A DNA stretch of 64,000 nucleotides. It comes from Vallitaleaceae bacterium 9-2. Its GTDB lineage: Bacteria; Bacillota; Clostridia; Lachnospirales; Vallitaleaceae. The notes beneath the pieces were generated by a model. The model saw only the letters and a list, made by a program, of their open reading frames with translations. It searched no databases and was not told the DNA's origin. The position numbers and the translations under genes were made by a program. Positions 1-64,000 of the stretch are shown piece after piece. Where the stretch lies: contig CP121691.1 in assembly GCA_038396585.1 (NCBI GenBank), positions 2,046,001 through 2,110,000 of the forward strand, in the 5' to 3' direction. Numbering within the stretch: position 1 is the stretch's first letter; every line of letters starts with the position of its first letter.

Positions 1-271
1 CCGTATAAATTTTATCTTCATAGACAAAAAATTCGAGATTAAGCGCTTCTTCTGCCTCTTGTTCTATCGCTTCAGATTCTTCATCTTGTGCTTGTTCTTG
101 AGAATCCTGGGATTCGATCTGTCCACTTGAGTCTTGATTGCCTACATTGCCTTCGCCCCAATCTGTGGAGTTCCAACCAAATCCCAGCAAACTTAAGATG
201 GCAACCACCATCGCAATACTTGCCCCTTTTAGCCCTAACTTTTTCTTTTTGTTTTCGTCTTTATTTTTCAT
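1..271 (-). CDS. Membrane-anchored acidic protein, C-terminus outside window
   Basis: The ATG at 271 follows a GGAG-type ribosome site, and the frame stays open to the window edge, so the gene is truncated at its 3' end. The visible 90 residues have a lysine-rich cytoplasmic start (KNKDENKKKKLG), one hydrophobic segment at about residues 17-32 (ASIAMVVAILSLLGFGW), then a linker rich in Glu, Gln, Asp and Ser. The gene lies 13 bases after the ExbD-like gene on the same strand and is probably cotranscribed with it. A single membrane anchor plus flexible acidic linker suggests an extracytoplasmic domain tethered next to the ExbBD-like channel. That is inference: the informative C-terminus is missing and I do not recognise the family. 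Confidence 0.75.
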   Translation of the reverse strand, partial: MKNKDENKKKKLGLKGASIAMVVAILSLLGFGWNSTDWGEGNVGNQDSSGQIESQDSQEQAQDEESEAIEQEAEEALNLEFFVYEDKIYT

Positions 272-284
272 GTCATTCTCCTTT

Positions 285-878
285 TTAATAATGTATATAT
301 TGCATCTTATGTACTTGAACCGATTGCTCATTTTGCTCTATTTCACGAAATACATTCCAAACCAGATTAAAAGCATAATTATAGGTTCCACCTTTATCTT
401 CCAGCGAAAGCAGCACATATTTAGATTGTTCTTGGTTGTCTGCAATCATTGTTTCAATAAATGTATATATGTCTTGACGCGCTTGTTCTAACGCCGATGG
501 ATTATTACGAATGCTCAATGGTAAAAAAATATGTGTTGACTCATCATTCATTATAATTTCATGATTTTTTTCTTTATCTATCCAAACATCAATCACAAGA
601 AATTGTTGTGCCACAAAGTCAAGTTGCTCTAAGCGTTTAGCCGGATCATCACTTTCAATAATCTGGGCAATCTGTGCATTGATCATCTCTTGCTTATTGA
701 TAAGGTAATCTAACTGCCTTTGTTCTTGATACAAACTATCTTCTAGTACCTGGATTTCATTTTGAGCTTCTTGTTTTTCCATGCTCATCGTAACTAAAAG
801 ACCAAATAATAAGATTAAAACCACATCGAGCAGCGATGTCAAATCAACAATTTTTTCTCTATTTGTCAGTTTGGTCAT
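285..878 (-). CDS. ExbD/TolR-like protein
   Basis: This 197-residue protein has one N-terminal membrane segment with the ExbD/TolR/MotB signature: LTSLLDVVLILLFGLLV at about residues 13-29, with Asp18 in the position of the proton-carrying aspartate. A charged, coiled-coil-like stretch (about 33-75) and an extracytoplasmic domain follow. ExbD-family proteins couple proton flow, through a MotA/ExbB-type partner, to force on an outside target. The start overlaps the end of the ExbB-like gene by 20 bases, which implies translational coupling. No TonB, TolA, OmpA or flagellar genes are seen nearby, so the partner is unknown. The family call rests on the membrane motif and the pairing. Confidence 0.75.
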   Translation of the reverse strand: MTKLTNREKIVDLTSLLDVVLILLFGLLVTMSMEKQEAQNEIQVLEDSLYQEQRQLDYLINKQEMINAQIAQIIESDDPAKRLEQLDFVAQQFLVIDVWIDKEKNHEIIMNDESTHIFLPLSIRNNPSALEQARQDIYTFIETMIADNQEQSKYVLLSLEDKGGTYNYAFNLVWNVFREIEQNEQSVQVHKMQYIHY

Positions 879-1386
879 CTACATACCCCTCTCCATACGC
901 CATGTCAATACGCTCATATAGCAGTTGTAAGTTTTCTTGGTTTTGATAAAACACAGGTGCCAACATACCATCAATGGCTTTAAAGATAATAGCAAAGACC
1001 AATCCCCAAAATGTCGATGTTAAAGCAAGGGTAAAATTACTCATAACCACTGTACTTTCCAGCCCAATCATTCGAAGCAGCCCAATAATAGTCCCTAAAA
1101 TTCCTAAAAGTGGAAAAACACTATTAATTGTCCCAAACAAATGAAAATACATCACTTCTTTTTCCCTTAACTCTTGCAATTCATGAATATTAACCCGAGT
1201 ATTTTTTGCGGATTGGATACCAGCAATCAAAAGTTGGATGGGTAGATAGACCGTACCTTGGCATTTTTTTCGCAAAGCATTAGAATATTTTCTAAGTCTA
1301 GGAATAATAAACACTCCATTAAATACCGCTAACAAAATTATGATCATATCATATCCAAATATATTACGTAGAATATTATTAAACAT
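859..1386 (-). CDS. MotA/TolQ/ExbB proton channel-like protein
   Basis: I start this at the ATG at 1386, preceded by AAGGAG, not at the longer frame from 1425 that would run back into topB. The product is 175 residues. It has an N-terminal membrane segment (GYDMIIILLAVFNGVFIIP), a cytoplasmic stretch, then two membrane segments with the family hallmark glycines and prolines: INSVFPLLGILGTIIGLL and a second helix around LALTSTFWGLVFAIIFKAI. This is the MotA/TolQ/ExbB arrangement. It is expected to form the channel with the ExbD-like protein. It begins 10 bases after topB and appears to belong to the same operon. The energised process is unknown. Confidence 0.8.
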   Translation of the reverse strand: MFNNILRNIFGYDMIIILLAVFNGVFIIPRLRKYSNALRKKCQGTVYLPIQLLIAGIQSAKNTRVNIHELQELREKEVMYFHLFGTINSVFPLLGILGTIIGLLRMIGLESTVVMSNFTLALTSTFWGLVFAIIFKAIDGMLAPVFYQNQENLQLLYERIDMAYGEGYVDDQTDK

Positions 1387-1396
1387 TGTGTGCTCC

Positions 1397-3526
1397 TTAA
1401 CCTGACGTCGATTTGAGTTTGACATTTTTTAACTGTAGCCGCCCACTTGGCTCCAGTTCCAGCGTTGCTATCTTTTCTTCTTTCGTTTGAGGTTGTATAA
1501 ACTCAAACGATTCAATTTTTTGTTCTTTTAATAAATGTTCTACCATAGCTTCCGTCAACACCCCATAAGGTTCTAAGGCATTTTTCCATAATGTGAATTT
1601 GCACCCATCAAGAAAACGACTACAATAATAGGCTTTGGAATTCACTGTTATTTTTCCTTCACCACATACCGGACAAGTTCCATAAACCTTTCCTTTAATT
1701 TTGTAATTGCTTTTACGTTTTTGGTCATCTTCAAAGGTCACTAAATGCTTTGATTTTTCAGCACTTTTCACCAAATACGCAACAAAACGGTTAATGCTCG
1801 CCATAAACGGTTCTACCGGCAGCTTATCTTGGCTGATTTTTGTCAAACCTCTTTCCCACTTTCCTGTCATTTCAGGACTTTTTAATTCATCCGGAATTAT
1901 TTGAATTAATTTGATGCCTTTTTCCGTTGGGTATAAGGATTTTCCTTTACGGTAAATGTATTTTACACTAATAAGACGCTCAATAATCCCCGCACGTGTT
2001 GCAGGGGTACCAAAACCCGCTTCTTTGAGCTGCTCCTTTAAGTCTTCTTCTTCAACAAAGCGTCCTGCATTTTCCATTGCACTTAATAGTGTTGCTTCTG
2101 TATATGGCTTTGGAGGCGATGTCTGTTTTGACTGTACTTGTGTCTCATCAACATGCACAACGTCTTTCTTCTTTAGGTTTGGAAGCGTCTCTTCATCTTG
2201 GTCCGACATTTTTTGATAAAGTTTTTTCCACCCCAAATCACTAATAATTTTACCTTTGGATACAAAGGTTTCATCACAAACATTCACCATGATTTTTGTC
2301 GTCTTAAATTTGTAGTCTCCATAAAAAACTGCAATAAACCGTTTAACAATTAACTGATAAATATTTTTTTCTTGAGGTGACAAAGATATATTTTCCGGAT
2401 TTTTATTCGTTGGAATAATGGCATGGTGATCGGTTATCTTACTGTTATTAATAATACGCTTTGTGAATTTCAATTGCAGTTTTGCGCCATTCATCAACGG
2501 TGCTATGGCTTTAGAGTAGGGCATCACATTAATTGTATACATCGTTTTGATAACCGTATCTTTCATATCATCACTTAAGAATCGACTGTCCGTACGTGGG
2601 TAAGTGATGAGTTTGCGTTTTTCATAAAGATTTTGTGCATATTCAAGCACTTGTGTTGCTGTATATCCATATTGTCGATTCCCATCACGCTGTAATTCTG
2701 TTAAATCATATAAAAAAGGTGGTTTTTGATTATTATTCTTCTTTTCTATTTCAATAACGTACCCATCTTGCCCTTTAACTTTTTCTGCAATTTCTTGAGC
2801 TTCTTTTAGGGAATCAATTTTAGTATCGGAGATTTGATCTTTATACCAGATGCCTTTAAACTCTCCATAATCTACAACCACTTCATAATAATCTCGCGGT
2901 TTAAAGTTCTCAATTTCATGATATCGATTAACGACAAGCGCCAGCGTCGGTGTCTGTACTCGTCCAATGCTAAGCAACGTATTATTGAGCGTTGTGTAAG
3001 CGCGTGTTGCATTAATCCCAACAAGCCAATCAGATTCTGATCGACATTTTGCCGATAAATACAAACGGTTATATTCTTTTCCGTCCTTTAAATGTTCAAA
3101 GCCTTCTTTTATAGCTTCATCTGTCATAGAACTAATCCATAATCTCGAAAACGGCTTTGTGGATTGAACATAATCATATATGTATCGAAAAATCAGTTCG
3201 CCTTCTCTTCCACTATCTGTCGCACAAATTAAGCTATCGACATCTTTTCGGTCACATAATTTTTGAATAATCGATAGTTGCTTCTTGGTTTGTGGATATG
3301 GTTTGATTTTGATAGATTCCGGGATAATGGGAAGCGACTGGTAAGACCAGCGCTTTAGACTCGCATCATAATCTTGAGGCTCATAGAGCGTCACTAAATG
3401 CCCCACGGCCCAAGTAATTACGTAGTCTTCTCCCTCCATATATCCATCTTTTCGCATTCGAATATTTAAAACTTTTGCAATATCTCTTGCTACCGAAGGC
3501 TTTTCTGTAATAATGAGTTTCTTCAC
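1397..3526 (-). CDS. topB: DNA topoisomerase III
   Basis: This is a type IA topoisomerase of 709 residues that breaks and passes single DNA strands through a phosphotyrosine intermediate. The TOPRIM domain occupies about residues 1-145, with Glu8 in ITEKPSVAR and the acidic ATDSGREGELIF motif at 102-113. The catalytic tyrosine is Tyr309 in LITYPRTDSR, and the SIGRVQTPTLAL motif lies at 187-197. The C-terminus carries one zinc-ribbon-like module starting CPVCGEG. Length and order fit TopB better than TopA, which usually carries more zinc modules. The start overlaps the end of the P-ATPase gene by 4 bases (ATGA) and the ExbB-like gene follows after 10 bases. Confidence 0.95.
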   Translation of the reverse strand: MKKLIITEKPSVARDIAKVLNIRMRKDGYMEGEDYVITWAVGHLVTLYEPQDYDASLKRWSYQSLPIIPESIKIKPYPQTKKQLSIIQKLCDRKDVDSLICATDSGREGELIFRYIYDYVQSTKPFSRLWISSMTDEAIKEGFEHLKDGKEYNRLYLSAKCRSESDWLVGINATRAYTTLNNTLLSIGRVQTPTLALVVNRYHEIENFKPRDYYEVVVDYGEFKGIWYKDQISDTKIDSLKEAQEIAEKVKGQDGYVIEIEKKNNNQKPPFLYDLTELQRDGNRQYGYTATQVLEYAQNLYEKRKLITYPRTDSRFLSDDMKDTVIKTMYTINVMPYSKAIAPLMNGAKLQLKFTKRIINNSKITDHHAIIPTNKNPENISLSPQEKNIYQLIVKRFIAVFYGDYKFKTTKIMVNVCDETFVSKGKIISDLGWKKLYQKMSDQDEETLPNLKKKDVVHVDETQVQSKQTSPPKPYTEATLLSAMENAGRFVEEEDLKEQLKEAGFGTPATRAGIIERLISVKYIYRKGKSLYPTEKGIKLIQIIPDELKSPEMTGKWERGLTKISQDKLPVEPFMASINRFVAYLVKSAEKSKHLVTFEDDQKRKSNYKIKGKVYGTCPVCGEGKITVNSKAYYCSRFLDGCKFTLWKNALEPYGVLTEAMVEHLLKEQKIESFEFIQPQTKEEKIATLELEPSGRLQLKNVKLKSTSG

Positions 3527-6195
3527 TTTTTGGCTCCTAACATGTTGATTTGTTTACCTATTTCACTAAATACCGTTGGAATGACCCCTAGTCCCATAGC
3601 AATTAATAATTGTTCAAACGAAAGCGCTACAGTTGAGAAAATTGTTGAAACCCCTGGAAGATAGATAACGCCAAGTAACATAATCACTGCACCGGTAACT
3701 GATAGGTTTAGATAGCGATTTGAAAATACACGCATCGTCCATAACGGTTTATGCTCGCTTCGCGCAGAATATGCTCTAAGCATTTCACCGATTATAAGTG
3801 TTACAAAACAAAAAGTTCGTGCTAATGCTTCAGCGCTTGCTGCATCTGCAATAGAGTTTAGACCTATCCTAAAAGAAATAAGCGTTGCAGTCATTAAACC
3901 TATACTTTGAATAGCAATAGATACTTGCATCGTTCTGTTAACAATCGGCTCGTCTTTATCTCGAGGTTTTTGGTCCATGATCCCTTCTCCGCCTTCTTCA
4001 AGACCCAAGGCAAATGCCGGGAATGAATCCGTCACCAAATTGACCCATAGCAACTGAATCGGCAGTAAAGGTACCGGCCATTTCAAGAGGATGGCAATAA
4101 AGATAATTAATATCTCGCCTATATTACAGGACAATAAAAATCCGACAAACTTTCGTATATTACTGTATATAATTCGCCCTTCTTCAACGGCATCTACAAT
4201 ACTTGCAAAGTTATCATCAGTTAAAATCATGTCGGCTGCTTCTTTAGATACATCCGTTCCGGTAATCCCCATAGCCACACCAATATCTGCTTGCTTAAGC
4301 GCAGGGGCATCATTAACACCATCACCGGTCATCGACACGACTTCTCCTGAAGCTCGAAGTGCTTTTACAATACGTACTTTATGCTCTGGAGAAACACGTG
4401 CAAAAATATTCGTGTTCTTCACAGCTTCTTGAAGTTCTTCATCTGTATATTTGTTGATTGTAGCGCCTTCCATCGCTTGGCTATCATCATCAATAACACC
4501 GATCTGACGCCCGATGGCACTTGCCGTTATAATATGATCGCCAGTAATCATAACCACACGAATTCCCGCTTTTTTACACAGCTTAATGGCATCTTTAACC
4601 TCTTCCCTAGGTGGGTCAATCATACCACTTAATCCTGCAAATATGAGCTCTTGCTCCTCATCTTCTAATTTTGCAGTCTCCGATACTGGTTTATACGCAT
4701 AGCCTAAAACCCGTAATGCTTGCTGAGCATATTGCTTGTTGATTGCTAAAAGTTCATTACGTTTTTCATCGGTTAACTCAATGATTTCATTGTTGTGAAG
4801 AATTTTTGTTGACCGTTTAAGAATGACATCCGGAGCCCCTTTGGTAAACATCAGATGTTCTTTGTCAAATTTATGTAATGTTGACATCAGCTTACGATCT
4901 GAATCAAATGGGTATTCTTTTAATCTTGGATGAAGTTGATTCATCTGCTGATAAGAGATGCCACCTTTTTCTCCAAGAACCAATAGTGCCCCTTCCGTTG
5001 GATCGCCTACTACATCACCTTCATCAAAATCTGCATCATTACAAAGTGCTGCAATATGTAGCAATTGTTTTATCTGTTCTTTTGCATCATGTCCTGATGC
5101 ACTTTTAATCTCTCCATCAAAAGAATAACCAGTTCCCGTCACTTCAAATTCTTCATAACCGTTGTAAACTTTTTGTACGGTCATTTTATTTTGTGTTAAT
5201 GTCCCAGTTTTATCTGTACAAATTGTGGATGTACTTCCTAGGGTTTCTACTGCACTTAATTGCTTAACAATGGCATGACGCTTAATCATACGTTGCATCC
5301 CCATAGCTAGAACAACCGTAACTACTGCCGGAAGCCCCTCTGGAATTGCCGCAACTGCTAAACTTACCGCAATCATAAAGATTTCAAAAAGATCTTCGCC
5401 ACGAAGGATGCCTAAGGCAAAAATCACGGCTGAAACTACAATACAAATAACCCCTAAATATTTTCCAAACTGAGCTAATTTATTTTGCAAAGGCGTCTGG
5501 GTATCTTCTGTCTCATCAAGCATCGTTGCTATTTGGCCAATCTCTGTATGCATGCCGGTTCCAATAACAACAGCTTTTCCACGCCCATAGGTTACGATAG
5601 TACTCATATAGCCACTATTGATTCGATCTCCAAGCGCTGCTTCTTCATCCACTATGGCATCTGCATCTTTTTCAACGGCTACCGACTCTCCTGTTAATGC
5701 AGATTCATCGACTTTTAAATTTACACTTTCAACCAATCGAACATCCGCCGGTATATAGTCCCCCGCCTCTAAAACAACCAAATCTCCCGGAACCAAGTCT
5801 TTTGAAGATATACTCATAATATGATGATCACGAATAACCTTTGCTTTTGGCGCTGCCATATTCTTAAGTGCTGCAAGCGCATTGCTTGCTTTATTTTCCT
5901 GATACGTTCCTAAAACTGCATTAAGAACAACAATTCCTAAAATAACGACGCCTTCAAATGCGTCACCTAATAAAATCGAAATAATTGCCGCAATGATTAA
6001 TATTAAAATCATAAAATCCTTAAATTGATCTACTATCATTGCAAAGAGTGATTTTTTTGCTTTACTTTGCAATGCATTTTCTCCATAACGCTCTTTTCGT
6101 TTTTGAATTTCTTCTCTCTTTAACCCCTGTTCAAGGTCTGTATCAAAATCCGCAACGACCTCTTGTATTGATTTATTATGTTTATTCTCTTTCAC
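3523..6195 (-). CDS. Calcium-type P-type ATPase (P2A)
   Basis: This 890-residue P2A ATPase is predicted to export Ca2+ across the cytoplasmic membrane. Visible features are an N-terminal cation ATPase domain, the actuator motif TGES (168-171), the phosphorylated Asp328 in [14 protein letters not shown] in helix M4 (285-289), TGDGVNDAP in the hinge, and ten predicted helices. The M5 motif CNIGE and the M6 motif NLVTDSFPA carry the Asn, Glu, Thr and Asp used by SERCA-type pumps for Ca2+. The start is GTG at 6195, with GGAGG six bases upstream. An overlapping ATG at 6197 is followed at once by TGA and cannot encode the protein. topB overlaps the stop. Confidence 0.9.
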
Positions 6196-6252
6196 ATTAT
6201 GCCTCCCTATCTATTTTCCTATGCAGCTTACGACATAGGCACTTTGCTTTTT

Positions 6253-6281
6253 ATTATATCATATTTACTTGAATTTACTAT
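6253..6281 (-). promoter_or_regulatory. Candidate extended -10 promoter of the ATPase-topB operon
   Basis: On the minus strand TATAAT (6253-6258) is preceded by TG one base upstream, an extended -10. The -35 region 17 bases further is poor (ATAGTA). The 5' leader contains a small hairpin built from CCTATG and CATAGG. Confidence 0.4.
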
Positions 6282-6334
6282 ACCATTATGATAAAGTCAT
6301 ATCGAAAACTTAAAATGAAAAGGACAGAAGAACT

Positions 6335-7069
6335 ATGCAAAACATGACTTCAAATGAATTTGTTACACCGACTTATATGAATGGATTAAAAGCAGGTTTT
6401 CCAATTGCTTTGGGATACCTGGTTGTTTCATTTACTTTTGGCATGACAGCCTGTTTAAACGGATTTACTCTGTACGAAGCCGTCTTCATGAGTATGACAA
6501 ATGTGACATCTGCAGGGCAATTTGCAGGAATGAACCTTTTAATTTCCGGCACCAAATACGTCGAACTACTCTTAACCGTCAGCATCATTAATATTCGCTA
6601 TTTATTAATGTCCACTGCCCTGTCTCAAAAGATCTCAAGAACCATGCCACTTTATCAAAAATTTATTCTTGCGTTTGGTGTTACAGACGAGACATTTACC
6701 GTCGCATCCGTTGAGGTCGAAACCATTACCTTCCCATACTTTATGGGTCTGGTCACTTTACCATATCTTGGATGGTCTGGTGGAACATTTTTTGGTTCTT
6801 TGATGGATACTTTTTTAAATCCTGATATGCAACATGCTGCTGCTATTGCACTATATTGCATGTTCATTGCACTGGTATTACCTCCCATGAAGCATCATAA
6901 AAATATACGTCATGTTGTTTTTGCAACAATGCTTATTCGTCTAACGATGTTGCTCTTGCCTGTTGTCAATCAGTTATCATCTGGATATGCCATTATTTTA
7001 TCCGCATGTATCGGCGCCTTTTACGGTGCGTATCTTGAGCATAAAACATCTACGGAGGTAAACGCATGA
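6335..7069 (+). CDS. azlC: Branched-chain amino acid exporter, large subunit
   Basis: This 244-residue membrane protein matches AzlC/YgaZ. It has the N-terminal GFPIALGYLVVSFTFGM segment, the TNVTSAGQFAGMNLL segment and the conserved YLLMSTALSQK stretch. AzlC and AzlD together export branched-chain amino acids such as leucine, isoleucine and valine analogues. The ATG at 6335 follows an AAAAGGA ribosome site. The stop overlaps the azlD start by 4 bases (ATGA), the usual coupling of this two-subunit transporter. No Lrp-type regulator is adjacent, so control is unknown. Confidence 0.92.
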   Translation: MQNMTSNEFVTPTYMNGLKAGFPIALGYLVVSFTFGMTACLNGFTLYEAVFMSMTNVTSAGQFAGMNLLISGTKYVELLLTVSIINIRYLLMSTALSQKISRTMPLYQKFILAFGVTDETFTVASVEVETITFPYFMGLVTLPYLGWSGGTFFGSLMDTFLNPDMQHAAAIALYCMFIALVLPPMKHHKNIRHVVFATMLIRLTMLLLPVVNQLSSGYAIILSACIGAFYGAYLEHKTSTEVNA

Positions 7070-7368
7070 AACCTATATATGGAATTATATTAATGGCACT
7101 AACAACCTATATTATACGTGTAAGTCCTTTTGTTCTCTTTAGAAAAAAGATTGAATCTCCCTTTATCCAATCTTTTCTCTTTTATATTCCCTATGCAATT
7201 TTAACCGCGATGACCATTCCGGATATTTTCTACTCTACACATTTTGTACCTGCCGCTGTTGCAGGCACACTTGTCGCTTTACTATTAGGATGGTTTGAAA
7301 AAAGTCTCATCACCGTATCTATGTCAGCTGTCGCAATCGCTTATATTGTTATTACCCTATTTAATTAG
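7066..7368 (+). CDS. azlD: Branched-chain amino acid exporter, small subunit
   Basis: This 100-residue protein has about four hydrophobic helices and the AzlD-type start TYIIRVSPFVLFRKK, followed by FLFYIPYAILTAMTIP. The length is normal for the family. It overlaps azlC by 4 bases and is followed after 17 bases by the LUD-domain gene on the same strand. It is expected to form the membrane complex with AzlC. Confidence 0.9.
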   Translation: MKPIYGIILMALTTYIIRVSPFVLFRKKIESPFIQSFLFYIPYAILTAMTIPDIFYSTHFVPAAVAGTLVALLLGWFEKSLITVSMSAVAIAYIVITLFN

Positions 7369-7385
7369 AGAAAGGAAGACAAATA

Positions 7386-8021
7386 ATGAATCCTGTTCAA
7401 CAAAAATATCAAAATCAAGCCAAAACAATTATTGAGGCACTTCAAAAAAGAAATATGAACGGATACTATTTTGAAACTTCTCAAGAGGCTATCTTGTTTA
7501 TCCAAAATTTTATCAAGCCAACTTCCACTGTAAGTTGGGGTGGCTCCATGACATTACACGAATCCGGGATTATTGATGCTGTAAAAACGATGGACCTGGT
7601 TTGTCTTGACCGAGATATGGCTGACACTGTACAAGCACGTCACCAAATTGCTCAAAAAGCTTTAAGTGCCAATTACTATTTAACCAGTACAAATGCTATC
7701 ACTCTAGACGGCAAACTCGTTAATATTGATGGTAACGGAAATCGCGTTGCCGCCCTTATCTTTGGTCCTGATAACGTTATCGTTGTTGCCGGTATGAATA
7801 AAGTTAGTCTCGATGAAACCGATGCACTTAGCCGTGTCAAAAATATTGCGGCGCCTGCAAATACTGTGCGTCTTAATCAAAACACGCCTTGTTCACATAC
7901 CGGAAAGTGCCACAATTGTCTTGTTGATGATTGTATCTGTTCACATACCGTCATTACAAGACGCTGTAACCGCGCAAACAGAATACACGTTCTTTTGGTT
8001 GGTGAAGTGCTAGGCTATTAG
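7386..8021 (+). CDS. LUD-domain (LutC/YkgG-like) protein
   Basis: This 211-residue protein resembles the LUD family (formerly DUF162), known from LutB/LutC of lactate oxidation. Visible features are the VSWGGSMTLHESGI motif, the YYLTSTNAIT segment and the GPDNVIVVAGMNKV segment. The C-terminus carries a cysteine-rich motif, CSHTGKCHNCLVDDCIC, that could bind a metal or Fe-S cluster. No LutA or LutB partner is adjacent, so a role in lactate oxidation is not supported. Stand-alone LUD proteins of this form are common in Clostridia and their function is unsettled. The ATG at 7386 follows GAAAGGAAG, and the gene probably shares the azlCD transcript. Confidence 0.85.
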   Translation: MNPVQQKYQNQAKTIIEALQKRNMNGYYFETSQEAILFIQNFIKPTSTVSWGGSMTLHESGIIDAVKTMDLVCLDRDMADTVQARHQIAQKALSANYYLTSTNAITLDGKLVNIDGNGNRVAALIFGPDNVIVVAGMNKVSLDETDALSRVKNIAAPANTVRLNQNTPCSHTGKCHNCLVDDCICSHTVITRRCNRANRIHVLLVGEVLGY

Positions 8022-8029
8022 CGCCTAGC
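8009..8029. terminator. Compact hairpin spanning both convergent stop codons
   Basis: GCTAGGC (8009-8015) pairs with GCCTAGC (8023-8029) around a 7-base loop. The LUD stop (8019-8021) is in the loop and the stop of the opposing gene (8025-8027) is in the stem. There is only a weak T run afterwards, so it may be an inefficient bidirectional terminator. Confidence 0.45.
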
Positions 8030-9407
8030 CATGCCTTTTGACTTCAAATCTAAACAAAGCATAGTGACCTTCGTTAATTCCAGCTTTTTGCTTTGCAATA
8101 TGAATCTGTTCTTTAACTGAATCAATACCTTCAAGGTTAGGAAGCAACAATCCACGTTTACGCCCTTGTTCAACAATAACACCATATCGACTTACATCAA
8201 GTTTATTCACATCGTCAATGGCTTCGATCGGCATAAGGACATCTACCTTAATCTCCAAGTCAGCTAACTCACTCTTAACGACAGGATTAAACCTTGGATC
8301 TGATGCACACGCACTAATTCCATTATAAATAATCTCTTCAATAACATTATCTTGCGTCGGCTGAATCGTTCCAATACATCCCCTTAATTGACCATATTTA
8401 TGAATCGAGACAAATACACCTGCTTTGTTTTTACTTTCTTTTGATATAAACTCTGCCGGAAAAGCTTCAGGTTCAAACGTATATTTTCTACCGGTTTGAA
8501 CATAGTGTTCTATACTTTTTTTTGCCAGTTTAACATAAGCATCGGCTCTTTTATCGTCTTGAGCACTCCCTCCTGATTCTAAATACCCTGTTAAATAACC
8601 AACGCCAAAGGGTCCTTCATAACTTATTATTTTTGATATATCTATAACCTTTGACATAATTCCAAATCCGATAAGATAAGGTCTTAACCCGCACTGAGCT
8701 GCATTTTCGATAAAATCCGAGCTTAACTCCAACAAAGGATTGACATTTTTTTCAATGATTGCCTTTTGCACAAGGTGATCAAATACTTGACCATCCGGGT
8801 GATATGCATAAGGACCACTATCTTTTAATGCATGGGATAAATCGCCACTAATTACAATAAGTATTTCTTGATTGGTCTCTCGCATGTAATCATCAATGAC
8901 GTTTCCAATGCACTGACCAATGTGATAATTATCCGTTAACGGCGTAAATCCAGGTGTTAAATGTACAATGTTATATGCATCATACTCTTGATCAATAAAA
9001 TACATAGGTACTAAAACCCCATGATCTAAACCTGTTCGTATATTATAGGTTTGAGCTAATTCTTTTGTCATCAATACTGTGTTAATGTGCTCTTGTTGTA
9101 ACACTTCAACAATTTTTTTGGTAAGCGACTGTTCCACAGTTTTTTGGAACGTCATGTGTTCATGACCAAATTGATAAAAAGATCCTTCAAAGACATCACC
9201 ATCAAGGATGCATGTAGCATCTGAAAACGCATTGCCATGGGGTGAAACAAAGATAATGGTATCGGGTTGAATCTCTCGAATCTTCTTTGCTAATTTTTCC
9301 ATTCCCTGAATCGTTTCCTTTGCGCCTCGCGCTTCATCTCCTCCGATTTCTTTAATGATAATCGGTGGATGCGGCATAAAAACAACGGTTTTTTTCAACA
9401 AATTCAC
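8025..9407 (-). CDS. Memo/LigB-like domain fused to AMMECR1 domain
   Basis: This 460-residue protein is the fused form of two parts of the AmmeMemoRadiSam system. Residues 1 to about 275 resemble class III extradiol dioxygenases (LigB/Memo fold), with likely metal-binding histidines in MPHPP (His13), VSPHG (His57) and VISGDLSHAL. Residues from about 290 on are an AMMECR1 domain with its hallmark LRGCIG and the ASDPRFNPV segment. The start overlaps the end of the radical SAM gene by 4 bases. The three families co-occur widely in bacteria and archaea, but I know of no established reaction for the set, so no substrate is assigned. Fusion and operon order are seen directly. Confidence 0.88.
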   Translation of the reverse strand: MNLLKKTVVFMPHPPIIIKEIGGDEARGAKETIQGMEKLAKKIREIQPDTIIFVSPHGNAFSDATCILDGDVFEGSFYQFGHEHMTFQKTVEQSLTKKIVEVLQQEHINTVLMTKELAQTYNIRTGLDHGVLVPMYFIDQEYDAYNIVHLTPGFTPLTDNYHIGQCIGNVIDDYMRETNQEILIVISGDLSHALKDSGPYAYHPDGQVFDHLVQKAIIEKNVNPLLELSSDFIENAAQCGLRPYLIGFGIMSKVIDISKIISYEGPFGVGYLTGYLESGGSAQDDKRADAYVKLAKKSIEHYVQTGRKYTFEPEAFPAEFISKESKNKAGVFVSIHKYGQLRGCIGTIQPTQDNVIEEIIYNGISACASDPRFNPVVKSELADLEIKVDVLMPIEAIDDVNKLDVSRYGVIVEQGRKRGLLLPNLEGIDSVKEQIHIAKQKAGINEGHYALFRFEVKRHG

Positions 9408-10258
9408 CTCACATTTCCTAAGCTTACATAACTAAAATATTTTTTTGCCACTTCTTTTATTTTTAGCATTAATGCAATGTCTGTTGCCGGTTCATTATAA
9501 TGATATCTTGGGAAATATCGACTTACATGTAATTCAATATCCCCCACACGTTGATGGATTTGCTCAAAAAGTTTATCAAGCTGTTCAATATCATCGTTAA
9601 GCTTTGGAACGATAAGACAGGTAAGTTCAACATGAATCCCATATCCCTTTGCCAATTCAATCGTTTTTAATACAGGCGCCAAGCGTCCAGCACAAATACG
9701 TTGATATTGCTTATCATCATATGTTTTGATATCAATATTCATTGCATCAAGCAGTGGAGCCAATTGAATAAACGGCTCAGGGTTAATAAATCCATTGGTC
9801 ACCATAACATTACGGATTCCATGTTCTTTCGCACATTTGGCTGTTTCTATCATCCATTCGTAAAAGACTGTCGGTTCATTATATGTATAGGCAATACTTT
9901 TAAGGTCGTGGTCCATTGCACTATTAACAATATCTTCAGGTTTTATATATTGCTTTGGTATATTAAATTCTCTAGATATGTCGCAATTTTGACAAAACTC
10001 GCACTCCATGTTGCACCCATAGCTTCCTACAGAGAGAATCTCGCTCCCAGGAAAAAAATGATGCAACGGCTTCTTTTCAATAGGATCAATGGCAATTGCA
10101 CTTAGCTTTCCATAATTTAAACTATAAAGCTTTCCTTCAATATTTTTTCTAACTAAGCATCGCCCTGTATGCCCTTGTTTAAGTACACAATAATGTGGAC
10201 ACAATTGACACTGTAATTGTTGATTCTTCATTGTCGTATAATACATTGCTTCTCGCAT
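9404..10258 (-). CDS. AmmeMemoRadiSam system radical SAM enzyme
   Basis: This 284-residue radical SAM protein has the Fe-S motif CxxxCxxC at Cys82, Cys86 and Cys89 (GCNMECEFCQNC). An N-terminal cysteine cluster (Cys17, 20, 24, 34; CQLCPHYC...GRC) resembles that of pyruvate formate-lyase-activating-type members of this subfamily. AYTYNEPTVFYEW and the MNIDIKTYDD segment are typical of the AmmeMemoRadiSam enzyme. The ATG at 10258 follows AAGGAG. No pyruvate formate-lyase-type partner is nearby. The overlapping Memo-AMMECR1 fusion is the obvious partner, which is why I prefer this assignment to a PFL activase. Confidence 0.9.
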   Translation of the reverse strand: MREAMYYTTMKNQQLQCQLCPHYCVLKQGHTGRCLVRKNIEGKLYSLNYGKLSAIAIDPIEKKPLHHFFPGSEILSVGSYGCNMECEFCQNCDISREFNIPKQYIKPEDIVNSAMDHDLKSIAYTYNEPTVFYEWMIETAKCAKEHGIRNVMVTNGFINPEPFIQLAPLLDAMNIDIKTYDDKQYQRICAGRLAPVLKTIELAKGYGIHVELTCLIVPKLNDDIEQLDKLFEQIHQRVGDIELHVSRYFPRYHYNEPATDIALMLKIKEVAKKYFSYVSLGNVR

Positions 10259-10370
10259 TTTTGCTCCTTACTTTTTTCTTCGCAAACAAATTGTCCTAAC
10301 GCTCAAACCCTATTCTAACTTTATTATAGCACTCTGTGTTAGCACTGTCATAATTTTAATAGTTTTTTAA

Positions 10371-10399
10371 TTGAAGCCTCGGCTTTTTTAGCGTACAAT
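10371..10399 (+). promoter_or_regulatory. Promoter of the Bax inhibitor-1 family gene
   Basis: TTGAAG (10371-10376) and TACAAT (10394-10399) are separated by 17 bases, about 30 bases before the start codon. Confidence 0.65.
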
Positions 10400-10429
10400 G
10401 TAACATAACTACTTTAGGAGGGATACTTT

Positions 10430-11116
10430 ATGAACGATAATACATTAACAATACAAGGACTAAATGCTTTTTTATCCAAAGTTTTTATGTGGATGTTTTT
10501 TGGTCTGATGCTAACCGCACTGACCTCTTTAACTGTTGCTTCTTCACCTTTACTTCTTAGTTTGATTTTTTCAAACAGACTCATCTTTTTTGGGCTACTC
10601 ATTGGTGAATTTGCTCTAGTTATTGTTTTATCAAAAAACGCATTAAAATATAGTTATGGAAAAACCGTCGGATTATTTTTATTTTACTCATTCCTTAATG
10701 GTTTAACCCTATCTTCCATATTGCTTCTATATACTGGACAAAGTATTGCAACCGCATTTATGATTGCAAGTGTCGTATTTGGAGTAATGGCTCTATATGG
10801 TTATGTCACCAAAACAGATTTGACACCATTTCGCTCATTTTTAATGGTTGGTGTTATTGGAATTATTGTGCTGACTGTAATTAATATCTTTTTAGGTAAT
10901 GGAACATTATTTTATTTGATTAATTTAGCCGGTGTTGTCATCTTTGCCGGTCTAACTGCATATGATTTACAAAAAATGAAGTCCTTATATGCATACAGCG
11001 TCAACAACACTCAAGTTGCTTCTGGTAATATTGCTGTAACCGGTGCACTGACACTATATTTAGATTTCATCAACTTGTTCTTATTTATCTTACGCCTGTC
11101 CGGCAAGCAAAGATAG
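10430..11116 (+). CDS. Bax inhibitor-1/YccA family membrane protein
   Basis: This 228-residue protein has seven or so hydrophobic helices and the BI-1/YccA pattern: an N-terminal NAFLSKVFMWMFFGLMLTA helix, a central FYSFLNGLTLSSILL helix, and the AGLTAYDLQKMK segment before the last helix. Bacterial members such as YetJ of Bacillus behave as pH-sensitive Ca2+ leak channels, so a role in calcium balance is plausible but not shown here. The ATG at 10430 follows GGAGGGA and the gene has its own promoter and terminator. Confidence 0.85.
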   Translation: MNDNTLTIQGLNAFLSKVFMWMFFGLMLTALTSLTVASSPLLLSLIFSNRLIFFGLLIGEFALVIVLSKNALKYSYGKTVGLFLFYSFLNGLTLSSILLLYTGQSIATAFMIASVVFGVMALYGYVTKTDLTPFRSFLMVGVIGIIVLTVINIFLGNGTLFYLINLAGVVIFAGLTAYDLQKMKSLYAYSVNNTQVASGNIAVTGALTLYLDFINLFLFILRLSGKQR

Positions 11117-11160
11117 CTTATTATTAAGCTTCTTTATATATATATTTCATTATACCCCTT

Positions 11161-11200
11161 TTAAAGCCATATAACTTGTTATATGGCTTTAAATTATTTT
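11161..11200 (+). terminator. Terminator after the Bax inhibitor-1 gene
   Basis: AAAGCCATATAAC (11163-11175) pairs with GTTATATGGCTTT (11178-11190), followed by AAATTATTTT. It separates the membrane protein gene from the carboxypeptidase gene. Confidence 0.6.
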
Positions 11201-11257
11201 CGTATATTGTTTTCGTCGAAAAAAACCTTTATACTATTAATAAAGGGGGATGTATCT

Positions 11258-12547
11258 ATGAACATATCAAAAAAATTATCGTTTATTTTTATCTTTATTT
11301 TTCCATTCGTTTTTTCGTTCTCAACGGGTGTCTGCGCCCAAGCTGAGCTTGTCCAACTATCGAACGGAGAATCCATGTCGTCTCAGGACCTTTTTTCACT
11401 GGCTGTTGCACTAGAAAAAAAATATCCCACTCTTATATATGTTGATATTATCGGCTATTCTGTCGATCAAAAGCCTCTCTATTCCATCATCATGACCGCA
11501 GATGTTGATACACTTCGTCGCCAAAAAGATTTTAACATATTACGTCAACACTACTTTGTCGAAGCCGGAACCCATGCCCGCGAAACTGTAAATCCTCTCA
11601 TTGTCATGAAGCAAATTGAAGACTACGCTATTGATTACCATCAGGAAAACCATATTCAAGAATTTTCCCTTTCGCAAATGCTTGAAGAGGTCGCTATCCA
11701 TTTTTTACCATTAACAAATCCTGATGGTTTTGACCTGGTAAAGTTTGGTGAAGCATCAGTTCAGACCCAACATGGACGCAAACTATTATTATCGGTTGGC
11801 GATGACCACTACACCAACTTCAAATCCGGTATCTCTGGAGTGGACCATAATAGAAACTATCCCCAACACTACTTTGACATGGATGAAAATATCTGGAAAA
11901 ACATTTGGCAATTAAATATAAGCAATTTACATGCAACGTCGCCATCTGCAGAATTTTATCCCGGACCGCACCCCGCATCCGAACCCGAAGTCAAAACTGT
12001 TATGAACTATATCTTGCGTTATGATTTTCGCAACTATATAAGTTTTCACTCAAGAGGCAATGTTCTCTATTGGAATAAATACTTTGCCCCCGATTACTAC
12101 AATCAGCGAAGTAAAACATTAGCTCAAACCATTCAAATCGCAAATGGCTATGAACTCATGGATGAAGATAACGGATTAGGCAGCGGCTATTTGAGTGATT
12201 TTACGTCAAGCGAAACACTAAAGCCACTGATTACTGTCGAAACACTCCCTATCTCTACCGATTTACCAACACAAGCGCATCTCTACCCAACTGCCTATGA
12301 AGCTAATCGTCTTGTCCCATTGTATGCCATTAGCGAAGGACAAAAAACAGGGTACTTCCCCTATCGATTATATGTGGATGATGTCTATGTCCGTGACTTT
12401 GAAAATCTAACTTACGCTAACGCCATCGCGCAAAAATATAATGGTAAAATTGTTGAAGGCGATGCTACACCTTCCATGTTTTTAAATAAAAAGAAAAGAA
12501 CTCATAGTATCTATGAGTTCTTGATAAAACACTTACCATTAATATGA
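11258..12547 (+). CDS. Secreted M14-family zinc carboxypeptidase
   Basis: I start this at the ATG at 11258, preceded by AAAGGGGGA, which gives a 429-residue protein with a clear signal peptide (MNISKKLSFIFIFIFPFVF, predicted cleavage after CAQA). Zinc ligands of the M14 family are visible: HARE (His106, Glu109) and a later SFHSRG histidine. NPDGFD, DHNRNYP and the catalytic glutamate in PLITVETLP also fit. The enzyme should trim peptides or wall-derived peptides outside the cell. Its last 17 or so codons form the terminator hairpin of the convergent rnpB gene, so the C-terminal tail is probably dictated by RNA structure and not by catalysis. Confidence 0.85.
   Translation: MNISKKLSFIFIFIFPFVFSFSTGVCAQAELVQLSNGESMSSQDLFSLAVALEKKYPTLIYVDIIGYSVDQKPLYSIIMTADVDTLRRQKDFNILRQHYFVEAGTHARETVNPLIVMKQIEDYAIDYHQENHIQEFSLSQMLEEVAIHFLPLTNPDGFDLVKFGEASVQTQHGRKLLLSVGDDHYTNFKSGISGVDHNRNYPQHYFDMDENIWKNIWQLNISNLHATSPSAEFYPGPHPASEPEVKTVMNYILRYDFRNYISFHSRGNVLYWNKYFAPDYYNQRSKTLAQTIQIANGYELMDEDNGLGSGYLSDFTSSETLKPLITVETLPISTDLPTQAHLYPTAYEANRLVPLYAISEGQKTGYFPYRLYVDDVYVRDFENLTYANAIAQKYNGKIVEGDATPSMFLNKKKRTHSIYEFLIKHLPLI
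12484..12522 (-). terminator. Terminator of rnpB, inside the carboxypeptidase coding end
   Basis: Read on the minus strand, AAGAACTCATAG and its complement (12496-12507 and 12511-12522) form a 12-bp stem with a 3-base loop, followed by a T-rich run (12484-12496). On the plus strand no T run follows, so it serves rnpB. Confidence 0.75.
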
Positions 12548-12872
12548 CCAAGCCGATAAGCCGAGTTCTGTCGTGAACGATCATCTATCTAGCCCTATTG
12601 TCACCAATAGGATCAAGCGACCAACCAAGAACACAGCGGGCAGCTGTTAACTTTCGTTTGTTCTTTACGGTCTTGCTCCAAGTGGGGTTTACATTTGCCC
12701 TGTTTGTTACCAAACAAGCGGTGAGCTCTTACCTCGCCTTTCCACCCTTACCTTACGGCGGTTTATTTCTGTTGCACTATCCTTAGAGTCGCCTCCACCA
12801 GACGTTATCTGGCACCCTGCCCTATGGAGCTCGGACTTTCCTCACCTTGCGGCGCGATCGTCTAGCTTAGTC
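12546..12872 (-). ncRNA. rnpB: RNase P RNA
   Basis: The minus strand carries the conserved RNase P RNA core: GAGGAAAGTCCGAGCTCC near the 5' end, AAAGGCGAGGTAAGAGCTCACC in the middle (seen at about 12725-12760), and GACAGAACTCGGCTTATCGG near the 3' end. The P1 helix closes the molecule: GACTAAGC (12865-12872) pairs with GCTTGGTC (12546-12553) over eight base pairs including one G-U, which sets the ends given here. The length of about 327 is somewhat shorter than many bacterial homologues. It processes the 5' ends of precursor tRNAs. A promoter lies upstream and a terminator downstream. Confidence 0.95.
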
Positions 12873-12888
12873 ATAATGTAGTTTTTTA

Positions 12889-13818
12889 TTAATTGGTGAG
12901 CCGCTTATAAAAAGACGGCTCGTTTATTATATATACAATTGCTAATATAATCAAGTACAAAATAAATGGAAATGGAATTAAATAGGATAACGACTCTTGG
13001 AAAAAAAGTCCGTCACGCATCATAAATACAAGAATACTATTTGCAAGTACTATCATACATACACCAATGATTTTACTTCGCCTCTTATAATTAAGCCAAC
13101 GCCACTGTCGAAGAAACAGCACTATGGATAACACTACCGTAACCGCAAACAATGCCATCCATCCATTTTGTATTGCAACACAATAAAGATGTATTAAAAG
13201 CACCACTTCATACGTAAAATTCCAATATCGACTTTGTCCCAATGTCGTATAATTCAAACTATTTTGAACTAAGATTAGAAATACATATATAAAAGCAAAA
13301 ACAGGTAATCCCTTGGAAAGCCCTATGGAATTCCACAAAATATTAATCATTAGCCAATTCAGTGCAAACCCGATGTATTGATTCATCGCTTTTTTTGACT
13401 GATTGACTTTTTTATGTAAATTCAATGAGATCAAATTGTGCGTATTATTTTCCTGATAAAGAATGTATACCACCATAAGAAGAACGATGAGGAGTGTTTG
13501 CCAATCATCCGTCTTCTCATAAAGCCCCATTCCCCATAAAACGTTGACTCCAATATATAAAAAAGTGAATCCAAATGTAACACCCAGCGCCACTTGATGC
13601 ATAAACTGTAGGCGGTTTTTCATCCGTTGCCTTGTTACTGCAAATCGATAAAAAATCCACCAAATAGTGGTTTGGTGACTCACAAGAGCCACTGCTCCAA
13701 AAATAAACAAGAGCAAACCCATATCCTTTAATGCCAGCACATGCAACAATAGATAGATGATTAAACTTGACACTGAAATAACAATTCCCAATAGAGAAAG
13801 TTTATTTTTTAATAGCAT
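12889..13818 (-). CDS. Polytopic membrane protein of unknown function
   Basis: This 309-residue protein has about nine to ten hydrophobic helices joined by short basic loops. The first (LLGIVISVSSLIIYLLLHVL) starts near residue 8 and the last (FPFILYLIILAIVYII) ends near residue 298. I recognise no family motif. It starts 21 bases after lepB, with GAAGAGAG upstream of the ATG at 13818, and closes the queA-lepB operon. The rnpB promoter lies in its last codons. It could be an uncharacterised sensor or transporter; nothing visible decides this. Confidence 0.8.
   Translation of the reverse strand: MLLKNKLSLLGIVISVSSLIIYLLLHVLALKDMGLLLFIFGAVALVSHQTTIWWIFYRFAVTRQRMKNRLQFMHQVALGVTFGFTFLYIGVNVLWGMGLYEKTDDWQTLLIVLLMVVYILYQENNTHNLISLNLHKKVNQSKKAMNQYIGFALNWLMINILWNSIGLSKGLPVFAFIYVFLILVQNSLNYTTLGQSRYWNFTYEVVLLIHLYCVAIQNGWMALFAVTVVLSIVLFLRQWRWLNYKRRSKIIGVCMIVLANSILVFMMRDGLFFQESLSYLIPFPFILYLIILAIVYIINEPSFYKRLTN
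12926..12954 (-). promoter_or_regulatory. rnpB promoter
   Basis: On the minus strand TTGATT (12949-12954) and TATAAT (12926-12931) are 17 bases apart. The site lies within the last codons of the upstream membrane protein gene. Transcription should start near 12919, giving a leader of about 47 bases with a GAGCC/GGCTC hairpin before the mature RNA. Confidence 0.7.
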
Positions 13819-13839
13819 ATTCTCTCTTCTTTCTGTGCT

Positions 13840-14445
13840 TTATTTTAATAGTCCCATTTTGTTGAGCGGCCAGAAGCGAAACATTACACGTCCTTCAATC
13901 TTTTCGATAGGAACACTTCCAAAATCTCGACTGTCTAAGCTTACTGTTCTATTATCCCCTAATACAAAATAATGATCTTCTTCAACCAGCAAAGGATAAT
14001 CCAAACTTTTTGCATTTGTAGGTACAGATAAATATTCCTCTTCCAGACGTTGTCCATTCACAAATACATAGCCATCTTCTATATTGATTTCGTCGCCTGG
14101 CAGCCCGATAACCCGTTTAACTAAGCGTAAATGTCCGTCTTTTTGGCGAATTTTTGACAGCATATCTTCATATAATCGTTTAATTCTTGCTGGAATTGTA
14201 TTTTTGACTTCAAGCTCGTCAATAAACACAATAATATCCCCACGCTTTGGCTCGCCAAAACTATACGACAAACGCTCAACAACGAGTTGATCATTTTCCA
14301 TGAGTGTCGTCTCCATGGATGATTGTCTAACTTCCGATAAACTAAACACAAACACATTAAGAAAGTTTGTAATTAGCAATGCAATAATGATAATTTTTAC
14401 ATATTCCAATACTTCTGCCATTATTTTTTTCATTTTATACCTCAT
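13840..14445 (-). CDS. lepB: Signal peptidase I
   Basis: This 201-residue type I signal peptidase removes signal peptides from exported proteins at the outer face of the membrane. It has one N-terminal membrane anchor (about residues 15-35), the nucleophile Ser43 in SSMETTLM and the general base Lys110 in [13 protein letters not shown]. The GDNR...[11 protein letters not shown] box follows at about 165-185. The usual Pro of the SMxPTL motif is Thr. The start overlaps queA by 4 bases. A second in-frame ATG four codons later (14433) has a nearer AGG ribosome site and could be the real start. Confidence 0.93.
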
Positions 14446-15467
14446 TTTATAATCATCGCATCTCCAAAGCTGAAGAAACGATATTTTTCATGTATAGCTT
14501 CTTGATATGCCTTTAAGACATAGTCTTTTCCGGCAAGTGCAGAGACCAACATGATTAGTGTTGATTCCGGCAAGTGAAAATTGGTGATGAGACCGTCGAT
14601 GATTTTAAATGTATACCCCGGATATATAAAAATATCCGTCCACATTGATCTTGCTTCTATCCGTCCATGTTCATCGCTTAAGGACTCCAAAGTTCGAAGA
14701 CTTGTTGTCCCCACCGCAAATACTTTCTTTCCATTTTCCTTAGTCGAATTAATCACTTGAGCGTCTTCTTCTTTAATATAGCAATATTCAGAGTGCATTT
14801 CATGGTCTAGGATATTATCCACTTTGACCGGACGAAATGTTCCCAAACCAACATGCAGTGTCACATACGCAATATGCACACCTTTTTGTTTAATTGCATC
14901 CAAATATTCATTAGTAAAATGCAAGCCTGCCGTAGGTGCTGCTGCCGAACCGGTATGCTTTGAAAAAACTGTTTGATAGCGCTCTTGATCATCGAGCTCT
15001 TTTTTTATGTAGGGTGGCAAGGGCATCGTTCCCAATCGATCTAGAACTTCCTCAAAGATGCCTTCGAACTCAAATTTGACAATACGGTTACCGCCAGGAG
15101 CCACCTCTTGGACAACCGCCTTTAGCATACCACCACCAAAAGTTATCCGTGCACCAACCTTTGCCTTTTTTCCTGGTTTTACGAGCACTTCCCATTCATT
15201 ATTATTTTTTCTATTTAATAATAAAAACTCGACTTTACCTCCCGTATCTGCCTTTTCTCCAATAAGCCTTGCCGGAAGTACACGCGTATTGTTAAGAACC
15301 AAACAATCGCCTTCATTTAAATAATCTATTAAATCCCGAAACTTCTTATGTTCAATTGTCTTTTTTTCTTGGTCAAGAACCATCAGTCTAGATGCCGTTC
15401 GCTCCTTCAAAGGCTCTTGAGCAATCAAGTGCTCCGGCAAGTCAAAATAAAATTCGTTTACGTTCAT
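14442..15467 (-). CDS. queA: S-adenosylmethionine:tRNA ribosyltransferase-isomerase
   Basis: This 341-residue enzyme transfers and isomerises the ribosyl part of SAM onto preQ1 at tRNA position 34, making epoxyqueuosine. The sequence matches QueA from end to end: [14 protein letters not shown] at the start, [13 protein letters not shown], the PTAGLHFT motif and the [14 protein letters not shown] and [16 protein letters not shown] motifs. The ATG at 15467 follows AAAGGAG. No other queuosine gene is adjacent. Its linkage here is with lepB, which it overlaps. Confidence 0.95.
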
Positions 15468-15491
15468 ATGTTACTCCTTTCAGCAAACTTT

Positions 15492-15520
15492 ATTGTACCA
15501 CTTTTCAGAAAAAGTTTCTA
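15492..15520 (-). promoter_or_regulatory. Candidate queA promoter
   Basis: On the minus strand TAGAAA (15515-15520) and TACAAT (15492-15497) are 17 bases apart, about 25 bases before the start. The spacer holds an inverted repeat (CTTTT...GAAAAG) resembling one upstream of gltB. Confidence 0.45.
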
Positions 15521-15631
15521 CACTGAAAGTATAAAATACTATACAATTCAATTATTTTCATGTAAACTATAGTATATAAATTAATATTCGTTCTCTATTA
15601 ACCGGTTTTAAGAAAATAAGGAGTGATTAAT

Positions 15632-16879
15632 ATGTATACTCTTTCTCATCTGATTTCTAATAACAAACTGGATCTTGGCGCCCTATACGAAATCATGAAA
15701 TCTGCCCACTACAGTTTTGGGATTTCAATAAGCTTGTTCAATCAACAAAAAAAGCAATTGAAGACTTATGGCACAGGGCACGAGCTGTTCGCCCAATATT
15801 CAGATATATATACTGAATATATGACCTATATGGATCAAAACCTTCCCCTTTCAACCACTCCTATTTTATTTAAATCAAGTTATGGCGTACATTACTTAAG
15901 CTTTCCTCTAATACATAACAATAATTTTTATGGTTTCATTGCACTGGGTCCATTTTTAGAATCTACATTGTCCGAACATCAGCTTAATCAAATCATACAA
16001 TCTAAGGACTTAGCCCTAAGCGAGCGCCATCGTTTCAAAGGCATTTTTTCCAAAATTCCAACCCTCTCAAAAACCCATCTATTTCATATAGAAAAGACAT
16101 TCATTACACTTCTTGAATCTAACCACTCCCCAAAGACCTCAACAGTAAAACCCGACAGCGAAAACACTGACCAAGCACGTATGACACCTATGCTTGATAC
16201 ACATTCCAAAGATACTTTGTCAAACTTTTTGAATTTTGACTTTGAATTATTGTTTTTGGACAAAGTAGGCAACGGCGACGTCGAACAGGTTTTTGCATTG
16301 TATTATGAACACCTTCGCCCTGCTTTTTCTGATTATTCAACAACAGGATTTATAGATAACCAGTTTAACGCGATCATCCTTAACACATTACTTTCCAGAA
16401 AGGTAATTCAGTCAAGTGTGGACGCCGATTATGCCATTGAGTTATCTCACCAGTTTATTGAGGCTATTAAATCATCTAAAACCTCCCAAGAATTAATGAC
16501 GGTGGTAGAAGATATGATTAGCAAGTATACAAACAGCGTCTTACATATTGATTCAATTAATCATGTGGGCGTCATAAAAAAAGCTTCAAAATATGTGCAT
16601 AATCATCTTTCAGAGGCTATTCGTTTACAAGAAGTTGCTGACTATATCGGTTTATCGCCAAATTACTTTTCTTCTTTATTTAAAAAAGAAATGAACCTTG
16701 CCTTTGCCGATTATGTAAATCATATACGTATTAAAGAAAGCCAATACTTATTAAAAACAACCGATCAATCTATTTTAGATATTGCTTTAGCTGTTGGATT
16801 TAATAATCAAAACTATTTTACAACCATCTTTAAAAAAGTTACAGGAATTACACCAAAGCAATATCGTATCAAAACATAA
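15632..16879 (+). CDS. AraC-family transcriptional regulator
   Basis: I start this at the ATG at 15632, eight bases after AAGGAG, giving 415 residues; a GTG nine bases earlier is less likely. The C-terminal 100 residues are an AraC-type double helix-turn-helix: LQEVADYIGLSPNYFSSLFK for the first and SILDIALAVGFNNQNYFTTIFKK for the second, ending in TGITPKQYR. The N-terminal half (about residues 1-160) has a sensor-like mix of strands and helices that I cannot assign. A middle helical part (about 195-310) resembles those found between sensor and DNA-binding domains. No target operon is evident: it diverges from queA-lepB and converges on pheT. Confidence 0.9.
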   Translation: MYTLSHLISNNKLDLGALYEIMKSAHYSFGISISLFNQQKKQLKTYGTGHELFAQYSDIYTEYMTYMDQNLPLSTTPILFKSSYGVHYLSFPLIHNNNFYGFIALGPFLESTLSEHQLNQIIQSKDLALSERHRFKGIFSKIPTLSKTHLFHIEKTFITLLESNHSPKTSTVKPDSENTDQARMTPMLDTHSKDTLSNFLNFDFELLFLDKVGNGDVEQVFALYYEHLRPAFSDYSTTGFIDNQFNAIILNTLLSRKVIQSSVDADYAIELSHQFIEAIKSSKTSQELMTVVEDMISKYTNSVLHIDSINHVGVIKKASKYVHNHLSEAIRLQEVADYIGLSPNYFSSLFKKEMNLAFADYVNHIRIKESQYLLKTTDQSILDIALAVGFNNQNYFTTIFKKVTGITPKQYRIKT

Positions 16880-16880
16880 T

Positions 16881-16918
16881 AAAGAGCAAAGCGACAACGT
16901 CGCTTTGCTCTTTATGTT
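16881..16918. terminator. Bidirectional terminator between the AraC gene and pheT
   Basis: AAAGAGCAAAGCGAC (16881-16895) pairs perfectly with GTCGCTTTGCTCTTT (16899-16913) around AAC. Both strands have A or T tracts in the stem base, so it can serve both convergent genes. Confidence 0.85.
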
Positions 16919-19308
16919 TATTGTCGAAGCGTTACTCCAAGTTCAAATTCAAGGCCTTTTAAAATTTTATCCATTGCCTTGCTCACTTCTTTTTCGCTTA
17001 ATGTATGGTCTTTAGCTCTAAATGTAAGCGAGTATGCTACTGACTTATATCCCTCTTCAATTTGTTCACCTTGGTACACATCAAATAGTTTATATCCTTC
17101 AAGGATTTTACCCCCACGTTGTTTAATGAAAAATTCAATCTGACCAACTAATATATCATCTTTAACAAGGAGCGCAAGATCTCGATGCATTGCAGGATAT
17201 TTTGCTATAGGTTCGTATGCACGCATGAGATTCGCAATCTTTGTCAATACTTCAATACTGACTACACCGATATAATTACGCTGTCCAAGATCATAATTAT
17301 CTGCTGTTTCAGGATGCACTTCACCCAGATAACCTAATTCCATTTTGTCATACATAATCTTCGCTCGACGGCCCGGATGCAAAAACGGCATATCAATATC
17401 TGCATCGTAGCTCACCCCATCAACAACGCCAAGTCGAGTTAAAAGTGTTTCAATAATTCCCTTCATATCGAAGAAATCAATTTCTCCATAAGCTCCAATA
17501 GTTAAAAACTCCGCTTCAACAGGATAGTCTTTTAATGGCAAAGCTTTTGGTACGTATGTTTTACCAAGTTCATATAAGCGTACATTTTCATTACGACGAT
17601 TATAATTTGTTGCCAAAACATTTAACATTCCGTTAATCGTTAAGGTACGCATTACAGAAAAATCTTCTCCTAACGGATTAGATATTGTTGCATATTGGCG
17701 CAACGGATGGTTTGAATCAATACCGAGTTTATCATATGCTTTAGGGCTTTCAAAAGAATAGCTTATGGTTTCACTAATACCGGATGCTTCCATAATTTGC
17801 TTGGTAATATCTTCAATTTTTTGTTTCTTGTTCTTTTTACCAACAGTAGGCGTCCCTGACTCTAGCGTTGTAGGAATTCGATCATATCCATACATTCTTG
17901 CAATTTCTTCTGCCAAATCAGCAATACCAACAACATCTGATCTAAACGTTGGCACAATAACTTCTTTCGCCTCTTTATCAATGCCAAAACTTAAGCGTTT
18001 AAAAATAGCAAGCATTTCGTCTTCCGAAAGTTTGATACCAACAATTTGATTAATACGTTCTACATCATATGTGATATGACGTTCTTGACGTACTACAGGA
18101 TATACATCAATAACACCTTCCATGACTTTTCCTGCGCCTAGTAAGTCTATAAGCTGACAAGCACGCTCCATCGCCAAAGATGCAAGATTAGGGTCAAGGT
18201 GCTTTTCAAACTTCGTAGAAGCGTCCGAGCGCAATCCTAATTTTTTTGAACCTTTTCGTATATTTGTTCCATTAAATGTCGCCGCTTCAAAAAATATCGT
18301 TTTTGTCGTTTCTAAAACTTTTGTTGCCTCTCCACCCATGATACCTGCAAGGCCAATTGCTTTTTCTTTATCTGCAATCACTGTAATTGAAGGATCTAGT
18401 TCACGCTTAACACCATCTAACGTTTCTAAGACTTCACCTTCTTTTGCTGCACGAACATGAATCTCATTATAATCTAACAAATCCAAGTCATAGGCATGCA
18501 TAGGTTGTCCCATTTCCTGCATAACAAAGTTTGTAATATCGACCAGATTATTAATCGGACGGATTCCACATGAACGCAGACGGTCTTTTAACCATTTTGG
18601 CGATTCTTGGATATTGACTTCGGTAATAACCTTTCCGACAAAGCGATAACAACGCTCTGTATCTTCAATAAACACTTTCATCTTCTCATCAATATTTCCC
18701 GGATAGGTGGTATATTGCGTCGCAGGCATTTTAAGTGGTTTATTTACGGTAGCTGCCGCTTCACGAGCAACACCGATAACACTAAATGAATCTGAACGAT
18801 TGGACGTAATCTCATATTCAACAACAATGTCTCCCAAACCAAAAAGAGGTTTTACATCACTCCCCAATTCTTTTGGCTCATCAAAAAGATAGATGCCATG
18901 TTCTGGCGCTTCAGCAAAATCTTCACGTGATAGCCCCAATTCTTCAACTGAGCACATCATACCATTAGATTCCACACCACGAAGCTTCCCTTTTTTAATT
19001 TTAAGTCCTTGTGCAAGCTCGGCTCCCGGTAATGCCACCGGTATATAATCACCTTCCGAAATATTGTTAGCACCTGTGACAATTTGAATAACCTCACTGC
19101 CAACATCAACTTTTGTCACAACCAACTTGTCCGCATCGGGGTGTGCCTCAATTTGCAAAATCTTTCCTACAACTACATTGGTAATTTCTTTTCCTAATTC
19201 TTCATATGTCTCTACTTTTGTGCCTGCCATTGTCATTGCATCGCAAAAAGCATCAATATCCCAATCCACGTCAACATATTCACGCAGCCATTTCATTGAA
19301 ATGTTCAT
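16918..19308 (-). CDS. pheT: Phenylalanyl-tRNA synthetase beta subunit
   Basis: This 796-residue protein is the large subunit of the alpha2-beta2 enzyme that charges tRNA-Phe. Domains in order are an N-terminal OB-fold tRNA-binding domain (about 40-150; VVVGKILQIEAHPDADKL), the B3/B4 editing domain (about 210-385), B5 (about 405-470), the catalytic-core-like domain, and a C-terminal FDX-ACB anticodon-binding domain ending FELGVTLRQ. Its length is normal. It lies 20 bases after pheS and shares its T-box leader. The stop lies at the edge of the bidirectional terminator. Confidence 0.96.
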   Translation of the reverse strand: MNISMKWLREYVDVDWDIDAFCDAMTMAGTKVETYEELGKEITNVVVGKILQIEAHPDADKLVVTKVDVGSEVIQIVTGANNISEGDYIPVALPGAELAQGLKIKKGKLRGVESNGMMCSVEELGLSREDFAEAPEHGIYLFDEPKELGSDVKPLFGLGDIVVEYEITSNRSDSFSVIGVAREAAATVNKPLKMPATQYTTYPGNIDEKMKVFIEDTERCYRFVGKVITEVNIQESPKWLKDRLRSCGIRPINNLVDITNFVMQEMGQPMHAYDLDLLDYNEIHVRAAKEGEVLETLDGVKRELDPSITVIADKEKAIGLAGIMGGEATKVLETTKTIFFEAATFNGTNIRKGSKKLGLRSDASTKFEKHLDPNLASLAMERACQLIDLLGAGKVMEGVIDVYPVVRQERHITYDVERINQIVGIKLSEDEMLAIFKRLSFGIDKEAKEVIVPTFRSDVVGIADLAEEIARMYGYDRIPTTLESGTPTVGKKNKKQKIEDITKQIMEASGISETISYSFESPKAYDKLGIDSNHPLRQYATISNPLGEDFSVMRTLTINGMLNVLATNYNRRNENVRLYELGKTYVPKALPLKDYPVEAEFLTIGAYGEIDFFDMKGIIETLLTRLGVVDGVSYDADIDMPFLHPGRRAKIMYDKMELGYLGEVHPETADNYDLGQRNYIGVVSIEVLTKIANLMRAYEPIAKYPAMHRDLALLVKDDILVGQIEFFIKQRGGKILEGYKLFDVYQGEQIEEGYKSVAYSLTFRAKDHTLSEKEVSKAMDKILKGLEFELGVTLRQ

Positions 19309-19328
19309 AATCTACCTCCATCTATTTA

Positions 19329-20348
19329 TTAAAACTGTTTCAAGAATCGTATGTCATTTTCATAGAACAATCGTAGGTCTTCAATTCCATAGCGAAGCAT
19401 GGTGATTCGTTCAAGACCCATCCCAAATGCAAATCCGCTATATTCTTTAGGATCAATCCCCGACATTTCAAGCACTTTTGGATGGACCATTCCACAACCA
19501 AGGATTTCTATCCAACCTGTCCCTTTACACACTTTACATCCTTCACCATTACACATAACACATGAGATATCCATCTCTGCACTTGGTTCAGTAAATGGGA
19601 AAAAATGAGGTCTAAACTTGGCTTTAACTGAATCTCCATATAATTCTTTGATAAAGACTTCAAGCGCACCTTTTAAATCACCCATGGTAATGTTTTTATC
19701 AATAACCAATCCTTCAATTTGATGGAAAACCGGCGAGTGGGTTGCATCAACTTCGTCCGATCTAAATACACGTCCAGGAGCAATGATGCGAATCGGCGGT
19801 TTTTCTTTTTCCATGACATGCACCTGCACCGGTGAAGTCGCTGTTCGAAGCATCATCTCTTCATTAAAATAAAACGTATCTTGTTCATCTTTTGCCGGAT
19901 GTTCTTCAGGTATATTTAACGCATCAAAGTTATAATAAGCATTTTCAATCTCAGGTCCTTCAGCAATAGAGTATCCCATCCCGATAAAAATATCTTTTAT
20001 ATCATCAAGAACCACTGTCATCGGATGACGATGTCCAAGTTCTCTTTTCTTTGCCGGTAGTGTAATATCGATTACTTCTTTTTTAAGTTTTAATTCACGC
20101 TGTTTTCGAGAAATAACCACCTTGGCTTCTTCTAGCGCTTTTTCGATGTCACTGCGAACTTCGTTGGCCATCTTTCCAACAATAGGTCGCTCTTCATTTG
20201 TCAAGTCTTTCATTCCACGTAAAACACTTGTAAGCTCTCCTTTTTTCCCTAGTATTGCTACACGAACATCATCAAGTTTTTTTAGATCCGTTGAAGCTTG
20301 TATTGCTTCAACAGCTTTTTGCTTAATTTCATTAAGTTTGTTTTGCAT
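19329..20348 (-). CDS. pheS: Phenylalanyl-tRNA synthetase alpha subunit
   Basis: I start this at the ATG at 20348, preceded by AAAGGAGT, giving 339 residues ([10 protein letters not shown]). The N-terminal coiled coil is followed by the class II catalytic core: [10 protein letters not shown] (motif 2 region) and the motif 3 segment [13 protein letters not shown] cysteine-rich insertion, [17 protein letters not shown], precedes GCGMVHP, as in many bacterial PheS proteins. It forms the active tetramer with PheT. Expression should be controlled by the tRNA-Phe T-box leader upstream. Confidence 0.96.
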
Positions 20349-20442
20349 AATTACTCCTTTCATAAATACAATCTGAGTTAAGAGGTCGCACCTCATTTTC
20401 TCCCAGCGATAGTGTTAATATAAAACATTTGTTTAAAGACAC

Positions 20443-20690
20443 AAAAAAATCCCCATCCCAATAAGGGACCGAGACTCGGCGGTACCACCCTTGTTTTCGC
20501 TTGACGAACACTTAGGAATCACTTAACGCGTGAATCACGATAGACTTATCAAAGCTTGTGCTTGTTCAGTACTACAGCTCGTGTGGGAATTTCAACTTAT
20601 ATAGGTACATAAAGATGCTTTCAGCCTCTGACATCTTCTCTCTGAATGAAAATATAAGTTTACTTAAACACATTCATTGCCTTTAACATT
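20443..20690 (-). promoter_or_regulatory. T-box leader of pheST (specifier UUC, Phe)
   Basis: On the minus strand the leader holds a stem I region with the AGAGA motif and GAAA-UUC-CC in the specifier loop (UUC at 20587-20589). The T-box GGGTGGTACCGCCG follows at 20477-20490, and then a terminator hairpin ending in a seven-T run at 20443-20449. Uncharged tRNA-Phe is expected to pair with UUC and with the T-box bulge, favouring the antiterminator. Confidence 0.92.
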
Positions 20691-20696
20691 ACACAT

Positions 20697-20724
20697 ATAA
20701 TAACACATTCCATTGCGTTGTCAA
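20697..20724 (-). promoter_or_regulatory. pheST promoter
   Basis: On the minus strand TTGACA (20719-20724) and TATTAT (20697-20702) are 16 bases apart. The -35 box overlaps the stop codon of the upstream gene. Confidence 0.7.
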
Positions 20725-21557
20725 TGTTTTTTTGTAATTTTTGCTGTTTGAATAAATTCTTTTTCTGTAGATGCTAATGTTTGCTCATCTGGGGTAATAA
20801 TATAAAAGAAATAACTAATACGTTCTTCTTGATCATAGTGTAAATAGATTCGTCCATAGCCTTTTAGACTTTCAAAAGATTCCCCTTGCGCATTTTGAGG
20901 TGGCTTTCCATATTGAATATAAGCCATATAATCCTCTTCATATTGATGCCACATCCCTTCCATGTCAAGCTGTGCATCAAAGATGATAAATTCACGTCCA
21001 TCAATATCCATCGTTCGCTCTTGTTTTGTTATGCGATAGTCAAGCTGCGGAGTCTCATTTCCAATACTGTTATACACGAGATGCTTCAAGTCAAAATCTG
21101 TAATTTTGGTAATTGCCTCAATATCCGGCTCCCCTTCTTGAGTTAATCCATAAATATCTTGAGAATCCTTATAGCGAACCGCATACGCCCCATAAAAAGT
21201 ACTGTAATACGAAGAGTTTTTATCGTAAAGCGTGGAAGCACCATAAAGCATATCAAATGCTCCAAAATTGTATAGTATCGTCAGGTCTACAGGCGCACCG
21301 ATATAACGGCTAAAAGAAGCTGATGGATCAAAGGTAATGACAAAGGGAAAAAAATCTTTTTGAAACGTTGCCGCTCCCCCTTTCATTTGAATATCTATCT
21401 TTTCTTCATGTAAAAATGAATCTCGTTCATGCATTTTGCTGTAAACCGACATCACCACAACACTTTTCGCTATAGGATAAAGGCTGCTTTGAGCAAATAA
21501 AAGCACAAATAAAGTGCAATAAATTGTATTTTTTATCCATCGTTTTTTCCATATCAT
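20721..21557 (-). CDS. Putative exported or membrane-anchored protein, unknown function
   Basis: This 278-residue protein begins with a basic stretch and a hydrophobic segment (TIYCTLFVLLFAQSSLYPIA, about 11-30) that is a signal peptide or membrane anchor. The rest is soluble, rich in Tyr, Asp and aromatic residues (for example GASTLYDKNSSYYSTFYGAY), consistent with an extracytoplasmic beta-rich domain. I recognise no family. It has its own promoter and ends at the pheST promoter, so it seems to be a single-gene unit. Confidence 0.75.
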   Translation of the reverse strand: MIWKKRWIKNTIYCTLFVLLFAQSSLYPIAKSVVVMSVYSKMHERDSFLHEEKIDIQMKGGAATFQKDFFPFVITFDPSASFSRYIGAPVDLTILYNFGAFDMLYGASTLYDKNSSYYSTFYGAYAVRYKDSQDIYGLTQEGEPDIEAITKITDFDLKHLVYNSIGNETPQLDYRITKQERTMDIDGREFIIFDAQLDMEGMWHQYEEDYMAYIQYGKPPQNAQGESFESLKGYGRIYLHYDQEERISYFFYIITPDEQTLASTEKEFIQTAKITKKH

Positions 21558-21587
21558 TGGGTATACCTCGTCTCATTTGGTGCCTTG

Positions 21588-21617
21588 ATTATAGCATCAT
21601 TCATAGTTTTTCGTCAA
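21588..21617 (-). promoter_or_regulatory. Promoter of the exported-protein gene
   Basis: On the minus strand TTGACG (21612-21617) and TATAAT (21588-21593) are 18 bases apart, about 30 bases before the start codon. Confidence 0.65.
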
Positions 21618-21849
21618 AGCATCATGTTTTCGTAGCCAAAAGAGGGTTTTTTGCAAGTTTTTATCTTACAAGATTTATTTTTATCTTTTTATTTTTTTCC
21701 TTGTTTGCATGTAGTTCTTAACAGTACCACTTTTGCAAAAGTTTGATTATATTAGCTTTTAGGCGTATTGATAACCAACATCATTTATATTTTTATTTTT
21801 AACAGAAAATATTTTTGCAACTTTTCTTATCACTTCTTTCATTTTTTTG
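21618..21849 (+). promoter_or_regulatory. AT-rich gltB upstream region with three evenly spaced TTTTGCAA boxes
   Basis: This gene-free stretch is very AT rich. TTTTGCAA occurs at 21649, 21731 and 21813, exactly 82 bases apart each time. The middle copy sits in a perfect 14-base palindrome, ACTTTTGCAAAAGT (21729-21742). The last two are each preceded by TTAACAG at a distance of six or seven bases. I see no coding sequence. It may be an operator region for gltBD, but this is not shown. Confidence 0.35.
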
Positions 21850-21878
21850 TTGAACCCCATCTTTCATTATGCTATAAT
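21850..21878 (+). promoter_or_regulatory. gltBD promoter
   Basis: TTGAAC (21850-21855) and TATAAT (21873-21878) are 17 bases apart, about 45 bases before the gltB start. Confidence 0.75.
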
Positions 21879-21923
21879 CACTACATAGAGTTATTGACCA
21901 AAAATGATTAGGAGGAATTAATA

Positions 21924-24900
21924 ATGAAGAATTCTTATGGTTTGCCTCCAAAACAGGGATTATATGACCCTGTTATGGAAAAAGACAATTGTGGCGTCGG
22001 CTTTGTCGCACACATTAAAGGGCAAAAATCACATAGCATCGTAGAGCAAGGTGTACAAATTCTTGCTAATCTGCATCATAGAGGCGCTGTCGGCGCTGAC
22101 CCAAATACAGGTGACGGAGCCGGCATTCTTATCCAAATCCCACATGACTTTTTATCAAAAAAAGCAGTTGAGCTTGGATTTAACCTTCCCCCAGAAGGAC
22201 ACTATGGCGTCGGTATGATTTTCTTGCCGCAAGAGCCAAATGCCAGATATTTTTGTGAAGGTATCTGTGAACGCGTCTTAGAAAAAGAAAATCTCGAACT
22301 TATTGGTTGGCGTAATGTCCCTCAAAACACCGAAGCTTGTGGACTGACAGCTGCGGGAACACGACCGTTAGTACATCAATTATTTATTCATCGCGGCGAC
22401 TATAGCTCCCTTGAATTTGAACGCAAACTATATATTGTTCGTAAACGCATCGAAAAAGCTATCCGCCAAGCCAATCACAAATATAGTGAAGCATTTTATG
22501 TATGTAGCCTTTCATCAAGAACAATGATCTATAAAGGTCAACTTCTAGCTTTTCAAATTCCAGAGTTTTATGAAGACCTAAGTGATCCTAGTATGATTAG
22601 TGCTATCGCTCTTGTTCATCAACGCTACTCAACAAATACGTTCCCCTCTTGGGATCGTGCTCAACCATTTCGTTATCTAGCCCATAACGGCGAGATAAAT
22701 ACTTTGCGGGGAAATGTCAATTGGATGAATGCCCGAGAAGGTATATTAACATCCGATGTGTTCGGTGATGAGATTTCAAAATTATACCCAATCATCGAAC
22801 CTGAAGGCTCCGATTCTGCCAATCTAGATAACGCACTTGAGCTTCTGATTGCCAGCGGAAAATCCATTGCCCATGCAATGAGCATCTTAATTCCCGAAGC
22901 ATGGCAGGGACATGAGTTTATGGACGAAGATAAAAAAAGCTTTTACGAATATCATGCCGGCTTAATGGAGCCTTGGGATGGCCCTGCTGCAGTAGCCTTT
23001 ACAGATGGCGTCCAAATCGGCGCACTGCTTGACCGTAACGGACTACGACCTGCACGCTATGCCATTACTGATGATGATCTTGTCGTTATGGCTTCTGAAA
23101 CTGGCGTTATTCCTTTTGATAACGATAAAATAATTAAACGAGGGCGACTAAAACCCGGACGCATGTTTTTGATTGACACCCATGAAGGACGCATCATTTC
23201 AGATAACGAAATCAAAAAAAATCTCACATCTGAAAAACCTTACAAGGAATGGATACAGCGCAACAAATTAACACTTAGCGACTTTGAACTCCCACATAAG
23301 ATCATCCCCCTTGGAGAACATCGTTTGCTTCAATACCAAAAAGTGTTTGGATATACGGAAGAAGAACTCAAAAAAATAATTGCCCCTATGGCAAGTGTTG
23401 GTAAAGAAGCTATTGGTTCGATGGGAAATGACGCATCATTAGCTGTTCTCTCCGAAAAGCCACAGCTACTATACAATTACTTCAAACAATTATTTGCTCA
23501 AGTCACGAATCCACCTATTGACCCTATTCGCGAAAAACTTGTCATGTCCAATATCCAACTTCTTGGAGATCGCGGCAATCTTTTAGGCGAATTAAATGCA
23601 AATGAAGATATTAACTTCATCGAGCTTAATCAACCCATACTCAATAACGGCAACTTCGAAAAACTCGTACACATTGAGCATAAAGATTTTCGTTCCATCA
23701 AGCTTCCTACATTATTCTCAATAACCGAAGCAGGACCCGGATTAAAGTCCGCTCTAGACAAACTTAATCAACACGTCGTTAATGCCATTGATGAAGGCTA
23801 TAACATTATTATCCTCTCTGACCGAGGCACGGAAAAATATGACGCCCCTATTCCAAGTTTACTTGCTGCAGCAAGCGTTCACCATCATCTTATTCGCAAA
23901 AAATTACGAACCAAGGTGGATATTATCGCTGAAACCGGTGACGCAAGAGACGTTATGCATATGGCATTACTCATTGGATACGGCGTTGATGCCATCAACC
24001 CATACGTTGCCCTTGATAGCATCGACCACCTTGTCGAGTCCCGATTATACATGAACGATGATATTATCAGCGTTGAGCATGCACAGGAAAATTACATCAA
24101 TGCACTAAGTAACGGTTTATTGAAAATATATTCAAAGATGGGTATTGGAACTTTACAGTCCTATCATGGTGCACAAATTTTTGAAGCCGTCGGTATTGAT
24201 AGCGATACCGTTAACACATATTTTCCGGGAACCGTCTCTCGAATCGAAGGGATTAATCTCGATATTATTGCTCAGGAAGTGGCAAAACGTCACCACTATA
24301 CATTTAATCCCCTTCGAAACCCTTATCCAAATTTACTCGAAGGAGGTAACATACAGTGGCGACGCGGCGGGGAAAATCATCTGTTTAATCCCGAAACTAT
24401 TCACAAGCTTCAGCACTCTTGTCGCACCAACGACTATGACCTATTCAAAGAATATTCATCCTATGTCAATCAACAAGCCACTCGATTAAACACTATTCGC
24501 GGATTGTTGAAATTCAAGTCCTCAACCCCTATCTCTATCGATGAGGTTGAACCTCTTGAAAACATACTCAAACGTTTTTCTACAGGTGCAATGTCTTTTG
24601 GCTCTCTTAGTAAAGAAGCTCATGAAAACCTTGCACGAGCAATGAATCAAATCGGGGGAAAATCAAATTCAGGAGAAGGCGGCGAGTCCAGCGATCGACT
24701 TTACAATGCTCAAACGCGTAGTTCAATAAAGCAAGTCGCTTCTGCTCGTTTCGGTGTTAATGCCGAATACTTGGTCAATTGCAGTGAACTCCAAATTAAA
24801 ATGGCCCAAGGAGCAAAACCCGGCGAAGGCGGTCACTTGCCCGGACATAAAGTAACTGAAGCTATTGCCAAAGTACGTAACTCTACACCAGGCATTGACT

Positions 24901-26447
24901 TAATTTCTCCACCACCACATCATGATATTTATTCGATTGAAGATTTAGCTCAACTCATTTTTGACCTTAAGAATATCAATCCAGATGCACGTATCAATGT
25001 TAAACTTGTATCGGAAGTCGGTGTCGGTACCGTTGCAACCGGAGTCTCAAAAGCCCATGCTGATGTTGTTTTAATCTCAGGACATGACGGCGGTACCGGT
25101 GCTGCGCCCATTAGCTCCATCAAATACGCAGGACTTCCATGGGAACTTGGTCTGGCAGAGACACAACAGACGCTACTGATGAATGATTTAAGAGGGCGTA
25201 TTGTTGTTCAAACTGATGGTCAACTAAAAACCGGTCGCGATGTTGCAATTGCCACGCTTCTAGGGGCTGAAGAGTTTGGATTTGCCACAGCTGCTTTGGT
25301 TGTTAGCGGATGTATCATGATGCGAAAATGTCAAAACAACACCTGCCCCGTAGGTGTCGCTACACAAGACCCTGAACTTCGCAAGAACTTTACCGGAAAA
25401 CCTGAACATGTGATTAACTTCTTCACATTTATCGCGCAAGAGCTTCGAGAGTATATGGCAGAACTTGGCTTTCGAACCATCGATGAAATGGTTGGTCGTG
25501 TTGACCTTTTGGAACCTAATTATGATGTATTGAATTGGAAATCATCAAAAATTGATTTTAACCAAATACTATATAATCCAGAACTACCTCGTCGTATTGC
25601 AAGACACTGTATTACAAAGCAAAACCATGGTCTTGACGCTATTTTAGACCGAACACTCATTGCCGATGCAAAGGGAGCTCTAGAAAACGGTCTAAAAATT
25701 CAAAACACGTATTCCATACGCAATATAAACCGTAGTGTCGGCGCCATGCTTGCTGGGGAAATTACCAAAAGTACTCAAGGAAAATTTTTGCCAGAAGACA
25801 CCATCCATTATAAATTTGAAGGTTCAGCAGGTCAGTCCTTTGGTTGCTTTGCAACTTTTGGAATGACATTCGAGCTTGAGGGTGACTGTAATGATTACAT
25901 GGGCAAAGGCTTATCCGGCGCCAAACTTATTGTCTATCCTCCGAAAAATGCACGTTTTAGCGCGCATGATAATATTATCGTCGGCAACACACTTCTATAT
26001 GGTGCAACCGCTGGTGAAGTCTATATTAACGGCATCGCCGGGGAACGTTTTGCTGTAAGAAACTCTGGTGCAACAGCAGTAGTCGAAGGTGTGGGCGATC
26101 ACGGATGTGAATATATGACCGGAGGCGTTGCTGTTATCCTCGGCAAAACCGGACGTAACTTTGGTGCAGGTATGAGCGGCGGCATGGCTTATGTCTTAGA
26201 TGAAATCGGCGATTTTACTGACAAGCACTGTAATCAGCAGATTGTCGTCACAGAAAAAGTAATTCATTTTGAAGATATTGATATGTTAAGAACATTAATT
26301 GAAAATCACCATACTTATACCGGCAGCGAAAAAGCCAAAGAAATTCTTGACCACTTTGAAAACTATCTTCCAAAGTTTGTTAAAGTGATCTCACCAGCAT
26401 ACAAAAAGATACTCAAAGAAAATGCAGCTAAAGCTGCTAGCGTTTAG
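21924..26447 (+). CDS. gltB: Glutamate synthase large subunit
   Basis: This 1507-residue protein makes glutamate from glutamine and 2-oxoglutarate. The N-terminal glutaminase domain has its nucleophile at Cys23 in KDNCGVGF, so a 22-residue propeptide should be removed. A central linker domain and the FMN-binding synthase domain follow (GGKSNSGEGGE, GAKPGEGGHLPG and LISGHDGGTGA segments). The 3Fe-4S motif is CIMMRKCQNNTCPVGVAT. The C-terminal glycine-rich beta-helix domain (GxxxG repeats such as GAGMSGGMAYV) ends the protein. It follows a GGAGG ribosome site and is 11 bases from gltD. Confidence 0.97.
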   Translation: MKNSYGLPPKQGLYDPVMEKDNCGVGFVAHIKGQKSHSIVEQGVQILANLHHRGAVGADPNTGDGAGILIQIPHDFLSKKAVELGFNLPPEGHYGVGMIFLPQEPNARYFCEGICERVLEKENLELIGWRNVPQNTEACGLTAAGTRPLVHQLFIHRGDYSSLEFERKLYIVRKRIEKAIRQANHKYSEAFYVCSLSSRTMIYKGQLLAFQIPEFYEDLSDPSMISAIALVHQRYSTNTFPSWDRAQPFRYLAHNGEINTLRGNVNWMNAREGILTSDVFGDEISKLYPIIEPEGSDSANLDNALELLIASGKSIAHAMSILIPEAWQGHEFMDEDKKSFYEYHAGLMEPWDGPAAVAFTDGVQIGALLDRNGLRPARYAITDDDLVVMASETGVIPFDNDKIIKRGRLKPGRMFLIDTHEGRIISDNEIKKNLTSEKPYKEWIQRNKLTLSDFELPHKIIPLGEHRLLQYQKVFGYTEEELKKIIAPMASVGKEAIGSMGNDASLAVLSEKPQLLYNYFKQLFAQVTNPPIDPIREKLVMSNIQLLGDRGNLLGELNANEDINFIELNQPILNNGNFEKLVHIEHKDFRSIKLPTLFSITEAGPGLKSALDKLNQHVVNAIDEGYNIIILSDRGTEKYDAPIPSLLAAASVHHHLIRKKLRTKVDIIAETGDARDVMHMALLIGYGVDAINPYVALDSIDHLVESRLYMNDDIISVEHAQENYINALSNGLLKIYSKMGIGTLQSYHGAQIFEAVGIDSDTVNTYFPGTVSRIEGINLDIIAQEVAKRHHYTFNPLRNPYPNLLEGGNIQWRRGGENHLFNPETIHKLQHSCRTNDYDLFKEYSSYVNQQATRLNTIRGLLKFKSSTPISIDEVEPLENILKRFSTGAMSFGSLSKEAHENLARAMNQIGGKSNSGEGGESSDRLYNAQTRSSIKQVASARFGVNAEYLVNCSELQIKMAQGAKPGEGGHLPGHKVTEAIAKVRNSTPGIDLISPPPHHDIYSIEDLAQLIFDLKNINPDARINVKLVSEVGVGTVATGVSKAHADVVLISGHDGGTGAAPISSIKYAGLPWELGLAETQQTLLMNDLRGRIVVQTDGQLKTGRDVAIATLLGAEEFGFATAALVVSGCIMMRKCQNNTCPVGVATQDPELRKNFTGKPEHVINFFTFIAQELREYMAELGFRTIDEMVGRVDLLEPNYDVLNWKSSKIDFNQILYNPELPRRIARHCITKQNHGLDAILDRTLIADAKGALENGLKIQNTYSIRNINRSVGAMLAGEITKSTQGKFLPEDTIHYKFEGSAGQSFGCFATFGMTFELEGDCNDYMGKGLSGAKLIVYPPKNARFSAHDNIIVGNTLLYGATAGEVYINGIAGERFAVRNSGATAVVEGVGDHGCEYMTGGVAVILGKTGRNFGAGMSGGMAYVLDEIGDFTDKHCNQQIVVTEKVIHFEDIDMLRTLIENHHTYTGSEKAKEILDHFENYLPKFVKVISPAYKKILKENAAKAASV

Positions 26448-26458
26448 GAGGTGGCACG

Positions 26459-27928
26459 ATGGGAAAATTAACCGGATTTAAAGAATATAAGCGACAAAAC
26501 GGATCCTATAAGGATGAAAATGAACGTATCGCCCACTGGAGCGACATCTATATTCCCCAAGAACGCGAGGAAATAAAGACTCAAGCTGCCCGATGTATGG
26601 ACTGTGGTATTCCATTTTGTAGTTCAGGATGTCCGTTAGGCAATATCATCCCCGACTTTAACGACCTCGTCTACAATGACCAATGGAAAAAAGCACTCCA
26701 GGTTTTACATACAACGAACAACTTTCCGGAATTCACCGGAAAGATATGTCCTGCACCATGTGAAAGCGCCTGTGTTTTGGGAATTATTGATGACCCTGTC
26801 TCAATAGAAGATATTGAGCTAGCCATTGTCGAACGCGGTTGGGAAGAAGGATGGATCAAGCCTCAACCTCCTGCAATCCGTACAGGAAAAAAAATCGCCA
26901 TTGTAGGCTCCGGTCCAAGCGGTATGGCCGCCGCCCAACAACTGGCTCGTGTAGGTCATCAAGTCACTTTATTCGAACGTAACGAAGCCATTGGCGGTGC
27001 CATGCGCTTTGGTGTGCCGGATTATAAACTTCCAAAAACTTACATCGAACGTCGCGCTGAACAAATGAAAGCAGAAGGCGTCCTTATTCGGACGAACACT
27101 CATGTCGGCAAAGATATTTCTGCGGATGATTTAAAAAACTCCTTTGATGTTATCTGCTTAACCGGTGGTTCAACCGAACCTAGAGATTTAACTATTTCCG
27201 GACGACAATTAAAAGGAATCCATTTTGCCATGGACTTCTTACCTCAAGCTAATCGTCGTGTTTCCGGATTAACTGTTCATCCAGATATGGATATTAGTGC
27301 CAAAGGCAAGAAAGTTGTGGTCATCGGTGGCGGCGACACCGGATCAGACTGTATTGGAACGTCTCTTCGCCAAGGAGCTAGCGAAGTCACTCAACTCGAA
27401 CTTCTCCCCATGCCTCCAAAAGAGCGAGATAATTCTCAACCTTGGCCCGTATTTCCACGTTTATATAAGACAAGCACGTCCCACAAAGAGGCTATGGCAA
27501 ATCTTGGACATGACATACGCATGTTCTCTATTGCAACCAAAGAATTTGTCAGTGATGATAACGGCAATGTCACTGCACTGCGTTGTGTTAAGTTAAATTG
27601 GATAACCCCTGAGGATGGTTCCAGACCTACTATGGAAGAAGTTCCCGACTCTGAATTTTTGATTGAAGCCGATCTTATCCTCTTTGCCATGGGCTTTTTA
27701 CACCCTGAACATACAGGTCTCTTAGATGATCTTGGTGTCGAATATGATCCAAGAGGAAACGTCGCTACCGATAGTCAATTTCAAACTTCTGTTGAGAATG
27801 TCTTTGCTGCCGGCGACATGCGCCGAGGTCAATCACTCGTCGTTCACGCTATCTCTGAAGGGCGTAAACTTGCAAAAGAGGTTGACCAGTATCTGATGGG
27901 CGAAACTTTTTTACGCAGCCCTTTATAA
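26459..27928 (+). CDS. gltD: Glutamate synthase small subunit
   Basis: This 489-residue flavoprotein passes electrons from NAD(P)H through FAD and Fe-S clusters to GltB. The N-terminus carries the cysteine motifs CMDCGIPFCSSGCPLG and CPAPCESACVLG for two 4Fe-4S clusters. A dinucleotide fold for FAD is seen at IVGSGPSGMAAAQQLA and a second for NAD(P)H at VVIGGGDTGSDC. The AAGDMRRGQSLVVHAI motif near the C-terminus binds FAD. GGAGGT lies just upstream of the ATG at 26459. It is cotranscribed with gltB and ends at a strong terminator. Confidence 0.97.
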   Translation: MGKLTGFKEYKRQNGSYKDENERIAHWSDIYIPQEREEIKTQAARCMDCGIPFCSSGCPLGNIIPDFNDLVYNDQWKKALQVLHTTNNFPEFTGKICPAPCESACVLGIIDDPVSIEDIELAIVERGWEEGWIKPQPPAIRTGKKIAIVGSGPSGMAAAQQLARVGHQVTLFERNEAIGGAMRFGVPDYKLPKTYIERRAEQMKAEGVLIRTNTHVGKDISADDLKNSFDVICLTGGSTEPRDLTISGRQLKGIHFAMDFLPQANRRVSGLTVHPDMDISAKGKKVVVIGGGDTGSDCIGTSLRQGASEVTQLELLPMPPKERDNSQPWPVFPRLYKTSTSHKEAMANLGHDIRMFSIATKEFVSDDNGNVTALRCVKLNWITPEDGSRPTMEEVPDSEFLIEADLILFAMGFLHPEHTGLLDDLGVEYDPRGNVATDSQFQTSVENVFAAGDMRRGQSLVVHAISEGRKLAKEVDQYLMGETFLRSPL

Positions 27929-27942
27929 GACCGATATAATCT

Positions 27943-27984
27943 AAAAAAGAGTTTTCTACGCTTATATGTAGAAAACTCTTTTTA
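27943..27984. terminator. Bidirectional terminator after gltD
   Basis: AAAAAGAGTTTTCTAC (27944-27959) pairs perfectly with GTAGAAAACTCTTTTT (27968-27983) around eight bases. It serves gltBD and the convergent aldo/keto reductase gene. Confidence 0.88.
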
Positions 27985-28007
27985 TGATTAATAATAATGA
28001 CGCGTCC

Positions 28008-29168
28008 TTATGCCTCCAACGTCTTTGCAACATCAGACAATTTATCTGGAATTGCAATATTTTGCGGACATTTTGAAATACACGTACCACAGGCAACACA
28101 TGCAGATGCCTTTTGTTCATCGTCTAAATGTTGATATTGCTCTTTTTGATTGTCTTTTATAGCTTTGGAATCAAAGAGATTATATTCATTGTATAGACCA
28201 AAGTTTCTGGGTATATTTACACCATATGGGCATGGCATACAGTATTCACATCCTGTACAATCCACTTGAATTCGGTCTCTAAAGATTTTTTTCGCTCGAT
28301 TCATGATGGATTTTTCCTGTTCTGTAAATGCATTAGGATAGCTAGTACTTGCTATGTCCATATTCTCCTTGACTTGGTCTAACGTAGACATCCCACTAAG
28401 CACCACATGCGTTTCAGGTTGTTCCCAAATCCACTTTAACGCCCATTTCGCAGGCGTCTTCTTCTCCTTGGCTTCATCAAAAACCTCTTGAACCGCCTCT
28501 GGAATGCTACGTACTAGATTACCTCCACGAAGTGGTTCCATAATAACAATACCCAAGTTTTTTTCCACAGCATAGTCTAAGCCTTCTTTACCTGCCTGAT
28601 ACTCTTCATCAATATAATTATATTGAATCTGGCAAAAAGACCAATCATAGTCATCCACAATTTGTTTAAACGTCTCGAGCTTATCATGAAAAGAAAAGCC
28701 AGCGTAACGAATGCGTCCATCTTTTAACGCACTTTCCAAAAAGTCTATAATGCCCAGTTCAAGCATTTTTTTCCATCTAGCCTCGTCTAATGCATGCACC
28801 AAATAAAAATCGATGTAGCGGGTCTCTAAACGTTCCAGCTGGCGATTAAGATACATATCCATGTCTTGACGGGTCTCAACAAGCCAACTCGGAAGTTTGG
28901 TTGCCAGATTCACTTTTTCACGATATCCATTTTTTAAAGCTTTAGCCACTAAAGGTTCGCTCATTCCGCCTTCTTTGCCTCCAAGACCATGATAGGGATA
29001 AGCAGTATCTACATAGTTTAATCCTCGGTCAATAGCAAAATGCATCATTTCAATTGCTTTTTCTTCATCAATTTTTGTTGTGTCTTGATCAATTATCGGA
29101 AAACGCATACAACCAAAACCTAGAACCGAAACCTTTTCTCCCGTTTTACCAAACTGTCTGTATAACAT
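28008..29168 (-). CDS. Aldo/keto reductase with C-terminal ferredoxin domain
   Basis: This 386-residue protein has an aldo/keto reductase barrel in the first 280 residues: FGKTGEKVSVLGFGCMRFP at the start, YVDTAYPYHG with the catalytic tyrosine, and the LGIVIMEPLRGG segment. The C-terminal part carries two 4Fe-4S motifs: CTGCEYCMPCPYG and CVACGTCISKCPQN. This ferredoxin-tailed form is common in anaerobes, and its substrate is generally unknown. The Fe-S tail suggests electron exchange with ferredoxin in place of, or besides, NADPH. It is a single gene with AGGAGGT before its start. Confidence 0.9.
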   Translation of the reverse strand: MLYRQFGKTGEKVSVLGFGCMRFPIIDQDTTKIDEEKAIEMMHFAIDRGLNYVDTAYPYHGLGGKEGGMSEPLVAKALKNGYREKVNLATKLPSWLVETRQDMDMYLNRQLERLETRYIDFYLVHALDEARWKKMLELGIIDFLESALKDGRIRYAGFSFHDKLETFKQIVDDYDWSFCQIQYNYIDEEYQAGKEGLDYAVEKNLGIVIMEPLRGGNLVRSIPEAVQEVFDEAKEKKTPAKWALKWIWEQPETHVVLSGMSTLDQVKENMDIASTSYPNAFTEQEKSIMNRAKKIFRDRIQVDCTGCEYCMPCPYGVNIPRNFGLYNEYNLFDSKAIKDNQKEQYQHLDDEQKASACVACGTCISKCPQNIAIPDKLSDVAKTLEA

Positions 29169-29200
29169 AATAACCTCCTATGAATATGTTTATTATAGAC

Positions 29201-29231
29201 ATTATACCCTTTAAAGTGCACTATAAGTCAA
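29201..29231 (-). promoter_or_regulatory. Candidate promoter of the ferredoxin-tailed reductase
   Basis: On the minus strand TTGACT (29226-29231) and TATAAT (29201-29206) are present, but 19 bases apart, longer than ideal. Confidence 0.35.
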
Positions 29232-29259
29232 GATTTTCTCATATAATCCGAAAAAAGCC

Positions 29260-29288
29260 TAGTCAAATTGTTAAATTTTTGCTAAAAT
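29260..29288 (+). promoter_or_regulatory. Candidate promoter of the IscU-like/GGGtGRT operon
   Basis: TAGTCA (29260-29265) and TAAAAT (29283-29288) are 17 bases apart. The leader of about 110 bases contains a hairpin, CACCGAT/ATCGGTG at 29339-29357, that may stabilise the message. Confidence 0.45.
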
Positions 29289-29403
29289 AGAGCAGTATGC
29301 GTTATGAAGTCTATTTATAAAGGTTATAGCGGTTTTTTCACCGATGAATTATCGGTGTTGAATAAAATATAAGCGTTCATTAGAAGGAAGGAGAACCATC
29401 AAA

Positions 29404-30096
29404 ATGATTTATTCACATGAAGTAGAAAATATGTGTCCAGTTGCAAAAGGTCCAAAAAATGGCCCAGCACCAATTCCTGTTGAGGGAAAATGGGTTAAAG
29501 CCTATGATGTTAAAGACATTTCAGGTTTAACACATGGTGTTGGTTGGTGTGCACCTCAACAGGGAGCATGTAAGTTAACATTAAATGTTAAAGACGGTAT
29601 TATTGAAGAGGCACTCATCGAAACCATCGGATGTTCAGGAATGACCCACTCTGCTGCTATGGCTAGTGAGATTTTACCAGGAAAGACAATTCTTGAAGCT
29701 TTAAATACAGACCTTGTGTGTGATGCAATTAACGTTGCAATGCGTGAACTTTTCTTACAAATCGTATATGGTCGTACACAAACGGCTTTCTCTGAAGGCG
29801 GACTCCCTATCGGAGCTGGTCTTGAAGACTTAGGAAAAGGTCTTCGTTCACAAGTTGGTACAATGTATGGTACACAAGCAAAAGGCCCTCGCTATCTTGA
29901 AATGGCTGAAGGTTATGTTACAAAAATGGGACTAGATGAAAACGATGAAGTTATCGGTTACAAATTTGTTCATCTTGGAAAAATGATGGAATTTATAGCT
30001 AAAGGCAAAACCGCTAATGAAGCTATGGAAGAAGCTACAAGTCAATACGGTCGATTCGATGATGCTGTTAAATACATCGATCCAAGACACGAATAA
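29404..30096 (+). CDS. IscU/NifU-N-like scaffold family protein
   Basis: This 230-residue protein resembles IscU/NifU scaffolds in its first 110 residues. GACKLTLNVKDGIIEEA parallels the IscU first-cysteine strand region (Cys49 and Cys56), and ETIGCSGMTHSAAMASEIL with LPGKTILEA parallels the second-cysteine region (Cys77). The third IscU cysteine motif is not present. The C-terminal half is a distinct extension (GLPIGAGLEDLGKGLRSQ...). The next gene encodes a GGGtGRT-family protein 20 bases away. Codon choice is strongly biased (GGT, GCT, CGT), as in highly expressed genes. It may be an Fe-S scaffold or sensor for its partner; the function is unknown. Confidence 0.8.
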   Translation: MIYSHEVENMCPVAKGPKNGPAPIPVEGKWVKAYDVKDISGLTHGVGWCAPQQGACKLTLNVKDGIIEEALIETIGCSGMTHSAAMASEILPGKTILEALNTDLVCDAINVAMRELFLQIVYGRTQTAFSEGGLPIGAGLEDLGKGLRSQVGTMYGTQAKGPRYLEMAEGYVTKMGLDENDEVIGYKFVHLGKMMEFIAKGKTANEAMEEATSQYGRFDDAVKYIDPRHE

Positions 30097-30116
30097 TATT
30101 AAGGAGGACAAGAAGA

Positions 30117-31112
30117 ATGCCATTATTTGAAAGTTACGCTAGAAGAATAGATCAAATAACGCCAGTATTAGAAAAATATGATATCGAAAGCCTTGAGGCT
30201 GCTAAACAACTTTGTTTAGATAAAGGAATTGACGTACATCAAATCGTTAAAGAGATTCAACCTATCTGTTTTGAAAACGCATTATGGGCTTATACACTTG
30301 GTGCAGCTATCGCGATTAAAAAAGGATTAACTGTTGCTGCTGAAGCTGCTGAAGCTCTTGGTGAAGGTCTTCAAGCTTTCTGTATTCCTGGTTCCGTTGC
30401 CGATCAACGTCTTGTTGGTATTGGTCATGGTAATCTTGCTGCTATGTTACTTCGTGAAGAGACAACATGCTTTGCTTTCCTTGCTGGTCATGAGTCCTTT
30501 GCTGCTGCTGAAGGTGCAATTGGTATTGCAAAATCTGCAAACAAAGTACGTAAACAACCACTTCAAGTTATCCTAAACGGTCTTGGAAAAGATGCAGCAC
30601 AAATCATTTCACGTATTAATGGTTTTACACATGTTGAAACTGCATTTGATTATTATACAGGTGAATTAAAAGTTGTTAACGAAAAAGCATACTCAACAGG
30701 CGACCGTGGTGCCGTTCGTTGTTATGGTGCTGATGATGTTCGTGAAGGTGTTGCGATTATGCACCACGAAAATGTTGGTGTATCCATCACTGGTAACTCC
30801 ACAAACCCTACGCGTTTCCAACACCCTGTTGCCGGAACATATAAAAAAGAATGTATCGAGCAAGGTAAAAAATACTTCTCCGTTGCATCTGGTGGTGGTA
30901 CAGGCCGTACACTTCACCCTGATAACATGGGTGCTGGTCCTGCATCATACGGAATGACAGACACAATGGGTCGTATGCACTCTGACGCTCAATTTGCCGG
31001 GTCTTCTTCTGTACCTGCTCACGTTGAGATGATGGGACTTATCGGAATGGGTAACAACCCAATGGTTGGTGCATCTGTTGCTGTTGCTGTTGCTATCGAG
31101 CAAAATGCATAA
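30117..31112 (+). CDS. GGGtGRT family protein
   Basis: This 331-residue protein carries the signature that names the family, GGGTGRTLHPDNMGAGPASYG, with GGGTGRT at about 259-265. Cysteines at about 33, 51, 89, 118, 202 and 246 are spread along the sequence. The first half is Ala rich and helical, with GIGHGNLAAMLLREETTCFAF. The family is known from anaerobes and no reaction is established. Like its upstream IscU-like partner it shows codon bias typical of abundant proteins. GGAGG precedes the ATG at 30117. The fixed pairing suggests that the two proteins act together. Confidence 0.88.
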   Translation: MPLFESYARRIDQITPVLEKYDIESLEAAKQLCLDKGIDVHQIVKEIQPICFENALWAYTLGAAIAIKKGLTVAAEAAEALGEGLQAFCIPGSVADQRLVGIGHGNLAAMLLREETTCFAFLAGHESFAAAEGAIGIAKSANKVRKQPLQVILNGLGKDAAQIISRINGFTHVETAFDYYTGELKVVNEKAYSTGDRGAVRCYGADDVREGVAIMHHENVGVSITGNSTNPTRFQHPVAGTYKKECIEQGKKYFSVASGGGTGRTLHPDNMGAGPASYGMTDTMGRMHSDAQFAGSSSVPAHVEMMGLIGMGNNPMVGASVAVAVAIEQNA

Positions 31113-31145
31113 TCGTCGTATATAGACATATTGATTAATATACAA

Positions 31146-31185
31146 AAGGGTCATGCTTGGAAATATCCAAGCATGGCCCTTCTTT
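31146..31185 (+). terminator. Terminator after the GGGtGRT gene
   Basis: AAGGGTCATGCTTGGA (31146-31161) pairs with TCCAAGCATGGCCCTT (31166-31181), with one G-U, and is followed by CTTT. It separates the operon from the convergent phosphatase gene. Confidence 0.85.
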
Positions 31186-31196
31186 AATTCTTCTCC

Positions 31197-31841
31197 TTAT
31201 TGATCGATAAACCATCCACCCTGCCCACTCTCTTGGTCATAATGCTCCGTTTTTCCGATGTATGCATAGGAAAACTTGCGCTCCATATATGTGCTCTTAC
31301 TTATAGACGTAGGCTTTAACCGCTCTCCCGTCCACAGCTTAGACACCGGTAGATTTTTTGTATATGCTATAAAACTTTTTAAGACAATTGCATGTGCAAC
31401 AATTAATATATTTTTATTATTTTCCGTATCCAAAACTTCTTGACAAAAGCGCTGAACACGCTTGCGAACATCATAAAAATCTTCACCACTTGTTGCTTGA
31501 TATTTATCAGGTGTAAACCAAAAGGCCTGATGTTTTTCAGGCTCTTGGGCTTTGACGTCAGAAATACACTGGCCTTGCCACTGTCCAAGATTAATTTCCA
31601 TTAAGTCTTCATGAGCAACGATGGGTATCTCACGATGCCCTTTAAGAATTGTTGCCGTATCGTAGGCTCGTTTCAACGGGGAAGTATAGATTATATCAAT
31701 GCGTTCATTTTCTATCCATTTGGATAAGTTTTTTGCTTGTTGTATCCCGTTATCAGTCAATGCAGAATTCAATTGCCCCTGCATTTTTCGAATTGTATTC
31801 CACTCTGTCTCTCCGTGGCGTGTCAACCATATCGTTTTCAT
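31197..31841 (-). CDS. Histidine phosphatase family protein
   Basis: This 214-residue protein belongs to the phosphoglycerate mutase-like histidine phosphatases. LTRHGETEWN carries the phosphorylated His9 of the RHG motif; YTSPLKRAYDTA, the glutamate region LMEINLGQWQG, and LIVAHAIVLKSFI with the second catalytic histidine follow. Many cobalamin and sugar phosphatases share these features, so the substrate cannot be assigned. It stands alone between two convergent or divergent neighbours. Confidence 0.88.
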   Translation of the reverse strand: MKTIWLTRHGETEWNTIRKMQGQLNSALTDNGIQQAKNLSKWIENERIDIIYTSPLKRAYDTATILKGHREIPIVAHEDLMEINLGQWQGQCISDVKAQEPEKHQAFWFTPDKYQATSGEDFYDVRKRVQRFCQEVLDTENNKNILIVAHAIVLKSFIAYTKNLPVSKLWTGERLKPTSISKSTYMERKFSYAYIGKTEHYDQESGQGGWFIDQ

Positions 31842-31915
31842 TCTTCACCTATTGCCTTTCTCATGTTTTTCTAATTATATCAATCTCTGATTTATAAATC
31901 AAGATTCCAATACTA

Positions 31916-31944
31916 ATGACAACATATACACTATATGATATAAT
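31916..31944 (+). promoter_or_regulatory. Promoter of the cyclophilin gene
   Basis: ATGACA (31916-31921) and TATAAT (31939-31944) are 17 bases apart, with TG one base upstream of the -10 box (extended -10). Confidence 0.7.
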
Positions 31945-31975
31945 ACTCACGTATTGTTATTGAAAGGAGATTATT

Positions 31976-32500
31976 ATGGAAAAAAACAACCCTATTGTAA
32001 CGATTGAAACCAATCGTGATGGTATCATACAAGTAGAGCTATATCCTGAAATCGCACCAAATACAGTGAATAATTTTATCGCATTGATAAAAAAAGGCTT
32101 TTATGACGGTCTAACATTTCACCGAGTTATCCCCGGTTTTATGATTCAAGGCGGCTGTCCTGACGGAACCGGAATGGGTGGTCCTGGTTATTGTATACAG
32201 GGCGAATTTAAGGGCAATGGATTTGACAATCCACTTAAGCACACACGCGGCGTATTGTCTATGGCTCGAGCGATGAATCCTAACTCAGCCGGTTCTCAAT
32301 TTTTCTTAATGGTAAAAGACTCACCACATCTTGATGGTCAGTATGCTTCCTTTGGAAAAGTTATTGAGGGACTTGATATTTGCGATGCTATTGTTAACAG
32401 CCCTCGCAATGCAAACGATCAACCTCATGAGCCTCAAGTTATGACTAAGGTCACTGTTGATACACAAGGTGTTGATTATGATGCACCTATTAAAGCTTAA
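31976..32500 (+). CDS. Peptidyl-prolyl cis-trans isomerase, cyclophilin type
   Basis: This 174-residue cyclophilin catalyses proline isomerisation in folding proteins. The core motifs are intact: YDGLTFHRVIPGFMIQGG with the catalytic arginine, and GVLSMARAMNPNSAGSQFFL. LDGQYASFGKV closes the active-site fold. There is no signal peptide, so it should act in the cytoplasm. It is a single-gene unit with its own promoter and shares a terminator with the convergent GGDEF gene. Confidence 0.95.
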   Translation: MEKNNPIVTIETNRDGIIQVELYPEIAPNTVNNFIALIKKGFYDGLTFHRVIPGFMIQGGCPDGTGMGGPGYCIQGEFKGNGFDNPLKHTRGVLSMARAMNPNSAGSQFFLMVKDSPHLDGQYASFGKVIEGLDICDAIVNSPRNANDQPHEPQVMTKVTVDTQGVDYDAPIKA

Positions 32501-32544
32501 GCTATCTAGCTATAAGACATCCTATAGCGACCTGCTATAGCCTA

Positions 32545-32589
32545 AAAAATCAAGCAGTATTCAGATTAACTGAATACTGCTTGATTTTT
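32545..32589. terminator. Perfect 20-bp bidirectional terminator
   Basis: A 20-bp perfect stem (32545-32564 and 32570-32589) with an ATTAA loop starts with an A run and ends with a T run. The stop codon of the GGDEF gene (32566-32568) is in its loop, so the last codons of that gene form one arm. Confidence 0.9.
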
Positions 32590-34098
32590 ACCTTCTTTTT
32601 TGCCTTTATATAGGCGTTGGTCCGCCAAGTTTATGCTTGAATCAAACTCACCCACCAGCGGTGCCAATCCAAATGTCATCGTAATCTTAAGCTGTATGTC
32701 CTTATACCTAAACAAAGCTTTTAACACACGCTCACGAAGGAATTTTACATAAGCAATTGCTTCCTCCATTGTCGTCTCCGGTAGGACAATCAAAAACTCT
32801 TCTCCTCCCCAACGTGATACACGATATCCTTTTTTTAGACTCGTCTTTAAAATATCTGCTAATTGTTTAAGGATTTCATCACCACAGGGATGTCCATATT
32901 CATCATTAATCAATTTAAAATCATCAATATCGGACAAAACCAATATATGGCGTCCATTATATTCCAAATCGCCAAATGTCTTTTTAATGCCGCGTCGATT
33001 CAATAACCCCGTTAGCGCATCACATTGTACTTCTTGCGACAACTTTTTGTTAACGCGTTCCAAACTTTGATATTGCTCAACATACTCTGCCAATTCACGT
33101 TCTTTAATATAGAGGTTATATTCATTTTGCAAGCGATATATTTTTTCCTTGTTACTTTCAGCTGTAAAATACTGTTGAAGCTCAGTTCCTGTTTTATATG
33201 CATTATAGGCTAATTCAAACTCTTGAATATCTGAGTAAGCTTCTGCCATCGCATAATATAACTCGACTTTGTGCTTTTGAATATTATATTTTCTTGCAAT
33301 ATTTAATGCCGACTCAAAAACTTCAAGCGCTTGTTTGATTTGCCTCTCTTTTAATAATAGTTTTCCAACAAGGCATTTTCCATAAATTCGACCTTCATTA
33401 TATTGAATATCTCCGGCTAACTCTAGTGCACGTTCATAAAATTCTTTTGACAAAGCACAACTATTTGTACGCTCATAAATAGATGCTATTTCTAGATAAA
33501 CAAGAACCAGCCCTTTTTTATAGTCAACCTCTTTAAAGACTTCCATTGATTTGAGACCGTATTTTAGCGCCTTGTCATACAGACGTCTAGCCATAGAAAT
33601 CCGGCACAAAATCAAATTAGCATTTCCAATAAGAATCTCGTCTCCTAAAAGTTCTGCAAGTTGAAGCGCTTCAACAGCATAGTCCATCGCGATATCCATC
33701 GCACGGATTTCAATATATACCATTGACATCTTCCTCAACAAGTCACAGCGCTTTTGCTCCACATCATACTCCATAGGATTTTTCAGCGCTTCCATATAAT
33801 AGTAAACACTTGACTCACTAATTCCTAACTTCCTATATATATCACCAGCTAAACTTAGTGTATAATAATTTTCTTCAAATTCTTTTTTATGTTCTGAGAG
33901 ATTTAGGCCTTTGAGCACAAAATCCAACGCAATGAAAAAATCATTACAATAATAATAACAATACGCAACTTGATTAATTACTTCATGATGTTCCGGTTTA
34001 TGTCCATAGATTTCAAGTACCTCCTGCAGCTTTTCTTTGGGAGATTTTGAGTACTTTAAATAAAATTGATACGTAAATCGTTCTCTTGTTTCTTCCAT
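32566..34098 (-). CDS. TPR-repeat diguanylate cyclase (GGDEF)
   Basis: This 510-residue cytoplasmic protein has a long helical N-terminal part (about 1-320) of tetratricopeptide-like repeats. A coiled coil follows (about 320-350) and then a GGDEF domain (about 355-510). The active-site loop is GGEEF at 431-435, and LSDIDDFKLINDEYGH supplies the metal-binding aspartates, so it should make cyclic di-GMP. The inhibitory I-site, normally RxxD five residues before GGEEF, reads RVSR (426-429), so product inhibition may be lost. TPR repeats suggest control by a protein or peptide partner. It follows era by 17 bases. Confidence 0.9.
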   Translation of the reverse strand: MEETRERFTYQFYLKYSKSPKEKLQEVLEIYGHKPEHHEVINQVAYCYYYCNDFFIALDFVLKGLNLSEHKKEFEENYYTLSLAGDIYRKLGISESSVYYYMEALKNPMEYDVEQKRCDLLRKMSMVYIEIRAMDIAMDYAVEALQLAELLGDEILIGNANLILCRISMARRLYDKALKYGLKSMEVFKEVDYKKGLVLVYLEIASIYERTNSCALSKEFYERALELAGDIQYNEGRIYGKCLVGKLLLKERQIKQALEVFESALNIARKYNIQKHKVELYYAMAEAYSDIQEFELAYNAYKTGTELQQYFTAESNKEKIYRLQNEYNLYIKERELAEYVEQYQSLERVNKKLSQEVQCDALTGLLNRRGIKKTFGDLEYNGRHILVLSDIDDFKLINDEYGHPCGDEILKQLADILKTSLKKGYRVSRWGGEEFLIVLPETTMEEAIAYVKFLRERVLKALFRYKDIQLKITMTFGLAPLVGEFDSSINLADQRLYKGKKEGKNQAVFS

Positions 34099-34115
34099 GG
34101 CAACCTCATCTTATT

Positions 34116-35009
34116 TTATTGGTATTGATCATAACCATAATTCTTCAAGTGAAATTCGCTGTCTCTCCAATTGTCTTTTACTTTTACCCATAATTCCAAG
34201 TGCACTTTTGTTCCTAATAAATTTTGAATATCTTTTCGCGCCCTAGTTCCGATTTTTTTAATCATCTGCCCTTGCTTACCTAAAATAATTGGTTTGTGGG
34301 ATTTTTTTTCACAAATAATCGTCGCATGAATATTAAGTCGACCTAATTCTTCATCATCCTCAAAAGACTCTACAACAACAGCGACTCCATGAGGTACCTC
34401 TTCTTTTAGAAAATACAAAGTTTTTTCTCGAATCAATTCTGCAACCAATTGTTTTTCCGGTTGATCTGTGACCATACCTTCTGGGAAAAACATCGGACCT
34501 TCAACTAGGTGTTTTCTGACCGCATCTAAAACCGCCTCAGAATTTTCTCCCTTTAATGCCGACACAGGAACAATATCATCAAATGCATATAATTGACGGT
34601 ATGCATCAATAACAAGTAAAATCTCATTTTTGGGAATCAAATCCATCTTATTGATTACCAAGATTACAGGTGTTTTTATTGCCTTAAGTTGTTCAATAAT
34701 AAACAAGTCTCCTGCACCCACTGTTCGATCCGGTTCAACCAACCATAACACGGCATCAACTTCTGAAAATGTTGATAGCGCCATCTGATTCATGTGCTCC
34801 CCAAGTTTATGTTTGGGTTTATGTATTCCCGGTGTATCAATAAAAACAATTTGTTCCTTTTGCGTTGTTAATATAGTTTGAATACGATTTCTGGTCGTTT
34901 GTGGTTTATTTGACATAATTGCCACTTTTTTCCCAATAAAATGATTCATTAAGGTTGACTTTCCTACATTCGGACGTCCTATAATTGTTACAAAACCAGA
35001 TTTAAACAT
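34116..35009 (-). CDS. era: GTPase Era
   Basis: I start this at the ATG at 35009, preceded by GAGAGGA, giving 297 residues; the frame is open further upstream but overlaps the activase gene. The GTPase motifs are GRPNVGKST (G1), DTPGIH (G3) and NKMD (G4). The C-terminal KH domain contains ILGKQGQMIKKIG. Era binds the 3' end of 16S rRNA and supports small-subunit assembly. The usual Clostridia partners (ybeY, cdd, recO) are not adjacent; here it sits behind the tandem activase gene, which is unusual. Confidence 0.95.
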   Translation of the reverse strand: MFKSGFVTIIGRPNVGKSTLMNHFIGKKVAIMSNKPQTTRNRIQTILTTQKEQIVFIDTPGIHKPKHKLGEHMNQMALSTFSEVDAVLWLVEPDRTVGAGDLFIIEQLKAIKTPVILVINKMDLIPKNEILLVIDAYRQLYAFDDIVPVSALKGENSEAVLDAVRKHLVEGPMFFPEGMVTDQPEKQLVAELIREKTLYFLKEEVPHGVAVVVESFEDDEELGRLNIHATIICEKKSHKPIILGKQGQMIKKIGTRARKDIQNLLGTKVHLELWVKVKDNWRDSEFHLKNYGYDQYQ

Positions 35010-35022
35010 AGTTTTTCCTCTC

Positions 35023-38000
35023 TTATGCCAAATTTTCATCGTTAAGCTCGTGTTTTTTTGGATACGCCATTGTAACCGTCCCTGTTTTTTTCTCCAAGTT
35101 ACTAAAGGCAACACTTAACATCAGCTTAATTCTATTTAATTGATTCACTTCACTTGCCCCTGGATCATAGTCAATCGCTGCAATATTTGCATAGGGGTAC
35201 TCTTTTCGAATTGGTTTAATCATTGATTTACCAACAACATGGTTAGGTAAACATGCAAATGGTTGCACACAAACAATGTTTTCAACTCCATGTTCAACAA
35301 GCTCTATCATCTCACCTGTCAAAAACCATCCTTCACCTGTTTGATTACCTAACGAGATCAACTTACCAGCTAACTTAGCTTTTTCTTCTATACGCGTTGG
35401 AGCTCTGAAGTTCTTACTGTTGGACAATGCCTTTTTCATCGATGAACGGAAAAATTCAATAACTTCTATCGCAATTTTATTTCCGATCCATTGTTTACGT
35501 GAAGCATTAAGTTTTTCATATTTAAACTTCGCATTATAAGCCGAATACAAGAAAAAGTCCATAAGGTCAGGAACACTTACTTCTGCCCCTTCTTCTTCTA
35601 AAATCTTTGCCAACTGATTGTTTCCTGTCGGATGATATTTAACAAGTATCTCACCGACAATCCCAACCTTAGGCTTGACGATAGGATGAATTGGAATTTG
35701 GTCAAATGCTTCGACAATTTCACCAATTAGCTTTTTATATTCTCTCATTCGTCCTCGGCGAAGAACCTCAAAAGCCTTTTGTCGATAGCGTTCATATACT
35801 TGCATCGTTTGTCCTTCATTGATTTCATATGGGCGCATTTTTTGCGTTACCCGCATAAATAAATCTCCAAATACCGTTGCCATCAGCGCTGTCTTGACAA
35901 ATCGATAATTCATTTCAAGCCCCGGATGTTTTTCCAGACCAACTGTATTCACCGAGACCACTGGAACTGTAAAAATATTGGCATCTGTTAATGCCTTACG
36001 AATAAAGCCAATATAGTTTGATGCTCGACAACCTCCACCTGTCTGTGTAATAAAGACTGACGTGTTGTTTAAGTCATATTCTCCACTAAGCAGTGCAGAT
36101 ACAATTTGACCGGTTACAAGAATTGAAGGATAACATGCATCATTATTGACATACTTTAATCCCGTGTCAATAGCTTTATAATCAACCTGTGGAAGCACCA
36201 CTACATTGTAACCCAATTCACGTAAGCCTACTTGATAGAATTCAAAATGCAGCGGCGACATCTGAGGCGCCAAAATCGTATGTGTTTTTCGGTGTTCTTT
36301 GGTAAAGACTAGTCGATTTTCAACTCTTGGTTTTTTTTGTATCTCTTTTCCAGACTTCTCTTTTTCATCAAGCGCAGCTTTAAGCGAACGCATACGAATA
36401 CGAATGGCTCCAAGATTGTTACCTTCATCAATCTTTATCAACGTATATAGCTTACCATGTTCTTCAAGGATTTCATGGACCTGGTCACTGGTTACTGCAT
36501 CGACACCACATCCAAAGGAAGTCAGCTGGACTAATTCAAGTCCCGGTGTACGTCCAACATACTCTGCCGCATGATATAAGCGTGTATGATACGACCATTG
36601 ATCAAGAACCCGAAGCGGACGTTTGGGCGCTGCCAAGTGAGCAATACTATCTTCTGTTAAGATGCCCATACCTAGGTCGGTAATAATGTTGGTTAATCCA
36701 TGATTAATCTCTGGATCAACATGATATGGACGACCCGCTAAGACAATGCCTCGACGCCCCATTTTTTGAAGCTCTTTTACGACTTCTTCACCTCGTCGGC
36801 GTATATCTGCTTTTACGACTTCTTTTTCAGCCCATGCTTTATCGACTGCGCGTTCAATTTCTTCTTGAGTTAATTGGTCTTGTGAAAACGCCTCCATCAA
36901 ACCTTTAACGATATTTTTCTTTGTATCCAAAGCTAAGAAAGGTTGAATCAAGCGCACATCGCCTTGGACAATCGCATCAGTATTATGTTTGATTGTCTCT
37001 GGATAAGATGTAACAATTGGGCAGTTATAATGGTTATCCGCTTGATGTACTTCTTTTTCTTCATAAGCCACTGAGGGATAAAATATTGTTTTAATATTTT
37101 TTCCAATAAGATGCATAATATGGCCATGAACAATTTTTGCAGGATAGCACACGGATTCTGATGGAATCGTCTCAATCCCTTCTTCATATATTTTTTTGGA
37201 AGACTTTGGCGATAATACAACACGATATCCAAGCTCTGTAAAAAATGTATGCCAAAACGGATAATTCTCATACATGTTAAGTACTCTTGGAATACCAATC
37301 TCCCCTCGTACAGCATCCTTTAGAGGAAGTGACTTATAACTAAATATTCGCTTATATTTTTCATCATATAAGTTCGGCATTTTTTCATTATTCGGCTTTG
37401 TAATTCCAGCTCCACGTTCACATCGATTCCCTGATACAAAACGACGACCATCATTAAATGTGGATATGGTCAATAGACATTGATTTGAGCACAATTGACA
37501 TCGATCCATATCTGTAGAAAATTCAAAAGCTTCCATCTGTTCTAAGGAAAGCAATGATGAACGTTCTCCCGCTTCACATCGTTCCTTTGAAATAATAGCC
37601 GCGCCATAAGCTCCCATAATTCCGGCGATATCCGGTCGAACGACTTCTCTGCCACTCACTTTTTCAAACGCCCTTAAAACAGCATTATTATAAAAAGTTC
37701 CTCCTTGAACAATGATCTTACTTCCCATTGCTTCTGGATCTCTGATTTTGATTACTTTTTGAATAGCATTTTTTATTACTGAATACGACAATCCTGCAGA
37801 TATATCTCCAACAGTTGCGCCTTCTTTTTGAGCCTGTTTAACCCTTGAGTTCATAAATACTGTACACCTTGAACCTAAATCAACCGGGCGCCGAGAATCC
37901 AACGCCGCTTTAGCAAAATCTTCTATTTTTAGATTCAATGAACTGGAGAATGTCTCTAAAAAGGACCCACATCCTGAGGAACATGCTTCATTTAATAAGA

Positions 38001-39315
38001 TATCATCAATGACACCATTTTTAACACGAAGACACTTCATATCTTGTCCGCCAATGTCCAAAATAAATTCAACACCAGGTAAAAAGTGGTTTGCCGCTTT
38101 ATAGTGCGCAATAGTTTCAATCTCACCTATGTCAATTTTGAGTGCTTCTTTTATCAGCGCTTCCCCATAACCTGTAATCGTACTTTTTGCAATATACGCC
38201 TTATCCGGCATTTGATGATATATATCCCGCAATACATCTGCGATCAAATTCAAGGGCTTACCACGGTTACTCCCATAAAACGAATATAAAATTTCATGGT
38301 TTTCTCCCATTAAAACCATTTTTGTCGTTGTTGAGCCTGCATCAATTCCTAGATATATAGGACCTTCATAGTCTTTAAGCTCAGCTTTTTTTACTTTGGC
38401 TTTTTCATGACGCACCAAAAACGCTTCAAGTTCTTTATCTGACGAAAATAACGCGTCTAAGCGTGCAACTTCGCTTGCTTCAGAAGCTGAGAGGTCTTCA
38501 CATCGCTCTATAAGCGTTTTAACATTGATAGAATCTTGTGAAAAAGATTCTAATGATGCACCTATAGCTACAAACAACTGTGGATGTTCAGGAAACATAA
38601 TTTGCTCTTTTTTTAGTTTTAATGTTTCGATAAAGCGTTGGCGCAGCTCCGATAAGAAGTAAAGAGGACCGCCTAGAAATGCTACATTACCGCGAATCGG
38701 CTTTCCACACGCCAAACCACTTATGGTTTGATTAACTACCGCTTGAAAGATTGATGCAGCAATATCTTCTTTTGCTGCACCTTCATTCAGTAGCGGCTGT
38801 ACATCTGTCTTGGCAAAAACGCCACAGCGAGCCGCAATTGGATGGATTACTTGATGTTTTTTGGCTAACTCATTTAATCCAGAAGCATCTGTCTCTAAAA
38901 GCGACGCCATTTGGTCTATAAATGCACCGGTCCCACCAGCACAGGTACCATTCATTCGTTGATCAATAGATGTTCCTTCAAAATAGGTAATCTTTGCATC
39001 TTCTCCGCCTAACTCAATCGCAACATCCGTTTTGGGAATGATGCGTTCAACCGTCTTAGAGCATGCTACCACTTCTTGTATAAACGGAATAGATAACCAT
39101 TTGGAAATGCCTAATCCTCCCGATCCTGTTACTTTAATTGTACATTCATGTCCAGGAAAATGTCGGTTGATGCTTTGGATTAAAGAAAATACCGTTGCCC
39201 GAATATCCGAATAATGGCGCTTGTATTTACTATAAATCATGTCACATCTTTCATTGAGTATGACAACTTTAACAGTTGTTGAACCAACATCTAATCCAAT
39301 ATGAATCTTATTCAT
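35023..39315 (-). CDS. Tandem 2-hydroxyacyl-CoA dehydratase-type activase fused to DUF2229/HgdB-like region
   Basis: The ATG at 39315 follows GGAGG, giving 1430 residues. Two BcrA/BadF-type ATPase domains lie in tandem (about 1-260 and 315-575), beginning IGLDVGSTTVKVV and LGIDAGSTTTKMV. Each keeps the cysteines that in HgdC-type activators hold a 4Fe-4S cluster: Cys125 and Cys164 in the first, Cys445 (or 449) and Cys484 in the second. A cysteine motif CQLCSNQC (near 607) links to a DUF2229-like and then an HgdB-like region with further cysteines. Such proteins couple ATP hydrolysis to low-potential electron transfer; the substrate is unknown. No hydroxyacyl-CoA dehydratase operon is seen. 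Confidence 0.85.
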   Translation of the reverse strand: MNKIHIGLDVGSTTVKVVILNERCDMIYSKYKRHYSDIRATVFSLIQSINRHFPGHECTIKVTGSGGLGISKWLSIPFIQEVVACSKTVERIIPKTDVAIELGGEDAKITYFEGTSIDQRMNGTCAGGTGAFIDQMASLLETDASGLNELAKKHQVIHPIAARCGVFAKTDVQPLLNEGAAKEDIAASIFQAVVNQTISGLACGKPIRGNVAFLGGPLYFLSELRQRFIETLKLKKEQIMFPEHPQLFVAIGASLESFSQDSINVKTLIERCEDLSASEASEVARLDALFSSDKELEAFLVRHEKAKVKKAELKDYEGPIYLGIDAGSTTTKMVLMGENHEILYSFYGSNRGKPLNLIADVLRDIYHQMPDKAYIAKSTITGYGEALIKEALKIDIGEIETIAHYKAANHFLPGVEFILDIGGQDMKCLRVKNGVIDDILLNEACSSGCGSFLETFSSSLNLKIEDFAKAALDSRRPVDLGSRCTVFMNSRVKQAQKEGATVGDISAGLSYSVIKNAIQKVIKIRDPEAMGSKIIVQGGTFYNNAVLRAFEKVSGREVVRPDIAGIMGAYGAAIISKERCEAGERSSLLSLEQMEAFEFSTDMDRCQLCSNQCLLTISTFNDGRRFVSGNRCERGAGITKPNNEKMPNLYDEKYKRIFSYKSLPLKDAVRGEIGIPRVLNMYENYPFWHTFFTELGYRVVLSPKSSKKIYEEGIETIPSESVCYPAKIVHGHIMHLIGKNIKTIFYPSVAYEEKEVHQADNHYNCPIVTSYPETIKHNTDAIVQGDVRLIQPFLALDTKKNIVKGLMEAFSQDQLTQEEIERAVDKAWAEKEVVKADIRRRGEEVVKELQKMGRRGIVLAGRPYHVDPEINHGLTNIITDLGMGILTEDSIAHLAAPKRPLRVLDQWSYHTRLYHAAEYVGRTPGLELVQLTSFGCGVDAVTSDQVHEILEEHGKLYTLIKIDEGNNLGAIRIRMRSLKAALDEKEKSGKEIQKKPRVENRLVFTKEHRKTHTILAPQMSPLHFEFYQVGLRELGYNVVVLPQVDYKAIDTGLKYVNNDACYPSILVTGQIVSALLSGEYDLNNTSVFITQTGGGCRASNYIGFIRKALTDANIFTVPVVSVNTVGLEKHPGLEMNYRFVKTALMATVFGDLFMRVTQKMRPYEINEGQTMQVYERYRQKAFEVLRRGRMREYKKLIGEIVEAFDQIPIHPIVKPKVGIVGEILVKYHPTGNNQLAKILEEEGAEVSVPDLMDFFLYSAYNAKFKYEKLNASRKQWIGNKIAIEVIEFFRSSMKKALSNSKNFRAPTRIEEKAKLAGKLISLGNQTGEGWFLTGEMIELVEHGVENIVCVQPFACLPNHVVGKSMIKPIRKEYPYANIAAIDYDPGASEVNQLNRIKLMLSVAFSNLEKKTGTVTMAYPKKHELNDENLA

Positions 39316-39344
39316 TCTTTTTTCCTCCATACATACTTACACTG

Positions 39345-39938
39345 CTACCTAAGATATCCCTCAGCATAGGCTTCATCAATAATGTTTTTTATATATTCCC
39401 ATATAGATAAACTGCCTTCAGCGGCATGTTTATTATAGGCTATAACCTGTTCCTTATATATTCCATGTTCAAGCCAGGCTTTACCTTTCGATAAATAATT
39501 GAGCAAAATAGGTTGCACTCGATCAATCGCCGCAGCAAATTTTGCTTCAGGTGTCTGTTTTTGTTCAAAAGCTTCCCATAGTCGTTCATATTCTTGACCT
39601 TGTTCTTTTGGCAATAAGCCAAAAATACGTTTTGCAGCCTCTCGCTCTTTTAACAGCTTAAGTTCGTGCCCTTTTTCATCATATGCATAGGTATCACCTG
39701 CATCAATTTCAACAATATCATGTATCAGCACCATCTTAACCACTGTCAAAACATCTACTTCTACATTTGCATATTCACTTAGTATTATTGCCATCATAGC
39801 CAAATGCCAAGAATGCTCAGGATCATTTTCCTTTCGCGTGCCATCGGCAAGATAGCTTTGTCGAAACACTGCTTTTAACTTGTCTATTTCTATAATAAAG
39901 TCCATTTGTTGTTTCAGTCGATTTATGTCTTTTGGCAT
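39345..39938 (-). CDS. HD-domain phosphohydrolase (YfbR-like)
   Basis: I start this at the ATG at 39938, preceded by AAAGGAG, giving 197 residues (MPKDINRL). The HD signature is clear: EHSWHLAMMA supplies the first histidine, VLIHDIVEIDAGD the HD pair, and AAIDRVQPIL the last aspartate. Members related to YfbR are 5'-nucleotidases acting on deoxynucleoside monophosphates, but the substrate here is not proven. It starts 10 bases after the receiver-like gene and ends 29 bases before the activase gene, in one apparent operon. Confidence 0.88.
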   Translation of the reverse strand: MPKDINRLKQQMDFIIEIDKLKAVFRQSYLADGTRKENDPEHSWHLAMMAIILSEYANVEVDVLTVVKMVLIHDIVEIDAGDTYAYDEKGHELKLLKEREAAKRIFGLLPKEQGQEYERLWEAFEQKQTPEAKFAAAIDRVQPILLNYLSKGKAWLEHGIYKEQVIAYNKHAAEGSLSIWEYIKNIIDEAYAEGYLR

Positions 39939-39948
39939 ATATACTCCT

Positions 39949-40401
39949 TTATATTTGCGCCCCGCAAAATGGGCAAAAAGTAATGGCTGCATCAAATTGA
40001 GATAAATCCTTATGACAATGTATACACAGGGTTTCATCTGCCGGTTCAGGGTCACGTAGAATTTTTTTTATGACACTCTCAAGTAAGAACATTGATGCCG
40101 GGGTTTGTAGTACGCCATCAATATAGTCTCCCGAAAAATCGGACTTATGAATGGGATTACTCGAAGAAAGTACACATTTAATATGCGGCATTCCAGCTTT
40201 TATGAGTTGAATGAGTTTGTCCCCACGCGTTTGTTGCATAATATAGTTCACAATAACAACATTGGGTTCATCACGTTCAATTGCATAAAGCGCCTCATAT
40301 TCATCCGCTATCTCCACTTCAAATCCCATTTTTTGAAGCATGTCCTTTAATATTAAGCTTTCAAACTTTGAATCATTAATCAACAATGCTTTCTTTTCCA
40401 T
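39949..40401 (-). CDS. Degenerate CheY-like receiver with C-terminal zinc ribbon
   Basis: This 150-residue protein has a receiver-like fold (about 1-115). The phosphorylated aspartate is replaced by Asn52 in VVIVNYIMQQ and the conserved lysine near 100 is Thr (VLQTPAS). The acidic pair is reduced to Asn9-Asp10. Classical phosphorylation is therefore unlikely. The C-terminus carries a zinc-ribbon-like CIHCHKD...CPFCGAQI. It heads the operon with the HD, activase, era and GGDEF genes and has its own promoter. A regulatory or scaffold role is likely; the partner is unknown. Confidence 0.82.
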   Translation of the reverse strand: MEKKALLINDSKFESLILKDMLQKMGFEVEIADEYEALYAIERDEPNVVIVNYIMQQTRGDKLIQLIKAGMPHIKCVLSSSNPIHKSDFSGDYIDGVLQTPASMFLLESVIKKILRDPEPADETLCIHCHKDLSQFDAAITFCPFCGAQI

Positions 40402-40433
40402 AAGAGATACTCCTATCCAATTTGTCTTTGTCT

Positions 40434-40463
40434 ATTATAACATAAATTCTAAAGGAAGTTCAA
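40434..40463 (-). promoter_or_regulatory. Promoter of the receiver-HD-activase-era-GGDEF operon
   Basis: On the minus strand TTGAAC (40458-40463) and TATAAT (40434-40439) are 18 bases apart, with TG one base before the -10 box. The -35 box overlaps the end of the upstream membrane protein gene. Confidence 0.65.
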
Positions 40464-40868
40464 AATAAAATACCAGGGAGTAACAAACACTAATGCGTAT
40501 ACAATCAACCTATTCGCCTCTTTTTTTGACAGAGCAATACGAAGCCACAGATACTTTGTCAGCATCATGTAAATCACTACCGCACATAGCATCGATATTA
40601 TTGTAAGGGTTACATTATGTACATAGTCAAACCTTAACCCGTATGCATGAATGCATAACAACACCGTACTGTAGAGCATAAGTCCTAACGCATGACTTAA
40701 AAAAATGTAGGTTCCATGCATCAACCCACTTCGCATAATTACATCTTTACGTCTTTTTACTCCTGCATACTTAAAACCAACAATAACAATAATAAAAGCT
40801 ATCAAATACATTCCACCAATTATTGGCAGAATCTGATAGGACAAAAAGAGTTCTAATGTAGCCGGCAT
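40449..40868 (-). CDS. Small four-helix membrane protein
   Basis: This 139-residue protein has four predicted helices, beginning with FLSYQILPIIGGMYLIAFIIV and ending with LIVYALVFVTPWYFIL. It contains a histidine-rich middle (GLMHGTYIFLSHALG). I recognise no family. A perfect AAGGAGG ribosome site for it lies inside the end of the MocR gene, which it overlaps by 16 bases, so the two are translationally coupled. It may be the target of the regulator. Confidence 0.78.
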   Translation of the reverse strand: MPATLELFLSYQILPIIGGMYLIAFIIVIVGFKYAGVKRRKDVIMRSGLMHGTYIFLSHALGLMLYSTVLLCIHAYGLRFDYVHNVTLTIISMLCAVVIYMMLTKYLWLRIALSKKEANRLIVYALVFVTPWYFILNFL

Positions 40869-42268
40869 ATGACCTCCTTAATGCGAATAATTCCTTCTTC
40901 GACTTTTGATGTTTCTATTCCTCGGTAGTTTAGTACAATAAATTGTTCATAGGTTTGCTCTTGACCTATCATAAATTCTGAAAGCAGGCAACAACGAACA
41001 TGGTATTTTCTTTGTAGCGAGTAAAACAACTGCTTGTTAAAAGGCTGCTTTACGTTTAACACACAGGTTACACCTGCCGGATCTATCTCAATGGATGCAT
41101 ATTCTTCTAAATGTTTATGTAAGAGCTTTTTTAGCAAAAAATATTTGTTTCGATAATTTTTGCGCAATCGGCGAATATGCCGTCCAAAATCATCATTTTT
41201 CAACATATTAGCCAAGGCCAATTGTTCCAGTTTGGACGCACTTTGCGTCCCTCGATAGTTTTCTTTGATATACGCTGTCAGTAAGGGTTTTGGCAACACC
41301 ATAAAACTAATACGAATACTTGGCAGTAAAAGTGTTGAAAATGACCCCATATAAATCACTCGCTCATGTCGATCCATCCCCTGAAGCGATCGAATAGGCT
41401 TACCTATGTATCGAAGCTCATTATTATAGTCATCTTCAATAATATAGCTATCAGAGTCGTTCGCCCATTCAAGCAACTCAATTCGCGTATTCATGGGCAT
41501 AATACTTCCATAAGGAAACTGATAACTTGGTGATGTGAAGCAAACTTGATTTTTTTGTTTCTTTAGTTGGCTAATATCTAAGACATTATTTTTTAGTCCA
41601 ATGGGAACAATTGAATAATTGGCCTGCGTAAAGACGTCTTTTGCAATATTAAATCCCGGGTTTTCTATAGCCAACGTCTGATATCCTCTATTATAAAACA
41701 ATCGTGATAACGGCCCTAACAATCCTTGCATACCAGAGCCAATAATGATTTGACTGTCACGCGCCTTGATGCCACGTACACGTTGAAAATACTCACATAT
41801 TTGTTTTTTTAGAAGCAGTTCGCCAAATGGTTGTCCCATATGATAGAGTTCAAGTGCATCATCATTGAGTGCACGATTAATATTTTTTTTCCATAGTGTC
41901 ATGTCAAAATTATCGTATTCTACATATTCTCCTGTGAAATCGTATTGCGTTTCATTTTCCTCTAAATATTTTTGGATTTCTGCATCGTCGTCACTGTCGA
42001 TCTGATCAGAAAAGGCAGAGAGCTTCATTGAAGTTACATAATATCCTTTTTGCGGTAACGAATAGAGATATCCTTCTGATACCAGCTGCGCATATGTATT
42101 TTCAATTGTTGTTCGAGAAATCCCCATATTATTGGACAATTGACGAATAGACGGCATTTTTTCATCCCCAGATAAATGGCCGCTTTTTATTTCTTTGATG
42201 ATGCTATTATATAATTGTATGTATAATGGATCTTGTGTATTTTTTTCAACAAAAAAGACTTTTTCCAT
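40853..42268 (-). CDS. MocR/GntR-type regulator lacking the PLP lysine
   Basis: This 471-residue protein joins an N-terminal GntR winged helix (about 8-80; MPSIRQLSNNMGISRTTIE) to a class I aminotransferase-like domain (about 110-470). In MocR proteins the PLP-binding lysine lies in a TFSK motif; here the equivalent sequence is SFST, with Thr312. The usual EDDYD also reads EDDYNN (278-283). It may therefore not form the normal Schiff base and may sense another ligand or none. It follows three small membrane protein genes and overlaps a fourth, all on one strand. Confidence 0.88.
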   Translation of the reverse strand: MEKVFFVEKNTQDPLYIQLYNSIIKEIKSGHLSGDEKMPSIRQLSNNMGISRTTIENTYAQLVSEGYLYSLPQKGYYVTSMKLSAFSDQIDSDDDAEIQKYLEENETQYDFTGEYVEYDNFDMTLWKKNINRALNDDALELYHMGQPFGELLLKKQICEYFQRVRGIKARDSQIIIGSGMQGLLGPLSRLFYNRGYQTLAIENPGFNIAKDVFTQANYSIVPIGLKNNVLDISQLKKQKNQVCFTSPSYQFPYGSIMPMNTRIELLEWANDSDSYIIEDDYNNELRYIGKPIRSLQGMDRHERVIYMGSFSTLLLPSIRISFMVLPKPLLTAYIKENYRGTQSASKLEQLALANMLKNDDFGRHIRRLRKNYRNKYFLLKKLLHKHLEEYASIEIDPAGVTCVLNVKQPFNKQLFYSLQRKYHVRCCLLSEFMIGQEQTYEQFIVLNYRGIETSKVEEGIIRIKEVICRLH

Positions 42269-42293
42269 TGCTCCCCTTCTTTATCCTCACAAC

Positions 42294-42623
42294 TTAAACA
42301 AAAAATCCTTGATAAAAGACAATACCGTGATATATAAGCCCTAGCCCATGTAAAATCAATGCAATGTGGGCAAAGATTTTTTCTGTATCATCCGGTTCTT
42401 CCCCAATAACACCCACACCAATTCCTGCAAGTGTCACTAATGCCCCAATCATCTCTAATGTCCCTGCACGTATAATATTTTGTTCATCACGTGTATAAAA
42501 CGCAATAATATATATACTTATAGCCGACAACGCATAAGCGATAATTGCAAGTATCAAGGATGTCACCCCAAATCGATTATGCGGTTTAGCATTTAGTTTT
42601 AAAACTGCTTTGTTCGTTTTCAT
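42294..42623 (-). CDS. Small membrane protein, DUF6142-like
   Basis: This 109-residue protein has three predicted helices: SLILAIIAYALSAISIYIIA, AGTLEMIGALVTLAGIGVGVI and a last one around IALILHGLGLIYHGIVFY. The N-terminal NRFG and the general layout resemble DUF6142 proteins of Clostridia, an assignment I hold with moderate confidence. It is the third gene of the operon, after two other small membrane proteins and 25 bases before the MocR gene. Confidence 0.75.
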   Translation of the reverse strand: MKTNKAVLKLNAKPHNRFGVTSLILAIIAYALSAISIYIIAFYTRDEQNIIRAGTLEMIGALVTLAGIGVGVIGEEPDDTEKIFAHIALILHGLGLIYHGIVFYQGFFV

Positions 42624-42641
42624 ACGTTCTCCAATTCACAC

Positions 42642-42878
42642 TTACATAAAGTAAACATAACCACTTCGAAGCACACTGAGTCCAAACCCCAATACGCTAA
42701 AAAAAATACCTGCTTTTGATAATCGTCTCTTTTCAGAGTGATACCCTTTTACTCCGGTATATCCTCCCACAAATGAAACAAAAATTGCTAAAAGCGGTAT
42801 AATCCATAATACAAGACTTATTGATCCTATAATCACAGAAGCAATGCTATAATTACTCAAATCATTATCTATTCGCAT
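42642..42878 (-). CDS. Small two-helix membrane protein (DUF4190-like)
   Basis: I start this at the ATG at 42878, preceded by GGGAG; a TTG four codons upstream is less likely. The 78-residue product has two helices, IASVIIGSISLVLWIIPLLA and a second beginning KAGIFFSVLGFGLS. The pattern resembles the short DUF4190 repeat found in many Gram-positive membrane proteins. Its function is unknown. It lies 15 bases after the first small gene of the operon. Confidence 0.72.
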   Translation of the reverse strand: MRIDNDLSNYSIASVIIGSISLVLWIIPLLAIFVSFVGGYTGVKGYHSEKRRLSKAGIFFSVLGFGLSVLRSGYVYFM

Positions 42879-42893
42879 GGCATCTCCCAAACC

Positions 42894-43055
42894 TTAATCA
42901 ATTAAGTGCTTTCTTAAACTTAATAGTTTACTCCCAAAAATAATCGACATGGTTCCAATGGCTACCGCACCAACAATAGTAATAATTCCAAGTACAATAC
43001 CTGTTACTCCAGCTTGTGTTATTCTTTTATATATTTTGTCACTATATTCAATCAT
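42894..43055 (-). CDS. Small single-pass membrane protein
   Basis: I start this at the ATG at 43055, preceded by AGGAG, giving 53 residues (MIEYSDKIYK). One hydrophobic segment, GVTGIVLGIITIVGAVAIGT, occupies the middle and the C-terminus is basic. No family is recognised. It heads the operon of small membrane proteins and MocR, right after a promoter that faces away from that of the nucleoid protein gene. Confidence 0.7.
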   Translation of the reverse strand: MIEYSDKIYKRITQAGVTGIVLGIITIVGAVAIGTMSIIFGSKLLSLRKHLID

Positions 43056-43089
43056 TTTTTCACTCCTAACAAATAAAATCATTTAGTTA

Positions 43090-43117
43090 ATTATACCATT
43101 AATCATAAAAAAGTAAA
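43090..43117 (-). promoter_or_regulatory. Promoter of the small membrane protein/MocR operon
   Basis: On the minus strand TTTACT (43112-43117) and TATAAT (43090-43095) are 16 bases apart, 35 bases from the first start codon. It stands back to back with the promoter of the divergent gene. Confidence 0.55.
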
Positions 43118-43120
43118 CCT

Positions 43121-43149
43121 TTTATACTCAGTCCGTTCTATGTTATAAT
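43121..43149 (+). promoter_or_regulatory. Promoter of the nucleoid-associated protein gene
   Basis: TTTATA (43121-43126) and TATAAT (43144-43149) are 17 bases apart, with TG one base before the -10 box (extended -10). Confidence 0.6.
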
Positions 43150-43185
43150 ATTCTCGTTTAAACCATTTTAGAAAGAAGGTTCACC

Positions 43186-44199
43186 ATGATAAACCCTGAA
43201 GAAATACAAATCAAAAAAATAATTATTCATATACTGGACACATCCATTACCATGCCAGTAATGTCTATGGATGAAATGCCAACCTCCATTGATATCAATG
43301 ATTTTTTTGCACACCATATCTGCAAAACTACCAATGATGACGCTTTACGAAACTGTGTATTTGACGAAGAATACAATCTCTTTTTAAATTATTTGAAAGA
43401 ATATCGGGATGAAATAATTGATTTTGTTACCTTTTCCAAGCAAACTGCCGGTCAGCTTTTTTCCATTATGAGCGCACATATCAATATCCCTAGCGCAGAC
43501 CTTGCTATTATTCAGTACCGATATAATATGCACGACTATCTTGCTTTATTAAAACTCAATTATCAAAACACATTTATTCACTTTACGGACTATGAAAGCG
43601 ATGTCAATATAAACACCATCATCCAGCATCGAACCACACTACCGAATTATGGTCAAAAAATTACCGAAGCTGCAGTGATTGACCTTGAAACTTTTGATGT
43701 TCAACTTTTAGACAAACTTGTCGATATCGACGGAGAAAAAAAGCATTATCTATCAACATTATTTTTCAAATGTCATACCAAGCTCTCCTCTAAAGAGCAA
43801 ATGCAAGCGGTTAAAACAGCAACCAATAAAGTAGCCAAAAAATATTTTGATACGGATATTGAAAAAAAAGCAGAAATCACAGAAAAACTTTACTCAAACT
43901 TAAATGAAGAAGGCGAACTTGACTTGGAAAGTTTTGCCAAGGAAGCTTTTCCGGCACAGGATGAGGCAAAAGAAATCTTCTTTAGTACTCTTGAAAAAAA
44001 AGGTATTGACGAACCTAAGATTGCCATTACCGAAAAAACAATCAATCGAACCTTTGAAAAGCAACGTATAAAAACAGATGAAGGTATTGAAATAAAGATA
44101 CCCATGGACTTTTACAATAACCCTCAAAAGATGGAATTTGTCACTGAACCTAACGGAAAAATCTCTATTATTATTAAAGACATCAATAAGATTATGTAA
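43186..44199 (+). CDS. 37-kDa nucleoid-associated protein (YejK/NdpA family)
   Basis: This 337-residue protein resembles the YejK/NdpA family of nucleoid-associated proteins. It begins INPEEIQIKKIIIHILD and has the IDINDFFAHHI segment and the HYLSTLFFKC stretch, which are typical of the family. The C-terminus contains an IKIPMDFYNNP motif followed by a beta-rich tail (GKISIIIKDI). E. coli NdpA binds the nucleoid, but its precise role is not known. It is a single gene, convergent with dinB, and its stop lies inside a shared terminator. Confidence 0.82.
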   Translation: MINPEEIQIKKIIIHILDTSITMPVMSMDEMPTSIDINDFFAHHICKTTNDDALRNCVFDEEYNLFLNYLKEYRDEIIDFVTFSKQTAGQLFSIMSAHINIPSADLAIIQYRYNMHDYLALLKLNYQNTFIHFTDYESDVNINTIIQHRTTLPNYGQKITEAAVIDLETFDVQLLDKLVDIDGEKKHYLSTLFFKCHTKLSSKEQMQAVKTATNKVAKKYFDTDIEKKAEITEKLYSNLNEEGELDLESFAKEAFPAQDEAKEIFFSTLEKKGIDEPKIAITEKTINRTFEKQRIKTDEGIEIKIPMDFYNNPQKMEFVTEPNGKISIIIKDINKIM

Positions 44200-44220
44200 T
44201 AAAATTACATAATCTTATTT
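44185..44220. terminator. Terminator shared by the nucleoid protein gene and dinB
   Basis: AATAAGATTATGTAAT (44185-44200) pairs with ATTACATAATCTTATT (about 44204-44219) around three bases. Both convergent stop codons lie within it. Confidence 0.8.
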
Positions 44221-45405
44221 TATCTTTCCATGTTTGCGGTTCAGTATGGAACCACGATAAATCTTATCATATCCAAATTGATTACGCACTCGGTCCACCA
44301 TTTGGTCTACTTTGTCAGAGGTTTGCTCAACAGGCTCAAACAGGGATAATTGTCTATCCTCCTCCGCTTTAAAGTTTGAAACAGAAATCCCCAATAAACG
44401 GATGGGTTTCTTGGATTTATTCTTTAAATATAGGTCAAATGCCACCGCAAAAATTTGATTGGTAATATCTGTCACTTGATCAATACTCATACTTCGTGTA
44501 ATGACTTTAAAATCATTGTACTTAATCTTTAATTGAATTGTTCGACCTTTCAGCATTTTTTTACGAAGCCGATAGCCGACAGTATCTGCTAGAACCAAAA
44601 GTTCTTGTTTGACCTCTTCTTCTTCAGTCAAATCATGACTATAGGTAAGTTCATTGCCAACACTTTGAACATTGGATGTATTGCCAGGGTCTAATGTGGC
44701 GCTAGCGCGTCCGTTAGCTGAGCCTTGCATAGACACTGCATGACGCTCCCCAAAATTATCTTGGAGCATCACTAAGGTTGCCTGTGCCAATTCTCCAATC
44801 GTCTTAATGCCTAGTTGATGCAATTTTACCTCAGTCTTTTTTCCGATTCCATAGAGCTTGCCTACAGGCATCGGCCACATTTTTTCTTGTATTTCATAGG
44901 GATATAACGTTGTAATGCCCATGGGTTTTTTCATATCAGAAGCCATTTTAGCCAAAAGCTTATTTGTGGAAATTCCTACTGAGCACCCTAAGTCAAGCTC
45001 TGTGCTAATGTGTTGCTGTATCTTTAAAGCAATCTCTTCTGGTTTTCCAAAAAGATGTTCTGAACCTGTCATGTCTAAAAAAGCTTCATCAATCGATAGT
45101 TGCTCTTTTAGAGGCGTGTACTGATCAAAAATGTCCATCACCTGCTGACTCATTGAAGCATATAACCCATATGTTGAGCGAACGGCAATAACTGTTGGCA
45201 GACATTGTTTAGCCTGATAAATCGGCATTGTTGTTTTTATTCCATATGCCTTTGCTTCATAACTTGCCGCTAACACAATACCACTACGTCTATCGGGGTC
45301 TCCCACAACAATTATAGGTTGTCCTTTTAGCTCAGGATGAACGACCTGTTCACATGATGCAAAAAAAGAATTCATATCAATATGAAGGATTAAACGTTCT
45401 TGCAC
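44215..45405 (-). CDS. dinB: DNA polymerase IV
   Basis: This 396-residue Y-family polymerase copies past damaged bases. The palm motifs are intact: LHIDMNSFFASCEQV with the first metal aspartate, and LSIDEAFLDMTGSE with the catalytic Asp-Glu pair. The helix-hairpin-helix KLYGIGKKTEVKLHQLGI and the little-finger domain follow. Near the C-terminus LSLFEP resembles a clamp-binding QLxLF-type motif. The ATG at 45405 is near an AGGAGG site. No SOS box is obvious. Confidence 0.95.
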   Translation of the reverse strand: MQERLILHIDMNSFFASCEQVVHPELKGQPIIVVGDPDRRSGIVLAASYEAKAYGIKTTMPIYQAKQCLPTVIAVRSTYGLYASMSQQVMDIFDQYTPLKEQLSIDEAFLDMTGSEHLFGKPEEIALKIQQHISTELDLGCSVGISTNKLLAKMASDMKKPMGITTLYPYEIQEKMWPMPVGKLYGIGKKTEVKLHQLGIKTIGELAQATLVMLQDNFGERHAVSMQGSANGRASATLDPGNTSNVQSVGNELTYSHDLTEEEEVKQELLVLADTVGYRLRKKMLKGRTIQLKIKYNDFKVITRSMSIDQVTDITNQIFAVAFDLYLKNKSKKPIRLLGISVSNFKAEEDRQLSLFEPVEQTSDKVDQMVDRVRNQFGYDKIYRGSILNRKHGKIK

Positions 45406-45455
45406 AATATTGTCCTCCTACGTGTAATACTAACTATTATATCAAATTTTTTGAT

Positions 45456-45484
45456 TTGACACTACAATTTCTGTATGATATAAT
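45456..45484 (+). promoter_or_regulatory. Consensus-quality promoter of the rubredoxin-like gene
   Basis: TTGACA (45456-45461) and TATAAT (45479-45484) are 17 bases apart, with TG before the -10 box. Both hexamers match consensus perfectly, so high expression or repression by an operator is expected. Confidence 0.88.
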
Positions 45485-45492
45485 TTACTTGA

Positions 45493-45519
45493 TTATTAAA
45501 TAATAATAGTTATTAAATA
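45493..45519 (+). repeat. Direct repeat of TTATTAAATA in the leader
   Basis: TTATTAAATA occurs at 45493-45502 and 45510-45519, 17 bases apart, just after the start of transcription and before the AGGAGG site. It is AT rich and could be an operator, but no regulator can be named. Confidence 0.4.
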
Positions 45520-45531
45520 GGAGGTAACGCA

Positions 45532-45864
45532 ATGAGTTTATGGAAATGTACACAATGTGGTTTTATTAACGAAGGAGAAACAGCTCCGGTAGAATGTCCA
45601 AAATGTGGTGCACCACAAGAAAAGTTCGTAGCATTAGATGAGGAAGCTGCAAAAAAAATATACGACGCAGATCGTACAAATGATATACACACAGAGATTA
45701 TTAATTTATCTGCAGCAATCATCGATTTAGCTCATGAAGGTGTTGAACTTGATTTGGATCCAGGCTGTGTTAGTGATTTTAAAAAAGCCATTGATGATGC
45801 TTGGGTTATCAAGCAACGTTCAAAAGCCGAAATCGCTATTCATGCAAGCAAAAGCAAGTGGTAA
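45532..45864 (+). CDS. Rubredoxin-like protein with helical tail
   Basis: This 110-residue protein begins with a rubredoxin/rubrerythrin-type metal-binding module: CTQCGF and CPKCGAP with about 15 residues between, enough to bind one iron or zinc by four cysteines. The rest (about 35-110) is helical and acidic, with no di-iron motifs of rubrerythrin, so the function is not electron transfer to peroxide by the usual route. It is preceded by a consensus promoter and AGGAGG, which suggests an abundant protein. The role is unknown; a small redox or metal-binding protein fits best. Confidence 0.78.
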   Translation: MSLWKCTQCGFINEGETAPVECPKCGAPQEKFVALDEEAAKKIYDADRTNDIHTEIINLSAAIIDLAHEGVELDLDPGCVSDFKKAIDDAWVIKQRSKAEIAIHASKSKW

Positions 45865-45885
45865 AATTCGATTAACGTACTTATT

Positions 45886-45919
45886 AAAAAGCAAATGCTT
45901 AAATGCATTTGCTTTTTTT
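45886..45919 (+). terminator. Terminator after the rubredoxin-like gene
   Basis: AAAAAGCAAATGC (45886-45898) pairs with GCATTTGCTTTTT (45905-45917), followed by more T. Confidence 0.88.
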
Positions 45920-45972
45920 ACTTGACGTAACGGCTGTTCCTGTTTAGAATGTGATTAGGTAGGTGAATGAAT

Positions 45973-46443
45973 ATGAAAACCATTGTGCTTTATACTACAC
46001 GACATGGTAGCACTGAAACAATCGCAAAGAACATCGCTTCACAACTTCAAGCAGATCGATGTAATATTTTAAAAGATACCATTCCGGATTTAAAAAGCTA
46101 TGAAGCTGTTATTATTGGTGCTCCTATATACCTTGGATCAATTAATCCAAAAATGACGGCACTCATCGAAGAAAACACATCATTGCTTTTAACCAAAAAA
46201 TTAGGTCTTTTTCTTGTTTGCCTTATGGACGAAGAACTTGCCGCAGAACAATTTAATGTAGCTTATGGAAATGAACTGTTGTCGCATTCAAGCGCCGACG
46301 GATTTTTCGGTGGGAAGATGCCACAAAATCTGCTAAACCCAATCGAAAAAATGATTACCCATGTTGCATTTCGCCATAAACCCATACATGAAGACATCCT
46401 TGCCACTGAGGTCGAAAAATTTATCGACATCTTTAAAGCTTAA
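45973..46443 (+). CDS. Flavodoxin-domain protein
   Basis: This protein of about 156 residues is a flavodoxin-like flavoprotein. The phosphate-binding loop is YTTRHGSTETIAKNIA, and AVIIGAPIYLGSINPKM is the flavin-contacting loop. The layout resembles the flavodoxin-like domain of protoporphyrinogen oxidase HemG-type proteins, but no haem gene is nearby. The ATG at 45967 is also possible; I favour 45973 because the AGGTGA site then has normal spacing. It lies between two terminators and so forms a single-gene unit. Confidence 0.85.
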   Translation: MKTIVLYTTRHGSTETIAKNIASQLQADRCNILKDTIPDLKSYEAVIIGAPIYLGSINPKMTALIEENTSLLLTKKLGLFLVCLMDEELAAEQFNVAYGNELLSHSSADGFFGGKMPQNLLNPIEKMITHVAFRHKPIHEDILATEVEKFIDIFKA

Positions 46444-46451
46444 AACATTGT

Positions 46452-46482
46452 AAAAGGTTGAGTATAAACTCAACCTTTTTTA
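46452..46482. terminator. Bidirectional terminator after the flavodoxin gene
   Basis: AAAAGGTTGAGT (46452-46463) pairs with ACTCAACCTTTT (46468-46479), followed by T. The stop codon of the convergent gene (46470-46472) lies in the right arm. Confidence 0.82.
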
Positions 46483-46784
46483 TCTTCTAACAAATCTGTC
46501 AATATCCCTGTCCGATCATATAATATTCGGCAAAAAGCATGTGTCATGTCATCCGTCTTTACCCATTCACTAAATTCATGATCTGTTCTCCAACGAATAT
46601 GAACAACAAAGTCTCCAATTTGTGATATTGTCGATATATTTCCCGTCTCTTTACTAATGACACACAAATTCACTGTTTTTTCTTGACATTGAATTGTTTC
46701 TATAGTCTTGCAATTATGTAAAATGCCAATTACATGCGAATTTTTCACTAGATCATTGCATACTGCATTAATCACGTCGTTCAT
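46470..46784 (-). CDS. Hypothetical cytoplasmic protein
   Basis: I start this at the ATG at 46784, seven bases after GGGAG; the ATG two codons earlier abuts the ribosome site. The 104-residue product has no signal or membrane segment and a mixed alpha-beta look (VNLCVISKETGNIS, FVVHIRWRTDHEFSEW). I do not recognise a family. It is a single gene upstream of and divergent from the CoA-disulfide reductase fusion. Confidence 0.6.
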   Translation of the reverse strand: MNDVINAVCNDLVKNSHVIGILHNCKTIETIQCQEKTVNLCVISKETGNISTISQIGDFVVHIRWRTDHEFSEWVKTDDMTHAFCRILYDRTGILTDLLEDKKG

Positions 46785-46887
46785 TTGCATCTCCCATCCT
46801 TATTAATCCCCACGAATAAGTACCCTACCATTTTATCATATTTTGAGTACTTATGCACTAATTCTTATATCAAAATCTATTTTTTTA

Positions 46888-46916
46888 TTGACATCTATGT
46901 AAAAACAATGTATTAT
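46888..46916 (+). promoter_or_regulatory. Promoter of the CoA-disulfide reductase fusion gene
   Basis: TTGACA (46888-46893) and TATTAT (46911-46916) are 17 bases apart, giving a leader of about 80 bases before the start at 47003. Confidence 0.75.
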
Positions 46917-47002
46917 TTATATATGTTTATTTGAATATATTGTTAAATAGATTTATGCACTACAAGGTTAAGAATTTGTCAATCTAAGAAAAGAGGTATG
47001 TT

Positions 47003-49486
47003 ATGTCAAAAAAAGTTCTTATTGTCGGCGGCGTTGCTGGCGGTGCTTCCACAGCAGCTCGATTACGAAGACTCGATGAAAATGTTGAAATCATCCTTTT
47101 TGAGCGAAGCCCTTATATTTCCTTCGCCAATTGCGGCCTTCCCTATTACATCGGTGGCACAATTAAGGAACGGGAATCTCTTCTTGTTCAAACTCCTGAA
47201 GCAATGAAAGCCAGGTTTAATATTGATATACGTGTTGAAAATGAAGTTATTGATATCAACCCCACCCAAAAAACCGTAACGGTTCTTGATATTAAGACGT
47301 CAACCAAATACGAAGAATCCTATGATGAACTTGTTCTCTCACCAGGCTCTACACCTATAAAGCCCCCTATTCCAGGGATTGAGAGCAGCAATATTTTTTC
47401 GCTGTGGAATATTCCAGATACTGACCGCATTAAACATTTTGTTACGGAACATAATGTAAAAACAGCGACAGTTGTCGGCGGCGGCTTTATTGGCATCGAA
47501 ATGGTTGAAAACCTTCACGAGCTTGGCATAGAAGTCAATCTTGTCGAAATGCTTGACCAAGTTATGGCTCCTCTTGACTATGAGATGGCTCAAATTGTTC
47601 ATAGCCATTTATCTACTCAAGGCGTACATCTGTATCTTAAAAATGGTGTCAAAGAATTCAAGTATGAACAAGGTGTCACACATGTTAAGCTTCAAGATGG
47701 AACAAGTCTCGCTTCGGATATGGTCATTTTAAGTATTGGTATTTCCCCCAACGGTGAATTAGCCAAATCTGCCGGTTTGACTACGAATGCTCGTGGCGGT
47801 ATTGTCGTTGATGAATACTTACGAACTTCCGATCCCAATATTTATGCTTTAGGTGATGTAATTGAAGTTGTTGACTACATGACCAAAGATAAAACAATGG
47901 TCCCTTTGGCAGGTCCTGCGAATAAGCAAGGGCGTATTGTTGCCAACAATATATGCAAACGACAAAGCACATATGAAGGTAGTCAAGGCACCAGCGTCGC
48001 CAAAATATTTGACCTTACCGTAGCTAATACCGGTCTTAATGAAAAAGCACTGAATAAGATGGGTAAAGTTTATGGCAAAGATTACTTTGTTACTATTATT
48101 CAACCAAAATCCCATGCAGGTTATTATCCTGGCGCGTTTCCGATGACACTCAAAGTGATTTTTGACACTTCCGGCAAAGTACTTGGTGCACAAAACATTG
48201 GTGTTGAAGGTATAGAAAAACGCATCGATGTCATTGCAACTTCGCTACGCTTTGATGGGACAATATATGACCTTCAGCGACTGGAGCTTGCCTATGCTCC
48301 TCCCTATTCTTCTGCAAAAGATCCTGTCAATATGGCTGGTTTTGCTGCTGAAAACATCCTAAAAAAAGATCAAGAGGTTGTCTTATGGCGTGATATCGAT
48401 ACTTTTGATAAAGAGACCACTCTTATCGTTGATGTACGTGAAGACATTGAAGTCGAGCTTGGAAAAATTGACGGTGCAGTGCATATCCCAGTTAATGATC
48501 TTCGAGATCGTATTGACGAACTACCAAAAGACAAAACTATTGTTATCTATTGTGCGGTTGGAATTCGTGGCTATATTGCTACAAGAATCTTAAAGCAACA
48601 TGGATTAGATGCTAAAAATTTAATCGGAGGATATAACCTGTACAAGTACTTCCAAAAAGATTATACCCATCCAAATTGCATTATCGAAGACAAAAAACAT
48701 GTTTTGTCTGAAGATGGAACGCCAGAAACCGCGATTAACTTTGTCCCCTCAAGTAACTTAGCCTCAGCCATTGTACTTGATGCATGTGGCCTTCAATGTC
48801 CTGGCCCTATTATGAAGGTGAATCAAAAAGTCAAAGAGGTCAATGATGGGGATATTATCAAAGTATCGGCAACGGATTCCGGATTCCCTGTTGATGCTCA
48901 GGCTTGGTGCAAAAAAACGGGAAACAGTTTTATTAAAACCGTCAAAGAAGACAAGACCTATGTTGTCTATATCCAAAAAGGCTCTTCACAAATTCAAGCC
49001 AAAGAGACTAAAGCACTAAACGCAAGTACCATGGTTGTCTTTAGCGGCGATTTGGATAAAGCTATTGCATCCATGATTATTGCAAATGGTGCAGCCGCAA
49101 TGGGAAAAGACGTGACATTATTTTTTACCTTCTGGGGACTAAATATTTTACGGAAACCCGAAAAACAAAAAGTATCTAAAGGGCTTATTGAAAAAATGTT
49201 CGGTATGATGATGCCTCGTGGTGTACATAAACTTAAGCTATCTAAAATGAACATGGGTGGTTTAGGCACCAAGATGATGCATGGGGTCATGAAAGCCAAA
49301 AATGTAAATACTGTCGAAGATTTGATTCAATCCGCAATGGATGCAGGTGTTAAGTTCGTGGCATGTACAATGTCTATGGATATTATGGGAATTACCAAAG
49401 AAGAACTTCTTGATGGCGTTGAGTATGGCGGTGTTGCTGCATACCTTGGAGCCGCAGAAGATTCCAATCACAACCTGTTCATCTAA
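47003..49486 (+). CDS. CoA-disulfide reductase-like/rhodanese/TusA/DsrE fusion protein
   Basis: This 827-residue protein joins four sulfur-handling modules. Residues 1 to about 450 are an FAD/NAD(P)H disulfide reductase of the CoADR type, with the redox Cys44 in FANCGLPYYIGG. About 460-555 is a rhodanese domain with its cysteine near 517 in IVIYCAVGIRG. About 585-660 is a TusA domain with LDACGLQCPGP near 595. From about 675 to the end is a DsrE-like domain with a cysteine in FVACTMSMDIMG. The order suggests that persulfide sulfur is passed between modules and reduced by NAD(P)H. GAGGT precedes the ATG. Confidence 0.92.
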   Translation: MSKKVLIVGGVAGGASTAARLRRLDENVEIILFERSPYISFANCGLPYYIGGTIKERESLLVQTPEAMKARFNIDIRVENEVIDINPTQKTVTVLDIKTSTKYEESYDELVLSPGSTPIKPPIPGIESSNIFSLWNIPDTDRIKHFVTEHNVKTATVVGGGFIGIEMVENLHELGIEVNLVEMLDQVMAPLDYEMAQIVHSHLSTQGVHLYLKNGVKEFKYEQGVTHVKLQDGTSLASDMVILSIGISPNGELAKSAGLTTNARGGIVVDEYLRTSDPNIYALGDVIEVVDYMTKDKTMVPLAGPANKQGRIVANNICKRQSTYEGSQGTSVAKIFDLTVANTGLNEKALNKMGKVYGKDYFVTIIQPKSHAGYYPGAFPMTLKVIFDTSGKVLGAQNIGVEGIEKRIDVIATSLRFDGTIYDLQRLELAYAPPYSSAKDPVNMAGFAAENILKKDQEVVLWRDIDTFDKETTLIVDVREDIEVELGKIDGAVHIPVNDLRDRIDELPKDKTIVIYCAVGIRGYIATRILKQHGLDAKNLIGGYNLYKYFQKDYTHPNCIIEDKKHVLSEDGTPETAINFVPSSNLASAIVLDACGLQCPGPIMKVNQKVKEVNDGDIIKVSATDSGFPVDAQAWCKKTGNSFIKTVKEDKTYVVYIQKGSSQIQAKETKALNASTMVVFSGDLDKAIASMIIANGAAAMGKDVTLFFTFWGLNILRKPEKQKVSKGLIEKMFGMMMPRGVHKLKLSKMNMGGLGTKMMHGVMKAKNVNTVEDLIQSAMDAGVKFVACTMSMDIMGITKEELLDGVEYGGVAAYLGAAEDSNHNLFI

Positions 49487-49514
49487 ATTTTTCTTATAAT
49501 TATTTGCAATAAAC

Positions 49515-49575
49515 TAATGACCCGATCTACAAAAGTTAGACTTAAAAAATCTAATTTTGCCAGGTCGGGTCATTA
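49515..49575. terminator. Long imperfect hairpin between convergent genes
   Basis: The arms 49515-49540 and 49550-49575 form a 26-position imperfect stem (11 perfect pairs at the base, several wobbles and mismatches) around a 9-base loop. The stop codon of the minus-strand gene forms its right end. A bidirectional terminator is likely. Confidence 0.6.
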
Positions 49576-50634
49576 ATATAGCTGTTTTTTATATCCCAAT
49601 ACAATCAGTTTAGAGACATTGGAATAATTTAAGACACCATCTGGTTGGTTGTTGGCTTTTAAAAATAAATCATTCACTTGATTATGTACTCTTTCCGCTT
49701 GAGGCTTTCGGTGTTGTTCCCAAAAATCACTACGCGCCTTAAGGTCTTTGAGAACTGCCGGGCTAATCGAACTATATAAATCTCTATACGCTTTTGCATC
49801 CGTTTTATATAAGGAATTGCCCACATAGGACATGCCTGACAAATAGGCTGAATATCTAAAGAGCTTTTCCTCATGCTGTGACGCTGCCAAAAATCCGATA
49901 AAATTTGCATCATCTTCACTTGCAAACCCTTGCTGATGTGCCATCTCATGACTCGCAACAAAAGGAAGCGATGTTATATGGGGCATAATATTAATTGTCG
50001 GTTCTGAAAACACATATAAATACACACCTGAATAGCCACTTTGACTAAAAAACTTTGAGACAGATAGTGGCTTTACCCGCGCTTGACGCTCAACTATAAA
50101 TGAATAGGACTGAGATAGAGCCGTGTATCCTTCATCTGTTATGTTCATAATCGTTTTACGATCAAGTATATCCTCTTCACCCATATCTTCTTTTGTCTGA
50201 TTTGCCTGGGTAATTAACCATTGATAGGTATTTTCCAAGTCTACTTGCGTTATACTTTGCGCATTAAATTCAAAAAGCGTCTCTATATTCAATCGATAAT
50301 TATTTAGTCCCCAAAGCATCAAAAACATTGTCACATTAACGCTGACAATGACAACCACATTCAAAAAAAAGGATAAACTTTTTTTTCGTTGACGCCTCAG
50401 ACCATAACCAATCCCCAAAACTAAAAAAATAATGGTTATACTGCCTATAATTAAAAAATACAGCTCAGACAAGCTAAAGGGAAACCATCGAGAGATTAAA
50501 GCTAATTGATTTGTGATGGCCACATATATACCTCTAGAATAAATCCGTTCTATCTGTTCAGGCCAAAGATGTCCTACAAAAAGCATTCCTCCACAAGCAA
50601 AGGTGTTGACAATAATCCAAGCCCATCGTTTCAT
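49573..50634 (-). CDS. DUF3810-like membrane protein with zinc-protease-like motif
   Basis: This 353-residue protein has three N-terminal membrane helices: IIVNTFACGGMLFVGHLWP, LYFLIIGSITIIFLVLGIG and one around LNVVVIVSVNVTMFLMLW. A large outside domain of about 230 residues follows. It contains FVASHEMAHQQGFASEDDAN, a HExxH-like motif (HEMAH) with a downstream Glu, as in gluzincin-type peptidases. The overall layout fits the DUF3810 family. Protease activity is inference from the motif; the substrate is unknown. It is a single gene. Confidence 0.85.
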   Translation of the reverse strand: MKRWAWIIVNTFACGGMLFVGHLWPEQIERIYSRGIYVAITNQLALISRWFPFSLSELYFLIIGSITIIFLVLGIGYGLRRQRKKSLSFFLNVVVIVSVNVTMFLMLWGLNNYRLNIETLFEFNAQSITQVDLENTYQWLITQANQTKEDMGEEDILDRKTIMNITDEGYTALSQSYSFIVERQARVKPLSVSKFFSQSGYSGVYLYVFSEPTINIMPHITSLPFVASHEMAHQQGFASEDDANFIGFLAASQHEEKLFRYSAYLSGMSYVGNSLYKTDAKAYRDLYSSISPAVLKDLKARSDFWEQHRKPQAERVHNQVNDLFLKANNQPDGVLNYSNVSKLIVLGYKKQLY

Positions 50635-50778
50635 AGTAGCCTCCTGATATCTTAATATATTAAAAGAGTATGTCTAAACATTTAATTTTATCATAATCTT
50701 TTGTTAAAATCCACTTTTTTTAAAAATGGAGTGATAAAATTAAACTATGTAAATACTACATTGTTAGGAGGTGCTCCT

Positions 50779-51381
50779 ATGTCATTAAAAGTCCTTATGT
50801 ATCTTATTGTCACAACACAGCTAGCGACATTTATAGGCTATGATTTTGTTGACAGCATGATTGTTAAACATGAATTTATCCAAGAACCTATTCAAGAAAA
50901 TATCCCTTATGAATATATGATTTCCATCAACGGAAAAGATGGCAGCGTCGATTTAGAACTCCTTGCTGCATATGAGATTGTTGCACAAGTCAAAAGTATC
51001 AAGGATTACTCTGATGATTTTACCTCTCAAATTTCTCCAAGAGATTTTGCGTTGGCATGGGGAGATGTGAACATGCCTTCTATAGATAACTATGTCCATT
51101 ATCGTCAAAACGAGCGCTGGTACTATTTTACCGTTAGCTCCAAAGCTCCGGTTAGTGCAGAATATGTCGACTACTATAGCGCCAACACACATATTATTCC
51201 TGCAAATCCGACAATACTTGAAACCGTAAGATCAGTTCAAACAAATGATCGTATCACGATGAAAGGATATCTTGTAAATGCCTATTTTAAAAACGGGTAT
51301 TGGCAATCAAGCCTAACCCGTTCAGATACAGGTGACGGTTCATGTGAAATCATGTATGTCACCGATATAGTCATTCATTAA
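50779..51381 (+). CDS. Putative exported or anchored protein, unknown function
   Basis: I start this at the ATG at 50779, which sits at a perfect AGGAGGTG site, giving 200 residues; the open frame begins 78 bases earlier. The N-terminus is a short hydrophobic helix (SLKVLMYLIVTTQLATFIGY), a signal or anchor. The remainder is soluble, with several Tyr- and Asp-rich stretches (VEYVDYYSANTH-like region near 142). I do not recognise a family. Its stop overlaps that of sufU by 3 of 4 bases (TTAA), with no evident terminator between. Confidence 0.72.
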   Translation: MSLKVLMYLIVTTQLATFIGYDFVDSMIVKHEFIQEPIQENIPYEYMISINGKDGSVDLELLAAYEIVAQVKSIKDYSDDFTSQISPRDFALAWGDVNMPSIDNYVHYRQNERWYYFTVSSKAPVSAEYVDYYSANTHIIPANPTILETVRSVQTNDRITMKGYLVNAYFKNGYWQSSLTRSDTGDGSCEIMYVTDIVIH

Positions 51382-51809
51382 TCCAACGTATCAATGACAT
51401 TTTTTAGCGTATGCCATGCCAGTACAGCACACTTAACACGGGCAGGCATATGCTGTATATTAGATAACAGCGTAGCATCTTCAAGTAGTTGTTCGACTTC
51501 TTCTTGGGTTTTTTCATTTTTGATTAATTCTAAAAAAGCGTCCACCTTTTTTTTTGCCTCTTCAATCGTATTGCCTTTAATCAGGTCAATCATCATTGAC
51601 GTCGAAGCCATAGAAATCGCACATCCAGAACCTACAAATGCCGCTTCTTTGATAATTCCATTATCAATATTTAATTCAAGTTCAATATCGTCACCACAGT
51701 TAGGATTATGCCCATGTTCTAAATGGGTTTTTTTTGGTAACGGACCACGATTACTCGTGTTACGACTGTGCTCAATAATTAAGTCATTATAAATCATATC
51801 AAGACTCAT
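51378..51809 (-). CDS. sufU: Iron-sulfur cluster assembly protein SufU
   Basis: This 143-residue SufU protein receives persulfide sulfur from SufS. Its three conserved cysteines are in place: Cys38 in HNPNCGD, Cys63 in GSGCAIS and Cys127 in ARVKCAVL. The 18-21-residue insertion that separates SufU from IscU is present near 75-115. It is the last gene of the suf operon and overlaps sufS by 11 bases. Confidence 0.95.
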   Translation of the reverse strand: MSLDMIYNDLIIEHSRNTSNRGPLPKKTHLEHGHNPNCGDDIELELNIDNGIIKEAAFVGSGCAISMASTSMMIDLIKGNTIEEAKKKVDAFLELIKNEKTQEEVEQLLEDATLLSNIQHMPARVKCAVLAWHTLKNVIDTLD

Positions 51810-53016
51810 ATCCTAGCCACCTCCTTACACTTTTTAACGCCACAATCAATGCATCAATATCGTTGGTAGTGTTATATATCGAAAAACTTATTCGACACGT
51901 CCCACTAAGATTTAATCGCTTCATCAAAGGTTGAGCACAGTGATGGCCTGCGCGTATGGCTATATGGCTTTGGTCCAATATGCTTGCCACATCATGGGGA
52001 TGCACGTCCTTAACTACAAACGAGATAATAGGACCATATGCACTCTCACCGGTCTCCTTAAGCGGTTCGATACATTGAATAAAATCAAGTTTGCCAAGTT
52101 CAGTGAATGCATATTGTCTTAATTGTTGCATGTGTTCGATGCCTTCAGATGTGTGCGTCTTGTTGGATAGGATATATTCAATAGCTGAACCTAAACCAAT
52201 CACCCCATCAATATTTGGGGTTCCCGCTTCAAACTTGTTTGGCAATGGTGCAAACGTCGTCTCTTGTTCTGCAACATACTCAATCATATCTCCTCCAAAA
52301 CGCGGTGGTGCAAGTCGCGTTAGCCATTGATGCTTTCCATATAAAACGCCTATACCTGTCGGACCATATAGCTTATGCCCTGAAAATGCCAAAAAATCAA
52401 TATCCAGCGCATCCACATTTACTGGATAATGGGCCATATACTGAGCCGCATCTCCAACAACCAGCGCACCTACTGCATGCGCTTTTTTTATAATCTTAGA
52501 TATAGGTGGCATCAGCCCCACTGCATTTGACATTAGCGTTATCGCTACAATTTGGGTTTGATCATCAATAATATCTAATGCCTGTTCAGAAAAATCATAT
52601 AGATATTCTAAACGCATGTTCTTTTTTTTCGCCAACTGCTGCCAAGGAACCAAATTACTATGATGTTCAAAAATTGAAAGCACGATTTTTTTACCGGCTT
52701 CAAAATGCGATTCCGATTCAAAGGAACGCACGAGATGATTAATACTGTCTGTCGTTCCTTGTGTAAAAATAACCTCTTCCGGCATTTTTGCCCCAATCCA
52801 TGTTGCAACTTGCTTACGAATGGCTTCATATTTTTTCGTTGCTTCATAACTAAGCGCATAGGCACCTCGATGAATGTTCGCATGACTATAAGCACCATAG
52901 TTTTTCATGGCTTTAACCACTGTATATGGGCGTAAACTTGAGGCGGCAGAATCTAAGTAGATAAGTTCGGGTTTTTTTTCAAAAACCGGAAAATCTTGAT
53001 GATAGTTTTTATGCAT
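51799..53016 (-). CDS. sufS: Cysteine desulfurase SufS
   Basis: This 405-residue PLP enzyme removes sulfur from cysteine and passes it to SufU. The PLP lysine is Lys215 in AFSGHKLYGPTG and the sulfur-carrying cysteine is Cys360 in IRAGHHCAQPL, the group II arrangement with the short loop. LYLDSAASSLRP at the start is typical (reads IYLDSAASS here). Its start overlaps the end of sufD by 8 bases. Confidence 0.96.
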   Translation of the reverse strand: MHKNYHQDFPVFEKKPELIYLDSAASSLRPYTVVKAMKNYGAYSHANIHRGAYALSYEATKKYEAIRKQVATWIGAKMPEEVIFTQGTTDSINHLVRSFESESHFEAGKKIVLSIFEHHSNLVPWQQLAKKKNMRLEYLYDFSEQALDIIDDQTQIVAITLMSNAVGLMPPISKIIKKAHAVGALVVGDAAQYMAHYPVNVDALDIDFLAFSGHKLYGPTGIGVLYGKHQWLTRLAPPRFGGDMIEYVAEQETTFAPLPNKFEAGTPNIDGVIGLGSAIEYILSNKTHTSEGIEHMQQLRQYAFTELGKLDFIQCIEPLKETGESAYGPIISFVVKDVHPHDVASILDQSHIAIRAGHHCAQPLMKRLNLSGTCRISFSIYNTTNDIDALIVALKSVRRWLGYES

Positions 53017-54148
53017 AAAGCAGCCTTCTCTCCAACTCAGCTTCTATTCGTTCTTGAATCGAATCAATCCCAACCCGATCAATTACCGGTGTAAAGGAAC
53101 CATGAATGACCAATTTTTTAGCTTCTTTTAGGTTAAACCCCCGGCTCATCAAGTAAAACAATTGATCTTCATCAACTTGCCCTGCACTAGCAGCATGTTC
53201 ACCGCTCACATCGTCCTCATCACATAAAAGTGCCGGCAATGCATCCGAGCGTACATTTTCATCCAATAACAGCACATATTCTGATTCTTCCCCTGCAGAC
53301 TTTGTTGAACCACGTTCAAATTTTAAGTTCCCTCTAAAAATCTTTCGTGCATGGTCCATTAGCGCCCCTTTTGTTTCAATTAAGCTTTGGCTATAGCGAC
53401 CATAATGGGTTGAGTTATATCCTAAGTCCAATCGTTGATGTCCATTACCGATATAGGCCGTTGCTACTTCACTTTCAGATGCTTGACCCACAAGGTGGGA
53501 TGAATAATCTGAAACAATAACATTGGCACCTAAATCAAAGGACACATATTCAACATGGGCATTTTGATGAATCAATGATACCGTGTTTTGCATATGATCT
53601 ACCTGAGGTGAAAACGTCTGCAAAATCACAATTTTAACACGTGCATTTTCATGGGCTATTACACGAATCACTCCGTTATGATAGTCCATCCCATCTTTTG
53701 AAGATTGATAATCAAACACAACGGTAACTTCTGAACCTGGTCCTGCTTGTATGATGTTTTGATCAATAAACCCTTGCGCCTCGCCGCCATCGTAGCGAAT
53801 AAAAATCGGTTCTTCGACGTACGTATTTTTTTTCACTTCAATAGCAACCGCATGATCAAAGTAAGCATCTGCCTGAGCAATGTATTTTGCATGGGTTCCA
53901 TATGGATAGGGTTTAAAAGCTCCCATGAACGTCTCATATCGTTCATAAAACGTCGCATCAAGATTGCTGTCACTTCCTCTATAACGTCTTATATCTACGC
54001 CTTCTCCTAATGGTTCAAGATGGCTTATCGTCAATATATTTTCATTATCTTTATTTAAATAATTGGTTGTGTTCTTTATTTCGCCAACACGTTTCCATGT
54101 TGGATACTCAAGTGCATTAAATCGTTCTCTTACGTTTTGCTGCAACAT
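53009..54148 (-). CDS. sufD: FeS assembly protein SufD
   Basis: This 379-residue protein is the SufD subunit of the SufBCD complex that builds clusters. The right-handed beta-helix core occupies about 90-320, and the C-terminal helical segment has SAGQVDEDQLFYLMSRGFNL, the SufC-contact region shared with SufB. Its sequence up to about 60 is less conserved, as usual. It starts 14 bases after sufB, with GGAGG upstream. Confidence 0.93.
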   Translation of the reverse strand: MLQQNVRERFNALEYPTWKRVGEIKNTTNYLNKDNENILTISHLEPLGEGVDIRRYRGSDSNLDATFYERYETFMGAFKPYPYGTHAKYIAQADAYFDHAVAIEVKKNTYVEEPIFIRYDGGEAQGFIDQNIIQAGPGSEVTVVFDYQSSKDGMDYHNGVIRVIAHENARVKIVILQTFSPQVDHMQNTVSLIHQNAHVEYVSFDLGANVIVSDYSSHLVGQASESEVATAYIGNGHQRLDLGYNSTHYGRYSQSLIETKGALMDHARKIFRGNLKFERGSTKSAGEESEYVLLLDENVRSDALPALLCDEDDVSGEHAASAGQVDEDQLFYLMSRGFNLKEAKKLVIHGSFTPVIDRVGIDSIQERIEAELERRLLYA

Positions 54149-54162
54149 AGTATCCCTCCTTT

Positions 54163-55575
54163 CTATCCTATTGCACCGATAAACTCAAGATTAATCAGTT
54201 GATTAAGCTCAACTGCATACTCAAGGGGCAACTCTTTTGTGATGGGTTCGACAAACCCTCGAACAATCATTGCTTTAGCTTCTACTTCATCAATACCTCG
54301 GCTCATCAGATAAAAAATCGCATCATCTGAGATACGTCCGATTTTAGCTTCATGTCCTATATCGATGTTATCATTATTTAGCTCAATAATGGGCACCGTA
54401 TCTGACTTTGACTGCGAATCAAGCATTAGCGATTCACATGATACGGTCGACTTAACATGGTGTGCATTTTTACTGACTTTAAGCAATCCTCGATAAAAAG
54501 CATAGCCTCCATCTTTTGAAATAGACTTGGTATTAATATTTGACGTTGTATATGGAGCCGCATGGACCACTTTTGAGCCTGTGTCCAAGTACTGACCCGA
54601 CGCAGCAAAAGTGATGCCTGTGAACTCTGCATGGGCTCTCTCGCCCTTTAAAATACTCATTGGATATAACATACTGACCTTTGAACCAAAAGAGCCAGAA
54701 ACCCATTCTATGCGTCCGTCTTTTTCAACTTGTGAACGCTTTGTATTTAAATTATACATATTACGTGACCAGTTTTCTATCGTTGAATAACGAAGAGTAG
54801 CCCCTTCTTTAACAAACAGTTCCACACATCCTGCATGTAAATTTGTCACATCATATTTTGGAGCACTACATCCTTCAATAAAATGAAGTTTTGCCCCTTT
54901 TTCAACAATAATTAAGGTATGCTCAAACTGACCTGCTCCAGGTGCATTAAGTCGAAAATAACTTTGCAATGGATAATCCACCTCTACACCTTCTGGAACA
55001 TAGACAAAGGAGCCTCCTGACCAAACCGCACCATGTAAAGCTGCAAACTTGTGGTCATTTGGACCTACTAATTTCATAAAATACTGTTTAACAATGTCAC
55101 CGTGTTCTTTTACCGCAGTCTCCATGTCCGTATAGATCACCCCTTTTTTCTTAAGGTGATCACGCATACTATGATAGACAACTTCCGAATCATACTGGGC
55201 GCCAACACCTGCAAGAGATTCTCGCTCTGCTTTAGGAATGCCTAGACGGTCAAAAGTATCTTTTATATCTTTGGGGACATCATCCCAACTTTGTTTCATA
55301 TCTGTATCGGGTCGCACATAGGTTACAATATTTTCCATGTCCAAGCCGCTTAAATCTGCTCCCCATGTAGGTATAGGGCGTTTGTTATAATAATCTAAAG
55401 CTTTAAGACGAAACTCCGTCATCCACTCCGGCTCTTCTTTTTCTTTGGATATGTCACGAATAATCTCTTCGGTTAGTCCTGACTTTGAACGATATACTGA
55501 ACGATCTTCATTTTTGATATCATATATTCCACGTTCAATATCTTCGACATATGTTCTTTCAACTGCTTTTTCCAT
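54163..55575 (-). CDS. sufB: FeS assembly protein SufB
   Basis: This 470-residue protein is the scaffold core of the SufBC2D complex. Characteristic stretches are WMTEFRLKALDYYNKRPIPTW near the start, GCSAPKYDVTNLHAGCVELF with two cysteines, and the C-terminal SufC-contact region GRISDDAIFYLMSRGIDEVE. Clusters are assembled at the SufB-SufD interface with iron and with sulfur from SufU. It starts 14 bases after sufC, behind GGAG. Confidence 0.97.
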   Translation of the reverse strand: MEKAVERTYVEDIERGIYDIKNEDRSVYRSKSGLTEEIIRDISKEKEEPEWMTEFRLKALDYYNKRPIPTWGADLSGLDMENIVTYVRPDTDMKQSWDDVPKDIKDTFDRLGIPKAERESLAGVGAQYDSEVVYHSMRDHLKKKGVIYTDMETAVKEHGDIVKQYFMKLVGPNDHKFAALHGAVWSGGSFVYVPEGVEVDYPLQSYFRLNAPGAGQFEHTLIIVEKGAKLHFIEGCSAPKYDVTNLHAGCVELFVKEGATLRYSTIENWSRNMYNLNTKRSQVEKDGRIEWVSGSFGSKVSMLYPMSILKGERAHAEFTGITFAASGQYLDTGSKVVHAAPYTTSNINTKSISKDGGYAFYRGLLKVSKNAHHVKSTVSCESLMLDSQSKSDTVPIIELNNDNIDIGHEAKIGRISDDAIFYLMSRGIDEVEAKAMIVRGFVEPITKELPLEYAVELNQLINLEFIGAIG

Positions 55576-55589
55576 TGGAATGCTCCTTT

Positions 55590-56333
55590 CTATACGACTG
55601 AAGCGACAAAGGACTCAAATCCTTCTCTATCGATTTGGTCTGCAAGGGATTTATCTCCAGAGGCCACAATGTGCCCATCGACTAGAACATGAACATAATC
55701 AGGGTCTATATAACTTAATAGCTTGTTATAATGTGTTATAACCAAGACACCATTGTCATCACCTGCAAATCGGTTAATACCTTCTGCAACGATTTTTATT
55801 GCATCCACATCCAGTCCTGAATCCGTTTCATCTAAAATAGCAAGTTTGGGATGAATGGTCAGCATCTGTAGAATTTCATTTTTCTTTTTCTCACCACCAG
55901 AAAATCCTTCATTTAGATAACGGGTCAAATATCCTTCATCCATATTCAAACTTTGCAATGTTTTAATCAACTCACGGCGAAAACCAATAACACTTTGTTT
56001 TTCTCCTGTTATTGAAGTTTTTGCTGTTCTTAAAAAGTTTTCAACCGTCACTCCAGGGATTACTTCCGGATGTTGGAAAGACATAAAAAGCCCAGACTTC
56101 GCCCGTTCATCAACTTTTTTTAGGAAAAGGTCTTGCTCTAAAAACGACACTTCTCCTTGCGTTACCTCATATTTTGGATGTCCCATCAAGGTATATGCTA
56201 ATGTTGATTTACCGGCTCCGTTTGGGCCCATAACGACGTGGATTTCTCCAGCATTTATTTTTAAATTCAAATCTTTTAATATTGGTTTCTCTTCAACTGA
56301 TGCATGAAGATTTTTTATATTTAATAACTCCAT
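55590..56333 (-). CDS. sufC: FeS assembly ATPase SufC
   Basis: This 247-residue ABC-type ATPase powers SufBCD. Walker A is GPNGAGKST (near 36), the signature is FSGGEKKKNEIL and Walker B is LAILDETDSGLD, as expected for SufC. It is the first gene of the sufCBDSU operon. The message starts about 55 bases upstream, next to a Fur-box-like site. Confidence 0.97.
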   Translation of the reverse strand: MELLNIKNLHASVEEKPILKDLNLKINAGEIHVVMGPNGAGKSTLAYTLMGHPKYEVTQGEVSFLEQDLFLKKVDERAKSGLFMSFQHPEVIPGVTVENFLRTAKTSITGEKQSVIGFRRELIKTLQSLNMDEGYLTRYLNEGFSGGEKKKNEILQMLTIHPKLAILDETDSGLDVDAIKIVAEGINRFAGDDNGVLVITHYNKLLSYIDPDYVHVLVDGHIVASGDKSLADQIDREGFESFVASVV

Positions 56334-56370
56334 AAAATCAATCCTTTCTCATCTATGTATATTCTACAAA

Positions 56371-56385
56371 TAATAATTATTATCA
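56371..56385 (-). promoter_or_regulatory. Fur-box-like operator of the suf operon
   Basis: On the minus strand TGATAAT-A-ATTATTA is a 7-1-7 inverted repeat, one base from the classic TGATAATnATTATCA. It lies about 3-17 bases after the predicted transcription start, so a bound Fur-family repressor would block initiation. The regulator itself is not in the window. Confidence 0.65.
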
Positions 56386-56394
56386 TTTACAGAG

Positions 56395-56423
56395 AGTATA
56401 TCACAAATGAGAACGTTTTTCAA
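56395..56423 (-). promoter_or_regulatory. suf operon promoter
   Basis: On the minus strand TTGAAA (56418-56423) and TATACT (56395-56400) are 17 bases apart, next to the Fur-box-like site. Confidence 0.8.
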
Positions 56424-56441
56424 TACTGTTCTTGCACTATA

Positions 56442-58616
56442 TTACTTATTCATAATATATTCATATATTGCTTTTTCTGTCACTTCAGCTAGCTGTTCTA
56501 AAATCGCATCTTGCTGCAAAAGCGCACTATCTTCCGGATTGGTCATATACCCGTATTCAATAAGGATAGACGGCATTTGAGTATATTTTAGTACATACAG
56601 CTTATTATTGTTTTTTATGGCACGAATTGGATATTCCGGCATCTCTTCACGTAAAATTTTTAAAAAGATATTGCCAAAGTCAACTTCGGTCTCTGAATTT
56701 TCTTGACCTGTCGTTGTAAATACTTCTAGACCTCGAACATGAACACCAGCAGGGTTTTTATCCAAATCTAACGCATTATTGTGCATAGATATAAATAAGT
56801 CCGCTTCCAAATCATTGGCTAAGCGTGTTCGTTCTCCTAGAGATACTGTTTGATCTGTATGACGTGTGAAATAATACTTGACTTTTGTATTTTCCTGCGT
56901 ATACGGTTTTATATATTCCAGAAGCTTCGTATTCAAGTCTTTTTCAACAATCCCATAATAAGATGCTCCCGGCTGACTACCTCCATGTCCAGGATCAATA
57001 ACAACAATATGCTCATAGATATCTCGAGGCTTAACCCCATAGACATAATAATTGGTGTCATCTTCTTCGATACGGTATTCATAAATATGCTTTCCGGATA
57101 AATAAATAACCGACGCATCCTCTTGAACATCTATGGTCATCGTCTCATATTTTTCATCATGAATCTGTACTGTTTCATTTTTTTCAAACGCATCTACAAC
57201 TGTATCATACTTAAGGGTAGCTTGTTTTGTTGTATAATCATAACTTAACGTCAATTCCGATTCTTTAGGTAAAACAATCGCATCATTGTGCGTCTTATCA
57301 TAAGTTAGTTGCTCAAATCGAAGAGGTATTAGTCTGATACGCGTACGCTTCGTTTCTTCATCATATGTAAGGCTGTAGGCTACATGTTCTTTGGTTCCAA
57401 GGGAAAGACGTGTTGTCGTATCATCTTTTAGCGCAAGTTTTGCCCAGGTAAGGAACTGTCCCTTCGCATTCATAAACCGCTGATTTCCCAGTAGGTTGAC
57501 ACTGTCCTGAAAGTCAAAGATGAGCCCTCTTGGACTATCCATTCGCATAACCTGCGCTTTTCGATAATCTCCTGCAAGCTCTATATAGTCGCCTTGATTA
57601 TCTTGTGCAATGCGTACTTCTGATAACCCAACTTCATTAAAAGTAATGGTCAATTCGGTTCTATCTTGATTAAAGACAAGCTCTCTTGGAAGTGCTTTTT
57701 CTTTAAGGTCAAAAACAAATCGTCCCGTCATTGCACCTTCATCAAATTGACTCGTTCGAATAGCTTCTGTATAGATGCTCACATCTGTTCGAATCGTTCC
57801 GGGGACACTTTCCATATCAATATTATCAATATCAACGATTAATTTATTATCCCATATAACAGCATGTACAGATGACATTGAAGCATCACTCACAATGGTA
57901 TGTTGGGACTGGTCTTCATTGCTTATGACTTCTGCTACTCGCGTTAAGGGATAATTTTCGCTGTCTTTATATTCTGTAAATTCAACAATCTCTGTTGCCA
58001 CATCTTTTTTCAAATGAAAAGAATTTTCATATAAAGGCGTTGGAAGTTCTTGGATATTTTGCGTCGGAATAAGCTGCTGTAAATTTGAGCTTGATGCTAA
58101 TAATCCGAAGGCATCATAAATATCTCCTTGAAGGGAAATATGATACGTCTCAGGGTCCCACTTAACTTCATACCCAAGACTTTCTGAAATAAATCGAATC
58201 GGAACCATTGTCTTTGTAATATTAACGTCTTGGTCCGATATCAACATGGGCGCAACATCAAGTTCGACAGGACTTCCATTAACATATGCCTGTGTATTGC
58301 CGATCGAAAGTTCTATACGTATGTCTTCACGAACGATAACGACGGTTTGTGTTTCTGCTATCCACGAAACTTGTGCCTGTATATTGACTGATTCCATGAC
58401 TTCGCGTACAGGTACTAGCGTTGTTCCGTTAATAATAACAGGGTCCATCCCTTCCGGTTCGATGATATCATTATTGACATCAATTGTTACCGCCTTTGTC
58501 GTATACTGATGTTGGGTTCCATTATAGATGAGCGTACGTTCTTGAGCATAGCTTGTCATTCCCATGACAAACATAAAAACAATTCCGGCAACAACTCCCT
58601 TAATCATAGTATTCAT
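56442..58616 (-). CDS. N-acetylmuramoyl-L-alanine amidase with copper-amine-oxidase-N and AMIN-like domains
   Basis: This 724-residue secreted protein has a signal peptide (residues 1-24, cleavage after SYAQ). A copper-amine-oxidase-N-like domain lies at about 30-165 (TTLVPVREVMESV, TMVPIRFISESLGYEVKWD). AMIN-like beta domains follow, and a C-terminal Amidase_3 domain lies at about 540-724. Zinc ligands fit: DPGHGG, GIVEKDLN and FISMHNN, with the late glutamate in SILIEYGYMTN. It should cut the amide between N-acetylmuramic acid and the stem peptide in peptidoglycan. The N-terminal domains likely hold it on the cell wall. The start has a GGAGG-type site. Confidence 0.93.
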   Translation of the reverse strand: MNTMIKGVVAGIVFMFVMGMTSYAQERTLIYNGTQHQYTTKAVTIDVNNDIIEPEGMDPVIINGTTLVPVREVMESVNIQAQVSWIAETQTVVIVREDIRIELSIGNTQAYVNGSPVELDVAPMLISDQDVNITKTMVPIRFISESLGYEVKWDPETYHISLQGDIYDAFGLLASSSNLQQLIPTQNIQELPTPLYENSFHLKKDVATEIVEFTEYKDSENYPLTRVAEVISNEDQSQHTIVSDASMSSVHAVIWDNKLIVDIDNIDMESVPGTIRTDVSIYTEAIRTSQFDEGAMTGRFVFDLKEKALPRELVFNQDRTELTITFNEVGLSEVRIAQDNQGDYIELAGDYRKAQVMRMDSPRGLIFDFQDSVNLLGNQRFMNAKGQFLTWAKLALKDDTTTRLSLGTKEHVAYSLTYDEETKRTRIRLIPLRFEQLTYDKTHNDAIVLPKESELTLSYDYTTKQATLKYDTVVDAFEKNETVQIHDEKYETMTIDVQEDASVIYLSGKHIYEYRIEEDDTNYYVYGVKPRDIYEHIVVIDPGHGGSQPGASYYGIVEKDLNTKLLEYIKPYTQENTKVKYYFTRHTDQTVSLGERTRLANDLEADLFISMHNNALDLDKNPAGVHVRGLEVFTTTGQENSETEVDFGNIFLKILREEMPEYPIRAIKNNNKLYVLKYTQMPSILIEYGYMTNPEDSALLQQDAILEQLAEVTEKAIYEYIMNK

Positions 58617-58663
58617 CTTAATCCTCCATTACCTTCAACAAAACTTTTTTTCTATCGTATTTT

Positions 58664-58702
58664 TAAAAAAACATCCGGCTATGCATATCACATAGCCGGA
58701 TG
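58664..58702 (-). terminator. Terminator of the RseC-like gene
   Basis: On the minus strand CATCCGGCTATG and its complement (58672-58683 and 58691-58702) form a 12-bp stem, followed by a seven-T run (58664-58670). Confidence 0.88.
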
Positions 58703-58736
58703 AAATCATTCCAAACATCTAAAGTAAACAATGCAC

Positions 58737-59180
58737 TTAACAACTTATATTTTCTTTTGTCGTATCGACAATGCGAATTGCTCTAGGTTTATAGGTCTTT
58801 GTATTAAATCGATGTTCATTCAAATGTAACGTTAAAAAGGTGACTCCTGCACCAAAAATCCCACAGGCAAATCCGATAACATCAGCATATAGGGGTACAT
58901 AGGCTCGCCCCAATAGCATCCCCGCGAACAGACCTATTAATAATCCTATAAGTGGAATACCATACATAAGTCCAACGGCTTTTAGAAAATTCGTTTCTTC
59001 TAAGTAGATTTCAACCCACTCGTTTTCACCTGCATCACATAGATTATTGGCATGTATAAACATGTCTTTACTTTCTAGCCCTGCAGTACATGCGCCACAC
59101 TTTGCACATGCTTCTTTTCGAAGCAGACGTACAACAACTTCATCATTTTCAACTTTTGTTACTTGACCAATTTCAGCCAT
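58737..59180 (-). CDS. RseC/SoxR-reducing-system family protein
   Basis: I start this at the ATG at 59180, preceded by AAGGAGTG, giving 147 residues. It has a short N-terminal beta domain with a Cys25-x2-Cys28-x2-Cys31 motif (CAKCGAC), likely to bind a cluster or metal. Two membrane helices follow (about 67-88, and one around VIGFACGIFGAGVTFLT). This is the RseC family layout. In many bacteria such genes lie near rnf genes, but none is present here. It ends at a strong terminator and follows the aldo/keto reductase gene by 19 bases. Confidence 0.85.
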   Translation of the reverse strand: MAEIGQVTKVENDEVVVRLLRKEACAKCGACTAGLESKDMFIHANNLCDAGENEWVEIYLEETNFLKAVGLMYGIPLIGLLIGLFAGMLLGRAYVPLYADVIGFACGIFGAGVTFLTLHLNEHRFNTKTYKPRAIRIVDTTKENISC

Positions 59181-59199
59181 TTTGTCACTCCTTAAATCT

Positions 59200-60201
59200 T
59201 TACGCATTCATCCTTTTTACGATGGCATCAATGGCATCTAACTCTGCTTGCGTAAAGGACAAATTATTAATTGCCGCTACACTATCTTCAACCTGACTCA
59301 CTTTACTTGCACCAATAAGTGCTGTTGTTATTCTATCATCTCTTAGCACCCATGACAAGGACATTTGTGCAAGCGTTTGATTACGCTCTATGGCAATTGC
59401 ATTTAATTCACGTATTCCGTTTAATAATTCTTCCGTAATTTTTTCTTCGGTCAAGAATTGGCTTCCACTTGCTGCCCGTGAATCTTTAGGAATCGACTTC
59501 AAATATTTATCTGTTAGCAAACCTTGTGCCAATGGACTAAAGACAATATTGCCCACTCCATATTTTTCTGTCACATCTTTTAATCCATCCTCTTCTATCC
59601 ACCGATCTAACATGCTGTACCTTGGTTGTGTCATGACCACTGGGGTCTTTAACTCTTTTAATATTTTTAACGCTTCTTTGGCTTGCGCTCCTCGATAGTT
59701 AGAAATCCCTACATATAGAGCCTTGCCTTGGCGAACCGCTTGATCTAAGGCTAACATCGTCTCTTCTATGGGCGTCTCTGGGTCTGGGCGATGATGATAA
59801 AAAATATCGACATACTCAAGCCCCATCCGTTGAAGGCTCTGGTCCAAACTAGATAACAAGTATTTTCGCGAACCAAAGTCACCATAAGGTCCTGGCCACA
59901 TGTAATACCCTGCTTTTGTTGAGATAATCATCTCATCCCGATATGCCTTCATATCTTCACGTAAAATCCGACCAAAATTTTTCTCTGCACTGCCTGCAGG
60001 GGGACCATAATTGTTAGCTAAGTCAAAATGTGTCACTCCAAGGTCAAATGCTTTATGTATCATTTTTCGACTTGTCTCTACAAGTGTCACATCACCAAAA
60101 TTATGCCATAATCCAAGAGAAATCAAAGGTAGTCTTAACCCTGTCTTTCCTGCGCGTCGATAAATCATTGTGTCATATCTTTTTTCATTTGCTTTATACA
60201 T
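59200..60201 (-). CDS. Aldo/keto reductase (YghZ/Gpr-like)
   Basis: This 333-residue protein is an aldo/keto reductase barrel. The start has MIYRRAGKTGLRLPLISLG, followed by FDLANNYGPPAGSAEKNFG with the catalytic tyrosine and Asp. The C-terminal NADPH segment is TALIGASKVSQVED. PPAGSAE is typical of the YghZ/L-glyceraldehyde-3-phosphate reductase and MgrA subgroup, so detoxification of methylglyoxal or a related aldehyde is plausible. There is no ferredoxin tail, unlike the other reductase in the window. AGGAGGAAGAGG precedes the ATG. Confidence 0.92.
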   Translation of the reverse strand: MYKANEKRYDTMIYRRAGKTGLRLPLISLGLWHNFGDVTLVETSRKMIHKAFDLGVTHFDLANNYGPPAGSAEKNFGRILREDMKAYRDEMIISTKAGYYMWPGPYGDFGSRKYLLSSLDQSLQRMGLEYVDIFYHHRPDPETPIEETMLALDQAVRQGKALYVGISNYRGAQAKEALKILKELKTPVVMTQPRYSMLDRWIEEDGLKDVTEKYGVGNIVFSPLAQGLLTDKYLKSIPKDSRAASGSQFLTEEKITEELLNGIRELNAIAIERNQTLAQMSLSWVLRDDRITTALIGASKVSQVEDSVAAINNLSFTQAELDAIDAIVKRMNA

Positions 60202-60249
60202 CCTCTTCCTCCTATAATGATCAAGTTTATATGCTTATATAGTTCTAAA

Positions 60250-60284
60250 AAAATAAAAGAGTAGAACTCCACTCTTTTATTTTA
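60250..60284 (-). terminator. Terminator of hisS-aspS
   Basis: AAAATAAAAGAGT (60250-60262) pairs with ACTCTTTTATTTT (60271-60283); on the minus strand a T run follows (60247-60253). Confidence 0.82.
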
Positions 60285-60312
60285 ACCTATAAAGTATACT
60301 TGATGTCAACTC

Positions 60313-62112
60313 TTATTCTTCAATCTCCAACAAATCAACTTTTATACTTAATTCTTCTAATTGTTGGTCATCTACCACACCTGGCGCTTTGGTCATCGGG
60401 CAGGATGCGTCTTTAATTTTAGGGAAGGCAATGACTTCACGAATACTGTCTGCTTTAGCCATCAACATAACAATACGATCTAAACCATAGGCTAGTCCAC
60501 CATGTGGAGGCACACCGTATTTGAAGGCATCCAATAAGAAGCCAAAACGTTCATAGGCATCTTCTTTACTAAATCCTAAAGCGGCAAACATTTTTTCCTG
60601 TACATCACGTTGATAGATACGAATACTTCCACCACCGATTTCATTACCGTTAAGACAGATATCATAAGCTTGGGCACGTACTTTTTCCGGTGCCGACTCC
60701 AAAAGGTGAAGATCTTCTTCCATAGGCATAGTAAAGGGGTGATGCATCGCTGTATAACGCTTATGCTCTGCATTCCATTCTACAAGCGGGAACTCTGTCA
60801 CCCATACAAATTCATAGGTGTTCTTATCTAAAAGTTCAAGGCGTCGTGCAAGTTCTAAACGAAGGGCTCCTAAGGATGCATAGACAATATCGTTGGTGTC
60901 TGCCCCAAAGAAAAGGATATCGCCGGGCTTACCTTCCATTTTTTCGATAATGCTTTCAACGACAGCCTCATCTAGGAACTTGGTAATCGCCGATTTTAAT
61001 GAACCATCATCATTAATTACAATATATGCCATACCTTTTGCACCATACGTTTTTACATACTCCGTCAAGGCATCAATCTGACGACGAGGTAAGTTTGCCA
61101 GTCCTTTACCGTTGATTCCACGAACAGAACCACCTTTTTTCACAGCGTCCGTAAACACTTTGAAACCACATGATTCAACAATCTCAGAAATATTGACTAG
61201 CTCAAGCCCAAAACGTATATCCGGCTTGTCTGAACCATAACGGTCCATTGCCTCTTGATAGGTTATACGCTTGATTGGAAGTTCAATGTCGATATCCATA
61301 ACGTCCTTGAACATTTTTTGTAATAAGCGCTCATTAACATCAATCACATCATCCACATTTACAAAAGACATCTCCATATCGATTTGGGTAAACTCCGGTT
61401 GACGGTCTGCACGTAAGTCCTCATCTCGGAAGCATTTTGTGATTTGGTAATATTTATCATAACCTGATAACATAAGCAACTGTTTAAATATCTGTGGTGA
61501 TTGTGGTAAGGCATAAAAATGCCCTGGATTCACACGGCTAGGTACCAAATAATCTCTTGCACCTTCCGGTGTTGATTTAGTAAGCATCGGCGTCTCAATA
61601 TCTAAGAAGCCTTCTTCGTTTAAGAAGTCACGGGTTGCTTGGGTTACTTGATTACGAAGCATTAAGTTACGTTGAATATCTGGACGTCTTAAGTCAAGAT
61701 ATCGATATTTTAGACGAAGCTCTTCTTTAACATTGGAATCTTCTTCGATTTGGAACGGCGTTGTCTCAGCTTCTGAAAGCAAACGTAACTCATGTGCCCG
61801 AACTTCAATCATTCCTGTTTTTAAGTTTGGATTAATTGTCTCTTCTGATCGCTTTTCTACGAGACCTCTAGCTGCGATAACATATTCTGTACGAATCTTC
61901 TCAGCTTTTTTAAACCCTTCATCACCGATACTACTTTGATCGATTACAACTTGAAGTATACCTGTTCTATCGCGTACATCTAAGAAGATAACCCCTCCAA
62001 GGTCACGTCGCTTTTGTACCCATCCCATCACAGTTACTTCTTGGTCAATATGACTTTCAGATACTTCGGTTAAATAGTGGCTTCTCTTTAATCCTTGCAT
62101 TGATTCACTCAT
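60313..62112 (-). CDS. aspS: Aspartyl-tRNA synthetase
   Basis: This 599-residue enzyme charges tRNA-Asp. It has the N-terminal OB-fold anticodon-binding domain (VTVMGWVQKRRDLGGVIFLDVRD-like region at about 27-50), the class II catalytic core with QFTQ-type QSPQIFKQLLM, and the GAD insertion domain at about 290-420. The C-terminal motif 3 segment is GLAYGLDRIVMLM. The length fits the bacterial type, which may or may not discriminate Asn. It starts 2 bases after hisS, with GGAGG inside the end of that gene. Confidence 0.97.
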   Translation of the reverse strand: MSESMQGLKRSHYLTEVSESHIDQEVTVMGWVQKRRDLGGVIFLDVRDRTGILQVVIDQSSIGDEGFKKAEKIRTEYVIAARGLVEKRSEETINPNLKTGMIEVRAHELRLLSEAETTPFQIEEDSNVKEELRLKYRYLDLRRPDIQRNLMLRNQVTQATRDFLNEEGFLDIETPMLTKSTPEGARDYLVPSRVNPGHFYALPQSPQIFKQLLMLSGYDKYYQITKCFRDEDLRADRQPEFTQIDMEMSFVNVDDVIDVNERLLQKMFKDVMDIDIELPIKRITYQEAMDRYGSDKPDIRFGLELVNISEIVESCGFKVFTDAVKKGGSVRGINGKGLANLPRRQIDALTEYVKTYGAKGMAYIVINDDGSLKSAITKFLDEAVVESIIEKMEGKPGDILFFGADTNDIVYASLGALRLELARRLELLDKNTYEFVWVTEFPLVEWNAEHKRYTAMHHPFTMPMEEDLHLLESAPEKVRAQAYDICLNGNEIGGGSIRIYQRDVQEKMFAALGFSKEDAYERFGFLLDAFKYGVPPHGGLAYGLDRIVMLMAKADSIREVIAFPKIKDASCPMTKAPGVVDDQQLEELSIKVDLLEIEE

Positions 62113-62114
62113 GC

Positions 62115-63389
62115 TTATTTTCCTCCTTGTTGACTATGAATATAGGAAGCTATCTCTTCCATTGATATATCGACTTGTTCACCATTTTTCATATTTTTTA
62201 GGCTCACGGTGTTCGACGCGATTTCGTCCTCACCAATAATTAATGAATACTTGGCATTAATTTTATTTGCATATTTCATTTGGGCACGTACAGACTTTCC
62301 AAGTAAGTCTGTTGCACAACGAATATGTTGTTCGCGTAGTTGATAGGTTAATGCCATCGCCTTATTTTTTGCTGCATCACCCATATAGCCAAGATATAGG
62401 TCGATTTTCTCCTTAGGCTCGGGTTTCCCTTGAGTATTGGCAATCGTCAACAGCAAGCGTTCAATTCCTGCTCCAAACCCAATCGCTGGTGTTGGCGCTC
62501 CGCCCATCTCTTCAATCAGATAATCATAACGACCTCCACCACACACAGTTGCTTGGGAGCCGATATCTTCAGAGATGAATTCAAATACAGTACGTGAATA
62601 GTAATCAAGCCCCCGAACAATCCAAGGATCCACTTCATAAGCAATACCCATACTATCAAGCAAGGCTTGAACACCTTCAAAGTGCTCACGATCCGCATCA
62701 TCCAGGTGATGAATCATTAGCGGCGCCTCTTGCATGATGGTCTGGCAAGTTTCATTTTTACAATCTAACACACGTAAGGGATTCTTATACATACGCTCTT
62801 GGCATGTTGGGCACAATTCATTTTTATGCGCCTCTAAAAAATCCATTAATAATCCATTATAACGCTTACGTGAAACCTGATTTCCCAAACTGTTAATATG
62901 TAATTTAACACTAGGTATGTTCAGGCGTTTTAACATCTGATAGCCTAAGCTAATAATCTCTGCATCTGCCGAAGGGTCCTCTGCCCCAAATAGTTCTACA
63001 CCAAATTGGTGGAATTGACGAAATCGTCCTGCCTGAGGCTTTTCATAACGAAAGTTAGGACTGATGTAGTAAAACTTACTTGGCTGAACGTCTGCATACA
63101 GCTTACGTTCAAGATAAGCGCGCACAACACCTGCTGTTCCTTCCGGTTTTAAGGCAAACTCACGTTGCTCTTTTGACTTGTCAAAAAATGTATACATTTC
63201 TTTTTGTACGATATCCGTTGTCTCTCCAACCCCTCGTTGAAACAGTTCTAAACGTTCAAAAATCGGTGTACGTATTTCGCTAAATCCATAATCATCACAT
63301 AAGCATCGCATTTGATGTTCAAGGTCCAACAATTGGTCCATATAGTCTCCATAAAAGTCATTGGTTCCTCGAGGTGCTTTAATATTCAT
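62115..63389 (-). CDS. hisS: Histidyl-tRNA synthetase
   Basis: I start this at the ATG at 63389, preceded by AAAGGAG, giving 424 residues (MNIKAPRGTND). Class II motif 2 appears as FRYEKPQAGRFRQFHQFG, the histidine motif as RGLDYYSRTVFEF, and motif 3 as AIGFGAGIERLLL. A cysteine cluster CPTCQ...CKNETCQ at about 200-225 is typical of some HisRS proteins. It is the first gene of hisS-aspS, yet the leader specifier reads Asp. Confidence 0.97.
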   Translation of the reverse strand: MNIKAPRGTNDFYGDYMDQLLDLEHQMRCLCDDYGFSEIRTPIFERLELFQRGVGETTDIVQKEMYTFFDKSKEQREFALKPEGTAGVVRAYLERKLYADVQPSKFYYISPNFRYEKPQAGRFRQFHQFGVELFGAEDPSADAEIISLGYQMLKRLNIPSVKLHINSLGNQVSRKRYNGLLMDFLEAHKNELCPTCQERMYKNPLRVLDCKNETCQTIMQEAPLMIHHLDDADREHFEGVQALLDSMGIAYEVDPWIVRGLDYYSRTVFEFISEDIGSQATVCGGGRYDYLIEEMGGAPTPAIGFGAGIERLLLTIANTQGKPEPKEKIDLYLGYMGDAAKNKAMALTYQLREQHIRCATDLLGKSVRAQMKYANKINAKYSLIIGEDEIASNTVSLKNMKNGEQVDISMEEIASYIHSQQGGK

Positions 63390-63414
63390 AGTAACTCCTT
63401 TCCAAATAGAACAT

Positions 63415-63711
63415 AAAAAAAGCCTCTTCCCTATCAATCTATATTGATAAAAAGGGACGAGACATTACCCGCGGTGCCACCCTAATTGAAGCACATCCAT
63501 GCTTCCGGCTTAAAGTCTTGTAACGTAGACAATACGTCTTTACTTACTAAATCCTATGATGAATCATCATGTATCTTTTAGTAAAGCACTCCTAAGGGTC
63601 TTTCAATAAGCAATCAACAAAAGGCTTGCAGCTAAAACCTTTCTCTCTGGTGATGACTTCGCACTTATTTACTCGCTTATTCAACGCTTTGTTAATTTGT
63701 GTTTATAACTT
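63415..63711 (-). promoter_or_regulatory. T-box leader of hisS-aspS (specifier GAC, Asp)
   Basis: On the minus strand this leader has an AGAGA stem I motif and GAAA-GAC-CC in the specifier loop (GAC at 63598-63600). The T-box GGGTGGCACCGCGGG follows at about 63468-63484, and then a terminator hairpin with a six-T run at 63415-63420. Aligned with the pheST leader, where the same position reads UUC, the codon is Asp, not His. Confidence 0.9.
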
Positions 63712-63717
63712 TACTCT

Positions 63718-63746
63718 ATTGTAGTGACTCTTCTACTGTTTGTCAA
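63718..63746 (-). promoter_or_regulatory. hisS-aspS promoter
   Basis: On the minus strand TTGACA (63741-63746) and TACAAT (63718-63723) are 17 bases apart. Transcription should start near 63711. Confidence 0.82.
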
Positions 63747-63765
63747 GTATTTTCAAGATAAAAGG

Positions 63766-64000
63766 CTAATCAATAATAATTCGAACGACAATACCAAGTA
63801 AAATTGTCAAAAAATACGCAACCGATATGAGCACAAAGTTTTTGACCGCACATACAAACGTCTTACTTTTTTCTTGAAGTGCTTTAAACGCATCGACATT
63901 TTTCTTCACCGGATATAGCGTCAAAAGAACAAGAAGTGTAATAATCGGAAGCACTTCAATTACCACACCTACGATAATCCATAGATACGATAAATAGGCT
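63766..64000 (-). CDS. Membrane protein, N-terminus outside window
   Basis: The frame is open from the window edge to the stop at 63766, so the gene is truncated at its 5' end; the GTG at 63966 is probably internal. The visible 78 residues hold a helix before and after it (YLWIIVGVVIEVLPIITLLV) and a C-terminal helix (LISVAYFLTILLGIVVRIII), joined by a basic loop. No family is recognised. Confidence 0.6.
   Translation of the reverse strand, partial: AYLSYLWIIVGVVIEVLPIITLLVLLTLYPVKKNVDAFKALQEKSKTFVCAVKNFVLISVAYFLTILLGIVVRIIID

What the first reader, a model, noticed from the sequence alone, without database searches (positions are those of the whole stretch)
29404..31112. Highly biased IscU-like/GGGtGRT gene pair of unknown function
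An IscU-like protein without the third scaffold cysteine, and with a long new C-terminus, is paired with a GGGtGRT-family protein. Both use codons of abundant proteins, and the promoter leads into a hairpin leader. The full suf system elsewhere in the window handles general cluster assembly, so this pair likely has a different task, such as a special cluster or sulfur or redox chemistry.
Basis: partly seen in the sequence, partly recalled or inferred. Interest (0 to 1): 0.65.

Follow-up and report, generated by a model that had tools for sequence, protein, structure and literature searches.

The report
Iron-linked abundant protein pair

Summary
The pair is real: a 230-aa IscU-like protein (29404-30096 +) and a 331-aa GGGtGRT protein (30117-31112 +, PF14057). 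It is an obligate two-gene module: 78 of 80 loci and 65 of 66 GGGtGRT-positive genomes of its class sample (read off by eye) have both genes together in this order, with no fixed neighbours. Codon usage is at ribosomal-protein/EF-Tu level (5th and 12th of 315 ORFs); the suf operon in the window is average. The 'missing third cysteine' is wrong: C49, C77, C106 and H44 are invariant in 116 of 116 sequences. The hairpin leader is not supported. GGGtGRT has no invariant Cys, many invariant His/Asp/Glu and no recognised fold. Published tables: the pair falls 11-12.8-fold in low iron in Bacteroides thetaiotaomicron; GGGtGRT has the highest early iron-excess ratio (7.1) in a Clostridium pasteurianum gel table. 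Best reading: an obligate iron complex, the IscU-like subunit holding Fe or Fe-S and GGGtGRT being its metal-dependent client; an anaerobic iron-sulfur store is the main rival. Function undetermined. By-product: in some Clostridia the 3' end of the GGGtGRT gene is an insertion site of integrase elements carrying defence genes.

The parts
29404..30096 (+). IscU/NifU_N-fold protein, 230 aa; residues 25-124 IscU core, invariant H44, C49, C77, C106; residues about 125-230 a family-specific C-terminal part
   Evidence: ORF; NifU_N 21.6 bits; hhalign to IscU 96.3%; model VIA Z 9.0; invariants 116 of 116
30117..31112 (+). GGGtGRT protein (PF14057), 331 aa; helical N-terminal part, Rossmann-like alpha/beta part, and a highly conserved stretch (about 226-310) modelled with lower confidence, 260-299 under pLDDT 50
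   Evidence: PF14057 E 5e-196; model mean pLDDT 80.2; 140 of 331 positions at least 98.5% conserved in 120 sequences
31146..31181 (+). intrinsic terminator ending the two-gene unit (a terminator-like site is also scored on the other strand)
   Evidence: 16-pair stem, T-rich tail; fold z -6.4
29260..29288 (+). possible promoter (-10 TAAAAT preceded by TG, poor -35); weak
   Evidence: number of promoter-like sites in the region not above chance
29339..29357 (+). perfect 7-bp palindrome in the leader; probably chance, an operator at most
   Evidence: only exact match in the window, but 0.13 such palindromes expected per 115 nt and not found in four same-order relatives

Best explanation
The two genes make one obligate, abundant, iron-controlled complex. 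SHOWN: strict linkage and order, high-expression codon usage, IscU fold with an invariant 3-Cys + His set, a partner with no invariant Cys but many invariant His/Asp/Glu residues, and lower expression in low iron in one Bacteroides and one Clostridium species (published tables). INFERRED: that the two proteins bind each other; that the IscU-like protein is not a catalytic scaffold for the cell at large but a near-stoichiometric subunit that holds Fe or an Fe-S unit on C49/C77/C106/H44 and hands it to, or keeps it on, GGGtGRT, its sole client; and that GGGtGRT is a metal-dependent enzyme whose conserved stretch (226-310) becomes ordered only with metal, cofactor or partner. In iron plenty the cell makes much of it; in shortage it is dropped (iron sparing).
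For: Linkage: IscU-like directly upstream in 78 of 80 loci, the other two being cut by the contig start; phylum sample: the same 8 of 149 genomes have both; class sample: 66 of 148 with GGGtGRT, all 66 with a strong IscU-like match, 65 on the same contig and strand, one split over two contigs. No recurrent neighbour in the 80 loci except ABC ATPases (15 loci, varied positions), enolase (5) and a response regulator (4); free-standing also in Vibrio and Persicobacter. Codon usage between EF-Tu and ribosomal proteins for both genes, suf genes average. Invariant residues. Iron: BT0173-74 down 11-12.8-fold, P listed as 0; C. pasteurianum GGGtGRT 7.1-fold (early) and 2.2-fold (late) higher in iron excess, and two spots of the NifU-related protein with the neighbouring locus tag 2.4- and 3.7-fold (early). 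Human stool: GGGtGRT and NifU-type proteins with adjacent locus tags detected together; chicken gut: GGGtGRT 'highly expressed in vivo'.
Against: No activity, metal content or interaction is known. The pair is patchy (8 of 149, 66 of 148 genomes) and present in very different metabolic guilds, which a single abundant catabolic enzyme would not readily explain. Abundance is inferred from codon usage and relatives, not measured here. In the chicken study NifU protein was reported for Bacteroidetes, Megamonas and Succinatimonas but not for Blautia and Megasphaera, which expressed GGGtGRT. The GGGtGRT model matches no solved fold (Foldseek best E 0.037; VIA best Z 7.5, within the range the tool calls common), so 'enzyme' rests on conservation alone; the low-confidence stretch may also reflect a shallow alignment. 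IscU's Asp39 and LPPVK motif are missing, so the site may not work as in IscU.
Confidence: 0.4

Rival explanations
1. Anaerobic iron-sulfur store or buffer. The IscU-like subunit loads Fe/S and GGGtGRT oligomerises around it or stabilises it; the complex fills in iron plenty and is emptied or not made in shortage, as ferritin does for oxidised iron.
For: Iron-replete expression in two phyla; EF-Tu-level codon usage; a free-standing two-gene module in organisms as different as Clostridia, Desulfoarculaceae, Akkermansia, Spirochaetes and Vibrio, as expected of homeostasis rather than of one pathway; phyla partly mixed in the tree. True ferritins (matches over 100 bits) are somewhat rarer in pair-positive genomes, 21 of 66 against 38 of 82.
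Against: The ferritin difference is not significant (Fisher P 0.09, kinship not corrected for), and the window's own genome has both the pair and ferritin. 140 of 331 nearly invariant positions in GGGtGRT are more than a storage matrix should need (inference). No resemblance to IssA was tested.
Confidence: 0.32
2. A dedicated scaffold and helper for one class of abundant anaerobic Fe-S enzymes, such as hydrogenase or pyruvate:ferredoxin oxidoreductase: a specialised assembly system.
For: IscU fold with 3 Cys + His; in C. pasteurianum it rises in iron excess together with hydrogenase, PFOR and aconitase; in Collinsella aerofaciens the pair lies about 2 kb downstream of a suf operon, beyond a transposase gene.
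Against: [FeFe] hydrogenase (PF02906) is found in 139 of 148 genomes; lacking it are 2 of 66 pair-positive (G314, G355) and 7 of 82 pair-negative genomes, so no tie. Assembly factors are not normally encoded at EF-Tu level (general knowledge). No recurrent linkage to an Fe-S enzyme or cysteine desulfurase in 80 loci.
Confidence: 0.17
3. Sulfur, zinc or redox chemistry without iron: the three cysteines bind zinc or carry persulfide (as in SufU), and iron regulation is indirect.
For: The IscU-fold SufU is called a zinc-dependent sulfurtransferase in PDB entries; the Asp of the IscU site falls in a gap.
Against: SufU model score 17.4 against a cut-off of 92.5; the window has its own SufU beside SufS; iron is the only regulator of the pair that I found.
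Confidence: 0.1

Closest known systems
IscU / NifU N-terminal domain (PF01592) scaffold proteins
   Same: Fold of residues 25-124, the core around C77 = E. coli Cys63, three cysteines at topologically matching places
   Different: First cysteine 3-4 residues earlier (the IscU Cys37 column holds Gln53), Asp39 and LPPVK missing, about 105-residue extra C-terminal part, as a rule no linked cysteine desulfurase, obligate GGGtGRT partner, very high codon bias, lower in low iron
GGGtGRT family PF14057
   Same: Full-length match, E 5e-196
   Different: Nothing; the papers that I opened give the family no function (one calls it 'poorly characterised'; one lists it among software-predicted virulence hits)
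SufU (TIGR01994)
   Same: IscU fold
   Different: 17.4 bits against cut-off 92.5; a true SufU lies elsewhere in the window
IssA thioferrate storage protein (PMC5524996; seen only as a search listing with the start of the abstract)
   Same: At most the idea of an anaerobic iron-sulfur store
   Different: No sequence or structure comparison made

Membership tests
GGGtGRT PF14057 | full-length profile match over the curated cut-off | tested here: met
   650.6 bits against 27, residues 4-329
IscU/NifU_N | IscU fold | tested here: met
   VIA Z 9.0, rmsd 2.2, 87 residues to 8rmc_D, IscU entries fill the top ranks; hhalign 96.3%. The model's pTM is 0.56
IscU/NifU_N | curated family cut-offs | tested here: not met
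   NifU_N 21.6 against 22; NifU_clost 27.9 against 187.9, iscU 22.8 against 192.4
IscU/NifU_N | three conserved cysteines | tested here: met
   C49, C77, C106 in 116 of 116; the first displaced by 3-4 residues, the third placed by helix order, not by superposed coordinates
IscU/NifU_N | aspartate next to the first cysteine (E. coli Asp39) | tested here: not met
   gap in the query in the profile alignment
IscU/NifU_N | LPPxK motif before the third cysteine | tested here: not met
   the stretch before C106 reads N101-T102-D103-L104-V105, no LPPxK (motif in canonical IscU)
IscU/NifU_N | cysteine desulfurase partner encoded nearby | tested here: not met
   none recurrent (4 or more loci) among 80 loci with up to 6 kb flanks, many cut by contig ends; one exception seen, a suf operon near the pair in Collinsella
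IscU/NifU_N | assembles or transfers Fe-S clusters | not testable with these tools
   needs biochemistry
SufU | equivalog score | tested here: not met
   17.4 against 92.5
Known solved fold for GGGtGRT | structural match | tested here: inconclusive
   Foldseek best E 0.037; VIA best Z 7.5, mainly region 111-318 tested; PDB sequence profile search best E 0.18

The most novel reading that the evidence does not exclude
A previously unrecognised iron-sulfur store or buffer of anaerobes: an IscU-derived loading subunit and a GGGtGRT matrix/enzyme subunit, made at EF-Tu level in iron plenty, spread as a two-gene cassette through about ten phyla, doing for ferrous iron and sulfide what ferritin does for oxidised iron.
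Probability: 0.28. Interest if true: 0.88.

Novelty: new variant of a known kind. Interest (0 to 1): 0.58.

Why it matters
A protein seen repeatedly in gut and rumen metaproteomes and conserved about as strongly as EF-Tu has no known function. The evidence here turns it into a sharp, testable question: it comes with one IscU-like partner that keeps a 3-Cys + His set, and the pair is lowered in low iron in two phyla. Either outcome matters: a new way in which anaerobes hold iron and sulfur, or a new abundant iron enzyme of the microbiome.

Tried and rejected
Lost third cysteine: rejected. Hairpin leader or riboswitch: not supported for the window; Rfam at gathering scores gives five matches in 11 further loci, tRNAs, a T-box and a ZMP/ZTP riboswitch, all on the minus strand and none at the leader of the pair; leaders are alike only within small groups. 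[FeFe] hydrogenase maturation: not supported. Ferritin complementarity: direction as expected for a store, not significant. C-terminal part of the IscU-like protein as a second, degenerate IscU half: alignment in the expected register, but hhalign probability only 2.8%, P 0.016, and no match to its own N-terminal half; left open. Ni,Fe-CODH among the weak Foldseek hits of GGGtGRT (E 0.04, TM 0.23): treated as noise. Bacteroidota sample: only the centre genome positive, 1 of 148, so no co-occurrence test there. EF-Tu comparison: in 8 of 15 genomes of the similarity-chosen loci a full EF-Tu was found, 64-79% identical where GGGtGRT is 77-84% (equal, 79 and 79, in Butyrivibrio); in the five genomes of the even phylum sample with both full, GGGtGRT is 66-76% and EF-Tu 74-78%. 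So 'more conserved than EF-Tu' is not claimed. C. difficile iron paper: rows seen without column heads, not used. Paper searches without use for the function: (its hits are other identifiers).

Rows dropped: alignment A4 leaves out L020 and L041 (contig start) and L059, L079 (gene split in two frames), so 76 of 80 loci plus window; A8 uses 27 of those 76 plus window, A7 the same plus four of L002-L008. The whole-length MAFFT alignment to IscU was distorted by length and not used. The 65 of 66 count of adjacency was read off the tables by eye; set membership was checked.

Full report
What is there. Two ORFs at the stated coordinates, 230 and 331 aa, 20 bp apart, each after a good ribosome-binding site by eye, followed by a strong terminator. 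Protein 2 is a full-length PF14057 GGGtGRT protein; protein 1 hits NifU_N just under the cut-off and reaches the cut-off of none of the curated IscU/NifU/SufU models. The window lies in an unnamed 3.81-Mb single-contig genome with one GGGtGRT gene.

An obligate pair. By their titles they come from ten phyla: Bacillota 51, Verrucomicrobiota 7, Bacteroidota 6, Spirochaetota 4, Myxococcota 4, Thermodesulfobacteriota 3, Methanobacteriota 2, and one each of Lentisphaerota, Pseudomonadota and Fibrobacterota; many are bins, which may hold foreign contigs. In 78 of 80 the IscU-like gene lies directly upstream on the same strand (in L059 and L079 it is split in two frames); in the other two the contig begins 120 and 54 bp upstream. 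In an even sample of the phylum, 8 of 149 genomes, own included, have GGGtGRT, and the same 8 have a strong match to the IscU-like profile (380-467 bits), all other matches being under 30 bits. In the class sample, 66 of 148 have GGGtGRT and 67 have a strong IscU-like match (318-480 bits, the rest under 33): the same 66 and G317, whose match runs to the end of its contig. In 65 of the 66 both matches are on one contig and strand in this order; in G433 two partial matches lie on two contigs. In G373 and G450 the gap is about 0.4 and 0.8 kb; in Parabacteroides a 64-aa ORF lies between. No gene family is fixed around the pair; those in four or more of the 80 loci are ABC ATPases (15), enolase (5) and a response regulator (4). 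Collinsella has a suf operon about 2 kb upstream. Vibrio and Persicobacter, not strict anaerobes as far as I recall, also carry a free-standing pair.

Expression level. With 21 ribosomal-protein and elongation-factor genes of the same genome as reference, GGGtGRT has CAI 0.749 (5th of 315 ORFs of at least 150 aa; lowest effective codon number of all) and the IscU-like gene 0.716 (12th); EF-Tu is 0.777, the median 0.51, the suf genes 0.48-0.53. The 315 ORFs come from the window and 19 stretches of 20 kb, picked as longest non-overlapping ORFs. Relatives are seen in metaproteomes (passages of the papers only): rumen, where GGGtGRT and NifU proteins are named, but from different species; chicken caecum, where GGGtGRT is 'highly expressed in vivo' in several genera, NifU in only some of them; human stool, GGGtGRT and a NifU-type protein with adjacent locus tags DFSSTS7063_01431/01432, and a GGGtGRT and a NifU-type protein both lower in colorectal cancer, not known to be from one organism.

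The IscU-like protein. Profile comparison with five canonical IscU proteins gives 96.3% and E 1.8e-9 over window residues 33-102. The predicted structure (pLDDT 77.7, pTM 0.56) matches IscU entries best, Z 9.0 over 87 residues. C77 equals E. coli Cys63. The column of Cys37 holds Gln53, the invariant C49 lies 3-4 residues earlier, and Asp39 falls in a gap. C106 directly precedes helix 107-122, as the third IscU cysteine precedes its last helix (recalled); the VIA range 25-124 on chain residues 55-157 would, without gaps, put ISCU2 Cys138 (numbering recalled) within a residue of C106. C49, C77, C106 and H44 are invariant in 116 of 116 sequences; C11 (90) and C56 (113) are not. The C-terminal part has no natural PDB sequence relative of note; a faint echo of the IscU core in it is not significant.

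The GGGtGRT protein. Mean pLDDT 80.2; a helical N-terminal part, a Rossmann-like part, and residues 260-299 under 50 although they are among the most conserved. No convincing fold match and no second Pfam family shared by its members beyond weak matches (17 of 81 to NeqB_N, best E 0.04). In 120 sequences 140 of 331 positions are at least 98.5% conserved, among them H104, H125, H236, H267, H288, H302, E126, E132, D159, D269, D282, D290 (120 of 120 each); no cysteine is invariant (at most 118 of 120). This suggests metal or cofactor chemistry; that is inference.

Iron. In B. thetaiotaomicron BT0173-74 (GGGtGRT, NifU) fall 11-12.8-fold in low iron, P listed as 0 (PMC10434189: abstract, section 8 and passages). 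The paper names GGGtGRT once, for this species; I did not look for homologues in its tables for P. gingivalis and P. intermedia. In C. pasteurianum the GGGtGRT protein is 7.1-fold (early) and 2.2-fold (late) higher in iron excess, the highest early iron-excess ratio in the table, and two spots of the NifU-related protein with the neighbouring locus tag rise 2.4- and 3.7-fold (PMC5395762, section 11 read). RNA in one phylum, protein gels in another, same direction.

Evolution. In a quick tree of 81 GGGtGRT proteins (31 of 77 inner branches open) phyla are clustered but not clean: 16 changes against a least of 9 and a shuffled mean of 28. Identity to the window protein is 76-84% from Clostridia to Victivallis and Akkermansia where EF-Tu is 64-79% in the 8 of 15 genomes in which a full one was found. 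These loci were picked for similarity; in five genomes of the even phylum sample GGGtGRT is 66-76% and EF-Tu 74-78%. The fair statement is a rate like that of EF-Tu or a little faster, with probable transfer between phyla.

Mechanism. A scaffold encoded as strongly as ribosomal proteins, with one fixed partner and as a rule no desulfurase next to it, is more likely a subunit than a catalyst of assembly. I therefore read the pair as one complex: the IscU-like subunit holds Fe or Fe-S; GGGtGRT is the client enzyme or the matrix. Enzyme (0.40) and store (0.32) cannot be told apart with the data; ferritin distribution leans weakly to the store (21 of 66 against 38 of 82, P 0.09). A hydrogenase-specific role is unlikely: 2 of 66 pair-positive and 7 of 82 pair-negative genomes lack PF02906.

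By-product: an insertion site. In five genomes (G327, G328, G421, G435, and Clostridium zeae G154) a second copy of about the last 75-98 bp of the GGGtGRT gene lies 1.8-15 kb downstream in direct orientation, 91-97% identical. In G327 and G328 a tyrosine recombinase (PF00589, E 8e-28 and 5e-30) starts right after the intact gene, and the stretch between the copies carries a type III restriction-modification system and a bSEFIR gene respectively. In the other three no relative of these two recombinases was found between the copies. Related recombinases sit at the same place in G379 (L136) and L082, where the far end is not in the fetched stretch. The 3' end of this conserved gene thus looks like an attachment site of integrative elements with defence cargo. 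No second copy was found in the window's genome.

Known or new. Both families are named in databases. Of 17 papers holding the word GGGtGRT I opened 9, by passages or sections, and none assigns a function; the other 8 look by title like primer sequences. Further searches; open-licence PMC papers only. I rate it a new variant of a known kind: an IscU-fold protein bound to an orphan partner.

Noticed in passing
L150 (G327) 2096-11274; L151 (G328) 1203-16233; L149, L148, L147; L136; L082: The 3' end of the GGGtGRT gene looks like an integration site: about the last 75-98 bp duplicated 1.8-15 kb downstream in five genomes, a tyrosine recombinase (PF00589) directly after the gene in two of them and in L136 and L082, cargo such as type III restriction-modification and bSEFIR defence genes; two further copies in a row in L147.
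   Followed up: partly
window 51378-56333 -: Complete suf operon SufC-B-D-S-U, each over an NCBIfam cut-off, with average codon usage.
   Followed up: yes
window 47003-49486 +: 827-aa fusion of a CoA-disulfide-reductase-like flavoprotein with a C-terminal DsrE2-like sulfur carrier part (and, by eye, rhodanese and TusA-like parts), near the suf operon (CoA-disulfide reductase and DsrE2 scores are below the curated cut-offs).
   Followed up: no
window 28008-29168 -: Divergently transcribed aldo/keto reductase with a C-terminal 4Fe-4S part; a COG1453 aldo/keto reductase is also higher in iron excess in C. pasteurianum, link not tested.
   Followed up: no
L043, L051, L055, L062, L068, L075 upstream of the IscU-like gene: Six related loci share a palindrome of the form AGGTGA-N-TCACCT (imperfect in some, e.g. 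L051) just after the -10 region, a possible operator.
   Followed up: no
L176 5800-5991: Parabacteroides distasonis has a 64-aa ORF annotated between the NifU-like and GGGtGRT genes.
   Followed up: no
L175 1-6993: In Collinsella aerofaciens the pair lies about 2 kb downstream of sufB-D-S-U, with a transposase between.
   Followed up: no
G350 (contigs C4 and C66): One genome of the class sample carries two complete copies of the pair; its listed contamination is 6%, so this may be two organisms.
   Followed up: no
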